Assembly: GCF_002354895.1 (NCBI RefSeq)
Contig: NZ_CP023439.1
Location: forward strand, 1,736,001-1,800,000
Reading direction: 5' to 3'
DNA from: Thauera sp. K11
GTDB lineage: Bacteria > Pseudomonadota > Gammaproteobacteria > Burkholderiales > Rhodocyclaceae
DNA: 64,000 bases
The position numbers and the translations under genes are program-made. Below, piece after piece: positions 1 through 64,000 of this stretch; position 1 is the first letter of the stretch; every line of letters begins with the position of its first letter. The notes under the pieces are model-generated. The model made no database searches and had not been told where the DNA came from. It saw only the letters and a program-made list of their open reading frames with translations.

Positions 1-1267
1 TGCCGTAGGCGAGCTTGCGGCCGTCGTCGAACAGGGCGAGCGCGGGGTTGATGGTGTGGAACGGCCGTGCGCCGGGGCGCAGCGCCCGGTGCCCGCCGCC
101 GTCGAGCGAGAAGGCAAGGCCGCGGTTCTGGCAGGTGATGCCGGTCCCGGGGAGGACCACGCCCGAGCCGAACTCGAAATAGACCGACTGGATCGCGCTC
201 ACCATGTTGCCCGCGCCGTCGGCGACGGCGAACCAGGTCGTGTCTCCCTTGCCTGCCGGATGCGGCCAGGGTTGCGCGCGCTCCTTGTCGATTTCCCCGG
301 CAAGCGCGTCGAGCGCGGAAGGCCCCAGCAATGCAGCCGGATCGGCGCTCATCGTGGCAGGGCAGCCGACATGGGCGTCCCTGACCCGGAAAGCCGCCTT
401 GGTGGCCTCGACCAGGCCATGGACGTGGGCGAAGCTTTCGCCCTCGGTGACGCCGAGGCGGTCGAACAGCGCCAGGATCATCAATGAGGCGATGCCCTGG
501 GTCGGCGGCGGCATGTTGAAGAGACGGGCACCGCCGATCCTGACCGAGAGCGGCGTCACGATCCGCGCTTCGACCTCGCGGAGATCGGCTTCGCGAAGCG
601 GCGAGCCGACACCTTCCAGCTCGGCAGCGATGCGTTGCGCCAGCGCACCGCGATAGAGGCTCATGAGACCGTCGCTTGCGAGCTCCCGCAGGGTTTGGGC
701 GAGGCGGGGCAGCCGCAGCCTCCGGCCCTCGATCGGAGGCTCGCCGTCGGGCATGAAGGTTGCGGCGAAACCCGGCTGAGGCTCGAGTTCCGCGCGAAAC
801 CGGGCGCTCAGTTCGGCCTGGCTGCGGCTCACCGCAAAGCCGGCTTCGGCATAGTGGATCGCCGGCCCGAGCAGTTCGGACACCGGCAGGGGCCGCGACC
901 AATGGCTTGCCTCGTCGAGCACCCTGGCCCAGCCGGCGACGGTCGCCGGAGCGGTCAGGGCGGCAAGCGGGCCGCGTGTCGGGATCTGGTCGCAGCCCTG
1001 CTGCCGATACCAGCCGGGCGTCGCCAGCGCGGCTGCCGTGCCGCAGGCTTCGACCCCGACCGGCAGCCCGCCGGCGGGCGCAAGCAGCCAGAAGCTGTCG
1101 CCGCCGATCCCGCTCATGTGCGGATAGACGACCGAGAGTACGGCGGCGACGCAGACCGCGGCCTCGGCCGCGTTGCCCCCGGCCTTGAGCACGTCGAGAC
1201 CGGCCTGGCTTGCCAGATGATGCGGCGACGTCACCATCCCGCGATAACTGCGGAGAGTCTTGTTCAT
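1..1267 (-). CDS. gamma-glutamyltransferase family protein, partial (C-terminus beyond window)
   Basis: Ntn-hydrolase of the gamma-glutamyltranspeptidase family, which hydrolyses or transfers gamma-glutamyl groups after self-cleavage into two subunits. About 422 residues are visible. The N-terminus (MNKTLRSYRGMVTSPHHLAS) leads into a family-typical segment GGNAAEAAVCVAAVLSVV and GGDSFWL. The nucleophile threonine lies about residue 343 in GDTTWFAVAD, where the family usually has TTH rather than TTW. FGSGVVLPGTGI follows, as expected for the small subunit. The C-terminal part with the second glycine-rich oxyanion motif is outside the window. No signal peptide is evident. It is the last visible gene of a minus-strand amino-acid ABC transporter operon, suggesting that the imported substrate carries a gamma-glutamyl or similar amide bond. 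A cephalosporin-acylase-like specificity is possible. Confidence 0.9.
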   Translation of the reverse strand, partial: MNKTLRSYRGMVTSPHHLASQAGLDVLKAGGNAAEAAVCVAAVLSVVYPHMSGIGGDSFWLLAPAGGLPVGVEACGTAAALATPGWYRQQGCDQIPTRGPLAALTAPATVAGWARVLDEASHWSRPLPVSELLGPAIHYAEAGFAVSRSQAELSARFRAELEPQPGFAATFMPDGEPPIEGRRLRLPRLAQTLRELASDGLMSLYRGALAQRIAAELEGVGSPLREADLREVEARIVTPLSVRIGGARLFNMPPPTQGIASLMILALFDRLGVTEGESFAHVHGLVEATKAAFRVRDAHVGCPATMSADPAALLGPSALDALAGEIDKERAQPWPHPAGKGDTTWFAVADGAGNMVSAIQSVYFEFGSGVVLPGTGITCQNRGLAFSLDGGGHRALRPGARPFHTINPALALFDDGRKLAYG

Positions 1268-1318
1268 TCGAGAAAGTCCTGTGGAACGGGTCGAGCCTCG
1301 CGCGGCAAGGGCAGCGCT

Positions 1319-2074
1319 TCAGCCCATGAAGCGCTGCAGGAAGCGCTGCGCGCGCTCGGTCCCGGGGTTGGTGAAAAAGACCGACGGCGGCGAGATTTCG
1401 CGGACTTGTCCCTGGTCCATGAAGATGACCGTGTCGGCGACGTCGCGGGCGAAGGCCATCTCGTGCGTCACGATCAGCATCGTCAGGCCCCCGGCGGCAA
1501 GCTCGCGCATGACGGCCAGCACTTCGCCCACCATCTCGGGGTCGAGCGCGCTGGTCGGTTCATCGAACAGCACGATCTGCGGCCGCATGGCGAGCGCGCG
1601 GCAGATCGCGACGCGCTGCTTCTGGCCGCCCGAAAGCGTGTGCGGATAGACGTCCGCCTTGGCGGCAAGCCCCACGCGCTCGAGCAGCGCCAAGCCTTCG
1701 GCGCGCACCTCGTCCCGCGGACGGTGCAGGACGTGGACCGGCGATTCGACGATGTTCTCCAGCACGGTGAGATGCGGCCACAGCGCGAAGTTCTGGAAAA
1801 CCATCGCCATCTTGCCGCGCGCCAGGGCCAGCTCCCGCCTGGGCGCCGGCTTGCCCGACCGCTGCTGGAGCCGCACGCCGGCAACGGTGATCGCGCCCGA
1901 CGTCGGTTCCTCGAGCCAGTTCAGGCAGCGCAGGAAGGTCGATTTGCCCGATCCGCTCGGGCCCAGGATGCAGTTGGTCGTGCCGGCGGGAATGTCGACC
2001 GATATGTCGCGCAGCACTTCCACGTCGCCGAAATGCTTGCAGAGCCGTTCGGTGGACAAGGCGATCTCAGCCAT
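1319..2074 (-). CDS. polar amino-acid ABC transporter ATP-binding protein (GlnQ/HisP type)
   Basis: Cytoplasmic ATPase that powers uptake with the two permeases encoded just upstream. The 251-residue product shows Walker A GPSGSGKST, Q-loop FQNFALWP, signature LSGGQKQRVA, Walker B IVLFDEPTS and the switch histidine in VTHEM. I chose the start at MAEIALSTERL: it places the usual short N-terminus before the first strand, and its ATG overlaps the stop of the upstream permease by 8 bases, as in coupled translation. An upstream in-frame ATG at 2134 would add 20 residues of no family character. The exact substrate cannot be read from sequence; the neighbouring gamma-glutamyltransferase and RidA-like protein point to an amino acid derivative. 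Confidence 0.93.
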   Translation of the reverse strand: MAEIALSTERLCKHFGDVEVLRDISVDIPAGTTNCILGPSGSGKSTFLRCLNWLEEPTSGAITVAGVRLQQRSGKPAPRRELALARGKMAMVFQNFALWPHLTVLENIVESPVHVLHRPRDEVRAEGLALLERVGLAAKADVYPHTLSGGQKQRVAICRALAMRPQIVLFDEPTSALDPEMVGEVLAVMRELAAGGLTMLIVTHEMAFARDVADTVIFMDQGQVREISPPSVFFTNPGTERAQRFLQRFMG

Positions 2075-2723
2075 ATCTTTGACTCCTGATCTTCGAGAGA
2101 AAGCGGACGCCCTGTTCGACCAGCAATGAAACACTCCAGTAGAGTCCCGCTGCGAGCACGAAGGGCGCGAAGGGTGAGAAATAGTTGGTGCTCACGTAGT
2201 TGGCGGCGAAGGAGATTTCCTTCACCGTGATGATCATCAGCATGGCGCTGTCCTTGAGCACCATGATGATCTGGTTGCCGACCAGCGGCGCCGTGGTGAT
2301 GGCGACCTGCGGGAAGATGATCCGCCGGTACAGGGCTGGCATGGAGAAGCCGTAGGCACGGGCCGCCTCGGTGCAGCCGCTCGACAGGTTCATCATCGCC
2401 GAACGGAAGATCTCGACGAAATAGGCCGACGTATAGATCGTCAGCGTCAGCAGCCCGGCCCAGTAGGGACCGATGTTCCAGCCCAGTTCCGGCAGCCCGA
2501 AGTAGACGACGTAGGCGAGCAGCAGGAAGGGGACGCAGCGCACGAGGTCGACGAACCTGACGATCGCGGCGCGGGCGCGGGGCGAGGCTTCGCGGATGGC
2601 GACCGCTCCGAGCGCCGACAGGGCGAGGCTCAGGAGGACGGCCGCGATGCATAGCGACAGGGTCGTCGCCAGCCCGGCGAGGAAGATGTCGCGCTCGCGC
2701 CAGAGGATCTCGATGCCGTTCAT
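2067..2723 (-). CDS. polar amino-acid ABC transporter permease (HisM/GlnP family), second permease
   Basis: Inner-membrane subunit of about 218 residues with several hydrophobic segments. The ATPase-contacting EAA loop reads EAARAYGFSMPALYRRIIFP. LSSGCTEAARAYG and VLKDSAMLMIITVKE are typical of the His/Glu/Gln/Arg/opine permease family. The chosen start MNGIEILWRERD sits on an ATGA overlap with the stop of the first permease gene, so an in-frame extension to 3152 is an artefact of reading through that gene. Together with the product of the preceding gene it forms a heterodimeric channel. Confidence 0.92.
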   Translation of the reverse strand: MNGIEILWRERDIFLAGLATTLSLCIAAVLLSLALSALGAVAIREASPRARAAIVRFVDLVRCVPFLLLAYVVYFGLPELGWNIGPYWAGLLTLTIYTSAYFVEIFRSAMMNLSSGCTEAARAYGFSMPALYRRIIFPQVAITTAPLVGNQIIMVLKDSAMLMIITVKEISFAANYVSTNYFSPFAPFVLAAGLYWSVSLLVEQGVRFLSKIRSQRYG

Positions 2724-3373
2724 CGCCACGCACTCCCGTATTTGCGCTCGACGGCGCGTTCGATCGTCCGCTGCACCCACACCACGCCCGCGATGAGCGC
2801 CGTGTAGATGAGCGTCGCGGTCAGGAACGGCGGCAGCGGCTGATAGGTCTGCGCGCCGATCCGGGTCGCCGCGCGCGTGATCTCGACGACGCCGATGACG
2901 GCCACCGCAGGCGTCGCCTTGAGCAGCAGCGTCGCCTCGCTGACGATCGGGCTCAGGCTGGAACGCCAGAGCTGGGGAAAGATGATGCGGCGGAAGGTCT
3001 GCCGGCGGCTCATGCCATAGACCTTCGCCGCCTCGAGCTGGTCGCGGGCGAAATTGTCGAGGCCCGAGCGCCATATCTCGCAGTTGAAGGCCGAGGTGTT
3101 GAGGCCGAGCGTGATGATGGCGGCCGGCACCGGCCCGAGTTCCAGCCCCCACGTCGGCAGCACGAAGAAGATGAAGAGCGCCAGGGTGATGATCGGCGTC
3201 GCGCGCAGCATGCTGACATAGAGCGCGATCGCGCCGTCGAGGATCGGAACCTTGTTCCAGCGGGCGAGCGCGAGGACGAAGCCGAGCGGCAACCCCAGCG
3301 CGATGCCGGAGAGCGAAAGACCCAGTGTCGTCACCGCGCCGGCGCCGATGTCGAGGATGTCGGCCAGTGTCAT
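2720..3373 (-). CDS. polar amino-acid ABC transporter permease (HisQ family), first permease
   Basis: Inner-membrane permease of 217 residues. The N-terminal helix GLSLSGIALGLPLGFVLAL, LRATPIITLALFIFFVLP and the EAA loop EAAKVYGMSRRQTFRRIIFP identify the polar amino-acid family. It overlaps the second permease gene by four bases (ATGA), which implies translational coupling. A perfect hairpin separates it from the upstream binding-protein gene, so this gene and those after it may be expressed at a lower level than the binding protein. Confidence 0.92.
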   Translation of the reverse strand: MTLADILDIGAGAVTTLGLSLSGIALGLPLGFVLALARWNKVPILDGAIALYVSMLRATPIITLALFIFFVLPTWGLELGPVPAAIITLGLNTSAFNCEIWRSGLDNFARDQLEAAKVYGMSRRQTFRRIIFPQLWRSSLSPIVSEATLLLKATPAVAVIGVVEITRAATRIGAQTYQPLPPFLTATLIYTALIAGVVWVQRTIERAVERKYGSAWR

Positions 3374-3404
3374 CGCCGCAGGCTCCCGTCGTGTCGCGGT
3401 GGGC

Positions 3405-3430
3405 GGCCGCGAGGCATCCGCCTCGCGGCC
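3405..3430 (-). promoter_or_regulatory. perfect intercistronic hairpin between binding-protein and permease genes
   Basis: An 11-bp perfect stem (GGCCGCGAGGC paired with GCCTCGCGGCC) closes a 4-base loop in the 70-base gap after the binding-protein gene. There is no T-run, so a strong intrinsic terminator is unlikely. In ABC operons such hairpins often protect the upstream binding-protein mRNA and lower permease expression. That role is inferred from position. Confidence 0.6.
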
Positions 3431-3443
3431 TTGCCGTGCCCGT

Positions 3444-4277
3444 TCATTGCGGTGCCGCGTCGGGCAGGTCGGTGAAGCTGGCCCCGAGCCATTTCTGCTG
3501 AAGCTCGAAAAGGCTTCCGTCGGCGCGTGCGCCGGCCAGATAGGCGTTGAGATAGTTCAGCAGCGTGATGTTGCCTTTCGCCACCGCCCATGCGGCATAG
3601 GTCGGCCTTCCCGCGGCCTCTCCGATGCGGAAGCGGCCGGGTTGCTCGGCGGTAAGGCTGGTAAGGTTGACGATGCCGTTGATCACGTAGTCCAGCCGTC
3701 CATTGGCCAGATCCTGATAGGCTTCCGGGAAGGACGTGTATTGCACCACCTCGCCGAGTTCCCCGCCCGACTTGGCGAGCGTCACCTTGAGGTCGTCGAG
3801 CGCGGCGAAGGATGCGCCGCCCGACTGCACGCCGACCTTCTTGCCCGCGAGATCGGCCACGCCCTTGATGCGGGTCTCGCCGGCCCGGACCACGTAATAC
3901 TGCGTGGCCTCGGCGATCGGCATGGTGAAGTCGAGCGTCTTCAGCCGTTCCGGCGTGATCACCGCAGCCGTGATCGCCGCGTCGTATTTGCCGGTGGTCA
4001 CGCCGGGCAGCAGGCCCGACCAGGGAATGATCTGCTGCTGGATGTCGAAGGCCGCCTTCTTCTTCAGCCCCGCCAGGAGATCGTGATCGAGCCCCTTGGG
4101 CTCTCCGTTCTCGATGTATTCGAATGGCTTGTAATTGTCCTCGGTCGCGACAACCATCTTGCCGCGCGCCTGGATCGCCTCGAGCGAGGAACCGTCCGGA
4201 CCTTTCTTCGAGCAGGCCGCCAGGGGCAGGGCCACCGCTGCGCACAGCAACAGGGCGCGTCTGTTGAAATTCATCAT
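3444..4277 (-). CDS. family 3 extracellular solute-binding lipoprotein (amino-acid type)
   Basis: Periplasmic receptor of the ABC importer, 277 residues. The N-terminus is a lipoprotein signal with positively charged start, hydrophobic core and lipobox LAAC, giving a lipidated Cys22. The mature part has the family 3 hallmarks: VVATEDNYKPFEY near the start, GLDHDLLAGL, a stretch KYDAAITAAVITPERLKTLDF, and DLAGKKVGVQSGGASF at the domain crossover. Bound ligands in this family are amino acids, opines or related compounds. It lies between the ridA-like gene and the permease genes on the same strand and is presumably co-transcribed with them. Confidence 0.93.
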   Translation of the reverse strand: MMNFNRRALLLCAAVALPLAACSKKGPDGSSLEAIQARGKMVVATEDNYKPFEYIENGEPKGLDHDLLAGLKKKAAFDIQQQIIPWSGLLPGVTTGKYDAAITAAVITPERLKTLDFTMPIAEATQYYVVRAGETRIKGVADLAGKKVGVQSGGASFAALDDLKVTLAKSGGELGEVVQYTSFPEAYQDLANGRLDYVINGIVNLTSLTAEQPGRFRIGEAAGRPTYAAWAVAKGNITLLNYLNAYLAGARADGSLFELQQKWLGASFTDLPDAAPQ

Positions 4278-4326
4278 GTCATCTTCCTTTCGAATGTTGG
4301 AACGCCATCCATCCCGACGCGCGTCG

Positions 4327-4755
4327 TCATCGCCGCGCGATCAGGTCGATCTCGACAAGTGCGCCGTAGGCAAGACCCGTGACCCCGACGCAGGTCCGCG
4401 CGGGAAGCCGGTCGGCGGGGAAGAATTCCCGGTAGGTCTCGTTGAACGAACCGTAGTCGTCGTGGAACCGGGTCAAATACGCACGGACTGCAACGACATC
4501 GTCGAGACCCAGCCCGATGGCTTTCAGAACGGTCGTGAGGTTGCCCATCACGTTGCGGGTCTGCTGGACCACGCCTTCCGGCAATACGCCCGTGTCCGCA
4601 GGGGAGTCCGGCATCTGTCCCGTCACGAAGACGAAACCGCCGCATTCGACGGCATGGCTGAACGGGGCAACCGGACGTGGCGCGCCGGGCACCATGTGGA
4701 ACAGCATCGCCGGCTTCTCGGATTGTGCGACTTCAGTCAACGGCATACCCTCCAT
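4327..4755 (-). CDS. RidA/YjgF family protein
   Basis: About 142 residues. RidA proteins are trimeric deaminases of reactive enamine/imine intermediates made by PLP enzymes; some relatives are amidohydrolases or have unknown substrates. Family marks are PFSHAVECGGFVFVTGQMP, VVQQTRNVMGNLTTVLKAIG, AVRAYLTRFHDDYGSFNETY and the conserved arginine in LPARTCVGV. An in-frame ATG further upstream (4845) would add a hydrophobic tail that crosses the promoter region and the putative operator, so a start at 4755 or 4746 is preferred. It is the first gene of the transporter/gamma-glutamyltransferase operon and diverges from a MocR regulator, a common pairing for amine or amino-acid catabolism. Confidence 0.85.
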   Translation of the reverse strand: MEGMPLTEVAQSEKPAMLFHMVPGAPRPVAPFSHAVECGGFVFVTGQMPDSPADTGVLPEGVVQQTRNVMGNLTTVLKAIGLGLDDVVAVRAYLTRFHDDYGSFNETYREFFPADRLPARTCVGVTGLAYGALVEIDLIARR

Positions 4756-4805
4756 TGGTCTCAATTGATAGATCAGGCAAAGGGAAATTGTCCTGCTTAT
4801 TGGTG

Positions 4806-4936
4806 GTACAATTAAAACGATTGCCATAGGTGTGAACCATATCACTGCATATAAAGCATGACAATACGCAAGATAGGCGAAAAATGATTCGCTTTGCCAG
4901 AAATTCGCATCAATGAACTATGGCAATGAATAGTAC
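4806..4936. promoter_or_regulatory. divergent promoter region with long-arm inverted repeat, probable MocR operator
   Basis: The 202-base gap between the ridA-like gene and the MocR-type gene is clearly more AT-rich than its surroundings. The 10-base word ATTGCCATAG at 4820-4829 recurs exactly inverted as CTATGGCAAT at 4918-4927. Both copies extend outward to GTAC-A/T-ATT at 4806-4813 and its complement at 4929-4936; the spacer inside the arm is 6 bases in one copy and 1 in the other. The second copy lies about 20 bases upstream of the regulator start and would cover its promoter. MocR regulators typically bind paired sites in such divergent regions; binding here is inferred. Confidence 0.6.
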
Positions 4937-4957
4937 ATTTGACATGAGAGGGCAGAC

Positions 4958-6373
4958 ATGAGTGGAAAGACCGATCTTCATTGGACCGGGCGAGTCGCCG
5001 GTTTTGCGGGCGCGCGCTATCTGGCGATCATCCAGGCGGTCGAGGCGGCGATCGCCAATGGCGAACTGAAGGAGGGCGACCGGCTGCCGCCCCAGCGCGA
5101 ACTGGCCGAGCGGCTCGACCTCAACATCGGCACCGTCACGCACGCCTATGCGGAGATGCAGAAATCGGGACGCATCCGCGGCGAAGTCGGGCGCGGCACT
5201 TTCATCAACCGCATGGAAGGACCGGATGGTCCGACCACGCTGTGGGATCATTCCGTCAGGACCGACTTCGTCGACCTGTCGCACAATTTCCCGGCGCAGA
5301 TCGGGCCGCATCCCGCCGCGGAACTCATCATGGCCGAGCTTTGTGCGCCGCTCGACTTCCCGGGTTTGCTGGCCGCGCAGAACGATGCCGGTCTCGAGAC
5401 GCATCGCCGCGCCGCAAGCGACTGGCTGGGACGCTTCGGGGTCAGGGCAATGGCGGACGACATCCTCGTGACCTGCGGCGCGCAGCACGGGCTGATGCTG
5501 GCGCTCGGCGCCCTCACCAGGCCGGGCGACATCGCGCTCACCGAGGAATACGCCTTCTACGGCCTCAAATCCGCGGCCGCGATGATGGGGCGTTCATTGG
5601 TCGGCGTGCGCATGGACCAGGAAGGCATCATCCCCGACGTGCTCGAGAACGCCTGCCGGCGCACCGGTGCGCGCGTGCTCTTCTGCACGCCCACCCTGCA
5701 CAATCCGACTACGGCGACCATGTCGCTCGGCCGACGCAACGAGATCGTGCAGATCTGCGAGCGTTACGATGTGACGATCGTCGAGGACGACGTCTACGGC
5801 TTCATGCCGGAACCCGCGCCGGCTCCACTCTCGGCGCTCGCGCCCGATCGCGCGGTCCATGTCTCCAGCATCTCGAAGCTCGTCGGTCCGGGCCTGCGGA
5901 TCGGGTTCCTGGCGGCGCCCCGGCGCTATGTCCATGCCTTCGGCGTCGCGTTGCGCGCCTCGACGCTGATGGCTTCCCCCATCAACGCCGAATGGGCGGC
6001 GCGGCTCGTCCGCTCGGATGCGATCGACGGCATCATCGACGCGGTCCGCACGGAAACTGCGGCCCGGCAGGCGATCGTCCTTGCCAATCTGCCGAAGGAT
6101 TCGGTCGTTTCGAACTCGGCGGCCTTCTATTTCCGGCTGAAGCTCAGGAACGACTGGACCGGCGAGGCGTTCGCCCGCGCCGCCGAGGCGAACGGCGTCG
6201 GGGTGACACCTTTTGGCGTCTTCGACGTTGGGGCGATGCACGATTCGGACTCGGTGCGGGTCTGCGTCAACGCCGCGCCGGATCGGACGACCCTCAAGCA
6301 TGCGCTCTGGCAGCTCAGCGAATTGCTGAACGACGGCGCGCCCGAGCCGGTGCGGATGGGGAGGCACGTCTAG
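4958..6373 (+). CDS. MocR-family transcriptional regulator (GntR wHTH fused to class I aminotransferase domain)
   Basis: 471 residues. The N-terminal winged helix (about 20-85) contains GELKEGDRLPPQRELAERLD and TVTHAYAEMQKSGRIRGEVG, typical of GntR. The remainder is a fold-type I PLP domain with the Schiff-base lysine predicted at Lys307 in SSISKLVGPGLRIGF, and with VTCGAQHGLMLAL and FCTPTLHNPTTATM upstream of it. MocR proteins bind PLP or a PLP-amino acid adduct and use it to control a divergent target operon. Here the target would be the ridA/ABC/gamma-glutamyltransferase operon, with autoregulation through the proximal operator arm. The start matches the usual short leader before the wHTH. 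Confidence 0.93.
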   Translation: MSGKTDLHWTGRVAGFAGARYLAIIQAVEAAIANGELKEGDRLPPQRELAERLDLNIGTVTHAYAEMQKSGRIRGEVGRGTFINRMEGPDGPTTLWDHSVRTDFVDLSHNFPAQIGPHPAAELIMAELCAPLDFPGLLAAQNDAGLETHRRAASDWLGRFGVRAMADDILVTCGAQHGLMLALGALTRPGDIALTEEYAFYGLKSAAAMMGRSLVGVRMDQEGIIPDVLENACRRTGARVLFCTPTLHNPTTATMSLGRRNEIVQICERYDVTIVEDDVYGFMPEPAPAPLSALAPDRAVHVSSISKLVGPGLRIGFLAAPRRYVHAFGVALRASTLMASPINAEWAARLVRSDAIDGIIDAVRTETAARQAIVLANLPKDSVVSNSAAFYFRLKLRNDWTGEAFARAAEANGVGVTPFGVFDVGAMHDSDSVRVCVNAAPDRTTLKHALWQLSELLNDGAPEPVRMGRHV

Positions 6374-6459
6374 CCGTGGGGGCTGCTGATCCATGCCAAA
6401 AACCTGGACGGAGACCGGCATGCGGCGCTCGGCCGTCCTGGCGGGCAGGCCGCCACCCC

Positions 6460-6924
6460 TCAGTGCAGATCTTCTTCCAGTGGCGGCACCGGCATCAGCA
6501 TGATGCCTTCCTCGAGCAATTCCTCCACTTCGTCGCGCGAGGCGGCACCGCGGATGCTGCGCGCCTCGGTTTCACCGTAGTGGATCTTCCGCGCTTCTTC
6601 CGGCAGGCGGGCGCCGACGTCCTCGGCTTCGTGTGCGAGCTTGCGCAGCATGGACACCACTGCCGCGGCCGCCGCGGGGGCTGAAGGCGAGGTGTCCTGC
6701 CCGGCTGCCGGGATCTCCGCCGGGGAAGCCGGCGCCGGCACCTGCGGCGGCGAGGCATGGCGCGTCTGCACGTACGGCGCGCTGGGCAGGCGCTGCAGAT
6801 TCTTCGAGCCGCATGTCGGGCATTCGACGAGGTGGCGCGCAAGCTGGGCCTCGAAGGCTCCGGCGGAGCCGAACCAGCCTTCGAAACGATGTTCCTTGTC
6901 GCAGCAGAGGTCGAGGACGATCAC
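6460..6924 (-). CDS. DUF1178 family protein
   Basis: 154 residues. The N-terminus MIVLDLCCDKEHRFEGWFGS and the motif VECPTCGSKNLQRLPSAPYV match DUF1178, a small proteobacterial family of unknown function. Paired cysteines (CC near residue 7 and CPTC near residue 37) suggest a zinc ribbon. The middle is Pro/Ala-rich and probably disordered; the C-terminus has the conserved HYGETEARSIRGAA stretch. It is convergent with the MocR-type gene. Confidence 0.85.
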   Translation of the reverse strand: MIVLDLCCDKEHRFEGWFGSAGAFEAQLARHLVECPTCGSKNLQRLPSAPYVQTRHASPPQVPAPASPAEIPAAGQDTSPSAPAAAAAVVSMLRKLAHEAEDVGARLPEEARKIHYGETEARSIRGAASRDEVEELLEEGIMLMPVPPLEEDLH

Positions 6925-7206
6925 GGGCAGTGGCGGGCAGGTCTGGTTGAATGAAACGTCATGGCGGCCATCGTCGCCTATCCGGTCGACCGCGGTGCGC
7001 GGAGATGGTGCCCCGGATGCAGCGATTCCGGGTCGCTGGCGAGGTCGAAACCGCGGATTCTAAGCCAAGGGCAGCCCTGAAACAACGCGATGCGGCGGCA
7101 ATAAACGCCGGAAAACCAATATCTTGGCGCCGGTCGGGTGGTGGCGTGGCGTCGTCATTCCGCATCGCGGCGCAGGAGTGGGCGTGCTCGCGAATTTCGT
7201 GCGGAA
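6925..7206. other. intergenic region, no supported gene
   Basis: Only short unsupported open frames occur between the DUF1178 gene and the tRNA promoter. The one local structure is an inverted repeat CGTGCG-GAATTT-CGCACG at 7198-7215, directly over the presumed -35 side of the tRNA promoter. Confidence 0.5.
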
Positions 7207-7235
7207 TTTCGCACGCAATGGCAAAGGAGTACAAT
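7207..7235 (+). promoter_or_regulatory. promoter of tRNA-Leu
   Basis: A good -10 hexamer TACAAT at 7230-7235 lies 11 bases upstream of the mature tRNA. The hexamer at 17-base spacing (TTTCGC, 7207-7212) is a poor -35. An inverted repeat CGTGCG/CGCACG overlaps this -35. Confidence 0.5.
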
Positions 7236-7245
7236 TCCGGCCCCT

Positions 7246-7330
7246 GCCCGGGTGGCGAAATCGGTAACCGCAGTGGACTTAAAATCCACCGCCGCATGGC
7301 TTACGGGTTCGAGTCCCGTCCCGGGTACCA
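7246..7330 (+). tRNA. tRNA-Leu (anticodon UAA)
   Basis: An 85-base class II tRNA with encoded CCA. The acceptor stem pairs GCCCGGG (7246-7252) with CCCGGGT (7320-7326), followed by A and CCA. The anticodon stem GTGGA/TCCAC encloses the loop CTTAAAA with anticodon TAA at 7280-7282, reading UUA codons. A long variable arm follows and the T arm contains GTTCGAG. UUA is rare in GC-rich genomes, so this is probably the only UAA-decoding leucine tRNA. No integrase or repeated 3' end is seen next to it. Confidence 0.97.
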
Positions 7331-7584
7331 CGTCGGCGGCCGCATGCGGTCTTCGCCTGCGCACGCGCTGCGGCCGATGGGGAGGCGTCGTTTCCGCGTG
7401 AAATTGAAGCCGGCCGGGCCTGCCGCGGCTGGCCGCCGCTTCATGCACCGACGGATCTGTCGCTTCGTGCCGGCAGGACGATTGTAAACATTACATTGGC
7501 GGCGCTCCGCGCAGGAATCCGGGCGGCGAAGCCGGTGTTCCGAGTGCTGCAGAAACCTTTACGGCCTGGCCGGGGACGTTCGCT

Positions 7585-8400
7585 GTGAAGATCGAGATCT
7601 GTGACGACGGTGTTTTCCGGCAACTGGTGCAGGTGGATCGCATCGACCCCGGGCAGGGCGGCCGGCCGGCGCGGGACATTCCGCTGTCGGCCGGGGTGCA
7701 GGTAAGGTTTTGCTTCGATGAGGGCGAGGGCAGTCTTCTTCTCGTCGAGTACGGCGGGCGGGCCCCGTCACCCTTGCCCGAAAGCCACGGCACGGGCGTG
7801 TCGCTCGGAACCGTCGTGGTGACGGAGGTTCTCGAGTGTGCGTGGCTGAAGCCCGGCCTGCTTCGCCTCGGTGTCCGGCTGTCGGACGTGTTGCGCCGGA
7901 TGGCGTCGGAGCGCTGGTTCGTGTTCGACCTGGCGCGCGACCCGGCATGTTTCACCGTGCTGGAATTCATTGTGGCGGGGGGAGACAGGGTCCATGCCGT
8001 CAGCTCCGAAGACGCCGCATGGCACTGGGTGCAGGTCGACCATGCCGGAGATCCCGGCTTCATCCATCTGTATGCACTTCCCGCCGCGGGGGGCCGCTGC
8101 GGATCTTCACCGCCGCCGTTGATCGGCGCTTGCGGCGAACATCGCGGGCGATTCGCGATCGAGGCTCTCACTGCGGGCAGGCATGGCAGGCTGCCGCGCG
8201 GACACGTGCTCCGGATCGAATGGCTGGGAAGCGGCGAAGGCGGCGCGCTCGAGCTTACGGTGTCGCTGCTGGACCCGGGCCGGTCGGAGCGAATGCCCGA
8301 ACTCGTCGACATGTACGCCATCGACGTCGGGCCGGACGGGGCCTGCCGAAGCGAGAGCCTGCTGGACCCGGCAAATCCCGATGAATGGCTGATCTACTGA
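7585..8400 (+). CDS. hypothetical protein, 271 residues
   Basis: I do not recognise the family. The product starts MKIEICDDGVFRQLVQVDRI and ends DPANPDEWLIY. It looks like a soluble, beta-rich cytoplasmic protein with no signal peptide or membrane segment. Acidic turns alternate with hydrophobic strands, and three tryptophans cluster near WFVFDLAR and AAWHWVQV. The plus-strand frame has balanced amino-acid use, whereas the overlapping minus-strand frame (7491-8321) is low-complexity Ser/Pro/Arg. It is convergent with the XRE-type regulator gene. No function can be proposed. Confidence 0.65.
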   Translation: MKIEICDDGVFRQLVQVDRIDPGQGGRPARDIPLSAGVQVRFCFDEGEGSLLLVEYGGRAPSPLPESHGTGVSLGTVVVTEVLECAWLKPGLLRLGVRLSDVLRRMASERWFVFDLARDPACFTVLEFIVAGGDRVHAVSSEDAAWHWVQVDHAGDPGFIHLYALPAAGGRCGSSPPPLIGACGEHRGRFAIEALTAGRHGRLPRGHVLRIEWLGSGEGGALELTVSLLDPGRSERMPELVDMYAIDVGPDGACRSESLLDPANPDEWLIY

Positions 8401-8437
8401 ACGCCGCGTCTTCCTGCGGTGGCGCGTGGCCTTTGCT

Positions 8438-9580
8438 TCAGCGCTGGCCCTCGCCCGTCATCAGCAGGCCGAGGATCTGGAAGGCCCTCGTTTCGCTGAG
8501 GCGGTCCGTTTCCGACAGGTGCAGGATGGTCTTTGCCAGGGCCTCGGCGATGGCGCCGATCTTTCCGGGCTCCTTGTCGAAAATCTCCGGGTGATCCGGC
8601 AGGCGGACGAAGCCGGCCTCCGGGGCGGGGGAGAGAATACCGGCCGGTTTTTCTTCCGGCATCGGCGCCATCTGCGGCCCGTCGGTATTGCCGCTGCTGC
8701 CTTCGCGACTGGCGCTACCGGCCACGCTCGCAGTCCGGGAAAGGGATTCGGCCATCGTCTTGCGCAGGCGGCTGATGGCGTCGCGTCCCCTCGGCGGCAT
8801 GGAGGAGGCGAGGCCGTTGCCGGCCGGCTCGAATTCGAGGAGCGACCAGACCTGCGGCGGGACGTCGTCGGGCGTGTGGGGGGTGTCGAGCCAGTTCCGC
8901 GGCAGGCCCAGGCCATCCTCGATTGCCTGGGAGAAGGGGTCCGAGACGGGTTTCCGCGCCGACGTCATCAGGCTGATCCGGCTGCCGCTGGTCCCGGCAA
9001 GCTGAGCCAGCCGGTTCTTGCTGCCGCGCCGCGCGGTCAGCATGACCAGGTTTTGCCGCCGTTGTTCGCCGATCTGCTGCTTGTTCTGGCCGCGGTTGCG
9101 CTTGCCGGCGAGGTTCGGGGGTTCGATATCGGTATCCATGTCCTGGGTATCCTGAGATGTGCCGTTCTCCACGTCCTCCGCCGTCCTGGGAGACACCGTG
9201 GAAAGCGTTCGTGGAGGGGTGTGTCCAGGCGGCGGGCGAACGGGGGCCGCGGCCTCGTGGCAGTCGTCGAGCCATGATGAGGGGAGCCCCAGCATTTCCT
9301 CGACGTGAGTCGCGATCTCGTTGCCCAGGATGGCCCGGCCGTCAAGGAGATCGGCCACACGGGGAGGCGGCAACATGAGTTTTTGCGCGAGTCGGTCGAT
9401 GCTCAGGCCGGCTTCTGTACGGTAACGTTCGAGCATCTGCCTGCGAAGCGGGAAGAGCGTTTCAGGCTCCCCGCCTTTCCGCCCGGAGGGATGGGCAGCG
9501 TCCATCGAACGGCCTGCGGGCGTGCTGCGCGCATGATTCTTCGCCAACGTTCGATCTTGATTCGGGGCGGCTCTTGCCAT
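8438..9580 (-). CDS. XRE-type transcriptional regulator with two helix-turn-helix-like regions
   Basis: 380 residues, cytoplasmic. A first HTH-like region (about 48-85) contains YRTEAGLSIDRLAQKLMLPP followed by VADLLDGR. A second, about residues 175-230, contains NRLAQLAGTSGSRISLMTS and then DGLGLPRNWLDTP, a pattern seen in Cro/CI-like proteins of phage or plasmid origin. An acidic, probably flexible linker joins them. The C-terminal 60 residues (GAIAEALAKTILHLSETDRL) look helical and may oligomerise. Targets are unknown. Upstream palindromes at 9663-9685 and a TATAAT box suggest autoregulation. Confidence 0.7.
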   Translation of the reverse strand: MARAAPNQDRTLAKNHARSTPAGRSMDAAHPSGRKGGEPETLFPLRRQMLERYRTEAGLSIDRLAQKLMLPPPRVADLLDGRAILGNEIATHVEEMLGLPSSWLDDCHEAAAPVRPPPGHTPPRTLSTVSPRTAEDVENGTSQDTQDMDTDIEPPNLAGKRNRGQNKQQIGEQRRQNLVMLTARRGSKNRLAQLAGTSGSRISLMTSARKPVSDPFSQAIEDGLGLPRNWLDTPHTPDDVPPQVWSLLEFEPAGNGLASSMPPRGRDAISRLRKTMAESLSRTASVAGSASREGSSGNTDGPQMAPMPEEKPAGILSPAPEAGFVRLPDHPEIFDKEPGKIGAIAEALAKTILHLSETDRLSETRAFQILGLLMTGEGQR

Positions 9581-9605
9581 GGTATGGCTGTCCGTGTCGA
9601 AGGTA

Positions 9606-9685
9606 ATTATACGTTGCGCATCAAGTTTCGCACCTTACGCCCCGTCTGGTCAACTTTGGTATGGAAATTTCCGAAAAGTTTTCGG
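9606..9685 (-). promoter_or_regulatory. candidate promoter and operator of the XRE regulator
   Basis: On the minus strand a perfect -10 hexamer TATAAT (9611-9606) lies about 26 bases before the start codon; the -35 is weak. Upstream are two overlapping perfect palindromes: GGAAATTTCC at 9663-9672 and the 15-base CCGAAAAGTTTTCGG at 9671-9685. Their AT-rich cores stand out from the GC-rich background, as expected of a regulator binding site. Confidence 0.45.
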
Positions 9686-9855
9686 ATATTCCGATCCCGT
9701 ACGTATCGGGTGGGAGTCTCGTTGCCAGAAAGTTTACCAGCAAGGCGTTCGTGCGCCTCGATGCGGGCTGCACGCGATGGGTACAGTGCCGCCGGACGCG
9801 GCACCGCGATGCCGGCGCTGCTCGCCGCCAGGGGAGGATGCCGGGCGGGGCGCTG

Positions 9856-10116
9856 CTAGCGCGGCTGCTCCGGCAGCACGATGTTGACTTCCAGCACCTC
9901 GTAGGTGTCCTGCTTTTCCAACTGCACCTTGATGTCGTCGGGATTGACCGCGACGTATTTCGAGATCACCTCGATCAACTCGCGCTGCAGCGCGGGCAGG
10001 AAATCGGCAGACGCGCTGTTGCTGGCGCGCTCGTGGGCGATCAGCAGCGAGAGCCGGTTCTTGGCGATCTCCGCGGTCTTCTTCTTTTCGCCGAAAAGGC
10101 GCGACAGGAGGGACAT
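9856..10116 (-). CDS. minE: cell division topological specificity factor MinE
   Basis: 86 residues, the usual size. MinE stimulates MinD ATPase and drives pole-to-pole oscillation of MinCD so that the Z ring forms at midcell. The N-terminal amphipathic membrane-targeting segment reads [20 protein letters not shown], followed by [13 protein letters not shown], the MinD-binding strand/helix, and a dimerisation domain with [13 protein letters not shown]. It ends the minCDE set, one base after minD. Confidence 0.97.
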
Positions 10117-10117
10117 G

Positions 10118-10930
10118 TCACTTGCCTCCGAAAAGGCGCTTTATCAGGCCGGGCTTCTCGTAGGTGACGAAGCGGAGCGGGCGGTCCTCGCCGAGGAAGC
10201 GGGCGACGATGTCCGTGTAGGCTTCGGCGACGTCGGTGCCCTTGAGATGGATGGCGGGCGTGCCCTGGTTGGAGGCGTGCAGCACGGATTCGGATTCGGG
10301 GATCACGCCCAGCAGCGGCACGCGCAGCAATTCCTGCACGTCCTTGTACGACAGCATTTCGCCTTCGTCGACGCGCTTGGGCGAGTAGCGGGTGACGAGC
10401 AGGTGTTCCTTCACCGGTTCGCCGCCTTCGCGGGCGCGCCTCGACTTGGACTGCAGGATGCCCAGGATGCGGTCGGAGTCGCGCACCGACGACACTTCCG
10501 GATTGGTGGTGATGACGGCTTCGTCGGCGAAGGTCAGCGCCATCACCGCGCCGCGCTCGATGCCGGCGGGGGAGTCGCACACCACGTACTCGAAGCCCAT
10601 GTGCTCGAGCTCCTTCAGTACCTTCTCGACGCCTTCCTCGGTCAGCGCGTCCTTGTCGCGGGTCTGCGAGGCCGGGAGCACGAAGAGGCTCTCGCAGTGC
10701 TTGTCCTTGATCAGCGCCTGGTTCAGGCGGGCTTCGCCGTTGATGACGTTGACCAGGTCGTACACGACGCGGCGCTCGCAGCCCATGATCAGGTCGAGGT
10801 TGCGCAGGCCGACGTCGAAGTCGATGACGGCCGTCTTGAACCCGCGCAAGGCGAGTCCGGAGGCAAACGCCGCGCTCGTGGTGGTTTTGCCTACGCCGCC
10901 CTTGCCGGACGTTACGACGATGACTCTCAC
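10118..10930 (-). CDS. minD: septum site-determining protein MinD
   Basis: 270 residues. Peripheral membrane ATPase of the ParA/MinD family that recruits MinC to the membrane and is released by MinE. The deviant Walker A motif [10 protein letters not shown] is at residues 8-17, switch I/II regions include [18 protein letters not shown] and VCDSPAGIE, and the C-terminal amphipathic membrane-targeting helix is [10 protein letters not shown]. It sits between minC and minE on the same strand with short gaps. Confidence 0.98.
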
Positions 10931-10963
10931 GGTTTATCCCCCGAAGAACTTGGTTGTGCTGGC

Positions 10964-11728
10964 CTAGTTGAGCTGCAGCGATTCGATTGTGAGCGCATGT
11001 TCCGCGCCGGCCAGCCGCAACTGCGCCGGCTTGCCGGCGAACGCCGCCGGGATGCCGCCCTCGAAGGTGCGATAGACGCCGGCGATCGACACCAGCTCGG
11101 GCCCGAAGTCGGTGGCGAGGATGCGCGCGCCGTGGTCGCCCTGCGCGCCGGCGATGGCGCGGCCGCGCAGCGGGCCGTAGCAGTGGATGCTGCCGTCGGC
11201 GATGATCTCCGCGCCCGGGCTGACGCTGCCGATGACGACGAGATCCGCGCCGCGCGCATAGAACTGCTGGCCGGAGCGCAGGTTGCGGTCCAGATACATG
11301 GTCGAGGCGGCGGCGGGTGCCGCGGCCGGTACCGGTGCCGGCTCGGCGGCCGGCGGCTGCGCCGCAGCGGGCGGACGCGCCGGTTCCGACGGGCGGTCAC
11401 GCAGGAGCGCGGCGTCGAGCACCGCCAGGCCGGCACGCTGTGCGCCGGCGGCCAGGCTCTCGGGAAGGTTGCAGACACCGATGGGCTGCAGGCGGTAGCG
11501 GCGCAGCAGGGACTGCAGGCCGGCCCAGTCGATGCGCTCGGGCAACTGCGCGACGCCGGAAAAATCGAGGATCAGCGCTTCGCCGTTGAAGAAGTCCGGC
11601 ATGCCGCCGAGCATCTTGTGCAGGGCGTCGGCCAGCGTGGCGGGTTCGACCGCCTGCACCAGGGCGACGGTGGCGCCGAGCGTCGTGTTGCGGAACTCGA
11701 TCTGACGGGCGGGCGCAGGGGTGGACAT
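10964..11728 (-). CDS. minC: septum site-determining protein MinC
   Basis: 254 residues. Inhibitor of FtsZ polymerisation away from midcell. The N-terminal domain (1-110) has IEFRNTTLGATVALVQAVEP and LPERIDWAGLQSLLRRY. A Pro/Ala linker (about 125-150) leads to the C-terminal beta-helix domain with LRSGQQFYARGADLVVIGSV and GSIHCYGPLRGRAIAGAQGD, which binds MinD. The start MSTPAPARQ was chosen because the in-frame extension upstream is the antisense side of a 3' gap and has no family similarity. Confidence 0.96.
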   Translation of the reverse strand: MSTPAPARQIEFRNTTLGATVALVQAVEPATLADALHKMLGGMPDFFNGEALILDFSGVAQLPERIDWAGLQSLLRRYRLQPIGVCNLPESLAAGAQRAGLAVLDAALLRDRPSEPARPPAAAQPPAAEPAPVPAAAPAAASTMYLDRNLRSGQQFYARGADLVVIGSVSPGAEIIADGSIHCYGPLRGRAIAGAQGDHGARILATDFGPELVSIAGVYRTFEGGIPAAFAGKPAQLRLAGAEHALTIESLQLN

Positions 11729-11813
11729 TGGCGGAACGGTCTTCAAAATCAAAGAAGTGTACTGACGAGCCGACGCCGGGGCAAGCAGTGCGGACGCCCG
11801 GGCGGACGGCCCC

Positions 11814-12677
11814 TCAATGCAGCGTGGGCGGCCGGAAGAGGGCGTCGACGTCGGCGGCGTCGAAGCGGTAGGTGTGGTTCGACAGGTCGTCATGCACCAC
11901 CACCTCGCCATGTTCGGCGAGCACCGTGCGCACCTCGTCCTCGCCGAGGGCGCGCAGCATGGCCGCGACCTTTTCCGGATCGGCCGGCCAGTCGTGGGTG
12001 ACCGCGCGGGGCTCGAACAGGCGCACGGTTTCCTCGGCGAAGAGGCGGCCCAGCAGCGTTTCCGCCGGCAGGCCGAGCAGTTCGTCGCCGCGCACGGTCT
12101 GCGCCAGTTGATGCGCGCGCGACCAGCCGTCGATGTCCTTGACGTCGGCGCCGGGCATCTTCTGGATGAACAGCGCGGCGGCGGCATGGCTGTCGCTGGC
12201 GAGCCACAGCCCGGCGGGCTGCTGTTCCGACTGCGCCAGGTAGTGCTCGAAGCATGCGGCGATGGTGCTGCCTTCGAGCGGCACCAGGCTCTGGTAGGGC
12301 TGGTCCATCCCTTCCGCTTCGAGCGAGAGCTGCAGCCGGCCGTCGCCGACCAGGTCGGCCAGGGGGGCGTCCTGCGGCGACCCTTCCGCCTTCGCGTAAC
12401 CGCGCAGGTTGAGGCTTTCGGAGCAGTCCACGACGAGCAGGCCGACCGGGCCGTGGCCGGCGATCTGGAAGGTCAGGCGGGCGGGCTGCTTCAGGTTTCC
12501 GGCGATCACGCTGGAGACGGCGCTCATCTCGCCGAGCAGGCGGGCGACGGCGGGGGCATAGCTGCGGCCGGCCTGCATGGCCTGCCAGACGTCGGTGAGA
12601 TGCACCACCGCGCCGCGGATGTCGAGTTCTTCGAGCAGGAAGCGCTGGACGTAGCTCGCGGGTTTGCGCTCGTTCAT
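11814..12677 (-). CDS. hslO: Hsp33-family molecular chaperone lacking the zinc-binding cysteines
   Basis: 287 residues, full length for Hsp33, a cytoplasmic holdase normally activated by oxidation of a C-terminal zinc centre. The N-terminal fold is well conserved ([53 protein letters not shown]). In the redox domain the expected CxC and CxxC are absent: the aligned segment reads [20 protein letters not shown] and later [19 protein letters not shown]. All four zinc ligands are therefore replaced although the domain itself is retained. It should not sense oxidation in the usual way and may be constitutively active or respond to unfolding. The start at [13 protein letters not shown] was chosen by family length. 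Confidence 0.92.
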
Positions 12678-12682
12678 GGTGT

Positions 12683-13054
12683 TCAGTCCTTGCGCAGCAC
12701 GCGCGCGTAGAGGTCGGTGTCGAGTCCGACGAGCAGTTCGGCCGCGCCGCCTGCGGTAGGCCGGTGTTCGATGACCGGACGGCGGATCAGGCTGGGCTGG
12801 GCCTGCATCAGCGCGATCGCGTCGGCCTCGCCGGCAACCGCCTGCTGCTCGGGAGAGAGCTTGCGCCACGTCGTGCCGCGCCGGTTCACCAGCGCTTCCC
12901 AACCGACCTGCACGCACCAGCGCTGGAGCGTGGCGGCATCCACGCCGCTCTTGCGATAGTCGTGGAAACGGTACGGAACGGCGTTCGCATCCAGCCAGGC
13001 GAAAGCCTTCTTCATCGTGTCGCAGTTCTTGATGCCGAAGATGACGGTTTCCAT
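12683..13054 (-). CDS. ArsC/Spx-like reductase (YffB type)
   Basis: 123 residues with a thioredoxin-like fold. The start [20 protein letters not shown] carries the single conserved cysteine of the family; the basic motif near the C-terminus is SLIRRPVIE. YffB-type proteins are called arsenate reductase-like but probably act on glutathione-linked substrates. No ars genes are nearby. It ends five bases before the Hsp33 gene and probably shares its transcript. Confidence 0.9.
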
Positions 13055-13077
13055 GTCGGGCCTCCCTTGTCCTTTGC

Positions 13078-15408
<2,331 letters not shown>

Positions 15409-15722
15409 GGATGCGAAGCGCCCGTGCATGCGGGCGCGTTTTCAGAAGTGGGGCCGAAAGGGGCAGCGGAAGGCCGCGATGTTGCAACAAGCCGGGCCGC
15501 GGAACAAGTCTCCGGCGTCCGGGCCGATGCCGGGCGGGGACTCCCGGACATCATGGTCCGGCCCCGGTGCCCGGCGAATCCATGGGAGAGGCCGGCATCA
15601 AAGCAGATGGCCCCGCGGCCCATTGGGATAGCGCAGAGGTTTCAGGGGACTTCCTTCCACGGTGACGAACGTCGGCCAATCTGCGCCGGCGCATATGAGA
15701 AGTGGATTTTTCGACTCAAGCG
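15409..15722. other. intergenic region between tex and the AT-rich effector cassette
   Basis: Contains a perfect 7-bp hairpin at 15418-15437 (GCGCCCG, loop TGCATG, CGGGCGC) followed on the plus strand by GTTTT. In tex mRNA it would sit directly before the start codon. No supported gene occurs. Base composition changes from GC-rich to AT-rich near 15700, marking the edge of the acquired cassette. Confidence 0.5.
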
Positions 15723-16226
15723 CTACCGGTCATTACAAGTGGCAGGGACATCATATCCAAGATAATAATACAAACTATCCAACAAATCTCTGCCGCCATA
15801 GAGCTTTAAATTTACCCCCTCCGTTCCGAAGCATGTTGTTATTAGATATTGCTTCCCGTCTTTAAAGGCTTTTACGTCTTTCTTGTAATTTCTTGCACTA
15901 CTGGAATTGATGATGGCAACGCCAATTTTTCGTTCGCCTCGCTTCTCCGAGCCTCTTTTCTTGAGTTCATATCCTGCCACTTCCTTGTTCCCCATGACGA
16001 AATCAACGGAATCAGTTTTCTGAAAATCCCGTCCATGGAGAATCTGACAGCACTTTGCGTCTTGGTTTATTCCAAATTTCAACCTGATGATGGTTGATTC
16101 TCTTATTTTTTCACTTGTGTATAGAAAAACATTTCCATCGGGACGTCTTTCAGAAAAGCCAATGCCAATCGCTGCAACGCATTGGTTTGCAATGCTTAAA
16201 ATAAGAAGAAAAAGTATTTTTGCCAT
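15723..16226 (-). CDS. secreted small protein, probable periplasmic immunity protein
   Basis: 167 residues with a clear signal peptide (MAKILFLLILSIANQCVAA), so periplasmic after cleavage. The mature part is unfamiliar: a Lys-rich centre (VKAFKDGKQYLITTCFG) and four cysteines that could form disulphides. It starts three bases after the stop of the M15-type peptidase gene on the same strand. In effector cassettes of type VI secretion, a periplasmic protein next to a peptidoglycan-targeting enzyme is usually its inhibitor, so immunity is inferred from position and localisation only. Codon use is AT-rich, unlike the flanking chromosome. Confidence 0.6.
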   Translation of the reverse strand: MAKILFLLILSIANQCVAAIGIGFSERRPDGNVFLYTSEKIRESTIIRLKFGINQDAKCCQILHGRDFQKTDSVDFVMGNKEVAGYELKKRGSEKRGERKIGVAIINSSSARNYKKDVKAFKDGKQYLITTCFGTEGVNLKLYGGRDLLDSLYYYLGYDVPATCNDR

Positions 16227-16229
16227 ATT

Positions 16230-16817
16230 TCAATGACCGTTGTCGGACCAATGCGGTGGGTCCGATGTCAACTTGTGGCATCCGTAAGTTGCGCCAATTT
16301 GATATAATATCAAATGGCTAGTAACTTCGATTTCTTGCTCTCTTGCATTGAGCATGGTCCTGCCGATAATTCCAGTGATTGTCATGTCAATGGCCGCGCG
16401 CTCCGTATGTCTTGAAATTAGCGCTGGCGGATAGACAATTCCATAACTGCTTGACATTTCAATTGCTGCTTGCCTGGACGTGGCATCGTTTCCATGGTCC
16501 CATTCTATATCTACTCCATCCATTTCAGGAACATTGGCTGGCGAAATTTCATCTCTGGAAATTTTTGAACTGTAATGCATGAGGTATGCACGCTGACGCG
16601 GGCGATAGGTGGCGGAAATCCGTACAGTTGCTCCAGCAGCTTTTAGTGCAGAGATAAAGAATTCCGTTGCCGCACGAAAAGTATCATTCAACTCACTGGT
16701 GAGGTTACTCCCCTGAAATCTTGGCACCCACTGAGCGCCACTTAACTCTTTGCCGGTATTAACAACCGCAGGCGTCTGATTCACGACAGGGGTTAGTGTT
16801 GCACTCGTTGTTACCAT
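16230..16817 (-). CDS. M15-like (VanY/D-Ala-D-Ala carboxypeptidase type) peptidase, probable type VI secretion effector
   Basis: 195 residues, no signal peptide. After a Thr/Val-rich N-terminus the product has TFRAATEFFISALKAAGA and the ISATYRPRQRAYLMHY strand/helix of M15 enzymes. The zinc motif SRHTERAAIDM (SxH...AxD) and the C-terminal PHWSDNGH supply the expected His, Asp and His ligands. Such enzymes cut peptidoglycan peptides or terminal D-Ala. Lacking its own export signal and following a PAAR gene, it is best read as cargo delivered to a rival's periplasm. The annotated ATG overlaps the PAAR gene by 59 bases; a later non-ATG start is possible. Confidence 0.75.
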   Translation of the reverse strand: MVTTSATLTPVVNQTPAVVNTGKELSGAQWVPRFQGSNLTSELNDTFRAATEFFISALKAAGATVRISATYRPRQRAYLMHYSSKISRDEISPANVPEMDGVDIEWDHGNDATSRQAAIEMSSSYGIVYPPALISRHTERAAIDMTITGIIGRTMLNAREQEIEVTSHLILYQIGATYGCHKLTSDPPHWSDNGH

Positions 16818-17361
16818 AGTAAGGCACCTCGATTGTTGCCGTCTGCGGAGAATTAGAAAAAACCTTTTCTGTTAATCCATTACTGTCTGTAAAACCAATA
16901 AACTCTCTTCCATCATCAAGTGTAATTTTGTACTTTACATTTTCTAATGGCTTTCCAGTCTTTATGTCTTGCGCCAGAAAATGTTGGTCATATGCAAAAC
17001 TCTTGTATCCAGAATATTGGAGCCAGGGTTCTGCGCCCGCCATTCGTGCAATCTCGTGCTCTTCAAAACCCATCCGTGTATTGTCAGACAATGCCTTCAG
17101 GCGTGGCGGTGTCGAACATTTACAGATACACAAGTCACCGTCTAAATTTGCTTGCCTGCCATCGGGCGCGGTATGCGGACGATAGGGCGGGACGCACTTG
17201 GTAATGCCCCAGCTTTTGCAAGTATTGCAATACACGGGGTCTCCCTCGAAGCAAGCATTTTTCCCGGCATAACTAACAGGACATTGCTGTGGAACAGGCT
17301 GTACTACGCCACCACCTGGAGTTAGTGTGTCACCCTCACGAATAAATGGACGCCAGTACAT
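16759..17361 (-). CDS. PAAR-like domain protein with a C-terminal adaptor-like domain
   Basis: 200 residues. Residues 1-90 resemble a PAAR tip: RPFIREGDTLTPGGGVV, FEGDPVYCNTC and ANLDGDLCICKC, which bind zinc and sharpen the VgrG spike of a type VI secretion system. The rest (QDIKTGKPLENVKYKITLDD, GFTDSNGLTEKVF) looks like a transthyretin-type beta domain used to hold effectors. A cysteine-rich end (NECNTNPCRESDACGC) is unusual. A strong ribosome-binding site (AAGGAGG) precedes the ATG. No other type VI genes are in the window, so this is an orphan cargo module. Confidence 0.78.
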   Translation of the reverse strand: MYWRPFIREGDTLTPGGGVVQPVPQQCPVSYAGKNACFEGDPVYCNTCKSWGITKCVPPYRPHTAPDGRQANLDGDLCICKCSTPPRLKALSDNTRMGFEEHEIARMAGAEPWLQYSGYKSFAYDQHFLAQDIKTGKPLENVKYKITLDDGREFIGFTDSNGLTEKVFSNSPQTATIEVPYYGNNECNTNPCRESDACGC

Positions 17362-17812
17362 GTTTATTCCTCCTTCTAAGACAATGGTTTTCTTTTGACG
17401 GACTGCCCCACCAGTACCCTCGCTCCGGCTTTTCCCTGGACACGCCGATCATGGGCCTGTCCGCGTCAAGGGCTTTCCCTGCCGTCGCGTCGCTAGTCAT
17501 GGGGGCGACCCAGTAGGTCGCGCAAGACCTTCTCCTGGGGCGCTAGCTGTACCTGCGTGAGAACGGATGAGTTCATCCGCTGCAGCGTCTCGGCGCGGTT
17601 CTTGCGCCGCTTGACATTACAGAGCGCCAGCGCTGCCATTCGGCGCCCGACATTTCGTCTGCGGTAACGGTGGTGTGCCGGATGGCGGAGTCGAAACGGC
17701 GCTCCAATCCAGCCGCGTCAAGAAGCCGGCGTACAACGGGACGGCCGACTACGGCACCGGCCCGGCCATGTCGATATCCGCCACTCGACGCCCTTCCTGA
17801 GCCGGCCTGCGT
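17362..17812. other. intergenic region with degraded coding remnants
   Basis: A 451-base stretch upstream of the AT-rich cassette with no intact gene. On the minus strand a short open frame (17493-17639) and a second one in another frame just upstream read like protein fragments joined by a frameshift. No terminal inverted repeats, transposase or integrase sequence was recognised. Confidence 0.45.
17493..17639 (-). pseudogene. possible 3' remnant of a MarR-type regulator
   Basis: A 48-residue open frame ending in TAG. The stretch TLQRMNSSVLTQVQLAPQEK followed by VLRDLL resembles the last helices of MarR proteins, in which a dimerisation helix with MN..VL..Q..L.P precedes the stop. The preceding 100 bases read as plausible protein in another frame, suggesting decay by frameshift. 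Similarity is by eye and short. Confidence 0.25.
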
Positions 17813-18661
17813 TCAGAGCGCGACCAGGGTCTGCCGCCCCCACCAGTTCAGGCCGGCTTCCAGTTCGATGGGGGCGTGCACCGCCGCCGCCTCCACGCAC
17901 AGCATGTGGCGGAAGCCGCGGTCGGGCATGTCGGCCAGCGCGGCGCAGCGTTCTTCCCAGGGGTTCCACACGACCACGTCGTGGAATCCTTCCTGGTTGA
18001 TGCCCAGGCTCCGGTCGTATTCGCGCACCAGCAGCGGGCGCGCCACCTCGCGGTAGATGCGGTCGGTCTCGGATTCGATCAGCAGCACGTCGCCGCTGTC
18101 GTGGTGCAGCCGTCCGGCGTCGGTGCTGTCCTCGTAGTCGAGGCCGTAGAGCCCTTCGATGCGGGTTTCCTCCACTTCGCGCACCTTCAGATAGGTGTGC
18201 AGCGCCGCGGTGAAGCTGAAGGGTGCGTCGTCTTCATTGACGACTTCCAGCTCGAGGTCCAGGCGGCTTTCCTCGATCGCGACCGTCAGTTCGAGCGCGA
18301 AGCGGTGCGGCCACAGCGCCCGCGTGGCTTCGGTGTCCGTGCAGCGCAGCGTGGCGAGGGCGAAATCCGTCCCGGTGCGCTGCGTCTCCACGGACCACGG
18401 CATCGTCCGCACGAAGCCGTGGCGCGGCAGCGGGCCGCGTGCGGCGAATTGCGGGAAGCAGACCGGCACGCCGCCGCGCACCGCGGCGCTGCCGTCGAAT
18501 GCCGCCCGTTCGCTGAGGTAGAGGCGCTCCGGGCCGCCGGGCGGCGTCCACGACACCACCTGCGCACCCAGCAGCAGTACGACCGCCTGCGCGCCCGAAG
18601 CCGTGGCCAGCCGCAGGGCCGGCTGGCCGTGGAAATCGATCGTCTCGATCGCTGCCGGCAT
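17813..18661 (-). CDS. D-hexose-6-phosphate mutarotase (YeaD family)
   Basis: 282 residues, aldose-1-epimerase fold. It would interconvert alpha and beta anomers of glucose 6-phosphate and related sugars. Family marks: LLGAQVVSWTPPGGPERLYL, RGGVPVCFPQF, LPRHGFVRTMPW, AALHTYLKV and the C-terminal catalytic region VVWNPWEERCAALADM with MLCVEAAAV. The start MPAAIETIDFHGQPAL lies five bases after the stop of the pat gene, so the two are probably co-transcribed. Confidence 0.93.
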   Translation of the reverse strand: MPAAIETIDFHGQPALRLATASGAQAVVLLLGAQVVSWTPPGGPERLYLSERAAFDGSAAVRGGVPVCFPQFAARGPLPRHGFVRTMPWSVETQRTGTDFALATLRCTDTEATRALWPHRFALELTVAIEESRLDLELEVVNEDDAPFSFTAALHTYLKVREVEETRIEGLYGLDYEDSTDAGRLHHDSGDVLLIESETDRIYREVARPLLVREYDRSLGINQEGFHDVVVWNPWEERCAALADMPDRGFRHMLCVEAAAVHAPIELEAGLNWWGRQTLVAL

Positions 18662-18666
18662 CGCGT

Positions 18667-21354
18667 TCAGTCCTGCAGGCTCAGCACGCCGACCTTGATC
18701 GTGCTGTCGTCGGGATCGTTGCTGAGCACGAAGCCGAGCTTCTGCACGAATTTGATCATGCGTTCGTTGTTCGACAGGAAGATGCCGTTCATGTACTTGA
18801 GGCCGCGGTCGCGTGCGGTCTCGATCAGCACGCCCATCAGCTTGCGGGCGAGGCCGCGGTGCTGCCAGTCGTCGACCACCACCACCGCGAATTCGCACGA
18901 CTCGCCGTCGGGGTTGACGGCGTAGCGGCAGACTCCGATCTCGCTCTCGGCGCCGCCGGCGGCGACCGTGGCGACGAAGGCCATCTCGCGGTCGTAGTCG
19001 ATCTGGGTGAGGCGCGCGACCATGGCCGGCGGCAGTTCGCGCATCGTGTTCATGAAGCGGTAGTACTTGGTTTCCGGCGACAGCCGGCTCATGAAGTCGA
19101 CCTCGAGATCGGCATCTTCGGGCTTGATCGGACGGATCGTCACCGTCGTGCCGTCCGGCACGATCCAGGTGCTGATCAGGTGCTGCGGGTAGGGGTGGAT
19201 CGCCATGTGGTCGTAGCGATCGGCGGTCGGCGAGATGTTCTCGACCATGATGCGCGCATCGACCGCGACGGCGCCGTTCTCGTCGACGATGAGCGGGTTG
19301 ATCTCCATCTCGGTGAGCCATGGCAGCTCGCAGACCATTTCCGACACCCGCAGCAGCACGAGTTCCAGCGCCTCCATGTCCACCGCGGGCATGTTGCGGA
19401 ACTCGCCCAGCCGCGACGCGATGCGGGTGGAGCGGATCATGTCGCCGACGAGGAAGCTGTTCAGCGGCGGCAGGGCGATCGCGACCTCGGGGTTGGCATC
19501 GACGTTGTTGCCGCCTTCGCCGAAGGTGATGACGGGCCCGAATGCCGGGTCGCGCCGCACGCCGACCACCAGTTCGCGGCCGTTGCGCTTCTGGATCATC
19601 GGCTCGATGGCGATGCCATTGACGACGGCGTCGGGCTGCGACTTCCTGACCTCGTCGAGGATCTCCTGGTAGGTCGAGCGCACCGCCGCCAGGCTGCGGA
19701 TGTTCAGGCGCACGCCGCCGACGTCCGACTTGTGGACGATGGCCGGGGAGTCGATCTTCATCACCACCGGCAGGCCGATCTCGGCGGCCAGCACCATGGC
19801 CTCGGCCGCCGAGCGCGCGACCACGGTCTGCGCGATGGGGATGCGGAAGGCGGCGAGCAGCGCCTTCGATTCCATCTCGTTGAGCTTCTTGCGATGCTCG
19901 CCGAGCGCCATCTCGATCACCAGCCGCGCGCTCTCGATCGACGGCGGCGACAGGTGCGACAGCGAGGCCGGCGTCTGCATCAGGAGCTTCTGGTTGCGGT
20001 AGTAGGCCGAGATGTGGCTCATCAGCTCCACCGCCGGCTCGGGCGTGCGGAAGGTCGGGATGCCGGCCTCGATGAACCTGGCGCGGCTCTCGGCGACCAT
20101 TTCCTCGCCCATCCAGCACGTCACCACCGGCTTGTCGGCGCTTTCCTCGAGACCGATGATGGCTTCGGCGACGCCGGTGGGGTCGGTCATCGACTGCGGC
20201 GTCAGCATCACCAGCACGCCATCGACGTTGGCGCCCTCGAGCACTGCATGCACCGCCTTGCGGTAACGCTCCGGATCGGCGTCGCCGAGGATGTCGACCG
20301 GGTTGCCGTGCGACCAGCTTGGCGGCAGCACGGCGTTGAGCTTCTCCATCGTGCTTTCGGAGAACTGCGCCAGCGGAATGCCGATGTCGAGCGCACGGTC
20401 GGCCGCCATCACGCCGGGGCCGCCGCCGTTGGTGATGATGGCCAGGCGGTTGCCGCGCGGGCGGAAATGCGAGAACAGGGCGTTCGCCGCGGCGAAGAGC
20501 TGGCCCATGTTGTAGAGCCGGATCACGCCGGCGCGCCGCAGCGCTGCGTCGAACACCTTGTCGTCGCCGAAGGACGAGGCCGAATGCGACAGGATGGCGC
20601 GCGACACGTCGGGGTGGCGGCCGGCCTTGATCAGCAGCACCGGCTTCACGCGGGCGGCGCCGCGCAGCGCGCTCATGAAGCGGCGGGCATCGCGCACGCC
20701 CTCGACGTACAGGAAGATGCTCTCGGTGCGCGGGTCCGAGATCATGTAGTCCAGCACTTCGCCGAAGTCGATGTCCGACGAGGTGCCGAGCGAGACCACC
20801 GCGGAGAAGCCGACGTTGTTGGGCTTGGCCCAGTCGAGGATCGCCGCGCACAGCGCGCCCGACTGCGAGATCAGGCCGATGGTGCCCTTGACCGCGCCGG
20901 CGTGCGCGAAGGTGGCGTTGAGGCCGAGTTGCGGGCGGATCACGCCGAAACAGTTGGGGCCGAGCAGGCGGATGCGGTGGCGGTGGGCCGCGTCCATGAC
21001 CTGGCGCTGGAGCATCGCGCCGCGCGGGCCGGCTTCGGAAAAACCGGCCGACATCACGATCACCGCCTTCACGCCGGCGCGGCCACAGGCGTCCACGATG
21101 GCCGGCGTCTTTTCGGCCGGCACCGCGATCACGGCGAGGTCGAGACGCTGCGGGACTTCCTCGATCGACTTGAAGCACGGCACGCCATGCACGATCTCGT
21201 ACTTGGGATTGATGGCGAACAGCCTGCCCTTGTATCCGGCCGCGAGCATGTTGCGGATCAGCACGTCGCCCAGCGAGGATTCGCGCTCGCTTGCGCCGAT
21301 GATGCCGACCGAGGCGGGCTCGAGCAGTGGAGAGAGGTAGTGCTTTTCGTTCAT
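18667..21354 (-). CDS. protein lysine acetyltransferase Pat (acetyl-CoA synthetase-like domains plus GNAT)
   Basis: 895 residues. Pat/PatZ (YfiQ) acetylates lysines on central metabolic enzymes such as acetyl-CoA synthetase. The order is: N-terminal CoA-binding domain (ASVGIIGASERESSLGDVL), succinyl-CoA-ligase-like domain (LLGPNCFGVI, ISQSGALCAAILDWA), ATP-grasp-like domain (VVMKIDSPAIVHKSDVGGVR), and C-terminal GNAT domain (WQHRGLARKLMGVLIETARD). A start at MNEKHYLSPLLEPA is family-consistent; the 22-residue upstream extension is unlikely. The downstream mutarotase gene follows closely. Confidence 0.93.
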   Translation of the reverse strand: MNEKHYLSPLLEPASVGIIGASERESSLGDVLIRNMLAAGYKGRLFAINPKYEIVHGVPCFKSIEEVPQRLDLAVIAVPAEKTPAIVDACGRAGVKAVIVMSAGFSEAGPRGAMLQRQVMDAAHRHRIRLLGPNCFGVIRPQLGLNATFAHAGAVKGTIGLISQSGALCAAILDWAKPNNVGFSAVVSLGTSSDIDFGEVLDYMISDPRTESIFLYVEGVRDARRFMSALRGAARVKPVLLIKAGRHPDVSRAILSHSASSFGDDKVFDAALRRAGVIRLYNMGQLFAAANALFSHFRPRGNRLAIITNGGGPGVMAADRALDIGIPLAQFSESTMEKLNAVLPPSWSHGNPVDILGDADPERYRKAVHAVLEGANVDGVLVMLTPQSMTDPTGVAEAIIGLEESADKPVVTCWMGEEMVAESRARFIEAGIPTFRTPEPAVELMSHISAYYRNQKLLMQTPASLSHLSPPSIESARLVIEMALGEHRKKLNEMESKALLAAFRIPIAQTVVARSAAEAMVLAAEIGLPVVMKIDSPAIVHKSDVGGVRLNIRSLAAVRSTYQEILDEVRKSQPDAVVNGIAIEPMIQKRNGRELVVGVRRDPAFGPVITFGEGGNNVDANPEVAIALPPLNSFLVGDMIRSTRIASRLGEFRNMPAVDMEALELVLLRVSEMVCELPWLTEMEINPLIVDENGAVAVDARIMVENISPTADRYDHMAIHPYPQHLISTWIVPDGTTVTIRPIKPEDADLEVDFMSRLSPETKYYRFMNTMRELPPAMVARLTQIDYDREMAFVATVAAGGAESEIGVCRYAVNPDGESCEFAVVVVDDWQHRGLARKLMGVLIETARDRGLKYMNGIFLSNNERMIKFVQKLGFVLSNDPDDSTIKVGVLSLQD

Positions 21355-21437
21355 GTCTGGCCCCGCATGGGTTCGGTGGCGCCCGAGGGTCGGCCCTGCG
21401 TCAGCCCGGACCCCGGACATTATTGTTGATCGCGCAA

Positions 21438-21443
21438 ATTATA
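21438..21443 (-). promoter_or_regulatory. candidate -10 box upstream of pat
   Basis: A perfect TATAAT on the minus strand lies about 85 bases before the pat start, in a short AT-rich patch. The hexamer at normal spacing upstream does not match a sigma-70 -35, so an activator may be needed. Confidence 0.3.
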
Positions 21444-21529
21444 CTGCGCTGCACAATTCGATCGGCGACGAGTTTTTCGCGCGCTGAGACATTTGTTCCG
21501 GACGGCCCCCGATACGCCGGGGCCGCCGC

Positions 21530-22831
21530 TCAATGGCCCAGCGTGAAGCGGAAGCGCGTGCCGCCGTCGGGGCGGGAATCCACCCAGATCGAACCCTCAT
21601 GGCGCTGCACGATGCGCTGCACCGTGGCCAGGCCGATGCCGGTGCCGGGAAAATCCGTCGCCTTGTGCAGCCGCTGGAAGGGCCGGAACAACTGGCCCGC
21701 GTAGGCCATGTCGAAACCCACGCCGTTGTCCTCGACGCAGAAGATCACGCGGCCGCCTTCCCGGACGGCGCCGAACACGATCCGCGCCAGCGGTGCGCGC
21801 GCGGTGAATTTCCAGGCGTTGCGCAGCAGGTTTTCCAGCATCGCGTGCATCAGGACCTTGTCCGCGTTCACGATGAGCCCCTGGGTGATCTCCACCTCGA
21901 CCGCGCGCGAGGGTTCTTCCGCGCGCAGTTCGTCGATGATGGGCAGGGCGAGTTCCGACAGATCGAAGGTTTCCCTGCGCAGGGGCTGGCGGGTCAGCGT
22001 GGCGAGCTTGATCAGCGCGTCGATCAGGTCGGCCATGCGTTCGCAGGCTTTGCGGATGCGCTCGAGGTGGCTGCGCGCGCCCGCGTCGAGCCGCTCGCCG
22101 AGGTCGTCCTCGAGGATGCGGGCAAAACCGTCGATGGCGCGCAGCGGCGCGCGCAGGTCGTGCGAGACGGAGTAGGAGAAGGCTTCGAGTTCGCGGTTCG
22201 AGGCTTCCAGTTCGGCGGTGCGCATGCGCACGCGCGATTCGAGTTCCTGGTTCAGGTTGCGCAGCGTGAGTTCGGCCACCTTGCGCGCCGAGATGTCGTC
22301 GATCGTGCCGGTGAGGCCGCAGCCCTCGTCGTCGCAGACCGTGCGGCCGGTGAGTTCGGTCCAGCGGATCTCCCCGGTGCGTGTGCGCAGGCGCAACTGG
22401 CAACTGCACTCCCGGTCGGTGCCGTGCGCCATCGCCTCGAATCGCTGGTGCGCCGTCTCGCGATCGTCGGGGTGGAGGAAGTCGATCAGCGGGCGGCCCA
22501 GGCTCTGCGCGACGTCGTAGCCGGAAAGGCGCTTCCAGGCGGCGTTCAGAAAGACGAGCTGTCCCGCCTCGTCGAGGCGGAAGATGACGCTGTTCACCGA
22601 TTCCACCATCTGCCGATACTGCTCCCGGTACTGGCATTCGGGCGAGGCGTGGCCGGGCTCGCGCGGGGCATCGACCGCGCTCCCGGTTTCGCCTGCGGCC
22701 GCGGGGCCCGGGTCGCCGGTCTGCGCTGGACCGGCCGGGGCAGGGAGGCGCCGCCGTCCGAGCACGTAGCCGAGCGCGGCGCCGGCCAGCATGGCCAGCA
22801 CGACGGCGGGCGCGATGTCCGTGTTCAGCAT
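21530..22831 (-). CDS. membrane-bound PAS sensor histidine kinase
   Basis: 433 residues. One N-terminal membrane helix (VVLAMLAGAALGYVLG), a Pro/Ala linker, a PAS domain (about 75-190; VNSVIFRLDEAGQLVFLNAA, RPLIDFLHPDD), a coiled coil (LNQELESRVRMRTAELEASN), a HisKA domain with phospho-acceptor His in SYSVSHDLRAPLRAIDGF, and an ATPase domain with N box ENLLRNAWKFT, G1 EDNGVGFDM and G2 GTGIGLATV. It resembles bacteriophytochrome-type kinases in the HisKA region. No response regulator is adjacent, so its partner is unknown. Confidence 0.93.
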   Translation of the reverse strand: MLNTDIAPAVVLAMLAGAALGYVLGRRRLPAPAGPAQTGDPGPAAAGETGSAVDAPREPGHASPECQYREQYRQMVESVNSVIFRLDEAGQLVFLNAAWKRLSGYDVAQSLGRPLIDFLHPDDRETAHQRFEAMAHGTDRECSCQLRLRTRTGEIRWTELTGRTVCDDEGCGLTGTIDDISARKVAELTLRNLNQELESRVRMRTAELEASNRELEAFSYSVSHDLRAPLRAIDGFARILEDDLGERLDAGARSHLERIRKACERMADLIDALIKLATLTRQPLRRETFDLSELALPIIDELRAEEPSRAVEVEITQGLIVNADKVLMHAMLENLLRNAWKFTARAPLARIVFGAVREGGRVIFCVEDNGVGFDMAYAGQLFRPFQRLHKATDFPGTGIGLATVQRIVQRHEGSIWVDSRPDGGTRFRFTLGH

Positions 22832-23154
22832 GGCTTGCGCGCAGTATCAGGTGGCGCGGGAGGCGGGTGCCGGCGCCGCCGGAAAGGGCGCGCGACGGCC
22901 GGTGGCGAACAGGCGGCTGAACGAGGTCCGGGAGTGCGGCAAGGTATCCTCCAGCGGTCTGGGGGCGGTGTGCATGCGTGCATCGGCGCGTTGAATCTAG
23001 CACAGTTGTTCCGCACGGCGTGGCCCCGGAAGGCGCCGCCGGTGCCGGCCGGCGCCGCGTTCGCTAGAATGGGCGCGCCCGATGGCGGGCCGCCGCGGCG
23101 CCCGCCCCCGGTCTTCCTCCTTGCCTTCTCCGTTCCGTCCGCGATCCTTCCGCC
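22832..23154. other. divergent intergenic region, nothing identified
   Basis: A 323-base GC-rich region between the kinase gene and the methyltransferase gene. It should contain promoters for both. I see no convincing promoter boxes, terminator or small gene. Confidence 0.4.
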
Positions 23155-23697
23155 ATGCATGCCAGTCTGGTTTCGCCTTCGCCCTGGGTCACCCGTTTCG
23201 CACCGCTGATCGCCGCGGGCGGAGAGGTTCTCGATTTCGCCTGCGGCGGCGGCCGCCATGCGCGGTGGCTGGCGCAGCGGGGGTTCCGCGTCGAGGCGGT
23301 GGACCGCGACGGAGTGGCGCTGGAACTGCTGCAGGGCGTGCCGCACGTGCGGACGCGCCACGCCGATCTCGAACAGGGTGCGTGGCCGTACGGCGGGCGC
23401 CGCTTCGATGCGGTGGTCGTCACCAACTACCTCTACCGTCCGCGGCTGCCGCTGCTGTTCGAACTGCTGGTGCCTGGCGGCGTGCTGATCTACGAGACCT
23501 TCATGCTCGGCAACGAACGTTTCGGCAAGCCCAGCAATCCGGATTTCCTGCTCGCACCCGGCGAGATGCTGCAGCGCCTGGCCGAAGGCTGGAACGTCGT
23601 CGCCTTCGAGCAGGGCGAGGTGCGCGAACCCCGGCCGGCGATGGTGCAGCGCGTGTGCGCGATCAAGGGCAGCGGCCAGGCCGGCGTGCTGCCCTGA
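23155..23697 (+). CDS. class I SAM-dependent methyltransferase
   Basis: 180 residues. SAM-binding motif I is VLDFACGGGRHARWLA, with the acidic end of strand 2 at VEAVDRDGVAL and motif IV near DAVVVTNYLYRP. The pattern resembles TehB-like small methyltransferases; the substrate is unknown. It converges with mnmH, only 7 bases apart. Confidence 0.85.
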   Translation: MHASLVSPSPWVTRFAPLIAAGGEVLDFACGGGRHARWLAQRGFRVEAVDRDGVALELLQGVPHVRTRHADLEQGAWPYGGRRFDAVVVTNYLYRPRLPLLFELLVPGGVLIYETFMLGNERFGKPSNPDFLLAPGEMLQRLAEGWNVVAFEQGEVREPRPAMVQRVCAIKGSGQAGVLP

Positions 23698-23704
23698 GCC
23701 GTAT

Positions 23705-24754
23705 CTAGGCGGCCGCGGCGAGAATGCGGGCCGCCAGCGCATCGATTCCCTGCGGCGACAGATCCTCCGCGGCAAAGCGCGGCGCGGCGCGAAAACCCGC
23801 GTAGTTGCTGTTCTGCGAGCGGCGGTAGAGCGGGTCGTAATGGCGATCCACGAATTCGGCGAACAGCTCGGGCAGCGCGCGGGCGCTGGCGAGCTCCTTC
23901 CAGCGCGTGATGGTCTCGCGGCTCTGGAGATCGGCCAGGTGGTCGATGTTGCGGTGCAGGCGGCCGATGTCGTCGCCGAGGTAGGCGTAGTCGCGCACGA
24001 GGAATTCGAGGCGCGCCTCGCGGCTCGCGTCGATGGCGACGCAGGGCGCGCGGCGCATCGCCAGGATCAGCGCTTCCGGCACGAACAGGCGGCCGATCTT
24101 GCGGCTCTCGGCCTCGACGAAGATCGGCCGCTCCGACCCGAAACGCTGCAGCTTCATGCAGATCGCCGTCTCGAACGCCTTTTGCGACGGCTGCATGCGA
24201 TCGGGCAGCGCGCCCAGCACCGAGCCCTTGTGCGCGGCGAGGTCCTCCAGGTCCAGGACCTGCGCCCCCTGGCGTGCGAGCGCCTCCAGCAGCCGCGTCT
24301 TGCCGCTGCCGGTGGGGCCGCAGACCACACGGAACGGCAGCACCGGCGCCAGGCGCTCGAATTCGGCGATGACGTGGTGGCGAAATGCCTTGTAGCCGCC
24401 TTCGAGCTGGCAGGCGTCCCAGCCCACCATGCGCAGCCAGGTGGCGAATGATCCGCTGCGCTGGCCGCCCCGCCAGCAGTAGATCAGCGGCCGCCAGTTC
24501 CTGGGTTTGTCGCTGAGCGGGCCGTGCAGGTGGCGCGCGATGTTCTCGGCCACCATCGCGCCGCCGAGCCGGCGCGCCTCGAAGGCGGAGCGCTGCTTGT
24601 AGATCGTGCCGACGACGACGCGCTGCTCGTTTTCGAGCACCGGCAGGTTGATCGCATGCGGAATCCTGTCCTCGGCGAACTCCAGCGGAGTGCGTGCATC
24701 GATGATCTCGTCAAACTCATGGAGCTGTGCTACGGTCGCAACGCCTTTTCTCAT
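23705..24754 (-). CDS. mnmH: tRNA 2-selenouridine synthase MnmH (SelU/YbbB)
   Basis: 349 residues. MnmH replaces sulphur of 2-thiouridine at the wobble base of Lys, Glu and Gln tRNAs with selenium, using selenophosphate. The N-terminal rhodanese domain has the catalytic Cys93 in LIYCWRGGQRSGS. The C-terminal P-loop domain has GPTGSGKT at residues 146-153 and LEDLAAHKGSVLG. It is divergent from selD with 48 bases between start codons, so supply and use of selenophosphate are paired. A longer in-frame extension upstream reads antisense to selD and was rejected. Confidence 0.96.
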   Translation of the reverse strand: MRKGVATVAQLHEFDEIIDARTPLEFAEDRIPHAINLPVLENEQRVVVGTIYKQRSAFEARRLGGAMVAENIARHLHGPLSDKPRNWRPLIYCWRGGQRSGSFATWLRMVGWDACQLEGGYKAFRHHVIAEFERLAPVLPFRVVCGPTGSGKTRLLEALARQGAQVLDLEDLAAHKGSVLGALPDRMQPSQKAFETAICMKLQRFGSERPIFVEAESRKIGRLFVPEALILAMRRAPCVAIDASREARLEFLVRDYAYLGDDIGRLHRNIDHLADLQSRETITRWKELASARALPELFAEFVDRHYDPLYRRSQNSNYAGFRAAPRFAAEDLSPQGIDALAARILAAAA

Positions 24755-24802
24755 CGTTTTTCGCGCCTGGCGGAGCGTTTCCCGCCGCGCGTTCCCTTTC
24801 CC

Positions 24803-25843
24803 ATGGATCAAGTCAAACTGACGCAATTCTCCCATGGCGGCGGATGCGGCTGCAAAATCGCGCCCGGCGTGCTGACCGAACTGCTCGCCGCAATGCCCGC
24901 CGGCCTGATGCCGCCCGACCTGCTGGTGGGCACCGACACCGCCGACGACGCGGCCGTGTATCGGCTCAACGATCGCCAGGCCATCGTCGCCACGACCGAC
25001 TTCTTCACGCCCATCGTCGACGACCCCTACGACTTCGGCCGCATTGCCGCGACCAACGCGCTCTCCGACGTCTATGCGATGGGCGGCACGCCGCTCTTCG
25101 CGCTGGCGGTGGTCGGCATGCCGCTGGACAAGCTGCCGCCGGCGGTCATCGGCCGCATCCTGCAGGGCGGCGCCGACGTCTGCCGCGCGGCCGGCATCCC
25201 GGTCGCGGGCGGGCATTCGATCGACGTGCTGGAGCCGATCTACGGCCTCGTCGGCCTCGGCGTGGTCGATCCGGCCAAGGTGAAGACCAATGCCGGCGCG
25301 CGGCCCGGCGACGTGCTGATCCTCACCAAGCCGCTGGGCATCGGCATCCTGTCCGCGGCGCTCAAGAAGGGCCTGCTGTCGGCCGAAGGCTACGGCGAGA
25401 TGGTGCGCTGGACGACGACGCTCAATCGCGCCGGCGCGCTGCTGGCCGACGTCGATGCGGTGCACGCGGTGACCGACGTCACCGGCTTCGGCCTGGCGGG
25501 CCACCTGCTGGAGATGTGCCGCGGCGCGAACCTGGAAGCGACCGTGCGTCTTGCCGACCTGCCGCTCATCCCGGAGGCGGCCCGGCTGGTGCGCGACGGC
25601 GTCGCCACCGGCGCCTCGATGCGCAACTGGGCGAGCTACGGTGCATCGGTCCGCCTGCCGGCGGACGCAGCCGAATGGCAGCGCAAGCTGGTCACCGACC
25701 CGCAGACCTCGGGAGGGCTCCTGATCGCGTGCGCGCCCGAAGCGGTGGAGGCCGTGCAGGCGGTGATCCGCGGCGTGCAGGGTGAGGCGGGCACCGTGAT
25801 CGGCGGCATGGCCGCCGGCGAGGCCGCGGTCAGGGTGGTCTGA
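24803..25843 (+). CDS. selD: selenophosphate synthase SelD
   Basis: 346 residues. It makes selenophosphate from selenide and ATP. The N-terminal active-site loop HGGGCGCK has cysteine at position 15 (equivalent to E. coli Cys17) and Lys18 (Lys20), so no selenocysteine is used. Metal and ATP sites are in GTDTADDAAVY, TTDFFTPIVDDPYDFGRIAA and SDVYAMGGTPLFAL, and VTDVTGFGLAGHLLEM follows. No selA, selB or selC occurs nearby, so in this window selenium use is linked only to tRNA modification. Confidence 0.97.
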   Translation: MDQVKLTQFSHGGGCGCKIAPGVLTELLAAMPAGLMPPDLLVGTDTADDAAVYRLNDRQAIVATTDFFTPIVDDPYDFGRIAATNALSDVYAMGGTPLFALAVVGMPLDKLPPAVIGRILQGGADVCRAAGIPVAGGHSIDVLEPIYGLVGLGVVDPAKVKTNAGARPGDVLILTKPLGIGILSAALKKGLLSAEGYGEMVRWTTTLNRAGALLADVDAVHAVTDVTGFGLAGHLLEMCRGANLEATVRLADLPLIPEAARLVRDGVATGASMRNWASYGASVRLPADAAEWQRKLVTDPQTSGGLLIACAPEAVEAVQAVIRGVQGEAGTVIGGMAAGEAAVRVV

Positions 25844-25861
25844 GCCGCGCGCGGCGCGTGG

Positions 25862-26494
25862 TCAGCGGCGGGTCGACGGCGACAGCGGGGCGAGCAGGGG
25901 CTCGAGCCCCTTCCACACGATCTCCACGATCAGCGGCTGCGCCTGCGCGGTGGGGTGGATGCCGTCGGCCTGGAACAGCTCGGGACGTTCGGCGAAGCCT
26001 TCCAGCAGGAAGGGCACCAGCGCCACCTTCTGCGTCCGCGCCACGTCGGCGAAGGTGTCCGAGAAGCGGCGGGTGTAGGCCGGGCCGTAGTTGGGCGGCA
26101 TGCGCATGCCGACCAGCAGGACGCGCGCTCCGGCCTCGTGCGTGGCGGTGATCATCGCCTGCAGGTTGGCGGCCAGCAGTTCCGGTTTCAGCCCGCGCAG
26201 GCCGTCGTTGGCGCCCAGTTCGAGGATCACGACGTCGGGCTTGTGCTCGGCGAGCGCCGCCGGCAGGCGCGAGCGGCCGCCGGCGGAGGTTTCGCCGGAA
26301 ACGCTGGCATTGACCACCTTGTGGCGGAACCCTTCGCGCGCCAGACGCGTCTGCAACAGCGTGGGCCAGGCTTCGCCGGGCTTCAGGCCGTAGCCGGCGG
26401 ACAGGCTGTCGCCCCACACCAGGATCGACGCCGCGGGCGCGGCGCCGGCGAACAGCAGCAGAAACAGGAAGGTGGCGATGGATCGCAGCGGCAT
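25862..26494 (-). CDS. tesA: SGNH-family arylesterase/lysophospholipase TesA
   Basis: 210 residues with a signal peptide (SIATFLFLLLFAGAAPAAS), hence periplasmic. Catalytic serine is Ser30 in VWGDSLSAGYG; ELGANDG supplies the oxyanion Asn and DGIHPT the Asp and His. TesA hydrolyses acyl esters and thioesters. It diverges from the ybbA-like ATPase gene, a conserved proteobacterial arrangement, but here the 5' ends overlap. An alternative start at 26506 (MENSMPLRS) would increase the overlap. Confidence 0.94.
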   Translation of the reverse strand: MPLRSIATFLFLLLFAGAAPAASILVWGDSLSAGYGLKPGEAWPTLLQTRLAREGFRHKVVNASVSGETSAGGRSRLPAALAEHKPDVVILELGANDGLRGLKPELLAANLQAMITATHEAGARVLLVGMRMPPNYGPAYTRRFSDTFADVARTQKVALVPFLLEGFAERPELFQADGIHPTAQAQPLIVEIVWKGLEPLLAPLSPSTRR

Positions 26495-27194
26495 CGAGTT
26501 CTCCATTCCGGTCATCGAGGTGGCCGGCTTGTCCAAGCAGGTGCCCGTGGCCGACGGGCAGGGCGTGCTGCACATTCTGCAGGATGTGCAGTTCGCCGTA
26601 CGCGCCGGCGAGTCGGTGGCCATCGTCGGCGCCTCCGGCTCGGGCAAATCGACGCTGTTGGGATTGCTCGCCGGGCTGGACGTTCCCGACGGGGGCACCG
26701 TCCGCCTCGCCGGGAGCGACCTCTTCGCGCTCGACGAGGACGCCCGCGCCGCGCTGCGCGGCGAGTCCATCGGCTTCGTGTTCCAGTCCTTCCAGTTGCT
26801 GCCGGCGCTGACCGCGCTGGAAAACGTCATGCTGCCGCTCGAGCTGTCCGGCGCAGAAAACGCCAGGGAGATCGCCACCCGATGGCTCGAGCGCGTCGGG
26901 CTCGGCGGCCGCCTGCGGCACTATCCCAAGCATCTGTCGGGCGGTGAGCAGCAGCGCGTGGCGCTGGCGCGCGCCTTCGCGCCGGCTCCGCGGCTGCTGC
27001 TGGCCGACGAGCCGACGGGCAACCTGGACGCCGAAACCGGGAGCGCCATCATCGAGCTGATCTTCAGGCTCAACCGCGAGGCGGGCACCACGCTGATCCT
27101 GGTCACCCACGACGAATCGCTCGCACGCCGCTGCACCCGGGTGCTGCGCATGAGCGCCGGCCATCTCGCCGAGGCGCCGCCGCAGGCGGCCTGA
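26472..27194 (+). CDS. ABC transporter ATP-binding protein (YbbA/LolD type)
   Basis: 240 residues. Walker A GASGSGKST, signature LSGGEQQRVALARAFA, Walker B LLLADEPTGNLD and VTHDE define a MacB/LolD-type ATPase that works with FtsX-like permeases. In related genomes the partner permease gene ybbP usually follows; here serB, on the other strand, follows instead. The start is at 26472 or 26478, both upstream of the first conserved strand VIEVAGLSKQV, so the first bases lie inside tesA. Confidence 0.9.
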   Translation: MAMDRSGIEFSIPVIEVAGLSKQVPVADGQGVLHILQDVQFAVRAGESVAIVGASGSGKSTLLGLLAGLDVPDGGTVRLAGSDLFALDEDARAALRGESIGFVFQSFQLLPALTALENVMLPLELSGAENAREIATRWLERVGLGGRLRHYPKHLSGGEQQRVALARAFAPAPRLLLADEPTGNLDAETGSAIIELIFRLNREAGTTLILVTHDESLARRCTRVLRMSAGHLAEAPPQAA

Positions 27195-27224
27195 CGCGAT
27201 CCGCCGCGGACGGCGGCGCCGGCC

Positions 27225-28055
27225 TCAGCCGAAGAGGTCGAGGATGCCGTCCAGCCCGCGATGGTCGAGGCAGCACTGCGCCACGTCGCGCAGCACCGGC
27301 TTGGCGCGGAAGGCGATGCCGAAGCCGGCCGCGCGCAGCATGGGAATGTCGTTGGCGCCGTCGCCGGCGGCGATCACCTGTTCCGGCGCGAGGCCCAGTT
27401 CATCGCGGACGCGCACCAGATGCGCCGCCTTGGCCGCGCCGTCGACGATGTCGCCGACCACCCGCCCGGTGAGCCTGCCGTCCGCGACCTCGAGCAGGTT
27501 GGAGTAGGCATGGTTGAAGCCCAGGCGCTGCTGCAGGCGGTCGGTGAAGTAGGTGAAGCCGCCGGACACCAGCACGGTGCGGATGCCGGCGCGCTGCAGG
27601 CCGCGCATCAGCCGTTCGGCACCGGGGTTGAGCTGCAGCCGCCGCTCGTAGACCTCACCCAGCGCTTCCTCGCGCAGCCCAGCCAGCAGCGCCACGCGCC
27701 GGGTGAGGGATTCGCGGAAGTCGATCTCGCCGCGCATCGCCGCCTCGGTGATGTCGGCTACCCGGGGCTTGAGCCCCTGCATGTCGGCGATCTCGTCGAT
27801 GCACTCGATGTTGATCAGCGTCGAGTCCATGTCGGTGACGAAAAGGCCGAAATCACTCAGCCGGCGGCCGTCCGGCACCCAGGCAAAATCCAGCGCGGCT
27901 TCGGCGCAGCGCGCGGCGAGCCCGTCGTGCGGCACGGCATCGAGCAGGCGGAAAGCCTGCGGCGTGATCTGCTCGATCGCGCGGGCACCGGTCAGCTTGG
28001 CGACCGATTTCAGCGCGAGATTGTCGACGTCTTCGCCGAGTACGACCAGGCTCAT
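27225..28055 (-). CDS. serB: phosphoserine phosphatase SerB
   Basis: 276 residues, HAD superfamily. It catalyses the last step of serine synthesis. The nucleophile motif DMDST is at residues 75-79, motif II is in VLVSGGFTYF, and motif III/IV is AAGDGANDIPML. An N-terminal ACT-like region of about 65 residues precedes the HAD domain, as in E. coli SerB-type enzymes. It overlaps the aroG-like gene by four bases (ATGA), so the two are translated in tandem. Confidence 0.96.
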   Translation of the reverse strand: MSLVVLGEDVDNLALKSVAKLTGARAIEQITPQAFRLLDAVPHDGLAARCAEAALDFAWVPDGRRLSDFGLFVTDMDSTLINIECIDEIADMQGLKPRVADITEAAMRGEIDFRESLTRRVALLAGLREEALGEVYERRLQLNPGAERLMRGLQRAGIRTVLVSGGFTYFTDRLQQRLGFNHAYSNLLEVADGRLTGRVVGDIVDGAAKAAHLVRVRDELGLAPEQVIAAGDGANDIPMLRAAGFGIAFRAKPVLRDVAQCCLDHRGLDGILDLFG

Positions 28056-29131
28056 GCAGCCCGTTCCCGGCGCGCGTGGATGTCGCGCAGCAGCGCGGCG
28101 GCGTTGCGGATCATCTCCTCGGTGGTTTCCCAGTTCACGCAGGCGTCGGTGACCGAACAGCCGTACTTCAACTGGGAGAGATCGGCGGGAATCGGCTGGT
28201 TGCCGGCGACGATGTTGCTCTCGATCATCAGGCCCACCACCGACTGGTTGCCCTCGCGGATCTGATGCACCACATCCTTCATGACCAGCGGCTGGAACTC
28301 GGGGTTCTTCCACGAGTTGGCATGCGAGCAGTCGACCACGATGTTGAGCGCCAGCTTCGCCTTGGCCAGCGCCTTTTCGGCGAGCGAGATCGACACCGTG
28401 TCGTAGTTCGGCCGGCCGCCGCCGCCGCGCAGCACGACGTGGCCGTAGCGGTTGCCGCGGGTGCGCGTGATGGCGGATTCGCCGCGGGAGTCGATGCCCA
28501 GGAAGCTGTGCGGGTTGGAGGCCGAGATGATGGCGTTGATCGCCACCTCGAGGTCGCCGTCGGTGGCGTTCTTGAAGCCGACCGGGGTCGACAGGCCGGA
28601 TGCCATCTCGCGGTGGGTCTGCGATTCGGAAGTGCGTGCGCCGATCGCCGTCCACGAGATCAGGTCGCCGTAGTACTGCGGCGCGATCGGGTCCAGCGCC
28701 TCGGTGCCGGTGGGCAGGCCGATCTCGCAGACGTCGAGCAGGAAGCGGCGCGCGCGCTCCATGCCGACGTCGATGCGGAACGAGTCGTCCATGAACGGAT
28801 CGTTGATGAATCCCTTCCAGCCGGTAGCGGTGCGCGGCTTCTCGAAATACACGCGCATCACCAGCAGCATGGTGTCGGCCACCTCGTCGGCCAGCGCCTT
28901 CAGGCGGCGGGCATAGTCCAGGCCGGCGACCGGGTCGTGGATGGAGCAGGGACCCACGACGACGAAGAGGCGTCCGTCCCTGCGGTCGAGGATGTCGCAC
29001 AGCGCCCTGCGACCGGCCAGTACCGATGCCGCGGCGCGCTCGGACAGCGGCACGCGGGCCTTGATCTCGTCCGGCGAGGGCATGTGGTCGAAGGAAGCGA
29101 TGTTGAGGTTCTCTGTCTGTGCGACGGACAT
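28052..29131 (-). CDS. 3-deoxy-7-phosphoheptulonate synthase, class I (AroG/AroF type)
   Basis: 359 residues. First enzyme of the shikimate pathway, joining PEP and erythrose 4-phosphate. Metal and substrate motifs: VVVGPCSIHDP, MRVYFEKPRTATGWKGF, WTAIGARTSESQ, LRGGGGRPNYD and VDCSHANSWKN. The isoform (Phe-, Tyr- or Trp-inhibited) cannot be assigned by eye. An inverted repeat 39 bases upstream may be an operator. Coupled to serB by start/stop overlap. Confidence 0.95.
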   Translation of the reverse strand: MSVAQTENLNIASFDHMPSPDEIKARVPLSERAAASVLAGRRALCDILDRRDGRLFVVVGPCSIHDPVAGLDYARRLKALADEVADTMLLVMRVYFEKPRTATGWKGFINDPFMDDSFRIDVGMERARRFLLDVCEIGLPTGTEALDPIAPQYYGDLISWTAIGARTSESQTHREMASGLSTPVGFKNATDGDLEVAINAIISASNPHSFLGIDSRGESAITRTRGNRYGHVVLRGGGGRPNYDTVSISLAEKALAKAKLALNIVVDCSHANSWKNPEFQPLVMKDVVHQIREGNQSVVGLMIESNIVAGNQPIPADLSQLKYGCSVTDACVNWETTEEMIRNAAALLRDIHARRERAA

Positions 29132-29169
29132 TGCGGGGCTCCGGATTGCTGCCTGGAAAAGCGCTTATT

Positions 29170-29187
29170 GTAACGCCCGAACGTTAC
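29170..29187 (-). promoter_or_regulatory. inverted repeat upstream of the aroG-type gene
   Basis: GTAACG-CCCGAA-CGTTAC, 6-bp perfect arms around a 6-base centre, lies 39 bases before the start codon. It could be an operator in the core promoter or a short leader hairpin. I cannot assign a regulator. Confidence 0.35.
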
Positions 29188-29286
29188 CCCTGTTCGGCCC
29201 GCCGGCCGGGCATCGCATTACGATATGCCGATATGCGCCGGCCGGCATGCCGGCCGATACCCTCAACCGATTCCCGGAGACGGCCG

Positions 29287-29868
29287 ATGAAACGACGCTG
29301 CGAATGGTGCGGAACCGACCCGCTTTACGTTGCCTACCACGACGAGGAGTGGGGCGTGCCCGTCCACGACGACCACCGCCTGTTCGAGATGCTGATCCTG
29401 GAGGGGGCGCAGGCCGGCCTGAACTGGATCACCATCCTGCGCAAGCGCGAGAACTACCGCCGCGCCTTCGACGGCTTCGATGCCGGACGCGTCGCCGGCT
29501 ACACCGCGCAGGACGTCGAGCGCCTGCTGGCCGACCCCGGCATCGTGCGCAACCGCCTGAAGGTCGAGTCCGCCATCGCCAATGCGCGTGCCGCGCTGGA
29601 AGTCCGCGCGCAGTTCGGCTCGCTGGATGCCTTTCTGTGGCGCTTCGTCGACGGCCGGCCGCGGCATGCCGGCTGGCCGGGCCTGGCCGAGGTGCCGCCC
29701 AGCACCGCCGACTCCGAAGCGATGAGCAAGGAATTGCGCCGGCGCGGTTTCCGCTTCGTCGGCCCGACGATCTGCTATGCCTTCATGCAGGCGGTCGGCA
29801 TGGTGAACGACCACCTCGCGGCCTGCTTCCGCTTCGCGGAGATCCGGGATCGCGGCGCGGCGGAATGA
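29287..29868 (+). CDS. tag: DNA-3-methyladenine glycosylase I (Tag)
   Basis: 193 residues. It removes 3-methyladenine from alkylated DNA. The zinc ligands expected of Tag are visible: Cys5 in MKRRCEWCG, His18 in VAYHDEEWG, and His/Cys in MVNDHLAACF. The conserved EGAQAGLNWITIL and GPTICYAFMQAVG segments match the family. The start gives the standard N-terminus of Tag; longer upstream extensions do not. Confidence 0.96.
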   Translation: MKRRCEWCGTDPLYVAYHDEEWGVPVHDDHRLFEMLILEGAQAGLNWITILRKRENYRRAFDGFDAGRVAGYTAQDVERLLADPGIVRNRLKVESAIANARAALEVRAQFGSLDAFLWRFVDGRPRHAGWPGLAEVPPSTADSEAMSKELRRRGFRFVGPTICYAFMQAVGMVNDHLAACFRFAEIRDRGAAE

Positions 29869-29881
29869 TGCCGGCCGGGAG

Positions 29882-32482
29882 TCAGCGCGCGGAGCCGGCG
29901 GCATGCCGGCGCCGCCCGGCCCGGCGCCCGGCTGCGTCGTGCCGGCGGAAGAACAGGTGCTTGCCGATCTCGGTGCTGCACACATAGCCCAGCACGATGA
30001 CGAGCAGCACGGCCATCAGCGGCATGCCGAGCGGGGTGAAGCCGAACGCGGACGCCACCCCGGGCAGGTAGGGCAGGGCGAGCGCGGTTGCGGCGACGGC
30101 CAGCGTGGCGCGCAGCAACAGGCGGCTGGGGGCGCTGCGCCATGCGGCGCTGCGGGTGCGCAGCACCAGCACCACGGCGAGTTCGGTGAGCAGGGAGACG
30201 ACGAACCAGGCGGTCTGGAACGCGGGCTCGTCCACCGCGAAGACCTTCAGCAGCACGAAGAAGGTGAGCAGGTCGAAGCCGCTGCTGATGAGTCCGAAGA
30301 CGATCATGAAGCGCCGCACCTCGCGCACGTTCCAGCGCTGTGCGCGGGCGACGCGTTCGCGGTCGACGCGGTCGGTGGAGATCGCGGCGGCGGGCAGGTC
30401 GGACAGGAAGTTGTTGAGCAGGATCTGCTTGGCCGCCAGCGGCAGGAAAGGCAGCAGCGGCGTGGCGATGGCCATGCTCACCATGTTGCCGAAATTGGCG
30501 CTGGTCGTGATCGAGATGTACTTGAGCGTGTTGGCGAAGGTGCGCCGCCCTTCCTCCACGCCGGTGCGCAGCACGCCGAGGTCGCTCTGCAGCAGCACCA
30601 CGTCGGCGCTGTCGCGGGCCACGTCGACGGCGCCTTCGACCGAGATGCCGACGTCGGCGGCATGCAGCGCCGCCGCATCGTTGATGCCGTCGCCGAGGTA
30701 GCCCACCGCGTGGCCGGTGCGCTGCAGGGCGCGCACGATGCGCTCCTTCTGCTGCGGGTCCACCTCGACGAAGAGATCGGTGCGTTCGGCCAGGTGCCAC
30801 AGCGATTCGTCGCTGAGCCGGGCGATCTGCGGGCCGGTCAGCAGCGCCTGCGGATCGAGGCCGATGCCGGCCGCCAGATGGGCGGTGACGTAGCGGTTGT
30901 CGCCGCTGATGATCTTGGTGCGGCAGCCCAGGCGGGCGAGGTTGCGGATCGTGCGGGCGGCGTCCGCCTTGGGCGGATCGGAAAACAGCAGGAAGCCGGC
31001 AAGGCAGAGGTCGTGCTCGTCGGCGTGCGTGTAGGCCGCCCTGGCCTCGACGGTCCGCGTGGCGACCGCCAGCACGCGGTAGCCGTCCTCGCCGCAGCGG
31101 CGGAAATAGGCGTCCAGCCGGGCGCGCTGCGCGTCGTCGAGCGCGGCCTCGGCGCCGTCGATCCGCACCCGCGTGCATACCTCGACCATCTGCGCATAGG
31201 CACCCTTGGTCACCAGCAGGTGGCGGCCGGGGGCGGCATCGCGTTCTGCGACGACGATCGTCAGCCGCCTGCGGTTGAAGTCGTAGGGGATCTCGTCGAT
31301 CTTGACGGCGTCGTCGGTGCCCAGGCCGGCGCTTTGGCCGGCGGCGACGATGGCGGCATCGAGCGGATTGGCGATGCCGGTCTCATGCACCGCGTTGAGC
31401 CAGGCGAGCCGCCGCACGGCGTCGGAGCCGGCGCCGGCCGCATCCACCGCCGCGGCCAGGGTGATGGCGCCTTCGGTGAGCGTGCCGGTCTTGTCGGTGC
31501 AGAGCACGTCCATGCTGCCCAGGTTCTCGATCGCTTCCAGGCGGCGCACGATCACCCCGTGCCGCGCCAGGGTGCGCGCGCCGCGCGACAGGGTGACGCT
31601 GACGATGGCCGGCAGCAGTTCGGGCGAGATCCCGACCGCGAGCGCCACGGCATACAGCAGGGATTCGATGAGCGGGCGTCCCAGCGCCTGATTCACCATC
31701 AGCACGAACACCACCATCACGATCATGATGCGCACCAGCAGGTAGCCGAACTGCCGCACGCCGCGGGAGAACTCGGTCTCCGGCTCGCGCGAGCGCAGCC
31801 GCGCGGCGATGGCGCCGAATTCCGTGCCACGGCCGGTGCGCACGACCAGCATCTTCGCGGTGCCGCTGCGCACCGAGGTGCCGAGGAACACCACGTTCGT
31901 CCGTCCGGCGAGCGGCGTGTCGGGCGGCACGGCGCCGGGGCGTTTTTCCACCGGGAAGGACTCGCCGGTCAGGCTGGCTTCGGTGACGAGGAAATCGACC
32001 GCCTCGAGGATCACGCCGTCGGCCGGCACCAGGCTGCCGGCGGCAAGCTGCAGGACGTCGCCGGGCACGACGGCTGCGGCCGGGATGGTCGCCGGCCGGC
32101 CGTCGCGCCACGCCTGCACGGTCAGCGCCAGACGCTGGCGCAAGGCGGCGACGGCGGCCGAGGCGCGGTATTCCTGCGCGAAGCCGAGCAGCGCGCTGCC
32201 CAGCACGATGGCGAGGATGATCGCGGCATCGACCCATTCGCGCAGCCACAGCGAGACGCAGGCGCCGAACACGAGGATCAGCACCAGCGGGCTTTCGAAC
32301 TGGCGCAGCAGCAGGCGCAGCGCGGTGCGCTCGTCGCGCTCTTCCACCGTGTTGGGGCCGGCCTGCTGCAGCCGGCGCGCCGCCTCGGCATCCGCCAGGC
32401 CGTCGGGGGCACTGCGCTGGGCGGCCATCAGCTCGGCAACAGTGCGGCTCCAGTAGGGCACGTCGTTTTCGAGGGTCTGCAT
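29882..32482 (-). CDS. mgtA: magnesium-translocating P-type ATPase (MgtA type)
   Basis: 866 residues, inner membrane. Type IIIB P-type ATPase. The actuator motif is TEASLTGESFPVEKRP, phosphorylation site DVLCTDKTGTLTEG, and hinge YLGDGINDAAALHAADVGIS. Hydrophobic helices flank these at residues about 65-110, 250-310 and in the C-terminal third. SVEGAVDVARDSADVVLL is typical of MgtA/MgtB. The start MQTLENDVPYWSRT has a good GGAAGGAG ribosome-binding site. No mgtC gene or recognisable magnesium riboswitch is present in the 157-base leader. Confidence 0.93.
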   Translation of the reverse strand: MQTLENDVPYWSRTVAELMAAQRSAPDGLADAEAARRLQQAGPNTVEERDERTALRLLLRQFESPLVLILVFGACVSLWLREWVDAAIILAIVLGSALLGFAQEYRASAAVAALRQRLALTVQAWRDGRPATIPAAAVVPGDVLQLAAGSLVPADGVILEAVDFLVTEASLTGESFPVEKRPGAVPPDTPLAGRTNVVFLGTSVRSGTAKMLVVRTGRGTEFGAIAARLRSREPETEFSRGVRQFGYLLVRIMIVMVVFVLMVNQALGRPLIESLLYAVALAVGISPELLPAIVSVTLSRGARTLARHGVIVRRLEAIENLGSMDVLCTDKTGTLTEGAITLAAAVDAAGAGSDAVRRLAWLNAVHETGIANPLDAAIVAAGQSAGLGTDDAVKIDEIPYDFNRRRLTIVVAERDAAPGRHLLVTKGAYAQMVEVCTRVRIDGAEAALDDAQRARLDAYFRRCGEDGYRVLAVATRTVEARAAYTHADEHDLCLAGFLLFSDPPKADAARTIRNLARLGCRTKIISGDNRYVTAHLAAGIGLDPQALLTGPQIARLSDESLWHLAERTDLFVEVDPQQKERIVRALQRTGHAVGYLGDGINDAAALHAADVGISVEGAVDVARDSADVVLLQSDLGVLRTGVEEGRRTFANTLKYISITTSANFGNMVSMAIATPLLPFLPLAAKQILLNNFLSDLPAAAISTDRVDRERVARAQRWNVREVRRFMIVFGLISSGFDLLTFFVLLKVFAVDEPAFQTAWFVVSLLTELAVVLVLRTRSAAWRSAPSRLLLRATLAVAATALALPYLPGVASAFGFTPLGMPLMAVLLVIVLGYVCSTEIGKHLFFRRHDAAGRRAGRRRHAAGSAR

Positions 32483-32639
32483 TTGCGCTCCTTCCGCATG
32501 CTCCGGCGGCTGATGTCCGGCGCCGGATCGAGAAAAGCCGGTTCCTTGGGAATGCGCACCGCGAGCGGGTTGCCGCTCTTGCATAGTGGGTCGGCATCCC
32601 ATGCCGTCGCCTTGAAAACCCGTGCGGGAGCCCCGGAAC

Positions 32640-33023
32640 TCAGCCGGCCAGCCGGCCTCCCAGCTCGGCGACTTCGACAGGGACCTGCTGCTGTGCCCCA
32701 CCGCCGCGGACGACGCTCTGCAGCAGGCGGGAAACCACGGGTTCCAGCGGCAGCGACACGCCGAAATGCAACGGCTTGCCGTCCCTGAAAATCGCCAGCG
32801 TGGGGAAGTTGTCGACGTCGATGTCACCGACGAGATCGGCGTCGTCCTCGACGTCGGCCCAGGCGAACAGGGCGTCGGGATGGGCGGCGGCGATGCGTTC
32901 GAGCATGGGCCGGAACTCGCGGCAGGTGCCGCACCATTCGGCGCACAGCGCCACCACCACCAGCGTCCCGGCGGCGAGGCGCGGGTGGCAGGGAAGCTCG
33001 GCGATGGGGATCAGCCCGGGCAT
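32640..33023 (-). CDS. thioredoxin-family protein
   Basis: 127 residues. The active site is AEWCGTCREFRP with cysteines at residues 31 and 34; the cis-proline loop is NFPTLAIFRDG. There is no signal peptide, so it is cytoplasmic. The CGTC active site differs from the classical CGPC, which changes redox potential. It lies between rlhA and mgtA on the same strand. Confidence 0.87.
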   Translation of the reverse strand: MPGLIPIAELPCHPRLAAGTLVVVALCAEWCGTCREFRPMLERIAAAHPDALFAWADVEDDADLVGDIDVDNFPTLAIFRDGKPLHFGVSLPLEPVVSRLLQSVVRGGGAQQQVPVEVAELGGRLAG

Positions 33024-33055
33024 GCGGGAGGCGTGGAATCGAAAGCCGTGAGGCG

Positions 33056-35044
33056 TCAGGCCCGCGCGGGCGCCTTGTCCTTGCCCGGCCTGGCGGGGAA
33101 GAAGCTGACCTTCTGCGCCACCACGCTGTCGCGCATCTTCGCCACGTGAGGCTTGAGCGCGCCGACCACGTGCATCTCGCAGCGCTTGCAGTCGAAGCGC
33201 AGCGTCAGCGTCTCATTGCCATTGACGAGCTGCATCGGATCGGGGCGGATGCCTTTCACTTCCTTGGGGCACAGGTTGAAGCTGTAGCGCAGGCAGTGCC
33301 GGGTGATCATCAGCGAGACGTCGCCGCGTTCCTCGTTGGCCTCGAAGGCGGCGTCGATCAGCTTGACGCCGTGCCTGGCGTAGAAAGCGTGCGCCCGGGC
33401 GTTGAGCACGTTGGCGAGGTAGCCGAGCGCATCCTGCGGATAGGGCACCGGCGGCTCGACGGCAGCGTCGCGCGGCGGGCGGACGTGGGCCTGCAGGCGC
33501 GCCGCTTCGAGCCGCTCGACGGCCTCGCGGCGCAGCGCGTTGAGCTGCGAGGCGGGCAGGAAGGGCGCGTCCGCCACGTCGAGCACGATGTCGCCGATGC
33601 TGAAGATGGTGTTGCCGAGCTTGCCGATGTGTTCGCGCAGGCTCGCCAGTGCGCGCCCGGCATTCTGCGCGGGCTCCGCCGCGGCGGCGATGCGGGCGGT
33701 GGCGGAAACGCCGTCCTCGTCGGTGAGGCTCAGCGCGTAGCCGTCGGCGGTGGCGAAGAAGCGTGCGTCGACGCGGATGCGGCGCTCGGCCGATTTCCTT
33801 TCCAGCGCGCGCTCGAATTCGTGGTCGTGGTTGCGGAACAGCGAGGTGCCGGGCACGAGGTCGGCCGGCAGCGCCTCGGACGGGTAGATGCGGTCCACGC
33901 CCTCACCGCCGGCATCGGCCTCGGCGCGATTGACGCGCAGGCCGGTGAGTTCGCCCTTGGGGCCGTACCAGGTGAGGCCGTCGGCGTTGTGGATGGGCGC
34001 CACGCGCTCGACGTCGAAGAAGCGGTGTCCCCTGGCGTCGATCTTCGTCACGCGGCCGATCGGCTCGCCGACGAACTTGGGCGATTCGAAGGCTTCGATG
34101 CCGTGACGGCGCTCGTTGGCGAAGTAGTCGGTGTAGCCGCGGTTGAAGGTCTTGTCGGCCTGCGGGGTGAACAGGAAGGTGCAGCGGCCGCTGGACGCAC
34201 GGCGATACGCCGCGCCGTCGGCCCCGGGCTGCTCGATGATCTCGTCGAGCAGCGTGCGGTAGTGCGCGGTGATGTTCTTGACGTAGGAGAGGTCCTTGTA
34301 GCGGCCCTCGATCTTGAACGAACTGACGCCGGCCCCGGCCAGTGCACGCAGGTTGGCGCTCTGGTTGTTGTCCTTCATCGACAGCATGTGCCGGTTGCCG
34401 GCGATGGTGTTGCCGTCCTTGTCCTTCAGATCGTAGGGCAGGCGACAGGCTTGCGAACACTCGCCGCGGTTGGCGCTGCGGCCGGTGTGGGCGTGGCTGA
34501 TGTAGCACTGGCCCGAATACGCCACGCACAGCGCGCCGTGCACGAAGTATTCGAGATGGCAGTCGGTGGCCCCGGCGATCTGGCGTACCTGGTTCAGGCT
34601 CAGTTCGCGCGCCAGCACGATCTGCGAGAAGCCGACGTCCTGCAGGAAACGCGCCTTGCCGGCGTCGCGGATGTCGGTCTGCGTGCTGGCGTGGAGCTGG
34701 ATCGGCGGCAGGTCGAGTTCGAGCAGGCCCATGTCCTGCACGATGAGCGCATCCGCACCGGCGTCGTGGAGTTCCCACACCAGCCGGCGCGCCGGTTCGA
34801 GTTCGGCGTCGTGCAGGATGGTGTTCAGCGTGACGAAGATCTTCGCGTGGTAGCGGTGCGCATGGCGGACGAGGCGCTCGATGTCGGCCACGGAGTTCTC
34901 CGCCGCGGAGCGTGCCCCGAACGACGGCCCGCCGATATACACCGCGTCCGCGCCGTGGTTGATCGCCTCGATGCCGATGTCGGCCGTCCTGGCGGGGGCG
35001 AGGAGTTCGAGGACCTTGCGGTCGCGGGGGGCTGCAATGCTCAT
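33056..35044 (-). CDS. rlhA: U32-family 23S rRNA cytidine hydroxylation protein (RlhA/YdcP)
   Basis: 662 residues. RlhA makes 5-hydroxycytidine in 23S rRNA. The U32 domain has ELLAPARTADIGIEAINHGA, KIFVTLNTILHD, ALIVQDMGLLELDLPPIQLH and a cysteine-rich segment (CVAYSGQCYISHAHTGRSAN then GECSQACRLPY) thought to hold an iron-sulphur cluster. The C-terminal extension (ITRHCLRYSFNLCPKEVKGI) and overall length separate it from the shorter TrhP/YegQ. Start chosen as MSIAAPRDRKVLELLAP. Confidence 0.92.
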   Translation of the reverse strand: MSIAAPRDRKVLELLAPARTADIGIEAINHGADAVYIGGPSFGARSAAENSVADIERLVRHAHRYHAKIFVTLNTILHDAELEPARRLVWELHDAGADALIVQDMGLLELDLPPIQLHASTQTDIRDAGKARFLQDVGFSQIVLARELSLNQVRQIAGATDCHLEYFVHGALCVAYSGQCYISHAHTGRSANRGECSQACRLPYDLKDKDGNTIAGNRHMLSMKDNNQSANLRALAGAGVSSFKIEGRYKDLSYVKNITAHYRTLLDEIIEQPGADGAAYRRASSGRCTFLFTPQADKTFNRGYTDYFANERRHGIEAFESPKFVGEPIGRVTKIDARGHRFFDVERVAPIHNADGLTWYGPKGELTGLRVNRAEADAGGEGVDRIYPSEALPADLVPGTSLFRNHDHEFERALERKSAERRIRVDARFFATADGYALSLTDEDGVSATARIAAAAEPAQNAGRALASLREHIGKLGNTIFSIGDIVLDVADAPFLPASQLNALRREAVERLEAARLQAHVRPPRDAAVEPPVPYPQDALGYLANVLNARAHAFYARHGVKLIDAAFEANEERGDVSLMITRHCLRYSFNLCPKEVKGIRPDPMQLVNGNETLTLRFDCKRCEMHVVGALKPHVAKMRDSVVAQKVSFFPARPGKDKAPARA

Positions 35045-35100
35045 CGGCAGGGCGCGCGCAAGCGCTTGATCGGAAAGGACGTAATGATACCGCGTCTGCC

Positions 35101-35463
35101 TCAGGCGGTGCGGCGCGGGCGCCTCATCACGGCCGGGAGCAGTACCAGCAGGCCGGCTGCATCGGCCAGCCAGTCCAGCGGATCGCCGACGCGGTAGGCG
35201 GTGAAGGACTGGGCGACTTCCATCGCCGCGCCGTAGGCGAGCAGGCCGAGCGCGAGCATGCCGGGGCGCTGCGGCCAGCCGGTGCGGCCCAGCAGCGCGA
35301 GCGCGGCGAAGAGCAGGGCGTGCTCGATCTTGTCCTGCCACGACACGACCTGCACGATGTCGGGCGCGGGGCGCAGCGCGAGCCAGAACATGAGCGGCAG
35401 CGCGGCGAGGAACAGCAGGCGGGCGGGGAACCGAAGGGCGGGCTTGGGCATCAGTGTTGCCAT
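35101..35463 (-). CDS. VanZ-like membrane protein
   Basis: 120 residues, several membrane helices. The pattern FWLALRPAPDIVQVVSWQDK-then-IEHALLFAALALLG, followed by GAAMEVAQSFTAYRVGDPLD and WLADAAGLLVLLP, is typical of short VanZ-like proteins. Function is unknown in Proteobacteria. An alternative start at 35451 would remove four residues. Confidence 0.85.
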   Translation of the reverse strand: MATLMPKPALRFPARLLFLAALPLMFWLALRPAPDIVQVVSWQDKIEHALLFAALALLGRTGWPQRPGMLALGLLAYGAAMEVAQSFTAYRVGDPLDWLADAAGLLVLLPAVMRRPRRTA

Positions 35464-35625
35464 GCGGGGCGGGGAGGCAGGATTCTGCCATGCAATGCGC
35501 GGACCCGCCCTCCGGCCGGCTCCCGGCCTTTCGAGGGGAGGCCGGCCTGCCCGCCGTTCGCGGGATCGCCCGCGGGTCCGCGATGCGGCGGACCTGCGCT
35601 TCATGACCCGACGTGGAGTCTTTCG

Positions 35626-36765
35626 ATGAACAGAATGCCCGTTGCCGCCCTGCTCGCCTTCTTCTGCACGGCGAGCTTCCTTCCGTCCGCCGGCACGGCC
35701 GCGGACATGCAGGTGAAGACCGAGGCCGGGCCGATCCGCGTCACCGAGGTGGCGCGCGGCCTGGAGAACCCCTGGGCGCTCGCCTTCCTGCCCGACGGCC
35801 GCATGCTGGTGACCGAGCGCGAAGGGCGCATGCGCCTGGTGTCGCCGGCGGGCGAGCTGTCGCAGCCGCTGGCCGGCGTGCCCGCCGTGCATGCGAGCGG
35901 GCAGGGCGGCCTGCTGGACGTGGTGCTCGGCCCGACCCATGCGGCCGATCGCCTCATCTACTTCTCGTTCGCGCAGCCGACCGCCGGCGGTGCGCGCACC
36001 GCGGTCGCCCGCGCGCGGCTGGACGCGGATGCGCTGCGGCTCGAGGACGTGCGGGTGATCTTCGCGCAGAAGGACGATCCGTCCGGCGGCAATCATTTCG
36101 GCTCGCGGCTGGTGTTCGGGCGCGACGGCAAGCTGTTCGTGACGCTGGGCGACCGCTTCAGCCACCGCGACCGCGCGCAGGACCTGGGCAGCCACCTCGG
36201 CAAGGTGGTGCGCATCGGGCCGGACGGCAGCGTGCCGGCGGACAACCCCTTCGCGGGCAGGGCCGGTGCCTTGCCGGAGATCTGGAGCTACGGCCACCGC
36301 AACGTGCAGGGCGCGGCGCTGCATCCGGTCACCGGCGCATTGTGGGCGCACGAGCACGGCCCGCAGGGCGGCGACGAACTGAACGTGCTGCTTCCCGGGC
36401 GCAACTACGGCTGGCCGCAGATCACCTTCGGCCGCGAATACGTCACCGGCCTGCGCATCGGCGAGGGCACCGCGCGCGCCGACGTGCAGCCGCCCGTGAC
36501 GCAGTGGACGCCGTCGATCGCGCCGTCGGGCATGGCCTTCTATACCGGCGACGTGTTCCCGCGCTGGAAGGACAATCTCTTCGTCGGCGCGCTGAAGTAC
36601 CGCATGCTGGTGCGCCTCGTCCTCGACGGCGAAAAGGTGGTGCATGAGGAGCGCCTGCTGGCGGACGCGGGAATGCGCATCCGCGACGTGCGCCAGGGCC
36701 CCGACGGGCGGCTGTGGCTGCTGGACGACACCAACGGCCGCATCCTGAGGCTGGACGCCCAGTGA
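35626..36765 (+). CDS. PQQ-dependent soluble aldose sugar dehydrogenase (YliI/Asd family)
   Basis: 379 residues with signal peptide (MPVAALLAFFCTASFLPSAG), periplasmic. Six-bladed propeller of the GDH/Asd family with VARGLENPWALAFLPDGRML, SGGNHFGSRLVFGRDGKL (catalytic His), TLGDRFSHRDRAQD, WSYGHRNVQGAALHP and HEHGPQGGDELN. PQQ binding would be needed; no pqq synthesis genes are in the window. It converges with the HDOD gene, with 3 bases between them. Confidence 0.93.
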   Translation: MNRMPVAALLAFFCTASFLPSAGTAADMQVKTEAGPIRVTEVARGLENPWALAFLPDGRMLVTEREGRMRLVSPAGELSQPLAGVPAVHASGQGGLLDVVLGPTHAADRLIYFSFAQPTAGGARTAVARARLDADALRLEDVRVIFAQKDDPSGGNHFGSRLVFGRDGKLFVTLGDRFSHRDRAQDLGSHLGKVVRIGPDGSVPADNPFAGRAGALPEIWSYGHRNVQGAALHPVTGALWAHEHGPQGGDELNVLLPGRNYGWPQITFGREYVTGLRIGEGTARADVQPPVTQWTPSIAPSGMAFYTGDVFPRWKDNLFVGALKYRMLVRLVLDGEKVVHEERLLADAGMRIRDVRQGPDGRLWLLDDTNGRILRLDAQ

Positions 36766-36768
36766 GAA

Positions 36769-38424
36769 TCAGGCCGACTGCTTGATCGCCAGCAGGGCCT
36801 GGTTGCGCAGCGTGCGCAGCAGCGCCAGTTCGCGCTCGGCGATCACGATGTCGCCGGCGTGGTCCTTGTCGGCGTAGATCAGGGCGACGGGCGTGTTCTT
36901 CAGCGTCAGCGGGAACAGCACGAAGGTCTGCGAGCCCAGCGCCTTGCGATACCACGGCGGGATGCGGCCGGCGATCTGCGGATCGTCGACGTCGCTGATC
37001 AGGATGTCCACGCCCTTCGCGGTGGCGACGTTGAACACGTCGTCGGGCTGGGTGGCGAGGCTGAAGCGCACGCCGCGGATCAGTTCGTCGATGTCCGGCC
37101 CGAAACCGAAGCGCCCCGTCATGGCGTTGCTGCGCGCATCGCGGATGCACAGCAGCACGTGCGTGAAGCCCATTGCGCGGTAGATGGTCTCGAGGATGAT
37201 GCGCAGCACGTCGTTGAGCCCGAGACCCTCGATCAGCGCACTGGTGATGTCCTGGATGCCGGCGGTGAGCACGGCCTGGGCGTCGATGGGGGGGACCGCG
37301 GCTTCCCCGTCCGCGCCGGGGCCGTCCCGGCAGGGCTCGGCCAACTGGCCGGGCAGCGGCGCCTCGTGCGCGGGAGGGGCGCTGCCGCCGGTGCCGAGGT
37401 AGTGGTTCAACTGGCGGCCGATGCGCGTGGCGGAAAGTGGGACCTGGATGACCTGGGCGAGGCCGGCCAGTTCTCCGATCGAGTCTTCGAGCATTTCGCG
37501 CATCTCGTCGTCGGCCATGGGCAGCGCGTCCGCGAAGCGGCCGGCGATCCGGCGGATCTCGCGGTCGCGCTCCGGCGCGGGCAGGGAGGCGACCGCGTCG
37601 CACAACTCGTTGGCGCAGCCCGACAGCGCGCGCAGGTGTCCTTCCTGGCTGTCCGGCCGGCGTACGGGGCCGTCGGCGGGCCTGCGCATGCTGGCGACGA
37701 TGACCGGCGGAAAGCCCCAGGCCCGCGCCAGGCCGGTGCCGAGGTCTTCGTAGCTCAGGCCGAGGACCTGCAGCGCGGCCACGTCCTCCCGGCAGCCGGT
37801 CTGCTTCATGACGCGGCGGATGTCCTCGCTCTCGTCGGGAAAGTAGTACTGCGACACGAGCCGGCCGAGATTGTGGAAGACGGCGCAGATGTACGCCTGC
37901 TCCAGTTCGCGCAGATGCATGCGCGTGCCGATCCTGCGCGCCAGCAGGCCGGCGAGGCAGGCGCGCAGGAATTCCTCCTTCAACTGCGCGGCGCCCGCCT
38001 TGCCCTGCAGATGCTCGAACAGCAGCACGGTGAGCGCGAGACTGCGCACCGCGTCGAAGCCGAGTACGATGACCGCCCGTGAAATCGTGCTGATGCTGCT
38101 GCCGGAGGGCCGGTAGTGCGCCGAATTGACGACCCGCAGCAGTTTGTGGGTGAGCGAGAAGTCGCGCAGGATCAGCTCGGAGAGCTGGCCGACGCTCTCC
38201 GACTCGCTGGCGGTGATGCGGTTGATCGCCACCACCGACGACGACAGCGCCGGGAAGTCGCTCCTGTGGCGCATGCGGCGCAGCAGGAATTCCAGCGCTT
38301 TCTGCCGTGGCTCCGCATGGGGTCCGGTGCCGCCAGCCGGCAATGCTCCGCCTTCGGAGCCGTCCGCGGCATGGGGCGGAACGGCGGGGTCGGGTTGCGG
38401 TGCGTCTGGACCTGGCTGCGTCAT
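36769..38424 (-). CDS. HDOD domain protein with C-terminal GAF-like domain
   Basis: 551 residues, cytoplasmic. After a Pro-rich start, an HDOD domain spans about 45-270 (FPALSSSVVAINRITASESE, LTHKLLRVVNSAHYRPSG, FHNLGRLVSQYYFPDE), a metal-free HD-like signalling fold. A GAF-like domain follows near 390-545 (ILETIYRAMGFTHVLLCIRD, LFPLTLKNTPVALIYADKDH). Such proteins commonly influence motility, cyclic-di-GMP or stress responses; this one has no output domain, so the partner is unknown. Confidence 0.87.
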   Translation of the reverse strand: MTQPGPDAPQPDPAVPPHAADGSEGGALPAGGTGPHAEPRQKALEFLLRRMRHRSDFPALSSSVVAINRITASESESVGQLSELILRDFSLTHKLLRVVNSAHYRPSGSSISTISRAVIVLGFDAVRSLALTVLLFEHLQGKAGAAQLKEEFLRACLAGLLARRIGTRMHLRELEQAYICAVFHNLGRLVSQYYFPDESEDIRRVMKQTGCREDVAALQVLGLSYEDLGTGLARAWGFPPVIVASMRRPADGPVRRPDSQEGHLRALSGCANELCDAVASLPAPERDREIRRIAGRFADALPMADDEMREMLEDSIGELAGLAQVIQVPLSATRIGRQLNHYLGTGGSAPPAHEAPLPGQLAEPCRDGPGADGEAAVPPIDAQAVLTAGIQDITSALIEGLGLNDVLRIILETIYRAMGFTHVLLCIRDARSNAMTGRFGFGPDIDELIRGVRFSLATQPDDVFNVATAKGVDILISDVDDPQIAGRIPPWYRKALGSQTFVLFPLTLKNTPVALIYADKDHAGDIVIAERELALLRTLRNQALLAIKQSA

Positions 38425-38613
38425 GGAAGGGAACCGGCGGCGTGGGAGTTCATGGCTGCGGCGCGCGGAAGCCGGGTTGCGGGCGGGCAGTGCGGCAGGC
38501 GCGGCGCCGGGCGCGGATTATTGCACAACCGCGACACACGGCCGTGCCCGCGGCCCGCTTCCGTCACGTTCACGTGGCATCATCCTCCACTTCGCTCGAA
38601 CCGATGCAGATCG

Positions 38614-38982
38614 ATGGAAAGTCCGTACAAGGGAAAGACCGGCCTGCGCCGGCTGTGGAACGCATTCCATTATTCGCTCGAGGGTCTGCGCGCAGCCTGG
38701 CGGCATGAGGATGCGTTCCGTCAGGAATTGCGGCTGGCGCTGATCCTGGTGCCGGCGGCGTTGTGGCTGGGGGAGTCGGGCGTGGCCAAGGCGGTACTGG
38801 TCGGCAGCCTTGCGCTGGTGCTGCTGGCCGAGTTGCTGAATTCGGCGGTCGAGGCCACCGTGGACCGCATCTCGCTCGAGAACCACCGGCTGGCCAAGCG
38901 CGCGAAGGACATCGGCAGCGCGGCGGTGCTGGTGAGCCTGTGCAACGTCGTGCTGGTGTGGGGGCTGGTGCTCTTCGGCTGA
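38614..38982 (+). CDS. dgkA: diacylglycerol kinase DgkA
   Basis: 122 residues with three membrane helices. It phosphorylates diacylglycerol to phosphatidic acid, recycling lipid released by envelope biosynthesis. The family signature AELLNSAVEATVDRIS and the N-terminal amphipathic part with NAFHYSLEGLRAAWRHEDAF are present; LAKRAKDIGSAAV precedes the last helix. The ATG at 38614 gives the standard N-terminus. Confidence 0.95.
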   Translation: MESPYKGKTGLRRLWNAFHYSLEGLRAAWRHEDAFRQELRLALILVPAALWLGESGVAKAVLVGSLALVLLAELLNSAVEATVDRISLENHRLAKRAKDIGSAAVLVSLCNVVLVWGLVLFG

Positions 38983-39041
38983 ACGGGCCGCCGCCAGCGC
39001 GGGATGAACGCCCGCCGCCGCGGCCGGTCACAGAAACGGAG

Positions 39042-39616
39042 TCAGGCGGTGCGCGGACCCCAGGCGCGGACCGCGCCGGTGTCGATATGCACGAAATCGG
39101 ATTCGGGGTAGTAGCCCACGCCGCCCAGGCCCAGTCCGATCGCGGCATCGCGCAGGCTGGTGGTCGGGACGCCGGGCAGGCGCACGTCGATCGCGCGGCC
39201 GTCCATGTGCAGGCTGCGCTTGGCGACGCCACCGCCGCCGGTCTTGCGCAGCATGTCGTTGGTGGCCGGCGAACGATAGGCGGAAATGATCTCGAAGGTT
39301 CCGCCGCCAAGGGTTATCCTGAGCGCATGCAGGATGTCGAACAGTTGCGGGTCCATCGCCTGGACCTCGCCGGTGCGGAAATCGCGCAGCAGCCGGTCGA
39401 TGCGCTGCAGGGCGGGGGAAGGTAGCCGCGGCCGTCGTGGTAGACGATCTCGAGGCGTTCGTCGGTATGCGTGTGGCGGAACGACAATTCACGTTCGGGC
39501 GCCTTGCCGCCGGCGGCACGGGCGGTCGCGAACCGCAACCCGAGAGGCGCCGCGACGAAGCCTTTCAGCATCAGGCGCCGCCGCCGCAGGATGTGGCAGG
39601 GAGTGTGATTACGCAT
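39042..39616 (-). pseudogene. YcbK-like M15 peptidase-type (DUF882) protein, single-base frameshift
   Basis: Read across a frameshift the product is about 190 residues. It starts MRNHTPCHILRRRRLMLKGF, a Tat-like signal, and continues HTHTDERLEIVYHDGRGYLP. The frame then breaks at the C-run near 39411-39425, and the downstream frame resumes as LQRIDRLLRDFRTG, ISAYRSPATNDML and SLHMDGRAIDVRLPG with FVHIDTG, the zinc-binding motif of this family. One missing base restores continuity. It is either a real mutation or a sequencing/assembly error in a homopolymer. The neighbour on the other strand is the usual L,D-transpeptidase partner. Confidence 0.8.
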
Positions 39617-39674
39617 GGGAATATCGTTGCAGACACAAGCACTTGGCGAAGCACGCATCGTAGACGATGTGGCA

Positions 39675-41287
39675 ATGCTATTGCGCAAAAATTTTCGCGC
39701 CTTGCGCCGCGTCGCGCTGTCCGCCTTCGGCGCCGCCGTGATGCAGGGCGCGGCCCTGGCGCAACCGGAAGGCGGGGAGCCGCTCGCACCGGTGGAACAG
39801 GCGATCGAACGCGAGATCGGCGCGCGGGGCGGCAGCGCCGAGGCCGAGGTGGTCCGCGCGGTCTATGAAGGGCGCGGCTTCCGGCCGGCGTGGTCGAGCG
39901 CCGAGCGCAGGGCGGGGCTGGTCGCCGCCGTCGAGGACAGCCGCGCCGACGGCCTGGAGCCGGCGGATTACCGCATCGCGCAACTGCGGGCGCACCTGTC
40001 CGCACCCCCGGACGATCCGGCGGCGCTGGCGGCGCAGGACGTGCTGTTCACCGACTCCCTGGCGCGGCTGGTCCGCCATCTGCGGTACGGCAAGGTGCCT
40101 CCCGCCTCGCTGTACTCGATCTGGAATTTTTCACCGCCCCCGGATGCATCCGTCCAGGCCCTGCGGCTGCAGTCGCTGATCGACGCCGAGCCGCTGCAGG
40201 CGGCGATTGCGCAGCAGGCGCCGCAGCTCGAAGCCTATGGCCGGCTGCGCGAGGCGCTGGCCCGCTACCGGACGATCGAGGGTGCCGGGGGATGGCCGCA
40301 GGTCGCGGCCGGCCCGACGCTGCGGCGTGGCGACAGGGGGGCGCGGGTGGCCGCGCTGCGGGCGCGCCTCATCGCCGGCGGCGACCTCGAGGCGGCCGGC
40401 GGGGAAGCCCGGGATCGCTTCGACGATGCGCTGGCCGCCGCGGTGGCGCGGTTCCAGGAGCGTCACGGACTCGGCGCGGACGGTGCGGCGGGCAAGGCGA
40501 CGCTGGATGCGCTCAACGTCGGCGTGGCCGAGCGGATCGCGCAGATCCGCGTCAATCTCGAGCGCCTGCGCTGGGTGGCGGGCGATTTCGGGCCGGACCT
40601 GCTGCTCGTGGACATCGCCGGTTTCCGCGCCGAACTGCGCCTCGCGGACCGGACGGTGTGGGCGACGCGCGTGGTGGTGGGGCGGCCTTCGCGCGAGACG
40701 CCGTCGCTGCTGGACAGCGTCCAGCACCTGGTGCTGAACCCGAAGTGGGTGGTGCCGCCCACCATCCTGCGCGAAGACGTCATCCCGGGCATGCGGCGCA
40801 ACCCCGGTTACCTGAATTCGCACAGGCTGAGGCTGGTGGACCGTTCCGGCCGCGCGGTCGACCCGTCGGCGGTCGACTGGAGCAGCCCGGGAGGCGGTTT
40901 CCCCTACCAGGTGGTGCAGTCCTCGGGCCGGACGGCTCGCTGGGGCAGATCAAGTTCGCGCTCGCCAACCGCTACGCGATCTACCTGCACGACACCCCCT
41001 CGCGCGCGCTGTTCAAGCGGCCGGCCCGCGCCTACAGCTCGGGCTGTATACGGGTGGAGAATCCGCAAGAGCTGGCGGTGCTGCTGCTCGGCGATCCGCA
41101 GCAATGGAACGCCGAGGCGCTGAAGACCGCGATCTCTTCCGGAAAGACGCGAACCGTGCCGGTGAGCCGCGACATCCCGGTCATGCTGCTCTATTACACG
41201 GCCGATACGGACGCCTCGGGCGCGGTCCGTTTCCGCAAGGACATCTACGGCCGCGACGGGCGGGTCCTGTCGGCGCTGTCATCGTAG
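39675..41287 (+). pseudogene. L,D-transpeptidase of the YcbB/LdtD type, single-base frameshift
   Basis: Would encode about 537 residues: signal peptide (ALRRVALSAFGAAVMQGAAL), scaffold domain, peptidoglycan-binding domain (LRRGDRGARVAALRARL) and YkuD catalytic domain. The first frame stays open through HLVLNPKWVVPPTILREDV and FPYQVVQS near 40921. One base is then missing and the next frame continues LGPDGSLGQIKFALANRYA with HDTPSRALFKR and the catalytic YSSGCIRVENP. Without correction the protein loses the catalytic cysteine. LdtD makes 3-3 crosslinks in peptidoglycan. Confidence 0.82.
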
Positions 41288-41304
41288 CGACACTGGAATG
41301 TAAC
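41276..41304 (+). promoter_or_regulatory. weak Pho-box-like 11-base repeats upstream of the glycosyltransferase/PlcP operon
   Basis: Three 7-base words spaced by 11 bases read CTGTCAT, GCGACAC and ATGTAAC (41276, 41287, 41298). The first is a perfect Pho-box half site, while the others match at about four of seven positions. It overlaps the end of the L,D-transpeptidase gene and ends 36 bases before the operon start. PhoB control is suggested mainly by the operon content. Confidence 0.3.
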
Positions 41305-41339
41305 GGAGACGTCGCCTTTGCCGCCTAAGCTGCCGCGGC

Positions 41340-42572
41340 ATGAAGACGCTCGAATTCACCACCGAGGAACTCTGCCTCGAGCCGCGGCTGCGCATCGCGC
41401 TCGTCACCGAGACCTACCCGCCGGAGATCAACGGCGTGGCCATGACGCTGCAGCGCATGGTGGACGGGCTGATCGGGCGCGGCCATCGGGTGCAGCTCAT
41501 ACGTCCGCGGCAGGCCCGCTCCGACGTGGCGCAATCCAGCGGCGACTATGAGGAAATGCTGTCGCGCGGCTGGAAGCTGCCTCGTTACGACGGCCTGCGC
41601 TTCGGCCTGCCGGCAAAGGCGGCGCTGGTGCGGGCGTGGAGCCGCCAGCGGCCGGACCTCGTGCATGTCGCCACCGAGGGGCCGCTGGGCTGGACTGCGA
41701 TCTCGGCGGCGAGGAAGCTGCGCCTGCCGGTGACGTCGGACTTCCACACGAACTTCGACCACTACAGCGAACACTACGGCGTCGGCTGGCTGCGGCAGCC
41801 GGTCTCGGCCTACCTGCGCCGCTTCCACAACCGCACCGAAACGACCTTCGTGCCGACCGCCGAGATGGCGCGGGCGCTCCGCGCCCAGGGCTATGCGCAC
41901 GTGGAGGTGGTGTCGCGCGGCGTGGATACCGCCCTGTTCTCGCCGGCGCGGCGCAATGCCGGGCTGCGCGCGCAATGGGGCCTGGAGCGGGACGACGTGG
42001 CGCTGATCAGCGTCGGCCGCCTGGCGCCGGAAAAGAACCTGCAACTGGTGCTGCGCGCCTATGCCGCGGTGCGCGAGGCATGCCCGCGGACGCGGCTGGT
42101 CATCGTCGGCGACGGCCCGATGCGGGAGGCGGTGGCGCGCGACTGCCCCGAGGCCCTGCTGTGCGGCATGCGCACCGGCGAGGATCTGGCGGCGCACTAC
42201 GCTTCGGCCGACCTGTTCCTGTTCCCCAGCCTCACCGAGACCTTCGGCAACGTCGTGCTCGAGGCGATGGCGAGCGGCGTGTGCACGGTGGCCTACGACT
42301 ACGCCGCGGCGGCAGAGGTCGTGCGCGACATGGACAACGGCCTTTGCGCGCCGAGCCGGGACGAGCCCGCCTTCATCGAGCGCGCGGTGCGTGCCGCCAC
42401 CGATGGCGTCCTGCGCCAGCGGCTTGCCGCGCAAGGGCGCGCCAGCGCCGAGGCGCTCGACTGGGCGCGGGTGATCGACCACTTCGCCGGCTCGCTGATC
42501 CGCGTCTGGCGCACCGCCGCCGCAGTGCCGGCGGAGGCGGTGGCGGCCGAGCACCTGAGAATGGAGCGCTGA
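41340..42572 (+). CDS. GT-B glycosyltransferase (SqdX/MgtA-like), probable diacylglycerol glycosyltransferase
   Basis: 410 residues, cytoplasmic face. N-terminal acceptor domain with LRIALVTETYPPEINGVAMT and TSDFHTNFDHYSEHYGVGWL; C-terminal nucleotide-sugar domain with ISVGRLAPEKNLQLVLRAYA, VIVGDGPMRE and the E-x7-E element in FPSLTETFGNVVLEAMASG. Related enzymes add a sugar to diacylglycerol or phosphatidylinositol. Its stop overlaps the start of the PlcP-like gene by one base, so it is plausibly the Agt-type partner making glycolipid from PlcP-released diacylglycerol. The sugar and acceptor are inferred. Confidence 0.85.
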   Translation: MKTLEFTTEELCLEPRLRIALVTETYPPEINGVAMTLQRMVDGLIGRGHRVQLIRPRQARSDVAQSSGDYEEMLSRGWKLPRYDGLRFGLPAKAALVRAWSRQRPDLVHVATEGPLGWTAISAARKLRLPVTSDFHTNFDHYSEHYGVGWLRQPVSAYLRRFHNRTETTFVPTAEMARALRAQGYAHVEVVSRGVDTALFSPARRNAGLRAQWGLERDDVALISVGRLAPEKNLQLVLRAYAAVREACPRTRLVIVGDGPMREAVARDCPEALLCGMRTGEDLAAHYASADLFLFPSLTETFGNVVLEAMASGVCTVAYDYAAAAEVVRDMDNGLCAPSRDEPAFIERAVRAATDGVLRQRLAAQGRASAEALDWARVIDHFAGSLIRVWRTAAAVPAEAVAAEHLRMER

Positions 42573-43360
42573 TGCAGAAGGTCCGCGCCGTCTTCATCTC
42601 GGACGTCCACCTGGGCACCCGGGCGTGCCAGGCGGACCGCCTGATCGCCTTCCTGAGGGAATACGAGTCCGAGTACCTCTACATGCTGGGGGACATCGTC
42701 GATTTCTGGTCGATGAGCCGCAGCATCCAGTGGGCGGGCGCGCACAACACGGTGGTGCAGAAGATCCTGCGCAGGGCGCGCCGCGGCGACAAGGTGATCT
42801 TCATCCCCGGCAACCACGACGAGGCCCTGCGCGAATACGCCGGCATCGCCTTCGGCGACATCCGCGTGGAAAGCGAATGGGTGCACCAGGCCATCGACGG
42901 CCGGCGCTACTGGCTGATCCACGGCGACGAGTACGACCAGGTGACCCGCCACCACCGCTGGGTCGCGGTGCTGGGCGACGTGGCCTACAACGCGCTGGTC
43001 CGCATGAACCACCTGCTGTCGCGGGTGCGGCGCCTGCTGCACGTCCCCGGCTACTGGTCGCTCGCGGGCTATGCCAAGCAGAAGGTGAAGCGCGCGGTCA
43101 GCTTCATCTTCGACTTCGAGGACGCGGTGGCCCACGCCACCCAGCAGCGCGGGCTGGACGGCGTCATCTGCGGCCACATCCACTGGGCGGCGGACCGCCA
43201 GATCGGCCGCATCCGCTACCTCAACTGCGGCGACTGGGTCGATACCTGCAGCGCCATCGTCGAGCATTACGACGGCCGCATGGAAGTCGTCAACTGGAGG
43301 CAGTCCGCCGAGGCATCCGATCGTGCGGAACGGCTGGACTCGCTGACGACGGCGCCGTAG
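42572..43360 (+). CDS. PlcP-like metallophosphoesterase (LpxH-related)
   Basis: 262 residues. Calcineurin-like motifs are complete: SDVHLG, GDIVDFW, PGNHDE, IHGDEYD and GHIHWA, binding two metals. Many such proteins are labelled UDP-2,3-diacylglucosamine diphosphatase, but length, the segment YWSLAGYAKQKVKRAVSFIF, and NCGDWVDTCSAIVEHYDGRM match PlcP of rhizobia. That enzyme is a phospholipase C that degrades phosphatidylcholine or other phospholipids under phosphate limitation. Pairing with a glycosyltransferase supports this reading. True LpxH usually sits elsewhere alone. Confidence 0.82.
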   Translation: MQKVRAVFISDVHLGTRACQADRLIAFLREYESEYLYMLGDIVDFWSMSRSIQWAGAHNTVVQKILRRARRGDKVIFIPGNHDEALREYAGIAFGDIRVESEWVHQAIDGRRYWLIHGDEYDQVTRHHRWVAVLGDVAYNALVRMNHLLSRVRRLLHVPGYWSLAGYAKQKVKRAVSFIFDFEDAVAHATQQRGLDGVICGHIHWAADRQIGRIRYLNCGDWVDTCSAIVEHYDGRMEVVNWRQSAEASDRAERLDSLTTAP

Positions 43361-43565
43361 GATGCCGCGCGTTTCCGGCCCACCGGCCCGGAGCGAACCG
43401 GCAAAGCGAACAAGAAACACCCGACCGTCGCGATCCGACGCGTCCGGAAACGGGTGAAGGAGACACTTCGGCCGCAAGGCGCCGCCTTGTCCGGGAAGGA
43501 AATGCAGCGCGGCACGCGCCCGGCGGAGAGGCTGCCGGCGTGCCGAAGCGAAGCAGGACACAGCG
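43361..43565. other. GC-rich intergenic region before terminator
   Basis: No gene seen. The sequence has several short self-complementary segments and lies upstream of a class V aminotransferase, but I cannot match it to a known riboswitch. Confidence 0.35.
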
Positions 43566-43596
43566 ACGGGCGGGCCGGTGCGGTCCGCCCGTTTTT
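43566..43596 (+). terminator. intrinsic terminator after the glycosyltransferase/PlcP operon
   Basis: Stem arms ACGGGCGG and CCGCCCGT close a short loop, followed directly by a five-T run (43592-43596). It separates the PlcP operon from the aminotransferase gene. Confidence 0.8.
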
Positions 43597-43673
43597 CGTG
43601 GTTCGCTCCCCGGCCGAAAAGCCGTTCGCATCGGTTACGATCACGTACCTCGTTCCTTCCAGCGGAGTTGCCT

Positions 43674-44804
43674 GTGACTGCCTTGCTATCCAACGTCGAT
43701 CCCGACGGGCTGCTCGAATACTCGGTGGTGTACACCGACCGCGCGCTCAATCACATGTCGCAGCGCTTCCAGGGCGTGATGAGGGACATCTCGGCGATCC
43801 TGAAGCAGGTGTACGGCGCGAAGTCGGCCGTCATCGTGCCCGGCAGCGGGACGTTCGGCATGGAGGCCATCGCGCGCCAGTTCGCCACCGACCGCAAGTG
43901 CCTCGTGATCCGCAACGGCTGGTTCAGCTTCCGCTGGACGCAGATCCTCGACATGGGGCGCATCCCGGCCGAACAGACGGTGCTGAAGGCGCGCCCGAAC
44001 GGGCCTGGCCCGCAGGCGCAGTTCGCACCGGCGCCGATCGGCGAGGTCGTCGCCGCGATCCGCGAGCAACGGCCCGACATCGTCTTCGCCCCCCATGTGG
44101 AAACCGCCTCCGGCATGATGCTGCCCGACGACTACCTGCGTGCCGTCGCCGGCGCGGTGCGCGAGGCGGGCGGGCTGTTCGTGCTGGACTGCATCGCCTC
44201 CGGCACGCTGTGGGTGGACATGGCCGACATCGGTGTCGACATCCTGGTGAGCGCGCCGCAGAAGGGCTGGAGCGGGTCGCCGTGCTGCGCCTTCGTGATG
44301 CTGGGCGAGCGGGCGAGGGCGCGCATCGACGACACCACCAGCACCAGCTTCGCCTGCGACCTGCGCAAGTGGCTGCAGATCATGGAAGCCTACGAGGGCG
44401 GCGGCCACGCCTACCACGCGACGATGCCGACCGATGCGCTCGCCCGCGTGCGTGACGTGATGCAGGAAACCCGGGACTACGGCTTCGACAGGGTGCGCGG
44501 CGAGCAGCGCGAACTCGGCCTGCGCGTGCGCGCCGCGCTGGAGCGCAAGGGCTTTCGCAGCGTGGCGGCGGCCGGTTTCCAGGCGCCCAGCGTGGTGGTC
44601 AGCTACACCGACGATCCCGACATCCAGAGCGGCAGGAAGTTTGCGGCGCTCGGCCTGCAGGTGGCGGCGGGCGTGCCGCTGCAGTGCGACGAACCGGCGG
44701 ACTACCGCAGCTTCCGCATCGGCCTGTTCGGCCTGGACAAGCTGCACGAGGTCGAGCGCAGCGTCGCACTGCTGGAACGGGCACTGGAGCGCCTGGCGGG
44801 CTGA
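43674..44804 (+). CDS. class V PLP-dependent aminotransferase (alanine-glyoxylate type)
   Basis: 376 residues from a GTG start with a GGAG seven bases upstream; the in-frame ATG at 43578 lies in the terminator and is unlikely. Family marks: [40 protein letters not shown] and the PLP lysine in [18 protein letters not shown]. The C-terminal domain ends [20 protein letters not shown]. Members convert alanine or serine with glyoxylate or related keto acids; the substrate is not resolved. A purT gene follows 89 bases later. Confidence 0.88.
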
Positions 44805-44893
44805 TCCGGCCTGCCCTGCCGAGGGGCCGCCGGAGCTGCGTCGCGCTTGCGCACCGGTTGCGCAACCCGATGGTCTTGAAGGAATACCCACCC

Positions 44894-46093
44894 ATGAGAT
44901 TCGGTACCCCCCTGTCCCCCGGCGCGCTCAAGGTCATGCTGCTGGGTGCCGGCGAACTCGGCAAGGAAGTCATCATCGCACTGCAGCGGCTCGGCGTGGA
45001 GGTGATCGCCGTGGACCGCTATCCGGATGCGCCCGGCCACCAGGTTGCGCACCGGGCGCACGTCATCTCGATGACCGACGGCCCCGCGCTGCGCAACCTG
45101 ATCGAGCAGGAAAAACCGCACCTGATCGTGCCCGAGATCGAGGCGATCGCCACCGACATGCTGGCCGGGATCGAGGCCGAGGGCCTCGCCGAGGTGATCC
45201 CCACCGCGCGCGCGGCGCGCCTGACGATGAACCGCGAGGGCATCCGCCGGCTCGCCGCCGAGGAACTCGGCCTGCCCACCTCGCCGTACCGCTTCGCCGG
45301 CTCGCTGGACGAACTGCGCTCCGCCATCGACGGCGGCATCGGCTATCCGTGCATCGTCAAGCCGGTGATGTCCTCCTCCGGCAAGGGGCAGTCGCTGCTG
45401 CGCGGCCCGGACGACGTGGAAGCGGCCTGGGACTACGCCGCCGCGGGCGGGCGGGTCAACCAGGGCAGGGTGATCGTCGAGGGATTCGTCGATTTCGACT
45501 ACGAGATCACGCTGCTCACCGTGCGTGCACGCGGCGAGGATGGCGAGGTGGGGACCTGGTTCTGCGAGCCCATCGGCCACGTCCAGGTGGCGGGCGACTA
45601 CGTGGAATCCTGGCAACCGCAGCCGATGAGCGCGGTGGCGCTCGCCGAGTCGCGCCGCATCGCCGCGGCGGTCACCGGCAACCTGGGCGGCCGCGGGCTG
45701 TTCGGGGTCGAACTGTTCGTCAAGGGCGACAAGGTGTGGTTTTCGGAAGTCAGCCCGCGCCCGCACGACACCGGGCTGGTGACGCTGTGCTCGCAACGCT
45801 TCTCCGAGTTCGAGCTGCATGCGCGCGCCATCCTCGGCCTGCCGGTGGATACCGCGCTGCGCGAACCCGGTGCCTCGGCGGTGATCTACGGCGGCATCGA
45901 GGCCGCCGGCATCGCCTTCGACGGCGTGGCCGAGGCGCTCGCCGTGCCGCGCAGCGACCTGCGCCTGTTCGGCAAGCCGGAATCCTTCGTCAAGCGCAGG
46001 ATGGGCGTTGCGGTGGCCAACGGCGAATCCATCGACGAGGCGCGGGAACGCGCCAGGCTCGCGGCGAGCCGCGTGAGGCCGGTGGCCGGCTGA
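44894..46093 (+). CDS. purT: formate-dependent phosphoribosylglycinamide formyltransferase PurT
   Basis: 399 residues, ATP-grasp enzyme. It makes formyl-GAR from GAR, formate and ATP in purine synthesis. N-terminal [57 protein letters not shown]-grasp [18 protein letters not shown]; and [18 protein letters not shown] are all typical. Start [14 protein letters not shown] was chosen for fit. Confidence 0.97.
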
Positions 46094-46325
46094 GCGCCGT
46101 CCGGACGGCGGGTAGGGCGCGGCGGGCGCCCGCCACTCCGCCGTCGGCCCATGCTCCGAGGTGCCGTCGCAGCGCGGCGCCGATGCCGCGAAGCCCGCGG
46201 GCGAAGTCCGGGATGCATCACCGCGCGCAGTGCGGCCGGATGCGTCCGATGACGCCGCGGCGCGGCTTGTGGGGGCCGCAAGTGTTGAGTTATCGTCCGG
46301 GGCCCTTTCGTCGCCAAGCCCCACC

Positions 46326-47594
46326 ATGTCCGGATTCGCACCGACTGCCCCCGAACTCGTCGCGACCGTGCTCTTCGCGATCGCGGTGCTGCACACCTTT
46401 TCGACCAAGTTCTTCGCCAGGCTGGCCCACCTGCAGCCGCGCCATGCCGGCCTGTGGCATCTGCTGGCCGAGGTCGAGGTCGTGTTCGGCTTCTGGGCCT
46501 TCATCCTGATCCTGGCGATGTTCCTGCTGTCCGGCAAGAACGCCGCGGTCGGCTACCTGGACGGGCGCAACTTCACAGAGCCGATGTTCGTGTTCGTGAT
46601 CATGGTGATCGCCGCCAGCCGGCCCATCCTCAACACCGTCGTCAACATCGTCAGCCTGCTGGCTGCGGCCATCCCCATCCGGCGCGCGGTGGCGATGTAC
46701 TTCCTGATCCTCGCGCTGGTACCGATGCTGGGCTCCTTCATCACCGAGCCGGCAGCGATGACGCTGGCCGCGCTGATGCTCAGGGAGAATTTCTTCCAGT
46801 ACCAGCTCTCCAACCGGCTCAAGTACGGCACCCTGGGCCTGCTGTTCGTGAACATCTCCATCGGCGGCACGCTGACCCATTTCGCCGCGCCGCCGGTGCT
46901 GATGGTGGCCGGCAAGTGGGGGTGGGACGCGCTGTACATGTTCTCCCACTTCGGCTGGAAGGGTGCGGTGGCGGTGGTCTTCAACGCGCTGGTGCTGACC
47001 TGGTTCTTCCGCGCCGAGATCGGCGAGAAAGGGCATGTGCATGGCGATGCCGGTTCGCACCGCGTGCCTGCCGTCGTCGCCGGCATCCACATCCTCTTCC
47101 TCGTCGCGGTGGTGGTGTTCGCGCACCATCCGGCGGTCTTCATGGGCCTGTTCCTGTTCTTCATCGGCTATACCGAGGCGTACAAGCAGCACCAGGACAG
47201 GCTGATCCTGCGCGAGGGGCTGATGGTCGCCTTCTTCCTCGCCGGGCTCGTGGTGCTGGGCGGGCTGCAGCAATGGTGGCTGCAGCAGACGCTGCTGGGG
47301 GTCGAGCCGACGCTGCTCTATTTCCTGGCCACGGGGCTGACGGCGATCACCGACAACGCGGCGCTGACCTACCTCGGCTCGCTGGTGGAGGGCGTGACGC
47401 CCGAATTCAAGTACGCGCTGGTGGCGGGCGCGGTCACCGGCGGCGGCCTGACGATCATCGCCAACGCGCCCAATCCGGCGGGTGCGACCATCCTCAAGTC
47501 GAGCTTCGACGACGAGTCGATCAGCGCGCTCGGCCTCTTCCTCGCCGCCGTGCCGCCGACCTGCGTGGCGATCCTCGCCTTCCAGGTGCTGTAA
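46326..47594 (+). CDS. putative Na+/H+ antiporter (PF07399-type)
   Basis: 422 residues with about ten membrane helices. It begins APELVATVLFAIAVLHTFST and contains LGSFITEPAAMTLAALML, FVNISIGGTLTHFAAPPVLM and ATGLTAITDNAALTYLGSLV, in which polar residues inside helices suit cation exchange. An Ala/Asn-rich loop GGLTIIANAPNPAG is highly conserved in this family. It ends with an intrinsic terminator. Confidence 0.87.
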   Translation: MSGFAPTAPELVATVLFAIAVLHTFSTKFFARLAHLQPRHAGLWHLLAEVEVVFGFWAFILILAMFLLSGKNAAVGYLDGRNFTEPMFVFVIMVIAASRPILNTVVNIVSLLAAAIPIRRAVAMYFLILALVPMLGSFITEPAAMTLAALMLRENFFQYQLSNRLKYGTLGLLFVNISIGGTLTHFAAPPVLMVAGKWGWDALYMFSHFGWKGAVAVVFNALVLTWFFRAEIGEKGHVHGDAGSHRVPAVVAGIHILFLVAVVVFAHHPAVFMGLFLFFIGYTEAYKQHQDRLILREGLMVAFFLAGLVVLGGLQQWWLQQTLLGVEPTLLYFLATGLTAITDNAALTYLGSLVEGVTPEFKYALVAGAVTGGGLTIIANAPNPAGATILKSSFDDESISALGLFLAAVPPTCVAILAFQVL

Positions 47595-47619
47595 GTCCTT
47601 TCGGACGTCCGGGGCACGA

Positions 47620-47650
47620 ACGGGCCGGCCGCCAGGGGCCGGCCCCGTTT
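47620..47650 (+). terminator. intrinsic terminator after the antiporter gene
   Basis: Arms ACGGGCCGGCC (47620-47630) and GGCCGGCCCCGT (47637-47648), one bulged base, followed by TTT and CCCTTT. It insulates the downstream injection-system operon. Confidence 0.7.
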
Positions 47651-47772
47651 CCCTTTGCGCCTTCCGTCGGGCGGGGCAGATTCGACCCGCCGCGGCATGG
47701 CCCGACCCACACCCGCGCAATCCGGCGGGCGTGGACGACCTCCTGACCGGATGCCCGTTCCGAGGCGTCGAT

Positions 47773-47786
47773 ACCGTCGATACGGT
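47773..47786 (+). promoter_or_regulatory. possible upstream activator site of the sigma-54 promoter
   Basis: ACCGT-CGAT-ACGGT, perfect 5-bp arms, lies about 95 bases before the -24 element. Enhancer-binding proteins of sigma-54 promoters usually bind 80-200 bases upstream. The regulator is unknown. Confidence 0.35.
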
Positions 47787-47878
47787 GGGTCGCGGCCGAC
47801 CCGGCGGCGGTGCGCCGCTCGCGTCCCCGTTCGCCCCGGACCTCGCTGCCGGCGGGGATTCCGGCGTGTCGGCGGCGG

Positions 47879-47894
47879 TGGCCCGAGTCTTGCA
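47879..47894 (+). promoter_or_regulatory. sigma-54 promoter of the contractile injection system operon
   Basis: TGGCCCGAGTCTTGCA matches the consensus TGGCACG-N4-TTGCA at all but one of the specified positions, with GG and GC separated by exactly 10 bases (-24/-12). Expected transcription start is near 47905 and the first gene starts at 47929. No other gene lies between. Confidence 0.75.
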
Positions 47895-47928
47895 TAGGAC
47901 CTCCAGGACGGAACTCGGAGCCGGCGCC

Positions 47929-48183
47929 ATGCTCGGTGGCAACCTCTCGAGGGTGACGCGGGCGATCCAGGGCTATTTCGCCAGTCATCCGGACGCGGCG
48001 GACAGCGCGGAAGGCATTGCGCGCTGGTGGCTCGTGGGCGAGGGCGTGGTGGCTTCCGAGGACGAGGTGAAGGCGGCGCTTTGCGTGCTGGTGGAGCGGG
48101 GGCTGGTGCTGCCGCGGCGCATGCCCGACGGACGCCTGATCTATGCCTGGGCGGGCGGTCGCGACCCGGGCGGGACGCACTGA
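47929..48183 (+). CDS. small winged-helix-like protein, first gene of the injection-system operon
   Basis: 84 residues. The order of elements suggests a winged helix: VTRAIQGYFASHPDAADSAE, GIARWWLVGEGVVASEDEVK, AALCVLVERGLVLPRRMPDG and RLIYAW. It could be a DNA-binding autoregulator or a structural adaptor. I do not recognise a named family. It ends 23 bases before the DUF4255 gene and directly follows the sigma-54 promoter. Confidence 0.7.
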   Translation: MLGGNLSRVTRAIQGYFASHPDAADSAEGIARWWLVGEGVVASEDEVKAALCVLVERGLVLPRRMPDGRLIYAWAGGRDPGGTH

Positions 48184-48206
48184 AGGGAAACGGTACGGGA
48201 CGGGCG

Positions 48207-48794
48207 ATGGCGAACGTATTGGGTGTGCACTCGGTCGGCAGCTCGATCGCGACCTTCCTGCGGAATACCTATCCGCAGGACGTGGCGGGCCAGGCCATGC
48301 CCGCCTGCGAGTTCAGCCTGATGAGCGCCGGCCAGCTCGCCGGCGAGATGGAGGAAGGCAACCGCATCACGCTGTTCCTGTACCGCATCTCGGTGAATGA
48401 ACACAGCCGCCAGAACGCCCATCTGCGCGCGGCCGACGCGGGTGCGGGGCCGCTGGGGCTGGATCTGCACTACCTGATGAGCGCCTGGGGCATGACCGCC
48501 CACGAGGAACAGGTCGCCCTGACCTGGGCCCTGCGCCAGTTGCACCAGTATCCGGTGCTGGACGTGTCGTCGCTGTCGCCCGAGGCCGGCTGGGCGGCCG
48601 ACGAGGTCATCCAGATCGTGCCCTCCGAGCTGTCAACCGAGGACCTGATGCGCATCTGGGACGCACTGACGCCGTCGTACCGGCTGTCGGTGTCCTGGGT
48701 CGCGCGGCTGGTCCGGATCGATCCGGACGTCGACGAGGCCGAATTCCGCCCGGTGGTGGCGAGCCGCTTCGCGTTCGGCGAGGAAGCGCGATGA
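48207..48794 (+). CDS. DUF4255 (Pvc16-type) tail terminator/cap protein
   Basis: 195 residues. The N-terminal half (SVGSSIATFLRNTYPQDVAG, ITLFLYRISVNEHSRQNAHL) and LHYLMSAWGMTAHEEQVALT match DUF4255, the domain of Pvc16/Afp16 that caps the sheath and inner tube. PSYRLSVSWVARLVRI is the usual last strand. Its presence before the sheath genes is diagnostic of an extracellular contractile injection system rather than a phage or type VI system. Confidence 0.88.
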   Translation: MANVLGVHSVGSSIATFLRNTYPQDVAGQAMPACEFSLMSAGQLAGEMEEGNRITLFLYRISVNEHSRQNAHLRAADAGAGPLGLDLHYLMSAWGMTAHEEQVALTWALRQLHQYPVLDVSSLSPEAGWAADEVIQIVPSELSTEDLMRIWDALTPSYRLSVSWVARLVRIDPDVDEAEFRPVVASRFAFGEEAR

Positions 48795-48855
48795 GAGTGC
48801 TCCCGCCCGGCCGCCCGCAGGAGAGCGCTCTTCCTCCCCTGGGGAGGGTAGTCCG
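48795..48855 (+). repeat. intra-operon hairpin element, copy 1
   Basis: A 61-base gap with CCTCCCCTGGGGAGGG near 48833-48848, which folds into a stable stem, then AGTCC before the next start. A closely related gap recurs at 59093-59171, including the flank CGGCCGCCCG. Possible attenuator or mRNA-processing element. Confidence 0.6.
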
Positions 48856-49686
48856 GTGAGCACGCGCGAACTGCGGGAACTCGAGCGGCTGGAATGGCGG
48901 GTGCTCGGCGCCCTGCGCCCGGTCGACGGCGTCACCGGCATGCCGCTGCGGGCCGCGGACGGCACGGTGCAGGTGGAGGCGGCGGGGACGCGCATCGTGC
49001 GCAACCGCAGCGGTTTGTTCGTGATCCACGCATGGGAACGGCTGGCGGCGTATTCGCGGCATTTCGATCTTCCGCCGGAGGACCCCGCCGCCGGCAGCGA
49101 AGTGCTGGAACTCGTCGTGCGCGACCTGTCCGGCCGCTACCTGCCGCGCCTCGTCGGCATGGCGCTGCCCCGCGATCCGGAAGGGGAGGCGGGGGATTCG
49201 CTCTTCGCCCCGCTGGACGTACCGCTGTACCCCGCGCCGACGGCCGGCCTCGGTACCAACTGGTGCGCGCTGCGGGTCAGCGTGTTCCGCAACCCTCCCG
49301 GCGATGCCGGCGGGCCGGGCGATGCGCTCGGCGGCGCGCTGCTGCGGGTGGTGTCGGGCGGCAGGGTCGTCGCCCGCGGCCTCACCGACTGGCGCGGCGA
49401 AGGCCTGGTCCCGGTCGCCGGCGTGCCGGTGACGACCTGGTCGGAAGAAGAAGGCGCGGTGGTGGTCAGCAGCATCGCCGCCACCGTCGAAGTGTTTTTC
49501 GATCCTGATGCCGGCACGCGCGTGAGCCGCTCCGCAGTGGCGGCCGGCCGGCCGCCGGCGCGGCTGCCGCTGGTGGACCCGGATGGCCTGGAAGCGCGCC
49601 GTGCCGCCCTGCCGGCAGCGCGGCGCGACCTCAGCCTTGCCGCGCGGGGCGCGCCGCACCTGAACCTGGGCCTCGACCTGCCATGA
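48856..49686 (+). CDS. hypothetical injection-system protein with beta-sandwich-like C-terminal half
   Basis: 276 residues from a GTG start with AGGGTAG upstream. The first part (LRAADGTVQVEAAGTRIVRN, SGLFVIHAWERLAAYSRHF) and later GALLRVVSGGRVVARGLTDW then RGEGLVPVAGVPVTTWSEEE look like carboxypeptidase-regulatory or Ig-like beta domains. No enzymatic motif. It is located between the cap and sheath genes in this type of cluster and may decorate the particle or assist assembly. I do not recognise a named family. Confidence 0.75.
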   Translation: MSTRELRELERLEWRVLGALRPVDGVTGMPLRAADGTVQVEAAGTRIVRNRSGLFVIHAWERLAAYSRHFDLPPEDPAAGSEVLELVVRDLSGRYLPRLVGMALPRDPEGEAGDSLFAPLDVPLYPAPTAGLGTNWCALRVSVFRNPPGDAGGPGDALGGALLRVVSGGRVVARGLTDWRGEGLVPVAGVPVTTWSEEEGAVVVSSIAATVEVFFDPDAGTRVSRSAVAAGRPPARLPLVDPDGLEARRAALPAARRDLSLAARGAPHLNLGLDLP

Positions 49687-49749
49687 GATCGGAGTCCGTT
49701 TCCCTGGGCGTGAATACGGCCCAGCACGCTCGATGAAAGGAGACCAAAC

Positions 49750-51507
49750 ATGCCCGAGTACCTTGCACCCGGCGTATATGTCGAGGAAACCAGCTTCCGC
49801 GCCAAGTCCATCGAAGGCGTGGGGACCAGCACGACGGCCTTCGTCGGCGCGGCCCGCAAGGGGCCGTACCGCACCGACCAGGACGCGCAGGAGGTGCCCG
49901 AACTGCTCACCAGCTTCGGTGATTTCGAGCGCATCTACGGCGGCATCTCCGACCTCGCGCTGACGGGCACCGATCCCGCCACCAACTACCTCGCGCATGC
50001 GGTGCGCGCCTTCTTCAACGAGGGCGGCTCGCGCCTCTACGTCTCGCGCGCGGTGGGGGCCGACGCCGCCGCTGCCGCGGGCGACGTGACGCCCGGCGGC
50101 ACCGCGGACGACGAGGCGGTGCGCTTCGTCGCGCGCTTTCCCGGTTCGCTCGGCAACGGCCGCGTCGTGGTGCGCGAGGTGCTCGCCCCGGTGGCGCTGC
50201 CGGCGATGCAGAACGCGCCCGCCGGCACGCTGCTGGTGACCGGCAGCGGCGGCACCACCGCCTACCACCTCAAGGTCGGCAGCGAGTGGCATCCGGCCAC
50301 CGACCCGGCCGCCGCGGCGGAATCGGCGGCGACGCTCGCCGGCGACACGCCGCGCATCGTCACGCTGCTGGCGGTGGCCGTCGATGCGGACGGCGAGAAC
50401 CTGAGCTTCGAGGGCATGGGGTTCGACCGCACGCATCCGGCCTGGGTGGGCCATCTGATGTCGGCCACGCCCGCGCGCCGCGCCGACCACCTGCAGAACA
50501 TGTTCGCCATCGGCGTGGGCGGCAACGTCAGCGCGCTCGAACTGCGCAATGCCCTGTTCGCCGGGGCGGCGGCCAATGCCGCGGGCGAACTGGAACGCAG
50601 CTTCGCGCTGGCCGGCGGGGGAGACGGCGCCGCGCCGGCGGCGGCCGACTACGCGCTGGCGCTGGGCGAACTGGCCAGCCTGGAAGACGTGTCCATCGTC
50701 GCCGCGCCGGGCGCGTCCGCCTACGCCGACGCGCAGGCGGTGAACAACCTGCTGATCTCGCACGCCGAGGCACGGCGGGCGTACCGCATCGCGGTGCTGG
50801 ACCTGCCGCCGGCGCAGATCCCCGGCCAGGCGCGCACCCTGCGCGGGCTGATCGATTCGCGCTATGCCGCGGTGTACTACCCCTGGGTGGTGGTGCCCAA
50901 CCCGCTGGCGCGGCCCGGGCGCGAGGACATCCCGCGCGAACTGGCGCTGCCGCCGTCGGGCTTCGTGTGCGGCATCTACGCGCGCAACGACATCGAGCGC
51001 GGCGTGTGGAAGGCGCCGGCCAACGAGGTAGTGCGCGGCGCGCTGCGCTTCGAGCTGGACATCAATTTCGCCCAGCAGGAAATGCTCAACCCGATCGGCG
51101 TGAACTGCCTGCGCTACCTCTCCGGGCGGGGCTTCCGGGTGTGGGGCGCGCGCCTGGCGTCGTCCGATCCGGAATGGAAGTACGTCAGCGTGCGGCGCTA
51201 CTTCAGCTACCTGGAGTCGTCGATCGACCGCGGCACGCAGTGGGCGGTGTTCGAGCCCAACGGCGAGCGGCTGTGGGCCAACGTGCGGCAGACGATCTCG
51301 GACTTCCTCTACAACGAGTGGCGCAACGGCGCGCTGCTCGGCACCAAGACCGAGGAAGCCTACTTCGTGCGCTGCGACCGCAGCACCATGACCCAGAACG
51401 ACCTCGACAACGGTCGGCTGGTGTGCCTGATCGGCGTGGCGGTGATCAAGCCGGCCGAATTCGTCATCTTCCGCATCGGCCAGAAGACCGCCGATGCCAG
51501 TGCCTGA
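49750..51507 (+). CDS. contractile tail sheath protein 1 (Pvc2-like)
   Basis: 585 residues. Main contractile sheath. It starts LAPGVYVEETSFRAKSIEGV and TTAFVGAARKGPY, as in phage and PVC sheaths; NYLAHAVRAFFNEGGSRLYV and GRVVVREVL follow. The C-terminal part, YFSYLESSIDRGTQWAVFEP, LWANVRQTISDFLYNEWRNG and RCDRSTMTQNDLDNGR, forms the conserved core that binds the neighbouring subunits and the tube. A strong ribosome-binding site (AAAGGAG) precedes the ATG, consistent with high expression. Confidence 0.95.
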   Translation: MPEYLAPGVYVEETSFRAKSIEGVGTSTTAFVGAARKGPYRTDQDAQEVPELLTSFGDFERIYGGISDLALTGTDPATNYLAHAVRAFFNEGGSRLYVSRAVGADAAAAAGDVTPGGTADDEAVRFVARFPGSLGNGRVVVREVLAPVALPAMQNAPAGTLLVTGSGGTTAYHLKVGSEWHPATDPAAAAESAATLAGDTPRIVTLLAVAVDADGENLSFEGMGFDRTHPAWVGHLMSATPARRADHLQNMFAIGVGGNVSALELRNALFAGAAANAAGELERSFALAGGGDGAAPAAADYALALGELASLEDVSIVAAPGASAYADAQAVNNLLISHAEARRAYRIAVLDLPPAQIPGQARTLRGLIDSRYAAVYYPWVVVPNPLARPGREDIPRELALPPSGFVCGIYARNDIERGVWKAPANEVVRGALRFELDINFAQQEMLNPIGVNCLRYLSGRGFRVWGARLASSDPEWKYVSVRRYFSYLESSIDRGTQWAVFEPNGERLWANVRQTISDFLYNEWRNGALLGTKTEEAYFVRCDRSTMTQNDLDNGRLVCLIGVAVIKPAEFVIFRIGQKTADASA

Positions 51508-51524
51508 GCGAGGGGGACTGAATC

Positions 51525-51968
51525 ATGGCTGAACGCATCACGCCCTATGGCGCCTTCAACTTCATCGTCAACTTCGATGGCGGCGAGGAGTTCGGTGGAT
51601 TCTCCGACGTGTCGGGCATCGGCACCGAGGTGACGGTGGCCGAGTACCGCGCCGGCAACGACAAGGAGAACCACGTGCGCAAGGTCGCCGGCGTGCACAA
51701 GGTCGGCGACGTGACCTGCAAGCGCGGCATCGTCAATTTCGACAGCCTGTGGGCCTGGATACAGCAGACCCGCAGCGACGGGCCGGCGGCGCAGAAGACG
51801 GTCGCCATCACGCTGATGGACGAGGCGCGCAAGCCGGTGCGCACCTGGGTGCTGCGCGGCTGCATCCCGATGAAGTACACCGGCCCGACGCTGGCCGGCA
51901 AGGGCGGCACCGACGTGGCGATGGAAGAGATCGTGCTGTCGGCCGAAGGCTTCGAGATCCAGGCCTGA
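51525..51968 (+). CDS. inner tube protein 1 (Pvc1-like, gp19/Hcp fold)
   Basis: 147 residues. Forms stacked hexameric rings of the needle. YGAFNFIVNFDGGEEFGGFS, VSGIGTEVTVAEYRAGND, VRKVAGVHKVGDVTCKRGI and MEEIVLSAEGFEIQA are typical of the T4 gp19-like superfamily. It follows the sheath gene by 17 bases. Confidence 0.95.
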   Translation: MAERITPYGAFNFIVNFDGGEEFGGFSDVSGIGTEVTVAEYRAGNDKENHVRKVAGVHKVGDVTCKRGIVNFDSLWAWIQQTRSDGPAAQKTVAITLMDEARKPVRTWVLRGCIPMKYTGPTLAGKGGTDVAMEEIVLSAEGFEIQA

Positions 51969-51992
51969 CGCCGCCGGCACCCGGAATCCGCC

Positions 51993-53585
51993 ATGTACGG
52001 CCTGCGCTTCGAGACCGCGGCTCTGCCGCTGCGCCCGGACCCCAACCGGGTCGACGTCGCCTGCTTCATCGGCTACGTGGCGCGGCGGCCGGGCGCGCTG
52101 CCCGCCAGCGTCATCGACGGCCTGGCCGCGCAGCGCTGGCTGGTGCGCGATGCATCGGCCCCGCGCGGCTGGGTGCCCGGACCGTGGCGGACGGATGCGG
52201 ACGGGATCGAGGCGCTGCTGCAGGTGCCGGTGGCGGTGGACAACTGGGCCGCCTTCGATGCCCTGTTCGCCTGGGACGAACGGCCGGTGCGGGCGGGCGC
52301 CCCGCGCCGCTGCGCCACCTACCTGGGCGCCGCGGTGCGCAGCTTCTTTGCGCATGGCGGCCGCCGCGCGGTGGTCGTGCGCACGGGCGATCCGTGGCCG
52401 GTGCTCGAAGCGGCCGGCGGCAGGGCCGCGGCACGCGGGGACAGGCTCGCGGCGCTGCTCGCCCCCGAGGCCGCCGCGGTCGACCCCGCCACCTGGCGCG
52501 GCCTGGGCCACCTGTTCGGCCTGCCCGAAGTGGCGCTGGTCGCCATGCCCGACCTGGCGGACGCATGCGCGGACGACGGCGAAGTGGTGGACGTGGCCGT
52601 CGAGGCACCGTCGTCGCCCGAGGTGTTCGTCGAATGCAGCGACGGCGGCGAGGCGGGCGTGCAGGAGGACGTCGGCCTGCGCGACCTGGCGCCGCCGCGC
52701 TGCGACGGGGCGGGCTTCGAGGCATGGCGCGACGCGCTGGCCGCCGCCCGGGCGCGGTTCGCCACCCACCACCGCGAGATGGAACTGGTCGCCGCGCTGC
52801 CGCTTCCGCACGCCGGGGTGCGCAGCGTCGAGGTGTCCGGCACGGTCTGGGCCCAGGCCGATTTCGCCGCCTGGCTGGAGCGCGCCGAAATCCTGCGGCA
52901 CGACGCCGACGACGATCCGCAGGGGCGGCCGCCGGCCGCCTTCGTGCAGTTCGGCTGGCCCTGGCTGAAGACGCGGCACAGCGGCGATCTGCCGGCGCTG
53001 CTGGAGCCGCCCGACGGCCTGCTGGCCGGCCTGCTGGCGCGCAATGCCCTGTCGCGCGGCACCTTCCGTTCGGTCGCCGGCACGCCGCTGCCGGCGGTCT
53101 ACGGCAGCGAACCGGTGCTGGACTGGAGCGGCGTCGCCGGGACGCCGTCCGACCGGCTGGCGGCCCGGGTGTGCGTGGCGGCGTCCGGCGCCGACGGCTG
53201 GGCGCTGCGCTCCGATGCCAGCGCTTCCGACGTCGAGCCGTGGCGCGCGGGCGGCGTCAGCCGGCTTTTCGGCGCCATCCTGCGGGCGGCGCGGCGGGCG
53301 GGCGAATCGGCGCTGTTCGATGCCAACGGCCCGGCGCTGTGGAGCCGCGTGCGCCGCAGCCTCGAACAGACGCTGCTGGCGTTCTGGCGCGAGGGCGCGC
53401 TCGGCGGCGCGACCGCCGACGAAGCCTTCGCCGTGCGCTGCGACCGCAGCACCATGAGCCAGAACGACCTCGACAACGGCCGCGTGCGGGCCGAGATCGC
53501 GGTACTGCCGGTGGCGGCGGTGGAGCGCATCACCGTCGTCCTGGAACTGACCGGCGCCGCGCTGCCGGCGCGGGAGGTGGCGTGA
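51993..53585 (+). CDS. contractile tail sheath protein 2 (divergent sheath)
   Basis: 530 residues. It lacks the usual PGVYVEE start, opening instead with RVDVACFIGYVARRPGAL. The C-terminal core is shared with sheath 1: LWSRVRRSLEQTLLAFWREG and RCDRSTMSQNDLDNGR align closely. The middle is shorter and more diverged. In PVC-type particles extra sheath proteins form the baseplate-proximal ring or a stiffening layer; a comparable role is likely here. Confidence 0.85.
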   Translation: MYGLRFETAALPLRPDPNRVDVACFIGYVARRPGALPASVIDGLAAQRWLVRDASAPRGWVPGPWRTDADGIEALLQVPVAVDNWAAFDALFAWDERPVRAGAPRRCATYLGAAVRSFFAHGGRRAVVVRTGDPWPVLEAAGGRAAARGDRLAALLAPEAAAVDPATWRGLGHLFGLPEVALVAMPDLADACADDGEVVDVAVEAPSSPEVFVECSDGGEAGVQEDVGLRDLAPPRCDGAGFEAWRDALAAARARFATHHREMELVAALPLPHAGVRSVEVSGTVWAQADFAAWLERAEILRHDADDDPQGRPPAAFVQFGWPWLKTRHSGDLPALLEPPDGLLAGLLARNALSRGTFRSVAGTPLPAVYGSEPVLDWSGVAGTPSDRLAARVCVAASGADGWALRSDASASDVEPWRAGGVSRLFGAILRAARRAGESALFDANGPALWSRVRRSLEQTLLAFWREGALGGATADEAFAVRCDRSTMSQNDLDNGRVRAEIAVLPVAAVERITVVLELTGAALPAREVA

Positions 53586-54103
53586 TGGCCGATCCGCTGA
53601 GCCGGGAACAGCAGGAGCGGCTGGACTTTGCGCCGCTGCACGTCTTCCGCTTCCACGTCAGTTTCCGCAAGCAGGCACTCGGCCACCGGCCGGCCGGCGA
53701 TACCGAGGTGCCGATCTGCCAGGGCGCGTTCTCCGAATGCACCGGGCTGGAAGCCACCATGGAGCCCAAGGTGATCAAGGCCGGCGGCTCCAACTACGGC
53801 GCGGCGCAGCGTGCCGGCCCGGTGACCTTCGCCACCGTGGTGCTCAAGCGCGGCATGACGAAGACGCGCGACCTGTGGAACTGGTTCGGCATGGTCGGCG
53901 GCGGCGCCTACGCCTACCGGTTGATGGTGGAGATCGAGATGCGCAACGCCCGCGACGAGGCGGTGGTGCGCTGGGCGCTGCGCCGGGCGATGCCGGTGAA
54001 GTTCAAGGCGGCCGACCTCAACGCCAAGGGCAGCGAGGTCGGGATCGAGGAACTGCACCTGGCGCACGAGGGCCTGGTGCTGCTGCCGGTGAGCGGAGGC
54101 TGA
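53585..54103 (+). CDS. inner tube protein 2 (Pvc5-like)
   Basis: 172 residues. A gp19-like tube protein: LHVFRFHVSFRKQALG, CQGAFSECTGLEATMEPKVI, GGSNYGAAQRAGPVTFATVV and KGSEVGIEELHLAHEGLVLL. The start overlaps the sheath 2 stop (TGATG). In homologous systems such a second tube subunit forms the first ring that contacts the baseplate hub. Confidence 0.9.
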   Translation: MADPLSREQQERLDFAPLHVFRFHVSFRKQALGHRPAGDTEVPICQGAFSECTGLEATMEPKVIKAGGSNYGAAQRAGPVTFATVVLKRGMTKTRDLWNWFGMVGGGAYAYRLMVEIEMRNARDEAVVRWALRRAMPVKFKAADLNAKGSEVGIEELHLAHEGLVLLPVSGG

Positions 54104-54106
54104 GCG

Positions 54107-55273
54107 ATGCCCGAACTGCCCGAAGACCTCGCCGATGCGCCCGCCACCTTCGAGACCCTGACCGGCCCCAGGGTCAAGGTCGAGGTGCATTTCAACCCGG
54201 CCAGCCTGCAGTACCAGGTGAGCAACACGCTGAAGGAAGAAGGCAAGGGGGCGAAGAAGAAGCAGTACGTCAGCCAGACCACGGCCAAGCTGACGATGGA
54301 CCTGGTGTTCGACACCACCGACACCGGCGAGGACGTACGCATCGCCACCAGGAAGATGGCGCAGATGCTGCAGCCGGTCGCCGAGGGCAGCAGCAAGTTC
54401 GTGCCGCCGACGGTGAAGTTCGCGTGGGGCGCCTATTCCTTCACCGGCCTGGTCGAGCAGTACAAGGAGACCATCGACTTCTTCGCCGCCGGCGGCCTGC
54501 CGCTGCGCGCGTCGATCAACCTGACGCTGGCCAGCCAGGACAAGGTGTTCGACATCGGCACCAGCGACAGGAAGGCCAGCGTAGACGACGACATCACGCC
54601 CGAGGCGGTGGTCGTGCCCGACGACGGTGGCCCGGTCGGCGGCCCGCAGGGGCTGGCCAATTCGCTCGGCGCGCCGCGCGCCGCGCGCGGCATCGCCGCC
54701 GCCAACGGCGCCTCCAGCCTGCGCTTCGGCAGCGGGGCGGGGCTGGCCGTCGGCGCCTCGGCGAACGTTGGCTTTTCCGCAGGGGCTTCGGTGGGCGCCG
54801 GTTTCTCGGCGGGCATCGATGCGTCGGCGGGGGCGGGCATTTCCGCCGGGGCCTCGGCCGGTGCCGGCTTCGGCGCGGGGGCCGGGGGCGATGCCCACCT
54901 GCTGCCCGCGGCCGCCTTCGCCGCGGGCGGCGGTGGGGGGATCGGCCTGGGTGGCGGTGCGGGAGCGGGCGCCGGCCTGTCGGTGGGCGGCGGCATCGGT
55001 GCGGGTGCGGGCGTTTCGATCGGCGCGGGTGCCGGGGCCTCGGGTGCGGGCGGCTTCTCCGCCAGCGCCGGTGCGAGCGCCGGATTTTCCGGCCTGCGCA
55101 GGGAAACGACGGTGTCCACCCACGCCTTGTCGACCGGCATGCTGCTCCAACCGGCGGTCTCCGGCTCCGCCAGGGGCTCGGTCGCGGCGGGCGGGCGCCT
55201 GATCGACGACGGTGGCAGCGGCTTGAAGGCCGATGTCGGCGCCGAGGCCGATTTCGTCATCGGCATCCGCTGA
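54107..55273 (+). CDS. contractile injection system tube-initiator protein (Pvc7-like) with Gly/Ala/Ser-rich tail
   Basis: 388 residues. The N-terminal 180 residues match CIS tube proteins that join the tube to the spike: VKVEVHFNPASLQYQVSNTL, KLTMDLVFDTTDTGEDVRIA and FVPPTVKFAWGAYSFTGLVE. Typical homologues end with a LysM domain; here residues about 205-328 are a low-complexity run of Gly, Ala and Ser repeats, with many GAG and SAGAS units, followed by a short ordered tail. That region may be flexible packing or a protein-protein interface. Confidence 0.88.
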   Translation: MPELPEDLADAPATFETLTGPRVKVEVHFNPASLQYQVSNTLKEEGKGAKKKQYVSQTTAKLTMDLVFDTTDTGEDVRIATRKMAQMLQPVAEGSSKFVPPTVKFAWGAYSFTGLVEQYKETIDFFAAGGLPLRASINLTLASQDKVFDIGTSDRKASVDDDITPEAVVVPDDGGPVGGPQGLANSLGAPRAARGIAAANGASSLRFGSGAGLAVGASANVGFSAGASVGAGFSAGIDASAGAGISAGASAGAGFGAGAGGDAHLLPAAAFAAGGGGGIGLGGGAGAGAGLSVGGGIGAGAGVSIGAGAGASGAGGFSASAGASAGFSGLRRETTVSTHALSTGMLLQPAVSGSARGSVAAGGRLIDDGGSGLKADVGAEADFVIGIR

Positions 55274-55299
55274 CGAGGGTTTCGACGAAGGACGAAGAC

Positions 55300-55473
55300 A
55301 TGGCGATCACGATCGAAGAGATGCAGGCGGAAGTCACGCCCGAACGCGAGGCACCGGCGCAGCCGTCGCCGAGCGGCGCCTCCGACGGCGCGCGGGAGGC
55401 GGAACTCATGGAGCGCATCGCGCGCGAGCAGCGCGTGCGCGACGAGCGCATGCAGCGGGTGGCGGCCGACTGA
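55300..55473 (+). CDS. small injection-system protein, 57 residues (DUF5908-like)
   Basis: MAITIEEMQAEVTPEREA, then a Pro/Ser/Ala section and a helical charged end (AELMERIAREQRVRDERMQR). Small proteins of this size, often labelled DUF5908, sit between the tube-initiator and hub genes in many such clusters. The assignment rests on position and the N-terminal pattern. Confidence 0.6.
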   Translation: MAITIEEMQAEVTPEREAPAQPSPSGASDGAREAELMERIAREQRVRDERMQRVAAD

Positions 55474-55500
55474 CGGCGCCACCCGCCCGGGACACAGGGC

Positions 55501-55518
55501 GGCCCGCCACGGCGGGCC
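55501..55518 (+). promoter_or_regulatory. intra-operon hairpin before the hub gene
   Basis: GGCCCGCCACGGCGGGCC, an 18-base palindrome-like stem-loop, lies 40 bases before the hub start and is followed by an ACTTTCTTTC stretch. It may act as a weak attenuator between structural tube genes and the hub. Confidence 0.4.
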
Positions 55519-55557
55519 GGCATGGACGGAACTTTCTTTCCACGGGAGCAGCGGAAC

Positions 55558-56643
55558 ATGTCCGAAACCTCGGTCAGCCAGCAGGCGGTGTATCGCGCGC
55601 GGCCGACGCTGCGCCTGGCCGGGCAGGCCGATGAGCGGGTGTCGGAACTGCTGATCTCGATGTGCATCACCGAGGCGGAGGGCGGCATGAGCACGGCCGA
55701 ACTGCGCCTCTCGAACTGGGTGAGCACCCCGGGCGGCGCCGAGAGCGGCTTCGAGGACGGCTCGCGGCTGGCGCTCGGCACCGCCATCGAAGTCTATGCC
55801 GGCGACGAGACGCAGCCGCGCGAGATCTTCCGCGGCGTCGTCAGCGCGCTGGAGGCGGAGTTCGGCCAGGGCACGCCGCCCGAACTGACGGTGATGGCCG
55901 AAGACCCGCTGGCCAGGGCCCGCATGGCCCGCCGCAGCAAGGTCTACGCCGACATGGCGCCCGCCGAGGTGGTGCGCCAGGTAGCGAACGAACTCGGCCT
56001 GCGGCCCGCGGTGCAGGGGCTCGATGCCCCGGTCGCGACCTGGGCGCAGCTCAACGAAAGCGATCTCGCCTTCCTGCGCCGGCTGGCCGGCCGCTTCGAC
56101 GGCGACCTGCAGATCGTCGGCGACGAACTGCAGGTGTCGCCGCGCGGGGACGTGCGCCGCGGCGAAATCGCGCTGGAGATGCACGGCCAGCTCGCCCGCG
56201 CGCGCGTCGTCGCCGATCTGGCCCACCAGGTGACGACGCTCACCACGGGCGGATGGGACCCCGCCGGCGGCAGCGCCGTCGCCGGCGAGGCGACGCGCCT
56301 CACCCACGGCGGCCCTGGCAGCGGCACCAGCGGCGGCGACTGGCTGGCCCGTGCGCTGGACGAGCGCGCCGAACACCTCGGCCACCTCGCGGTGAGCACC
56401 GATGCCGAGGCGCAGGCGATCGCCGAGGCGGCGTTCGACCGCCGGGCGCGCCGCTTCGTGCGGCTGGAAGGGGTGGCGGAGGGGAATCCGCAACTGCGCG
56501 TCGGCACCCATGTGGCGGTCAGCGGCATGTCGGCGCGCTTCGACAACACCTATTACGTGGTCGAGGCCCGCCACCGCTACGACGTGCATGCCGGCTACCG
56601 CACCGAATTCGTCGGCGAATGCGCCTACCTGGGGGGCCGCTGA
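55558..56643 (+). CDS. baseplate hub protein (gpD-like, N-terminal half of Pvc8/VgrG)
   Basis: 361 residues. Trimeric hub at the base of the tube. RPTLRLAGQADERVSELLIS, ELRLSNWVSTPGG, AIEVYAGDETQPREIFRGVV and ADMAPAEVVRQVANELGLRP are typical of phage late-control D proteins. In type VI VgrG and many PVC systems this region is fused to the spike; here the spike is a separate overlapping gene. The start after GGGAGCAGCGGAAC was chosen; an upstream ATG at 55522 lacks a site. Confidence 0.9.
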   Translation: MSETSVSQQAVYRARPTLRLAGQADERVSELLISMCITEAEGGMSTAELRLSNWVSTPGGAESGFEDGSRLALGTAIEVYAGDETQPREIFRGVVSALEAEFGQGTPPELTVMAEDPLARARMARRSKVYADMAPAEVVRQVANELGLRPAVQGLDAPVATWAQLNESDLAFLRRLAGRFDGDLQIVGDELQVSPRGDVRRGEIALEMHGQLARARVVADLAHQVTTLTTGGWDPAGGSAVAGEATRLTHGGPGSGTSGGDWLARALDERAEHLGHLAVSTDAEAQAIAEAAFDRRARRFVRLEGVAEGNPQLRVGTHVAVSGMSARFDNTYYVVEARHRYDVHAGYRTEFVGECAYLGGR

Positions 56644-57329
56644 TGGACCGCGCACCGCACTTCGAGCGCAGCGCCGGCTGGCTGCAGGCGGCCTATCTCG
56701 CACGGGTGGTCTCCATCGACGACCCCGAGAGCCGCAACCGCGTGCAGGTGCGGCTGTATGCCTTCGACGGCGCCGACGGGCAGGACGCGCCGCTGTGGGC
56801 GCGCGTCGTATGCCCCTTCGCCGGGGCGGACCGCGGCGCCTTCTTCATGCCCGACGTCGACGACGAGGTGCTGGTGGTGTTCGTGCAGGGCGACCCGCGC
56901 CATCCGCTGGTGGTGGGCGGGCTCTGGAGCGGCGCCAATGCAGCGCCGGCCTCGCTGTCGGGCGGCAGCAACCAGCACAAGCGCATCCGCTCGAAGAACG
57001 GCGTCGTCGTCACGCTCGACGACCAGCAGGGCCAGGAGAAGCTGGTGCTGGAAACCCCGGGCGGACAGAAGATGACGCTGTCCGACGGCCCGGGCAAGGT
57101 GCGCATCGAGGACAGCAACGGCAACAGCGTGGTGCTGGAATCCAGCGGCATCACGGTCACGGCGGCCGCGCAGGTCAAGGTGGAGGCGGCCAACGTCAAG
57201 GTGAGCGCCGGCATGGTCACCGTGGACACGGCGATGGCCAAGTTTTCCGGCGTCGTCAAATGCGAGGTGCTGATCGCGACTTCGGTGGTCGGCACCAGCT
57301 ACACGCCCGGAGCGGGGAACGTATGGTGA
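56643..57329 (+). CDS. baseplate spike protein (gpV/gp5-like OB fold and beta-helix)
   Basis: 228 residues, TGATG overlap with the hub gene. The OB-fold region (ARVVSIDDPESRNRVQVRLY, PFAGADRGAFFMPDVDDEVL, VFVQGDPRHPLVVGGLWSG) is followed by repetitive beta-helix strands (VVVTLDDQQGQEKLVLETPG, VKVEAANVKVSAGMVTVDTA), forming the membrane-piercing spike. There is no PAAR tip gene in the visible part of the cluster. Confidence 0.92.
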   Translation: MDRAPHFERSAGWLQAAYLARVVSIDDPESRNRVQVRLYAFDGADGQDAPLWARVVCPFAGADRGAFFMPDVDDEVLVVFVQGDPRHPLVVGGLWSGANAAPASLSGGSNQHKRIRSKNGVVVTLDDQQGQEKLVLETPGGQKMTLSDGPGKVRIEDSNGNSVVLESSGITVTAAAQVKVEAANVKVSAGMVTVDTAMAKFSGVVKCEVLIATSVVGTSYTPGAGNVW

Positions 57330-59092
57330 TGCACCACGACATCGTACTGCGTGCGCCGCGCGGCCTCGCCGACGACGGCGCGCCCGCCATCCTGCAGCGC
57401 AGCGACGAGGATTTCGTCGAGGCGGTGCTGGCCGCGCTGCGCGACGCGGACGGCCGCGCCGCGCTGCGCGCCGATCTGGCGAAGGAAGCCGCCGTGGCGG
57501 CCGGCACCGACACCGGCAGGCGGGCGCGCAAGGACGCGCGCTCTGCGATCCGTTCCCTGCTCGGGCTGGACGGCCGGCGCGAGGCCGCGGGGGGCGGAAC
57601 GCCCGCGCCGGCGGCCGCAGGCGGGTCCGTCGCCGAACTCGCCGAGAAGATCCGCGACAGCGCCGGGCGTTCCCGGGTGCTGAAGCTGTTCCAGCCCATA
57701 CAGCGCCAGTTCCACCTCGCGGTGATCGAGGCGCATTGCCTCGCGCCGGGCAATCCGCGGCTCGACCCCGACAAGGTGGAGGGTGCCGGACTGGTGATCC
57801 GGCGGCTGCGGCGGGACGCCGGCGGCGGCGAAGTGAAGCAGGGCTGGATGCGCGCCGGCGAGCAACTGCGCGGCTGGGCGCGGGTGGAGGCCGATGCCGC
57901 CGACACGCGCTACGACCCCGAGGCCGCGCGGCGGCTGGCGCGCCCGGCCACCGGCCAGCCGGTGCTGGACCGCACGGTCGCCGCGCTGCTCGGCGAGGCC
58001 GAGGAGGCGCTGCTGTCCGAGCATGTGGTGCCGATGTTCGTCGCGCCGCCGGACGTGTGCCGCGCCGCCGGGCGCACCTTCTTCTATGGCCTGGTGCCGA
58101 CCACCAGCAGCGAGCGCGCCGGGGGCGGGGCGCCGGCTTTCGACGCCGCCGGCTTCGGCCCGGAATCCGCCGATTTCCGCGCTCATCTGGCCGGCCCGCT
58201 GCGCGGCCTGGCCGACGGTTTTCCGCGCGCCGGCGCGGTACTCACGCCCGGGCTCGCCACGATCGCCCAGCCGGCGTCGGCGGGCGACGGCGACCATTCG
58301 AGCATGAAGCGCCTGCTGCTGCTGCTGCGCCAGCTCGCGATCGAGTTCGATGCCTTCGGCGGCGACGCCGACGGCGAGGCGCTGGTGGCGGTGCTCAACC
58401 GCATCGGCCTGCCGCTGCTCGGCGACGACGGCCTGCCCTCCGGCCTCACCACGCCGGCGGGCGACTTCCTCGCCGTGGCCAGCCGCGTCCTGCTCGACGG
58501 CGAGGCGGTGGCGAACCCGCCGGCGATGCCCCTGGGCTGGCCGGCGCTGGACAGGGACACGACCGCCGCGCTGGCGAGCGCGCTGTCGGTGACGCTGATG
58601 AACCGCTTCGAAGCGGTGGCCGGCACCGCCGGACGCTACGACGACCCCGATGCGCGCTACGTGCTGCGCGCCTTCGTGCGCCTGAAGCCGGACGGGCGCT
58701 GCCCGGCGCGCACGGTGTGGAGCGCCTACAGCCCCGCCTTCGTGATCGCGCCCTGGTACGAGGGCGGCGGCGCGCCGCCGGTGCAGGTGGCGCTGCCCGA
58801 TCCGACCGACAAGGACATGCTGAAGAAGCTGAAGCCCAACGTCGCCTTCACCGTGCCGCCCTCGCTGCACGACCTGCTGGCGGGCGACCCGCAGGACCTG
58901 CTCGACGGCAAGAAGCCGGCCGGCAGCGGCCTCGCGCTGGGCTGGATCTGCAGCTTCAACATTCCGATCATCACGATCTGCGCCTTCATCGTGCTGAACA
59001 TCTTCCTGTCGCTGTTCGACCTGTTCTTCCGCTGGATGATGTTCATCAAGATCTGCATTCCCTTCCCGAAGAAGGGCGGAGGTGAGGAATGA
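57323..59092 (+). CDS. injection-system protein with hydrophobic C-terminus, candidate membrane anchor
   Basis: 589 residues (or 587 from a second ATG). The body (IQRQFHLAVIEAHCLAPGNP, PMFVAPPDVCRAAGRTFFYG, YVLRAFVRLKPDGRCPARTV) has no recognised domain. The C-terminal 50 residues are strongly hydrophobic, containing IPIITICAFIVLNIFLSL and LFDLFFRWMMFIKICIPF, then a basic/Gly end (PKKGGGEE). This could be one or two membrane helices. The gene lies between spike and gp25-like wedge genes and overlaps the spike stop. It may tether the particle to the membrane, be a cargo, or assist baseplate assembly. Confidence 0.8.
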   Translation: MVMHHDIVLRAPRGLADDGAPAILQRSDEDFVEAVLAALRDADGRAALRADLAKEAAVAAGTDTGRRARKDARSAIRSLLGLDGRREAAGGGTPAPAAAGGSVAELAEKIRDSAGRSRVLKLFQPIQRQFHLAVIEAHCLAPGNPRLDPDKVEGAGLVIRRLRRDAGGGEVKQGWMRAGEQLRGWARVEADAADTRYDPEAARRLARPATGQPVLDRTVAALLGEAEEALLSEHVVPMFVAPPDVCRAAGRTFFYGLVPTTSSERAGGGAPAFDAAGFGPESADFRAHLAGPLRGLADGFPRAGAVLTPGLATIAQPASAGDGDHSSMKRLLLLLRQLAIEFDAFGGDADGEALVAVLNRIGLPLLGDDGLPSGLTTPAGDFLAVASRVLLDGEAVANPPAMPLGWPALDRDTTAALASALSVTLMNRFEAVAGTAGRYDDPDARYVLRAFVRLKPDGRCPARTVWSAYSPAFVIAPWYEGGGAPPVQVALPDPTDKDMLKKLKPNVAFTVPPSLHDLLAGDPQDLLDGKKPAGSGLALGWICSFNIPIITICAFIVLNIFLSLFDLFFRWMMFIKICIPFPKKGGGEE

Positions 59093-59171
59093 GCGCCCCC
59101 GCACGGCCGCCCGAAGGGGGTGCTCTCCCTCCCGTGGGGAGGGTGTCGCGCAGCGACGGGAGGGTAGTCCA
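59093..59171 (+). repeat. intra-operon hairpin element, copy 2
   Basis: A 79-base gap sharing the flank CGGCCGCCCG, the core CCTCCCGTGGGGAGGG and the exit AGTCC with copy 1 at 48795-48855. Copy 2 carries an extra 20-odd bases with a second GGGAGGGT. A folded hairpin forms in RNA; no terminator T-run. Confidence 0.6.
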
Positions 59172-59573
59172 ATGAGCGCCGACGGCCTGCCCCGCCCCCT
59201 GATCGGCTGGCCGCTGTTCGCGGTGCCCGATGCCGACGGCCGCCTCGGCTGGCCCGAGCTGGAAACCAGCGTGCGCCAGTCCATCCGCATCATCCTCAGC
59301 ACGCGGCCCGGCGAGCAGTTGATGCGGCCGGAATTCGGCGCCGGGCTGGACCGGCTGCTGCACGAGCCCAACAACCTCGGCACACGCCGCCAGATCCGCG
59401 ACTGGGTCATGGAGTCGCTGGAGCGCTGGGAGCGCCGCATCGTGCTCGACCGCGTGGAGGTGCTCGAGGTGCCCGGCGAGCCCGCCGACCTGCGGGTCGA
59501 GATCGCCTACCGCCTGGCGCGCACCGGCATGCCCGCGGCGCTGGCCGTGACTGTCCGACTGGAGGAAGGCTAG
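59172..59573 (+). CDS. baseplate wedge protein (gp25-like, Pvc9-type)
   Basis: 133 residues. A small lysozyme-like fold wedge protein of contractile baseplates that nucleates sheath polymerisation. ETSVRQSIRIILSTRPGEQL, MRPEFGAGLDRLLHEPNN and RRIVLDRVEVLEV are typical of the gp25/W family. Confidence 0.92.
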   Translation: MSADGLPRPLIGWPLFAVPDADGRLGWPELETSVRQSIRIILSTRPGEQLMRPEFGAGLDRLLHEPNNLGTRRQIRDWVMESLERWERRIVLDRVEVLEVPGEPADLRVEIAYRLARTGMPAALAVTVRLEEG

Positions 59574-59574
59574 C

Positions 59575-61878
59575 ATGCCCATCCTGCCCCCCCGTCTCGA
59601 CGACCGCAGTTTCGACGACCTGCTCGACGACCTGCTGGCCCGCATCCCGGCCCATACGCCGGAATGGACCAACCCGCGCCTGGGCGATCCCGGCCGCACG
59701 CTGCTCGAACTGTTCGCCTGGCTGGGCGATGCGCTGCTGTACCGCGCCAACCTGATCCCCGAGCGCCAGCGGCTGGTGTTCCTGAAGCTGCTGGGCCAGG
59801 GGCTGCGCCCGGCGCAGCCGGCGCGCGGCATCGTCGGGCTGGCCTTCGCGCAGCCCACCGAACTGGCTGGCGCGACGCTGGCCGCGGGCGCGCGCATCAA
59901 GGCGCCGGTGCCGTTCGAGACGCTGAGCGAGACCACCGTGCTGCCGGTCACCGCCGAGGCTTACTACAAGCGCCCGCTGCCCGAGGCGGACCGGCTGCGC
60001 ATGGCCGAGGTGCTGAGCGGGCTGCAGCGGGTGCACGGGATCGCCGACGAAGTCAGCGGCTACCTCTCCACCGCACTGTTCGAGGGCGGCCAGGCCGCTG
60101 GAGCGGGCGTGGACGTGTTCGCCGACAGCGTGGACCGCGCCCTGTGGCTGGCGCTGCTGGCGCCGGTGGCGGCGCAGCCCGAACGGCAGCCCGCGGCCAA
60201 CGCCGCAGCCCGCGCCGCGCTCGGCGGCGGCGACAGCGGCGCGGCGGCGCTGCTGTCGGTGGGCGTGGTGCCGGCGATCGCCGCGCCGGCGCTGTTCGAG
60301 GAGATCGGTCCGCGCGCCCGTGTGCCGGTGCTGTGGGAGGTGGTGACCGCGGCGGCCAACGGCCTGGATGCCGACTACCTGACGGTGGAACCGCTGCCGG
60401 GCGACGCCTACGACACCACCGCCGGCCTGACCCGGCCGGGCGTGCTGCGCCTGCCGATGCCCGACGAAAGCCTGATCTTCGCCCCGGTCAACGACGTCGG
60501 CGAGAACCCGCGCGCCGGCGTGGCGGACAACCCGCCGCGCATCGACGACGCCGAGCGCGCGGCGCGCCTCGTCGGCTGGCTGCGGCTGCGGCCCAGGCCG
60601 GGCAGCGGGGTTGGCAGCCTGCGCCTGTCCTGGGTGGGCGTGAATGCGGTCGAGGTGGATCAGCGCGTGACGATCGCCGGCCGGGTGATCGGCGCCTCCA
60701 CCGGCGCGGCCGACCAGGTGTTCCAGCTCCCGGCGGGTTCGGTCGATCCCGCCTCCCTCGTCCTGCAGGTCGAGGCGCCGGGGCGAGGCTACCAGCCATG
60801 GACGCGCGTCGACGACCTGGCCGCGATCTCGGCCGACCCGGCCGTCGCGCGCGAAGCGCCGGCCTTCGAACTCGACGCCGAGGCGGGCATCGTGCGCTTC
60901 GGCGACGGCGTGCGCGGCCGCGTACCCGAGCGCCAGATGCGCATCCGGCTGGCCAGCGGACGCTTCGGCGGCGGCCGGGCCGGCAATCTGCCGCCGGGCA
61001 GCCTGGCCGAGGTGTCGGGCGCGACGCTGGTCGGCGCGGCGCGCCCCATGCCGGCGATCAAGGCGTGGCAGCCACTGGCCACCGAAGGCGGCGAGGATGC
61101 CGAGACCCTGGCGCGCGCCGAGCAGCGCATCCCCGCGCAACTGCGGCATCGCGAGCGCGCCGTCACCGCCGAGGACTACCGCCGCCTCGCCGCCGAGACG
61201 CCCGGCACCGACGTCGGCCGCGTCGAGGTGCTGCCGCGCTTCAAGCCCCGCGAACGGCGCCCCGACGTGCCCGGCGTGGTCAGCGTGATGGTGCTGCCCG
61301 CGCGCGTGCCGGGCAAGGCGCCCAATCCGCGCCCGGACCGGCCCTTCATCGAGCGCGTGCATGCCCACCTGTCGGCGCGCACGCCGCTGGCCACCGAACT
61401 CTATGTGATCGGCTGCGAATACGTGCCGCTCGGCATCTCGGTGGCGGTCGCCATCCGCGACGGCTTTGCGCGCGAGGCGGTGCTGTACGAAGTGGGCGAG
61501 GCCCTGCGCCGCCTGCTGTGGCCGCTGCCGCCGGGCGGGCAGGCCGGCGCCGGCTGGCCGCTGGGTCGCGACGTGCGCGAGCGCGAGCTGGAAGTCGAGG
61601 TGTCGCGGGTGGCGGGCGTGGCCGAGGTGGCGGGGCTGAACCTCTTCGGCCGCGCCACGGTGGATGGCCGCGACCGCTGGTCGCTGCTCACCCGCGCCAC
61701 GGCCGACGGTACGCAGACGCTGGAACTGGCCGCCTGGCAACTGCCCGAATTGCTCAGCGTGGTGGCGGTCGACGATGCCGGCGGCACGGCCGGCGCGCCG
61801 GCCGACCTTTCCGCCGTGCCGAATCCCTTCGCCGGCGACACCGCGGTGGCGGTGCCGGTGGTGCCCGAGGTGTGCTGA
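59575..61878 (+). CDS. baseplate J-like protein (Pvc11-type)
   Basis: 767 residues. Wedge component joined to gp25 and the gpI-like protein. DDLLDDLLARIPAHTPEWTN and DPGRTLLELFAWLGDALLYR begin the family; ELDAEAGIVRFGDGVRGRVP and RHRERAVTAEDYRRLAAETP are conserved gpJ-like segments. It follows the gp25 gene by one base and overlaps the next gene (TGATG). Confidence 0.92.
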   Translation: MPILPPRLDDRSFDDLLDDLLARIPAHTPEWTNPRLGDPGRTLLELFAWLGDALLYRANLIPERQRLVFLKLLGQGLRPAQPARGIVGLAFAQPTELAGATLAAGARIKAPVPFETLSETTVLPVTAEAYYKRPLPEADRLRMAEVLSGLQRVHGIADEVSGYLSTALFEGGQAAGAGVDVFADSVDRALWLALLAPVAAQPERQPAANAAARAALGGGDSGAAALLSVGVVPAIAAPALFEEIGPRARVPVLWEVVTAAANGLDADYLTVEPLPGDAYDTTAGLTRPGVLRLPMPDESLIFAPVNDVGENPRAGVADNPPRIDDAERAARLVGWLRLRPRPGSGVGSLRLSWVGVNAVEVDQRVTIAGRVIGASTGAADQVFQLPAGSVDPASLVLQVEAPGRGYQPWTRVDDLAAISADPAVAREAPAFELDAEAGIVRFGDGVRGRVPERQMRIRLASGRFGGGRAGNLPPGSLAEVSGATLVGAARPMPAIKAWQPLATEGGEDAETLARAEQRIPAQLRHRERAVTAEDYRRLAAETPGTDVGRVEVLPRFKPRERRPDVPGVVSVMVLPARVPGKAPNPRPDRPFIERVHAHLSARTPLATELYVIGCEYVPLGISVAVAIRDGFAREAVLYEVGEALRRLLWPLPPGGQAGAGWPLGRDVRERELEVEVSRVAGVAEVAGLNLFGRATVDGRDRWSLLTRATADGTQTLELAAWQLPELLSVVAVDDAGGTAGAPADLSAVPNPFAGDTAVAVPVVPEVC

Positions 61879-64000
61879 TGGACGCCAACGGACTGCGCTT
61901 CTGGCTGCTCGCCGACGACCGCCACTGGCCGGCGCGCAGCCATGTCGACTGGCGCGGCGGCTGCCGCGCGCTGATGCTGGCCAGCGAGCGCACGCTGGGC
62001 GAACCGGCGGCCGACGCGGCAAGCATCGCCGTGTCCGCGCTGGAGCGCCTGCCGCGGGCGGTCGATCGCGAGGGTGCGACGGCGTGGTGGGACGAGGCGG
62101 CGTCGGCCATCGTCGCCCGCAGCCACCTGCCCGATACGGCGCTCACCCTGGCGCTGGCCGAACGGCCGGCCGACTTCGCCGTCGGCTACGACGACGTCCT
62201 CTACGTGGCCCTGTCCGGGCGCGTGCTGCTGCACGACCTGCGCGGCCGCTGGCCGGACGAGGTACTGCCCGCTCCCGGCTTCCAGCCCTGGCGGCTGGCG
62301 GCCGATCCGCAGGGCGGCGCCTGGCTGCTGGAACGCGCCAGCGGCCGTCTGGCGCGCCTGACGGGCTGCGTGCAGCCGGCACGCCCGGCGGCCGACTACG
62401 CGCACACCACCTTCCGCCCCGATCCGGAAAACCCCGATCCGCCCCGCCTGTTGCCCTGCGAGCGCGTGGGCTGGCCCGTGGGCGAACGCCCGCAGGCGCT
62501 GGCCGCGGGCGCCGACGGCCGCATCGTGCTGCTGAGCTGGGCCGGCGACGGAGAAAGCGGCCTGCGCCTGTTCGACGCCGCCAGCGGCGTGCTCGGCGCG
62601 CGCCAGACGCTGGCCGGCGTGCGCTTCGCCTACGCGGCCGACTGGCTGCCGGGCGGCCGCGTCGCGGTGCGCGTGCCCGGGCGGCGGGATGCGCCGGTGT
62701 TCGTGCCCCGCCTCGCGCTGGATGCCGATGCCGCCGCCGTCCTGCAGGCGGCCGGCGAGGTCCATCCGCTGGCGGCGGATGCGGAGGAGGCGCCCTTTGC
62801 CCACCGCCTCGACGATCCGCCGCGCTATCCGGCGGGCGGCAACCGGGTCGAGCCGCTGCACCGCCTGTCGCTGGCCAACCTCGCGCGGCTCGGCGAGGCC
62901 GCCAACTTCGGCGGACCGGGCACGCCGGGCCTCCACCTGATCGACGGCGGCGACCAGCGCACGGTGTGGCACCGCCTGTGCGCCGAGGCGCGCCTGCCCG
63001 CCGCATGCGGCATGGTCGTGTGGCTCGCGGCGAGCGCCGAGCCGCTGCCGCCCGCGGCGGACGACGCGGCGGCGTGGCATCCGCACCTCTTGGGCGACGT
63101 GCCGCCGCTGGCGCCCGGCCTCGTTCCCGGCGGCGTGGTGCCGGTCGGCGCGCTGCCGCGCGCGGCGTGGGAACGGCAGCCGTCCGAACTGCCCGGCCAT
63201 CCCGGCCTCGGCAACTGGGGTGCGCCGCAGCCGGGCAGGGCCGGGCTATGGACGGTGCTGGTGCAGCGCCACGGCCGCCGCGTGCGCAGCCTCGCCGGCC
63301 GCTACCTGTGGGTGAGGGCGGCGTTCTTCGGCGACGGCCGCGATTCGCCCGAACTGGCGGCGCTGCGCATCTACGGCTCGCGCTTCTCGTATCGCGACCA
63401 CTATCTGCCGCGGCTCTACCGCGAGACCGAGTTCGGCGCCGCGGCCGAGGCCGGGCGCCCGGACGCCCCGCAAGCGGCGACGCCGGCGGACTTCCTCGAA
63501 CGCTTCCTGGGCAATGCGGAAGGCTGGCTCACCGTGCTGGAAGACCGGGTGGCCGGCGCACACCTGCTGACCGATCCCGCCCTCGCCCCGGGCGATGCGC
63601 TGGAATGGCTGGGCGGCTGGATCGGCGTCGCTTTCGACGGCGCACTGCCCGCCGCGCGGCGGCGCGACTGGCTGGCGCGCGCGGCCGAACTCGCGCGCTT
63701 CCACGGCACCCGCCGCGGCCTGCGCCTGGCGCTCGACATCGCCACCGGCGGCGGCGTGGCGGGAGGCGAGATCGTCGTGCTGGAGGGTTTTCGCATGCGG
63801 CGCCTGATGGCCACCCTGCTGGGCGTGGACCTCGAGGTGGAGGACGATCCGCTGCTGCCCGGCCTGGTGATCAGCGGCAATTCCATCGTCGGCGACACGC
63901 TGGTGCTGGGCGAGGCCGAACGGGCGGAGCTGCTGGCGCTGTTCCGCGACGAGGTCGCGAGCGAGGCCGAACGCAAGGCGGTGCTGGCCTTCTACGACAA
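61878..64000 (+). CDS. baseplate/tail protein with N-terminal propeller-like part and C-terminal gpI-like domain, partial
   Basis: At least 707 residues; the stop is beyond the window. The N-terminal half has repeating strands such as FAVGYDDVLYVALSGRVLLH, WRLAADPQGGAWLLERASG and RPQALAAGADGRIVLLSWAG, consistent with a beta-propeller of NHL type. The C-terminal region (LEWLGGWIGVAFDGALPAAR, LARAAELARFHGTRRGLRLA) matches phage tail protein I, which bridges the wedge and fibre. The fusion is common in these clusters (Pvc12 position). Confidence 0.85.
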   Translation, partial: MDANGLRFWLLADDRHWPARSHVDWRGGCRALMLASERTLGEPAADAASIAVSALERLPRAVDREGATAWWDEAASAIVARSHLPDTALTLALAERPADFAVGYDDVLYVALSGRVLLHDLRGRWPDEVLPAPGFQPWRLAADPQGGAWLLERASGRLARLTGCVQPARPAADYAHTTFRPDPENPDPPRLLPCERVGWPVGERPQALAAGADGRIVLLSWAGDGESGLRLFDAASGVLGARQTLAGVRFAYAADWLPGGRVAVRVPGRRDAPVFVPRLALDADAAAVLQAAGEVHPLAADAEEAPFAHRLDDPPRYPAGGNRVEPLHRLSLANLARLGEAANFGGPGTPGLHLIDGGDQRTVWHRLCAEARLPAACGMVVWLAASAEPLPPAADDAAAWHPHLLGDVPPLAPGLVPGGVVPVGALPRAAWERQPSELPGHPGLGNWGAPQPGRAGLWTVLVQRHGRRVRSLAGRYLWVRAAFFGDGRDSPELAALRIYGSRFSYRDHYLPRLYRETEFGAAAEAGRPDAPQAATPADFLERFLGNAEGWLTVLEDRVAGAHLLTDPALAPGDALEWLGGWIGVAFDGALPAARRRDWLARAAELARFHGTRRGLRLALDIATGGGVAGGEIVVLEGFRMRRLMATLLGVDLEVEDDPLLPGLVISGNSIVGDTLVLGEAERAELLALFRDEVASEAERKAVLAFYD

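Follow-up and report, generated by a model that had tools for sequence, protein, structure and literature searches.

The stretch of DNA analyzed here (the window, G000:C1:1736001-1800000, 64,000 nucleotides) belongs to a genome of 5.29 Mb in two contigs (G000), and gene calls extended from the genome record place at its right end the left 16 kb (47929-64000) of a CIS/eCIS operon of ~37 kb in total; positions past 64000 continue the window numbering rightward. The first-pass annotation had described fifteen consecutive plus-strand genes from 47929, with the right end cut by the window; independent gene calls agree, and the last gene continues to 64442. From left to right, the recognizable parts are a Pvc16_N (DUF4255) tail cap (gene 2, 48207..48794; Pfam E 1.6e-36), sheath A (gene 4, 49750..51507; Phage_sheath_1 and Phage_sheath_1C, nearest solved structures 8bky/9gtp, 9ezm and 8bl4), tube A (gene 5, 51525..51968; T4 gp19, Pfam E 3.3e-32), the paralogous sheath B (gene 6, 51993..53585), tube B (gene 7, 53585..54103; T4 gp19, Pfam E 8.9e-28), a CIS_tube protein or tube initiator with a glycine-rich C-terminal half (gene 8, 54107..55273; Pfam E 1.3e-19), the baseplate hub (gene 10, 55558..56643; GPD, Pfam E 1.1e-12), the spike (gene 11, 56643..57329; gpV, Pfam E 8.8e-25), the gp25 wedge (gene 13, 59172..59573; Pfam E 1.1e-23), a Cis11-type Baseplate_J protein (gene 14, 59575..61878; Pfam E 3.2e-13, and 9gtp_1K at E 1.8e-35) and a Cis12/I-like wedge of 854 aa (gene 15, 61878..64442, its window part reaching 64000; Tail_P2_I, E 1.1e-6). 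Pfam families match the cap, two sheaths, two tubes, tube initiator, hub, spike, wedge, J-like and I-like proteins named earlier, sheath B by homology to sheath A; its Phage_sheath_1C score (26.1 bits) lies narrowly under the cut-off of 26.9 bits. The best NCBIfam match of gene 15 is CIS12_fam (E 9.5e-26, below the model cut-off), with TIGR02242 above its own cut-off. Four genes show no Pfam family at E ≤ 0.01: gene 1 (47929..48183, 84 aa), gene 3 (48856..49686, 276 aa) and gene 9 (55300..55473, 57 aa), all three kept in related genomes, and gene 12 (57323..59092, 589 aa). Searched by sequence against solved structures, genes 12 and 19 matched nothing at E ≤ 1, and gene 20 had a single insignificant lamin match.

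Past the window edge, the operon continues with PKDa (64482-64799, 105 aa) and PKDb (64813-65205, 130 aa), two weakly Cis13-like proteins far under the Cis13 model cut-off (65202-66191, 329 aa; 66234-68300, 688 aa), a 1655-aa protein (68514-73481), a 540-aa protein (73487-75109), an AAA+ ATPase identified by Pfam (75106-77151), a 1500-aa eCIS_core protein (77213-81715), a TPR-like protein (81696-82856), a second eCIS_core protein with OmpA and a metallopeptidase-like end containing HEFGH (83032-84924), and a small gene of 122 aa (84969-85337). The ATPase, the pair of eCIS_core proteins and the two weakly Cis13-like ones thus came to light through the rightward extension advised in the first-pass annotation. 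The N-terminal part of the 1655-aa protein resembles the 688-aa protein (28.7% identity, E 1.5e-7), and through this kinship it may be a third fibre- or crown-type protein, so that perhaps three fibre-type candidates are encoded right of the window. The metallopeptidase-like protein and the emfourin-like small gene (83032-85337; L003:33-2338) are a possible toxin/inhibitor pair, the inhibitor role being a guess because the emfourin match is below the Pfam cut-off (19.4 vs 27 bits). In genome G013 (L037/L036), the counterpart of the 1500-aa eCIS_core protein is divided between two gene calls, and the TPR gene there is a short one. General-function families were found for seven of the eight flanking genes (glycosyltransferase, phosphoesterase, PurT, antiporter, NfeD, SPFH and MFS), and no family at E ≤ 1e-5 for the other one (43674-44804).

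The operon thus contains sheath and tube, gp25, J, spike, hub and Cis12, a Pvc16-type cap and an AAA+ ATPase, together with eCIS_core (DUF4157) in two of its proteins. All six related genomes represented by long stretches preserve the order of its structural genes, the cargo region being variable, and Pvc16_N has one match in the own genome and none in 14 control genomes; this absence from the controls and the conserved order indicate that the operon is not a chance assembly. The gene content and its conservation support the reading of 47929-64000 as the left part of a complete, conserved CIS/eCIS operon in a Thauera-lineage chromosome. Phages share the families of sheath, tube, gp25, spike and J, as T6SS does in part, and the weak PHROGs match of PKDa, to a family of Hoc-like head decoration proteins (E 0.0095), is in line with an Ig-like resemblance. 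Nonetheless, the identity of the operon as a defective prophage or as a T6SS is so improbable as to be negligible: as had been claimed, none of the capsid, terminase, TssJLM and ClpV families turned up among the operon genes scanned or the eight flanking genes; the Pvc16 cap, the AAA+ ATPase and eCIS_core are all within the operon; and 50,697 phage and 72,556 plasmid records contain nothing that matches PKDa at E ≤ 1e-5. Both identities were rejected on the flanks, on the distance of the only IcmF_C match and on the absence of PKDa from phage records. The earlier label “eCIS/PVC-type” holds in its eCIS part, whereas “PVC-type” narrows the identity too far: among the solved sequences compared, those closest to sheath A and the J protein come from the type IId CIS of Streptomyces. 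Since these nearest solved relatives are cytoplasmic, the term “extracellular” is unproven for the Thauera CIS. As for the rest of the chromosome, IcmF_C (TssM) has a single match in the genome (G000:C1:1889884-1890189), ~69 kb past the operon, and a T6SS may thus be encoded some 90 kb beyond the right edge of the window.

A sigma-54-like -24/-12 element, GTGGCCCGAGTCTTGCA, lies on the plus strand 34 bp before gene 1 (47878..47894). It is the sole match with ≤2 mismatches in the window and shuffles expect 6, so that the match count itself is no evidence for the element. Five of seven operons (own included) have a similar element at -50/-51 relative to gene 1 and one has it at -81, while in the seventh (G002) GG-N10-GC alone remains, as judged by eye. 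Furthermore, the sigma-54 activator gene at the operon end (85699-86631) has counterparts after the operon, giving four of seven (G000, G005, G013 and G028); the contig ends before that point in G002 and G006, and none was seen in the stretch taken from G041. Together, these observations are suggestive of sigma-54 control, here a prediction. Among the matches listed, the literature linking CIS with sigma-54 comprised one T6SS paper and none titled on eCIS.

The unusual part of the operon lies at the junction between Cis12 and the two small genes that follow it. The last ~44 residues of Cis12, past the window, read like the N-half of a PKD (Ig-like) domain and are followed by a stop; PKDa consists of a C-half, a linker and an N-half, and PKDb of a C-half followed by a Pro/Thr-rich tail with a basic end. 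In intact PKD-type proteins the same two halves stand side by side. Against the PKD models PF22352 and PF18911, PKDa scores below the Pfam cut-offs, and some of its homologues carry these families as precomputed domains; Foldseek with PKDa alone gave nothing at E ≤ 0.001. Ten genomes, namely G041 from the same family and nine from the genus itself, supplied the half profiles (19 C-half and 20 N-half rows), which were searched against 38 loci fetched by PKDa from named genomes, so that PKDa is present by construction and only the genes on either side are tested. Three of these loci are not eCIS, namely L075 (a lone PKDa) and L077 and L078 (long tandem-PKD proteins). In all the remaining 35, eight of which (L041-L044, L047, L050, L056, L065) are from genomes already in the profiles and 27 of which are new, a Cis12-like ORF lies upstream and ends 0-9 nt past the N-half; PKDb comes next in 32. 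The three others are L068, which ends with the contig, and L059 and L067, without profile-detectable PKDb. These 35 loci include Thauera, Accumulibacter, Cognatazoarcus, Variovorax, Pseudorhodoferax, Ramlibacter and Lysobacter, as well as Methylococcaceae, Gallionellaceae, Acetobacteraceae, a Gemmatimonadetes bin and a Phormidesmis bin, although bins can be misassigned. In the two Methylococcaceae loci (L059:10001-10438, L067:3032-3469), PKDa itself runs into a Pro-rich tail, which gives a tally of two N-halves vs one C-half. The lone PKDa of L075 (10001-10336) belongs to Glacieibacterium and has no eCIS genes around; a Pvc16_N match is found ~355 kb from it in that genome, with no eCIS genes in the 30 kb around.

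The three coding frames appear to be translated on their own. The Cis12-PKDa gap varies from 8 to 369 nt, with reading phases of 19/10/6 over the 35 loci and an SD-like motif in 34 of them; the PKDa-PKDb gap varies from -4 to 146 nt, with phases of 16/10/6 over 32 loci and an SD-like motif in 24. Such variation excludes read-through, frameshift or sequencing error as a general explanation. That the three frames make one protein through stop read-through or frameshift, or that the split is a sequencing error, might seem plausible in G000, where the Cis12 and PKDa frames are in phase by chance; against this stand the phases and gaps across loci, the SD-like sites of the downstream genes and the presence of the same cut in further genomes, which make it very improbable. 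Read-through and frameshift were consequently rejected, and the coding arrangement establishes Cis12, PKDa and PKDb as independently coded. The dN/dS ratios (0.10-0.30 for PKDa and 0.33-0.53 for PKDb, five pairs each) further show that both small genes are under purifying selection.

Beyond these loci, PKDa was sought among relatives and had a match in 11 of 101 genomes, namely G041, G067 and nine from the genus itself; the G067 match sits in a 2118-aa frame. A wider sample of the class gave a PKDa match in 17 of 369 genomes. Five of these 17 matches are in PKDa-length frames (own genome plus four from other families) and twelve in frames of 394-2309 aa; the long frames are the ordinary unsplit PKD arrangement. 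All four halves were found in three of the four other-family genomes, and three halves in the fourth, with the Cis12 half undetected; the domain is also split in L080 and L083. Among the best 120 of 458 PKDa homologues, 116 measure 103-107 aa and all 120 have one C-half followed by one N-half, in a search limited to 0.55-1.75x the query length, where long fusions could not appear. Similarly, the N-half lies 0-4 residues from the C-terminus in all of the best 120 of 999 Cis12 homologues, although the search region included the C-terminus and the ranking thus favors proteins having the N-half. The C-half is absent from those same 120 proteins, and this carries more weight, because Cis12 fused to both small proteins would still have passed the length limits. 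The gene split, its position and its conservation are established by these sequence comparisons, which also support the identity of the half-domains.

We consider it probable that the half-domains join PKDb to the Cis12 wedge without covalent bonds, PKDa units being optional between them; the physical pairing, its order, its baseplate location and a linker or fibre role are what we infer. The C-terminus of Cis12 would offer an unfinished PKD half-domain as a socket on the wedge, for which PKDa (C-half plus N-half) and PKDb (C-half plus tail) would bring complementary halves, and these would fold together, joining separately made chains non-covalently. PKDb would fit the socket directly and PKDa would be insertable any number of times, such that PKDb could be locked onto the wedge with zero, one or more PKDa between. 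The joint would sit near the fibre attachment site of other CIS, and six sockets per particle are suggested by analogy with CIS-Sc, with its one Cis12 per wedge. When the read-through product was modeled as a single chain by AlphaFold, which may bias the fold towards pairing, the Cis12 half paired with PKDb and PKDa was left unpaired and monomer-like (pTM 0.50); this runs against the simplest scheme, as the serial Cis12-PKDa and PKDa-PKDb domains were not formed. Also against the proposed joint are L059 and L067, without detectable PKDb and with halves that do not balance, and the lone PKDa of L075 without eCIS genes. No half-type association was found in intact PKD domains (n = 20, rho 0.00, p 0.99).

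These same data bear on other schemes for the split. Should PKDa be a circularly permuted PKD domain closed on itself and merely accessory, with Cis12 pairing directly with PKDb, both the AlphaFold placement of the Cis12 half with PKDb and the occurrence of PKDa outside eCIS surroundings in L075 would be accommodated; we deem this quite unlikely. A better candidate, possible yet rather doubtful, is that the ancestral Cis12 had a tandem-PKD tail, which gene fission then broke up, and that Cis12, PKDa and PKDb reassemble with one copy each, the split being functionless; this is a narrower case that overlaps our preferred explanation, and the confidences expressed here do not sum to one. The genes follow one another as would the pieces of a chain cut at two points within domains, the PKDa linker equals a tandem-PKD linker, and profile matches span the domain boundary, weakly, in KIAA0319L and ColH (best E 0.0016). 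However, the cut is kept in 120/120 Cis12 homologues (the best 120 of 999) and in loci named as several phyla, so that neutral fission is hardly an explanation; besides, AlphaFold gave no serial pairing, and the halves of L059 and L067 are unequal in number. An extension of the non-covalent joint that we put forward only tentatively, and consider somewhat unlikely, is that PKDa is the elongation subunit of a self-assembling fibre, with the Cis12 wedge initiating a polymer by half-domain exchange: the C-half of each PKDa would complete the half of Cis12 or of the previous PKDa, its N-half would be the next socket, and PKDb, with a C-half only, would end the chain.

Streptomyces coelicolor CIS-Sc (type IId; 8BKY, 8BL4, 9GTP) provides the best solved match to sheath A (8bky/9gtp, E 6.7e-100) and, in 9gtp, the only one to the Thauera J protein (E 1.8e-35), the core parts being common to both systems. 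The 9gtp chain matching Thauera Cis12 (E 1e-6) is a “Secreted protein” of 190 aa and a putative Cis12, whereas Thauera Cis12 has 854 aa. The CIS-Sc wedge comprises two Cis11 and one Cis12 (PMC12237407), and the system is cytoplasmic, with CisA encoded where fibres usually are (PMC10066040, PMC12237407). In the thylakoid-anchored tCIS of Anabaena, an extra peripheral domain of Cis12 forms a connector, beside Cis13 fibre-like and Cis19 crown proteins (PMC8894136; 7B5H). The extra domain on Cis12 and the nearby Cis13-type proteins resemble the Thauera operon, with no sequence match between Thauera Cis12 and the 7B5H chains at E ≤ 1. PKD domains are carried by eCIS fibre proteins, as in eBAP4, with PKD/Ig modules along the chains (PMC12923769); there, fibres of the eBAP4 type have whole modules along chains, while in Thauera the halves are on separate chains. 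The word “PKD” is absent from the available text of PMC12237407, PMC8894136, PMC12998442 and PMC8213781 and occurs four times in that of PMC12923769, from which “split” is absent. Papers on CIS and the PKD domain were, by their listing, phage papers only; none was found on contractile injection and donor strand, or on CIS in Accumulibacter; intermolecular split PKD domains returned, as listed, unrelated items only, and eCIS with Thauera only a toxin database.

Ig-like folds completed between chains are familiar from donor-strand exchange pili and from the split Fn3 module of HCF-1. 4GO6, which we take to be the HCF-1 split Fn3 entry, appears as a low-significance match in our searches. In donor-strand exchange one strand is supplied, whereas in Thauera about half a domain would be given, cut at CIS gene boundaries. 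As far as the searches show, the three-gene PKD split is undescribed for CIS in the literature covered, most subscription papers and preprints lying outside its scope. The operon itself is a member of the known CIS/eCIS, and the split PKD is what sets it apart.

CIS vary in how fibres and accessory proteins are held on the baseplate, and this attachment contributes to determining what the machine binds. The conserved half-domains spread over three genes represent a testable joint, possibly polymerizing, in the CIS of Accumulibacter, Thauera, Variovorax, Pseudorhodoferax and others. They also offer a role for a family of ~105-residue hypothetical proteins, with 458 homologues found, and, if the joint is true, it would constitute a natural case in which split Ig-like folds link proteins that are translated separately.
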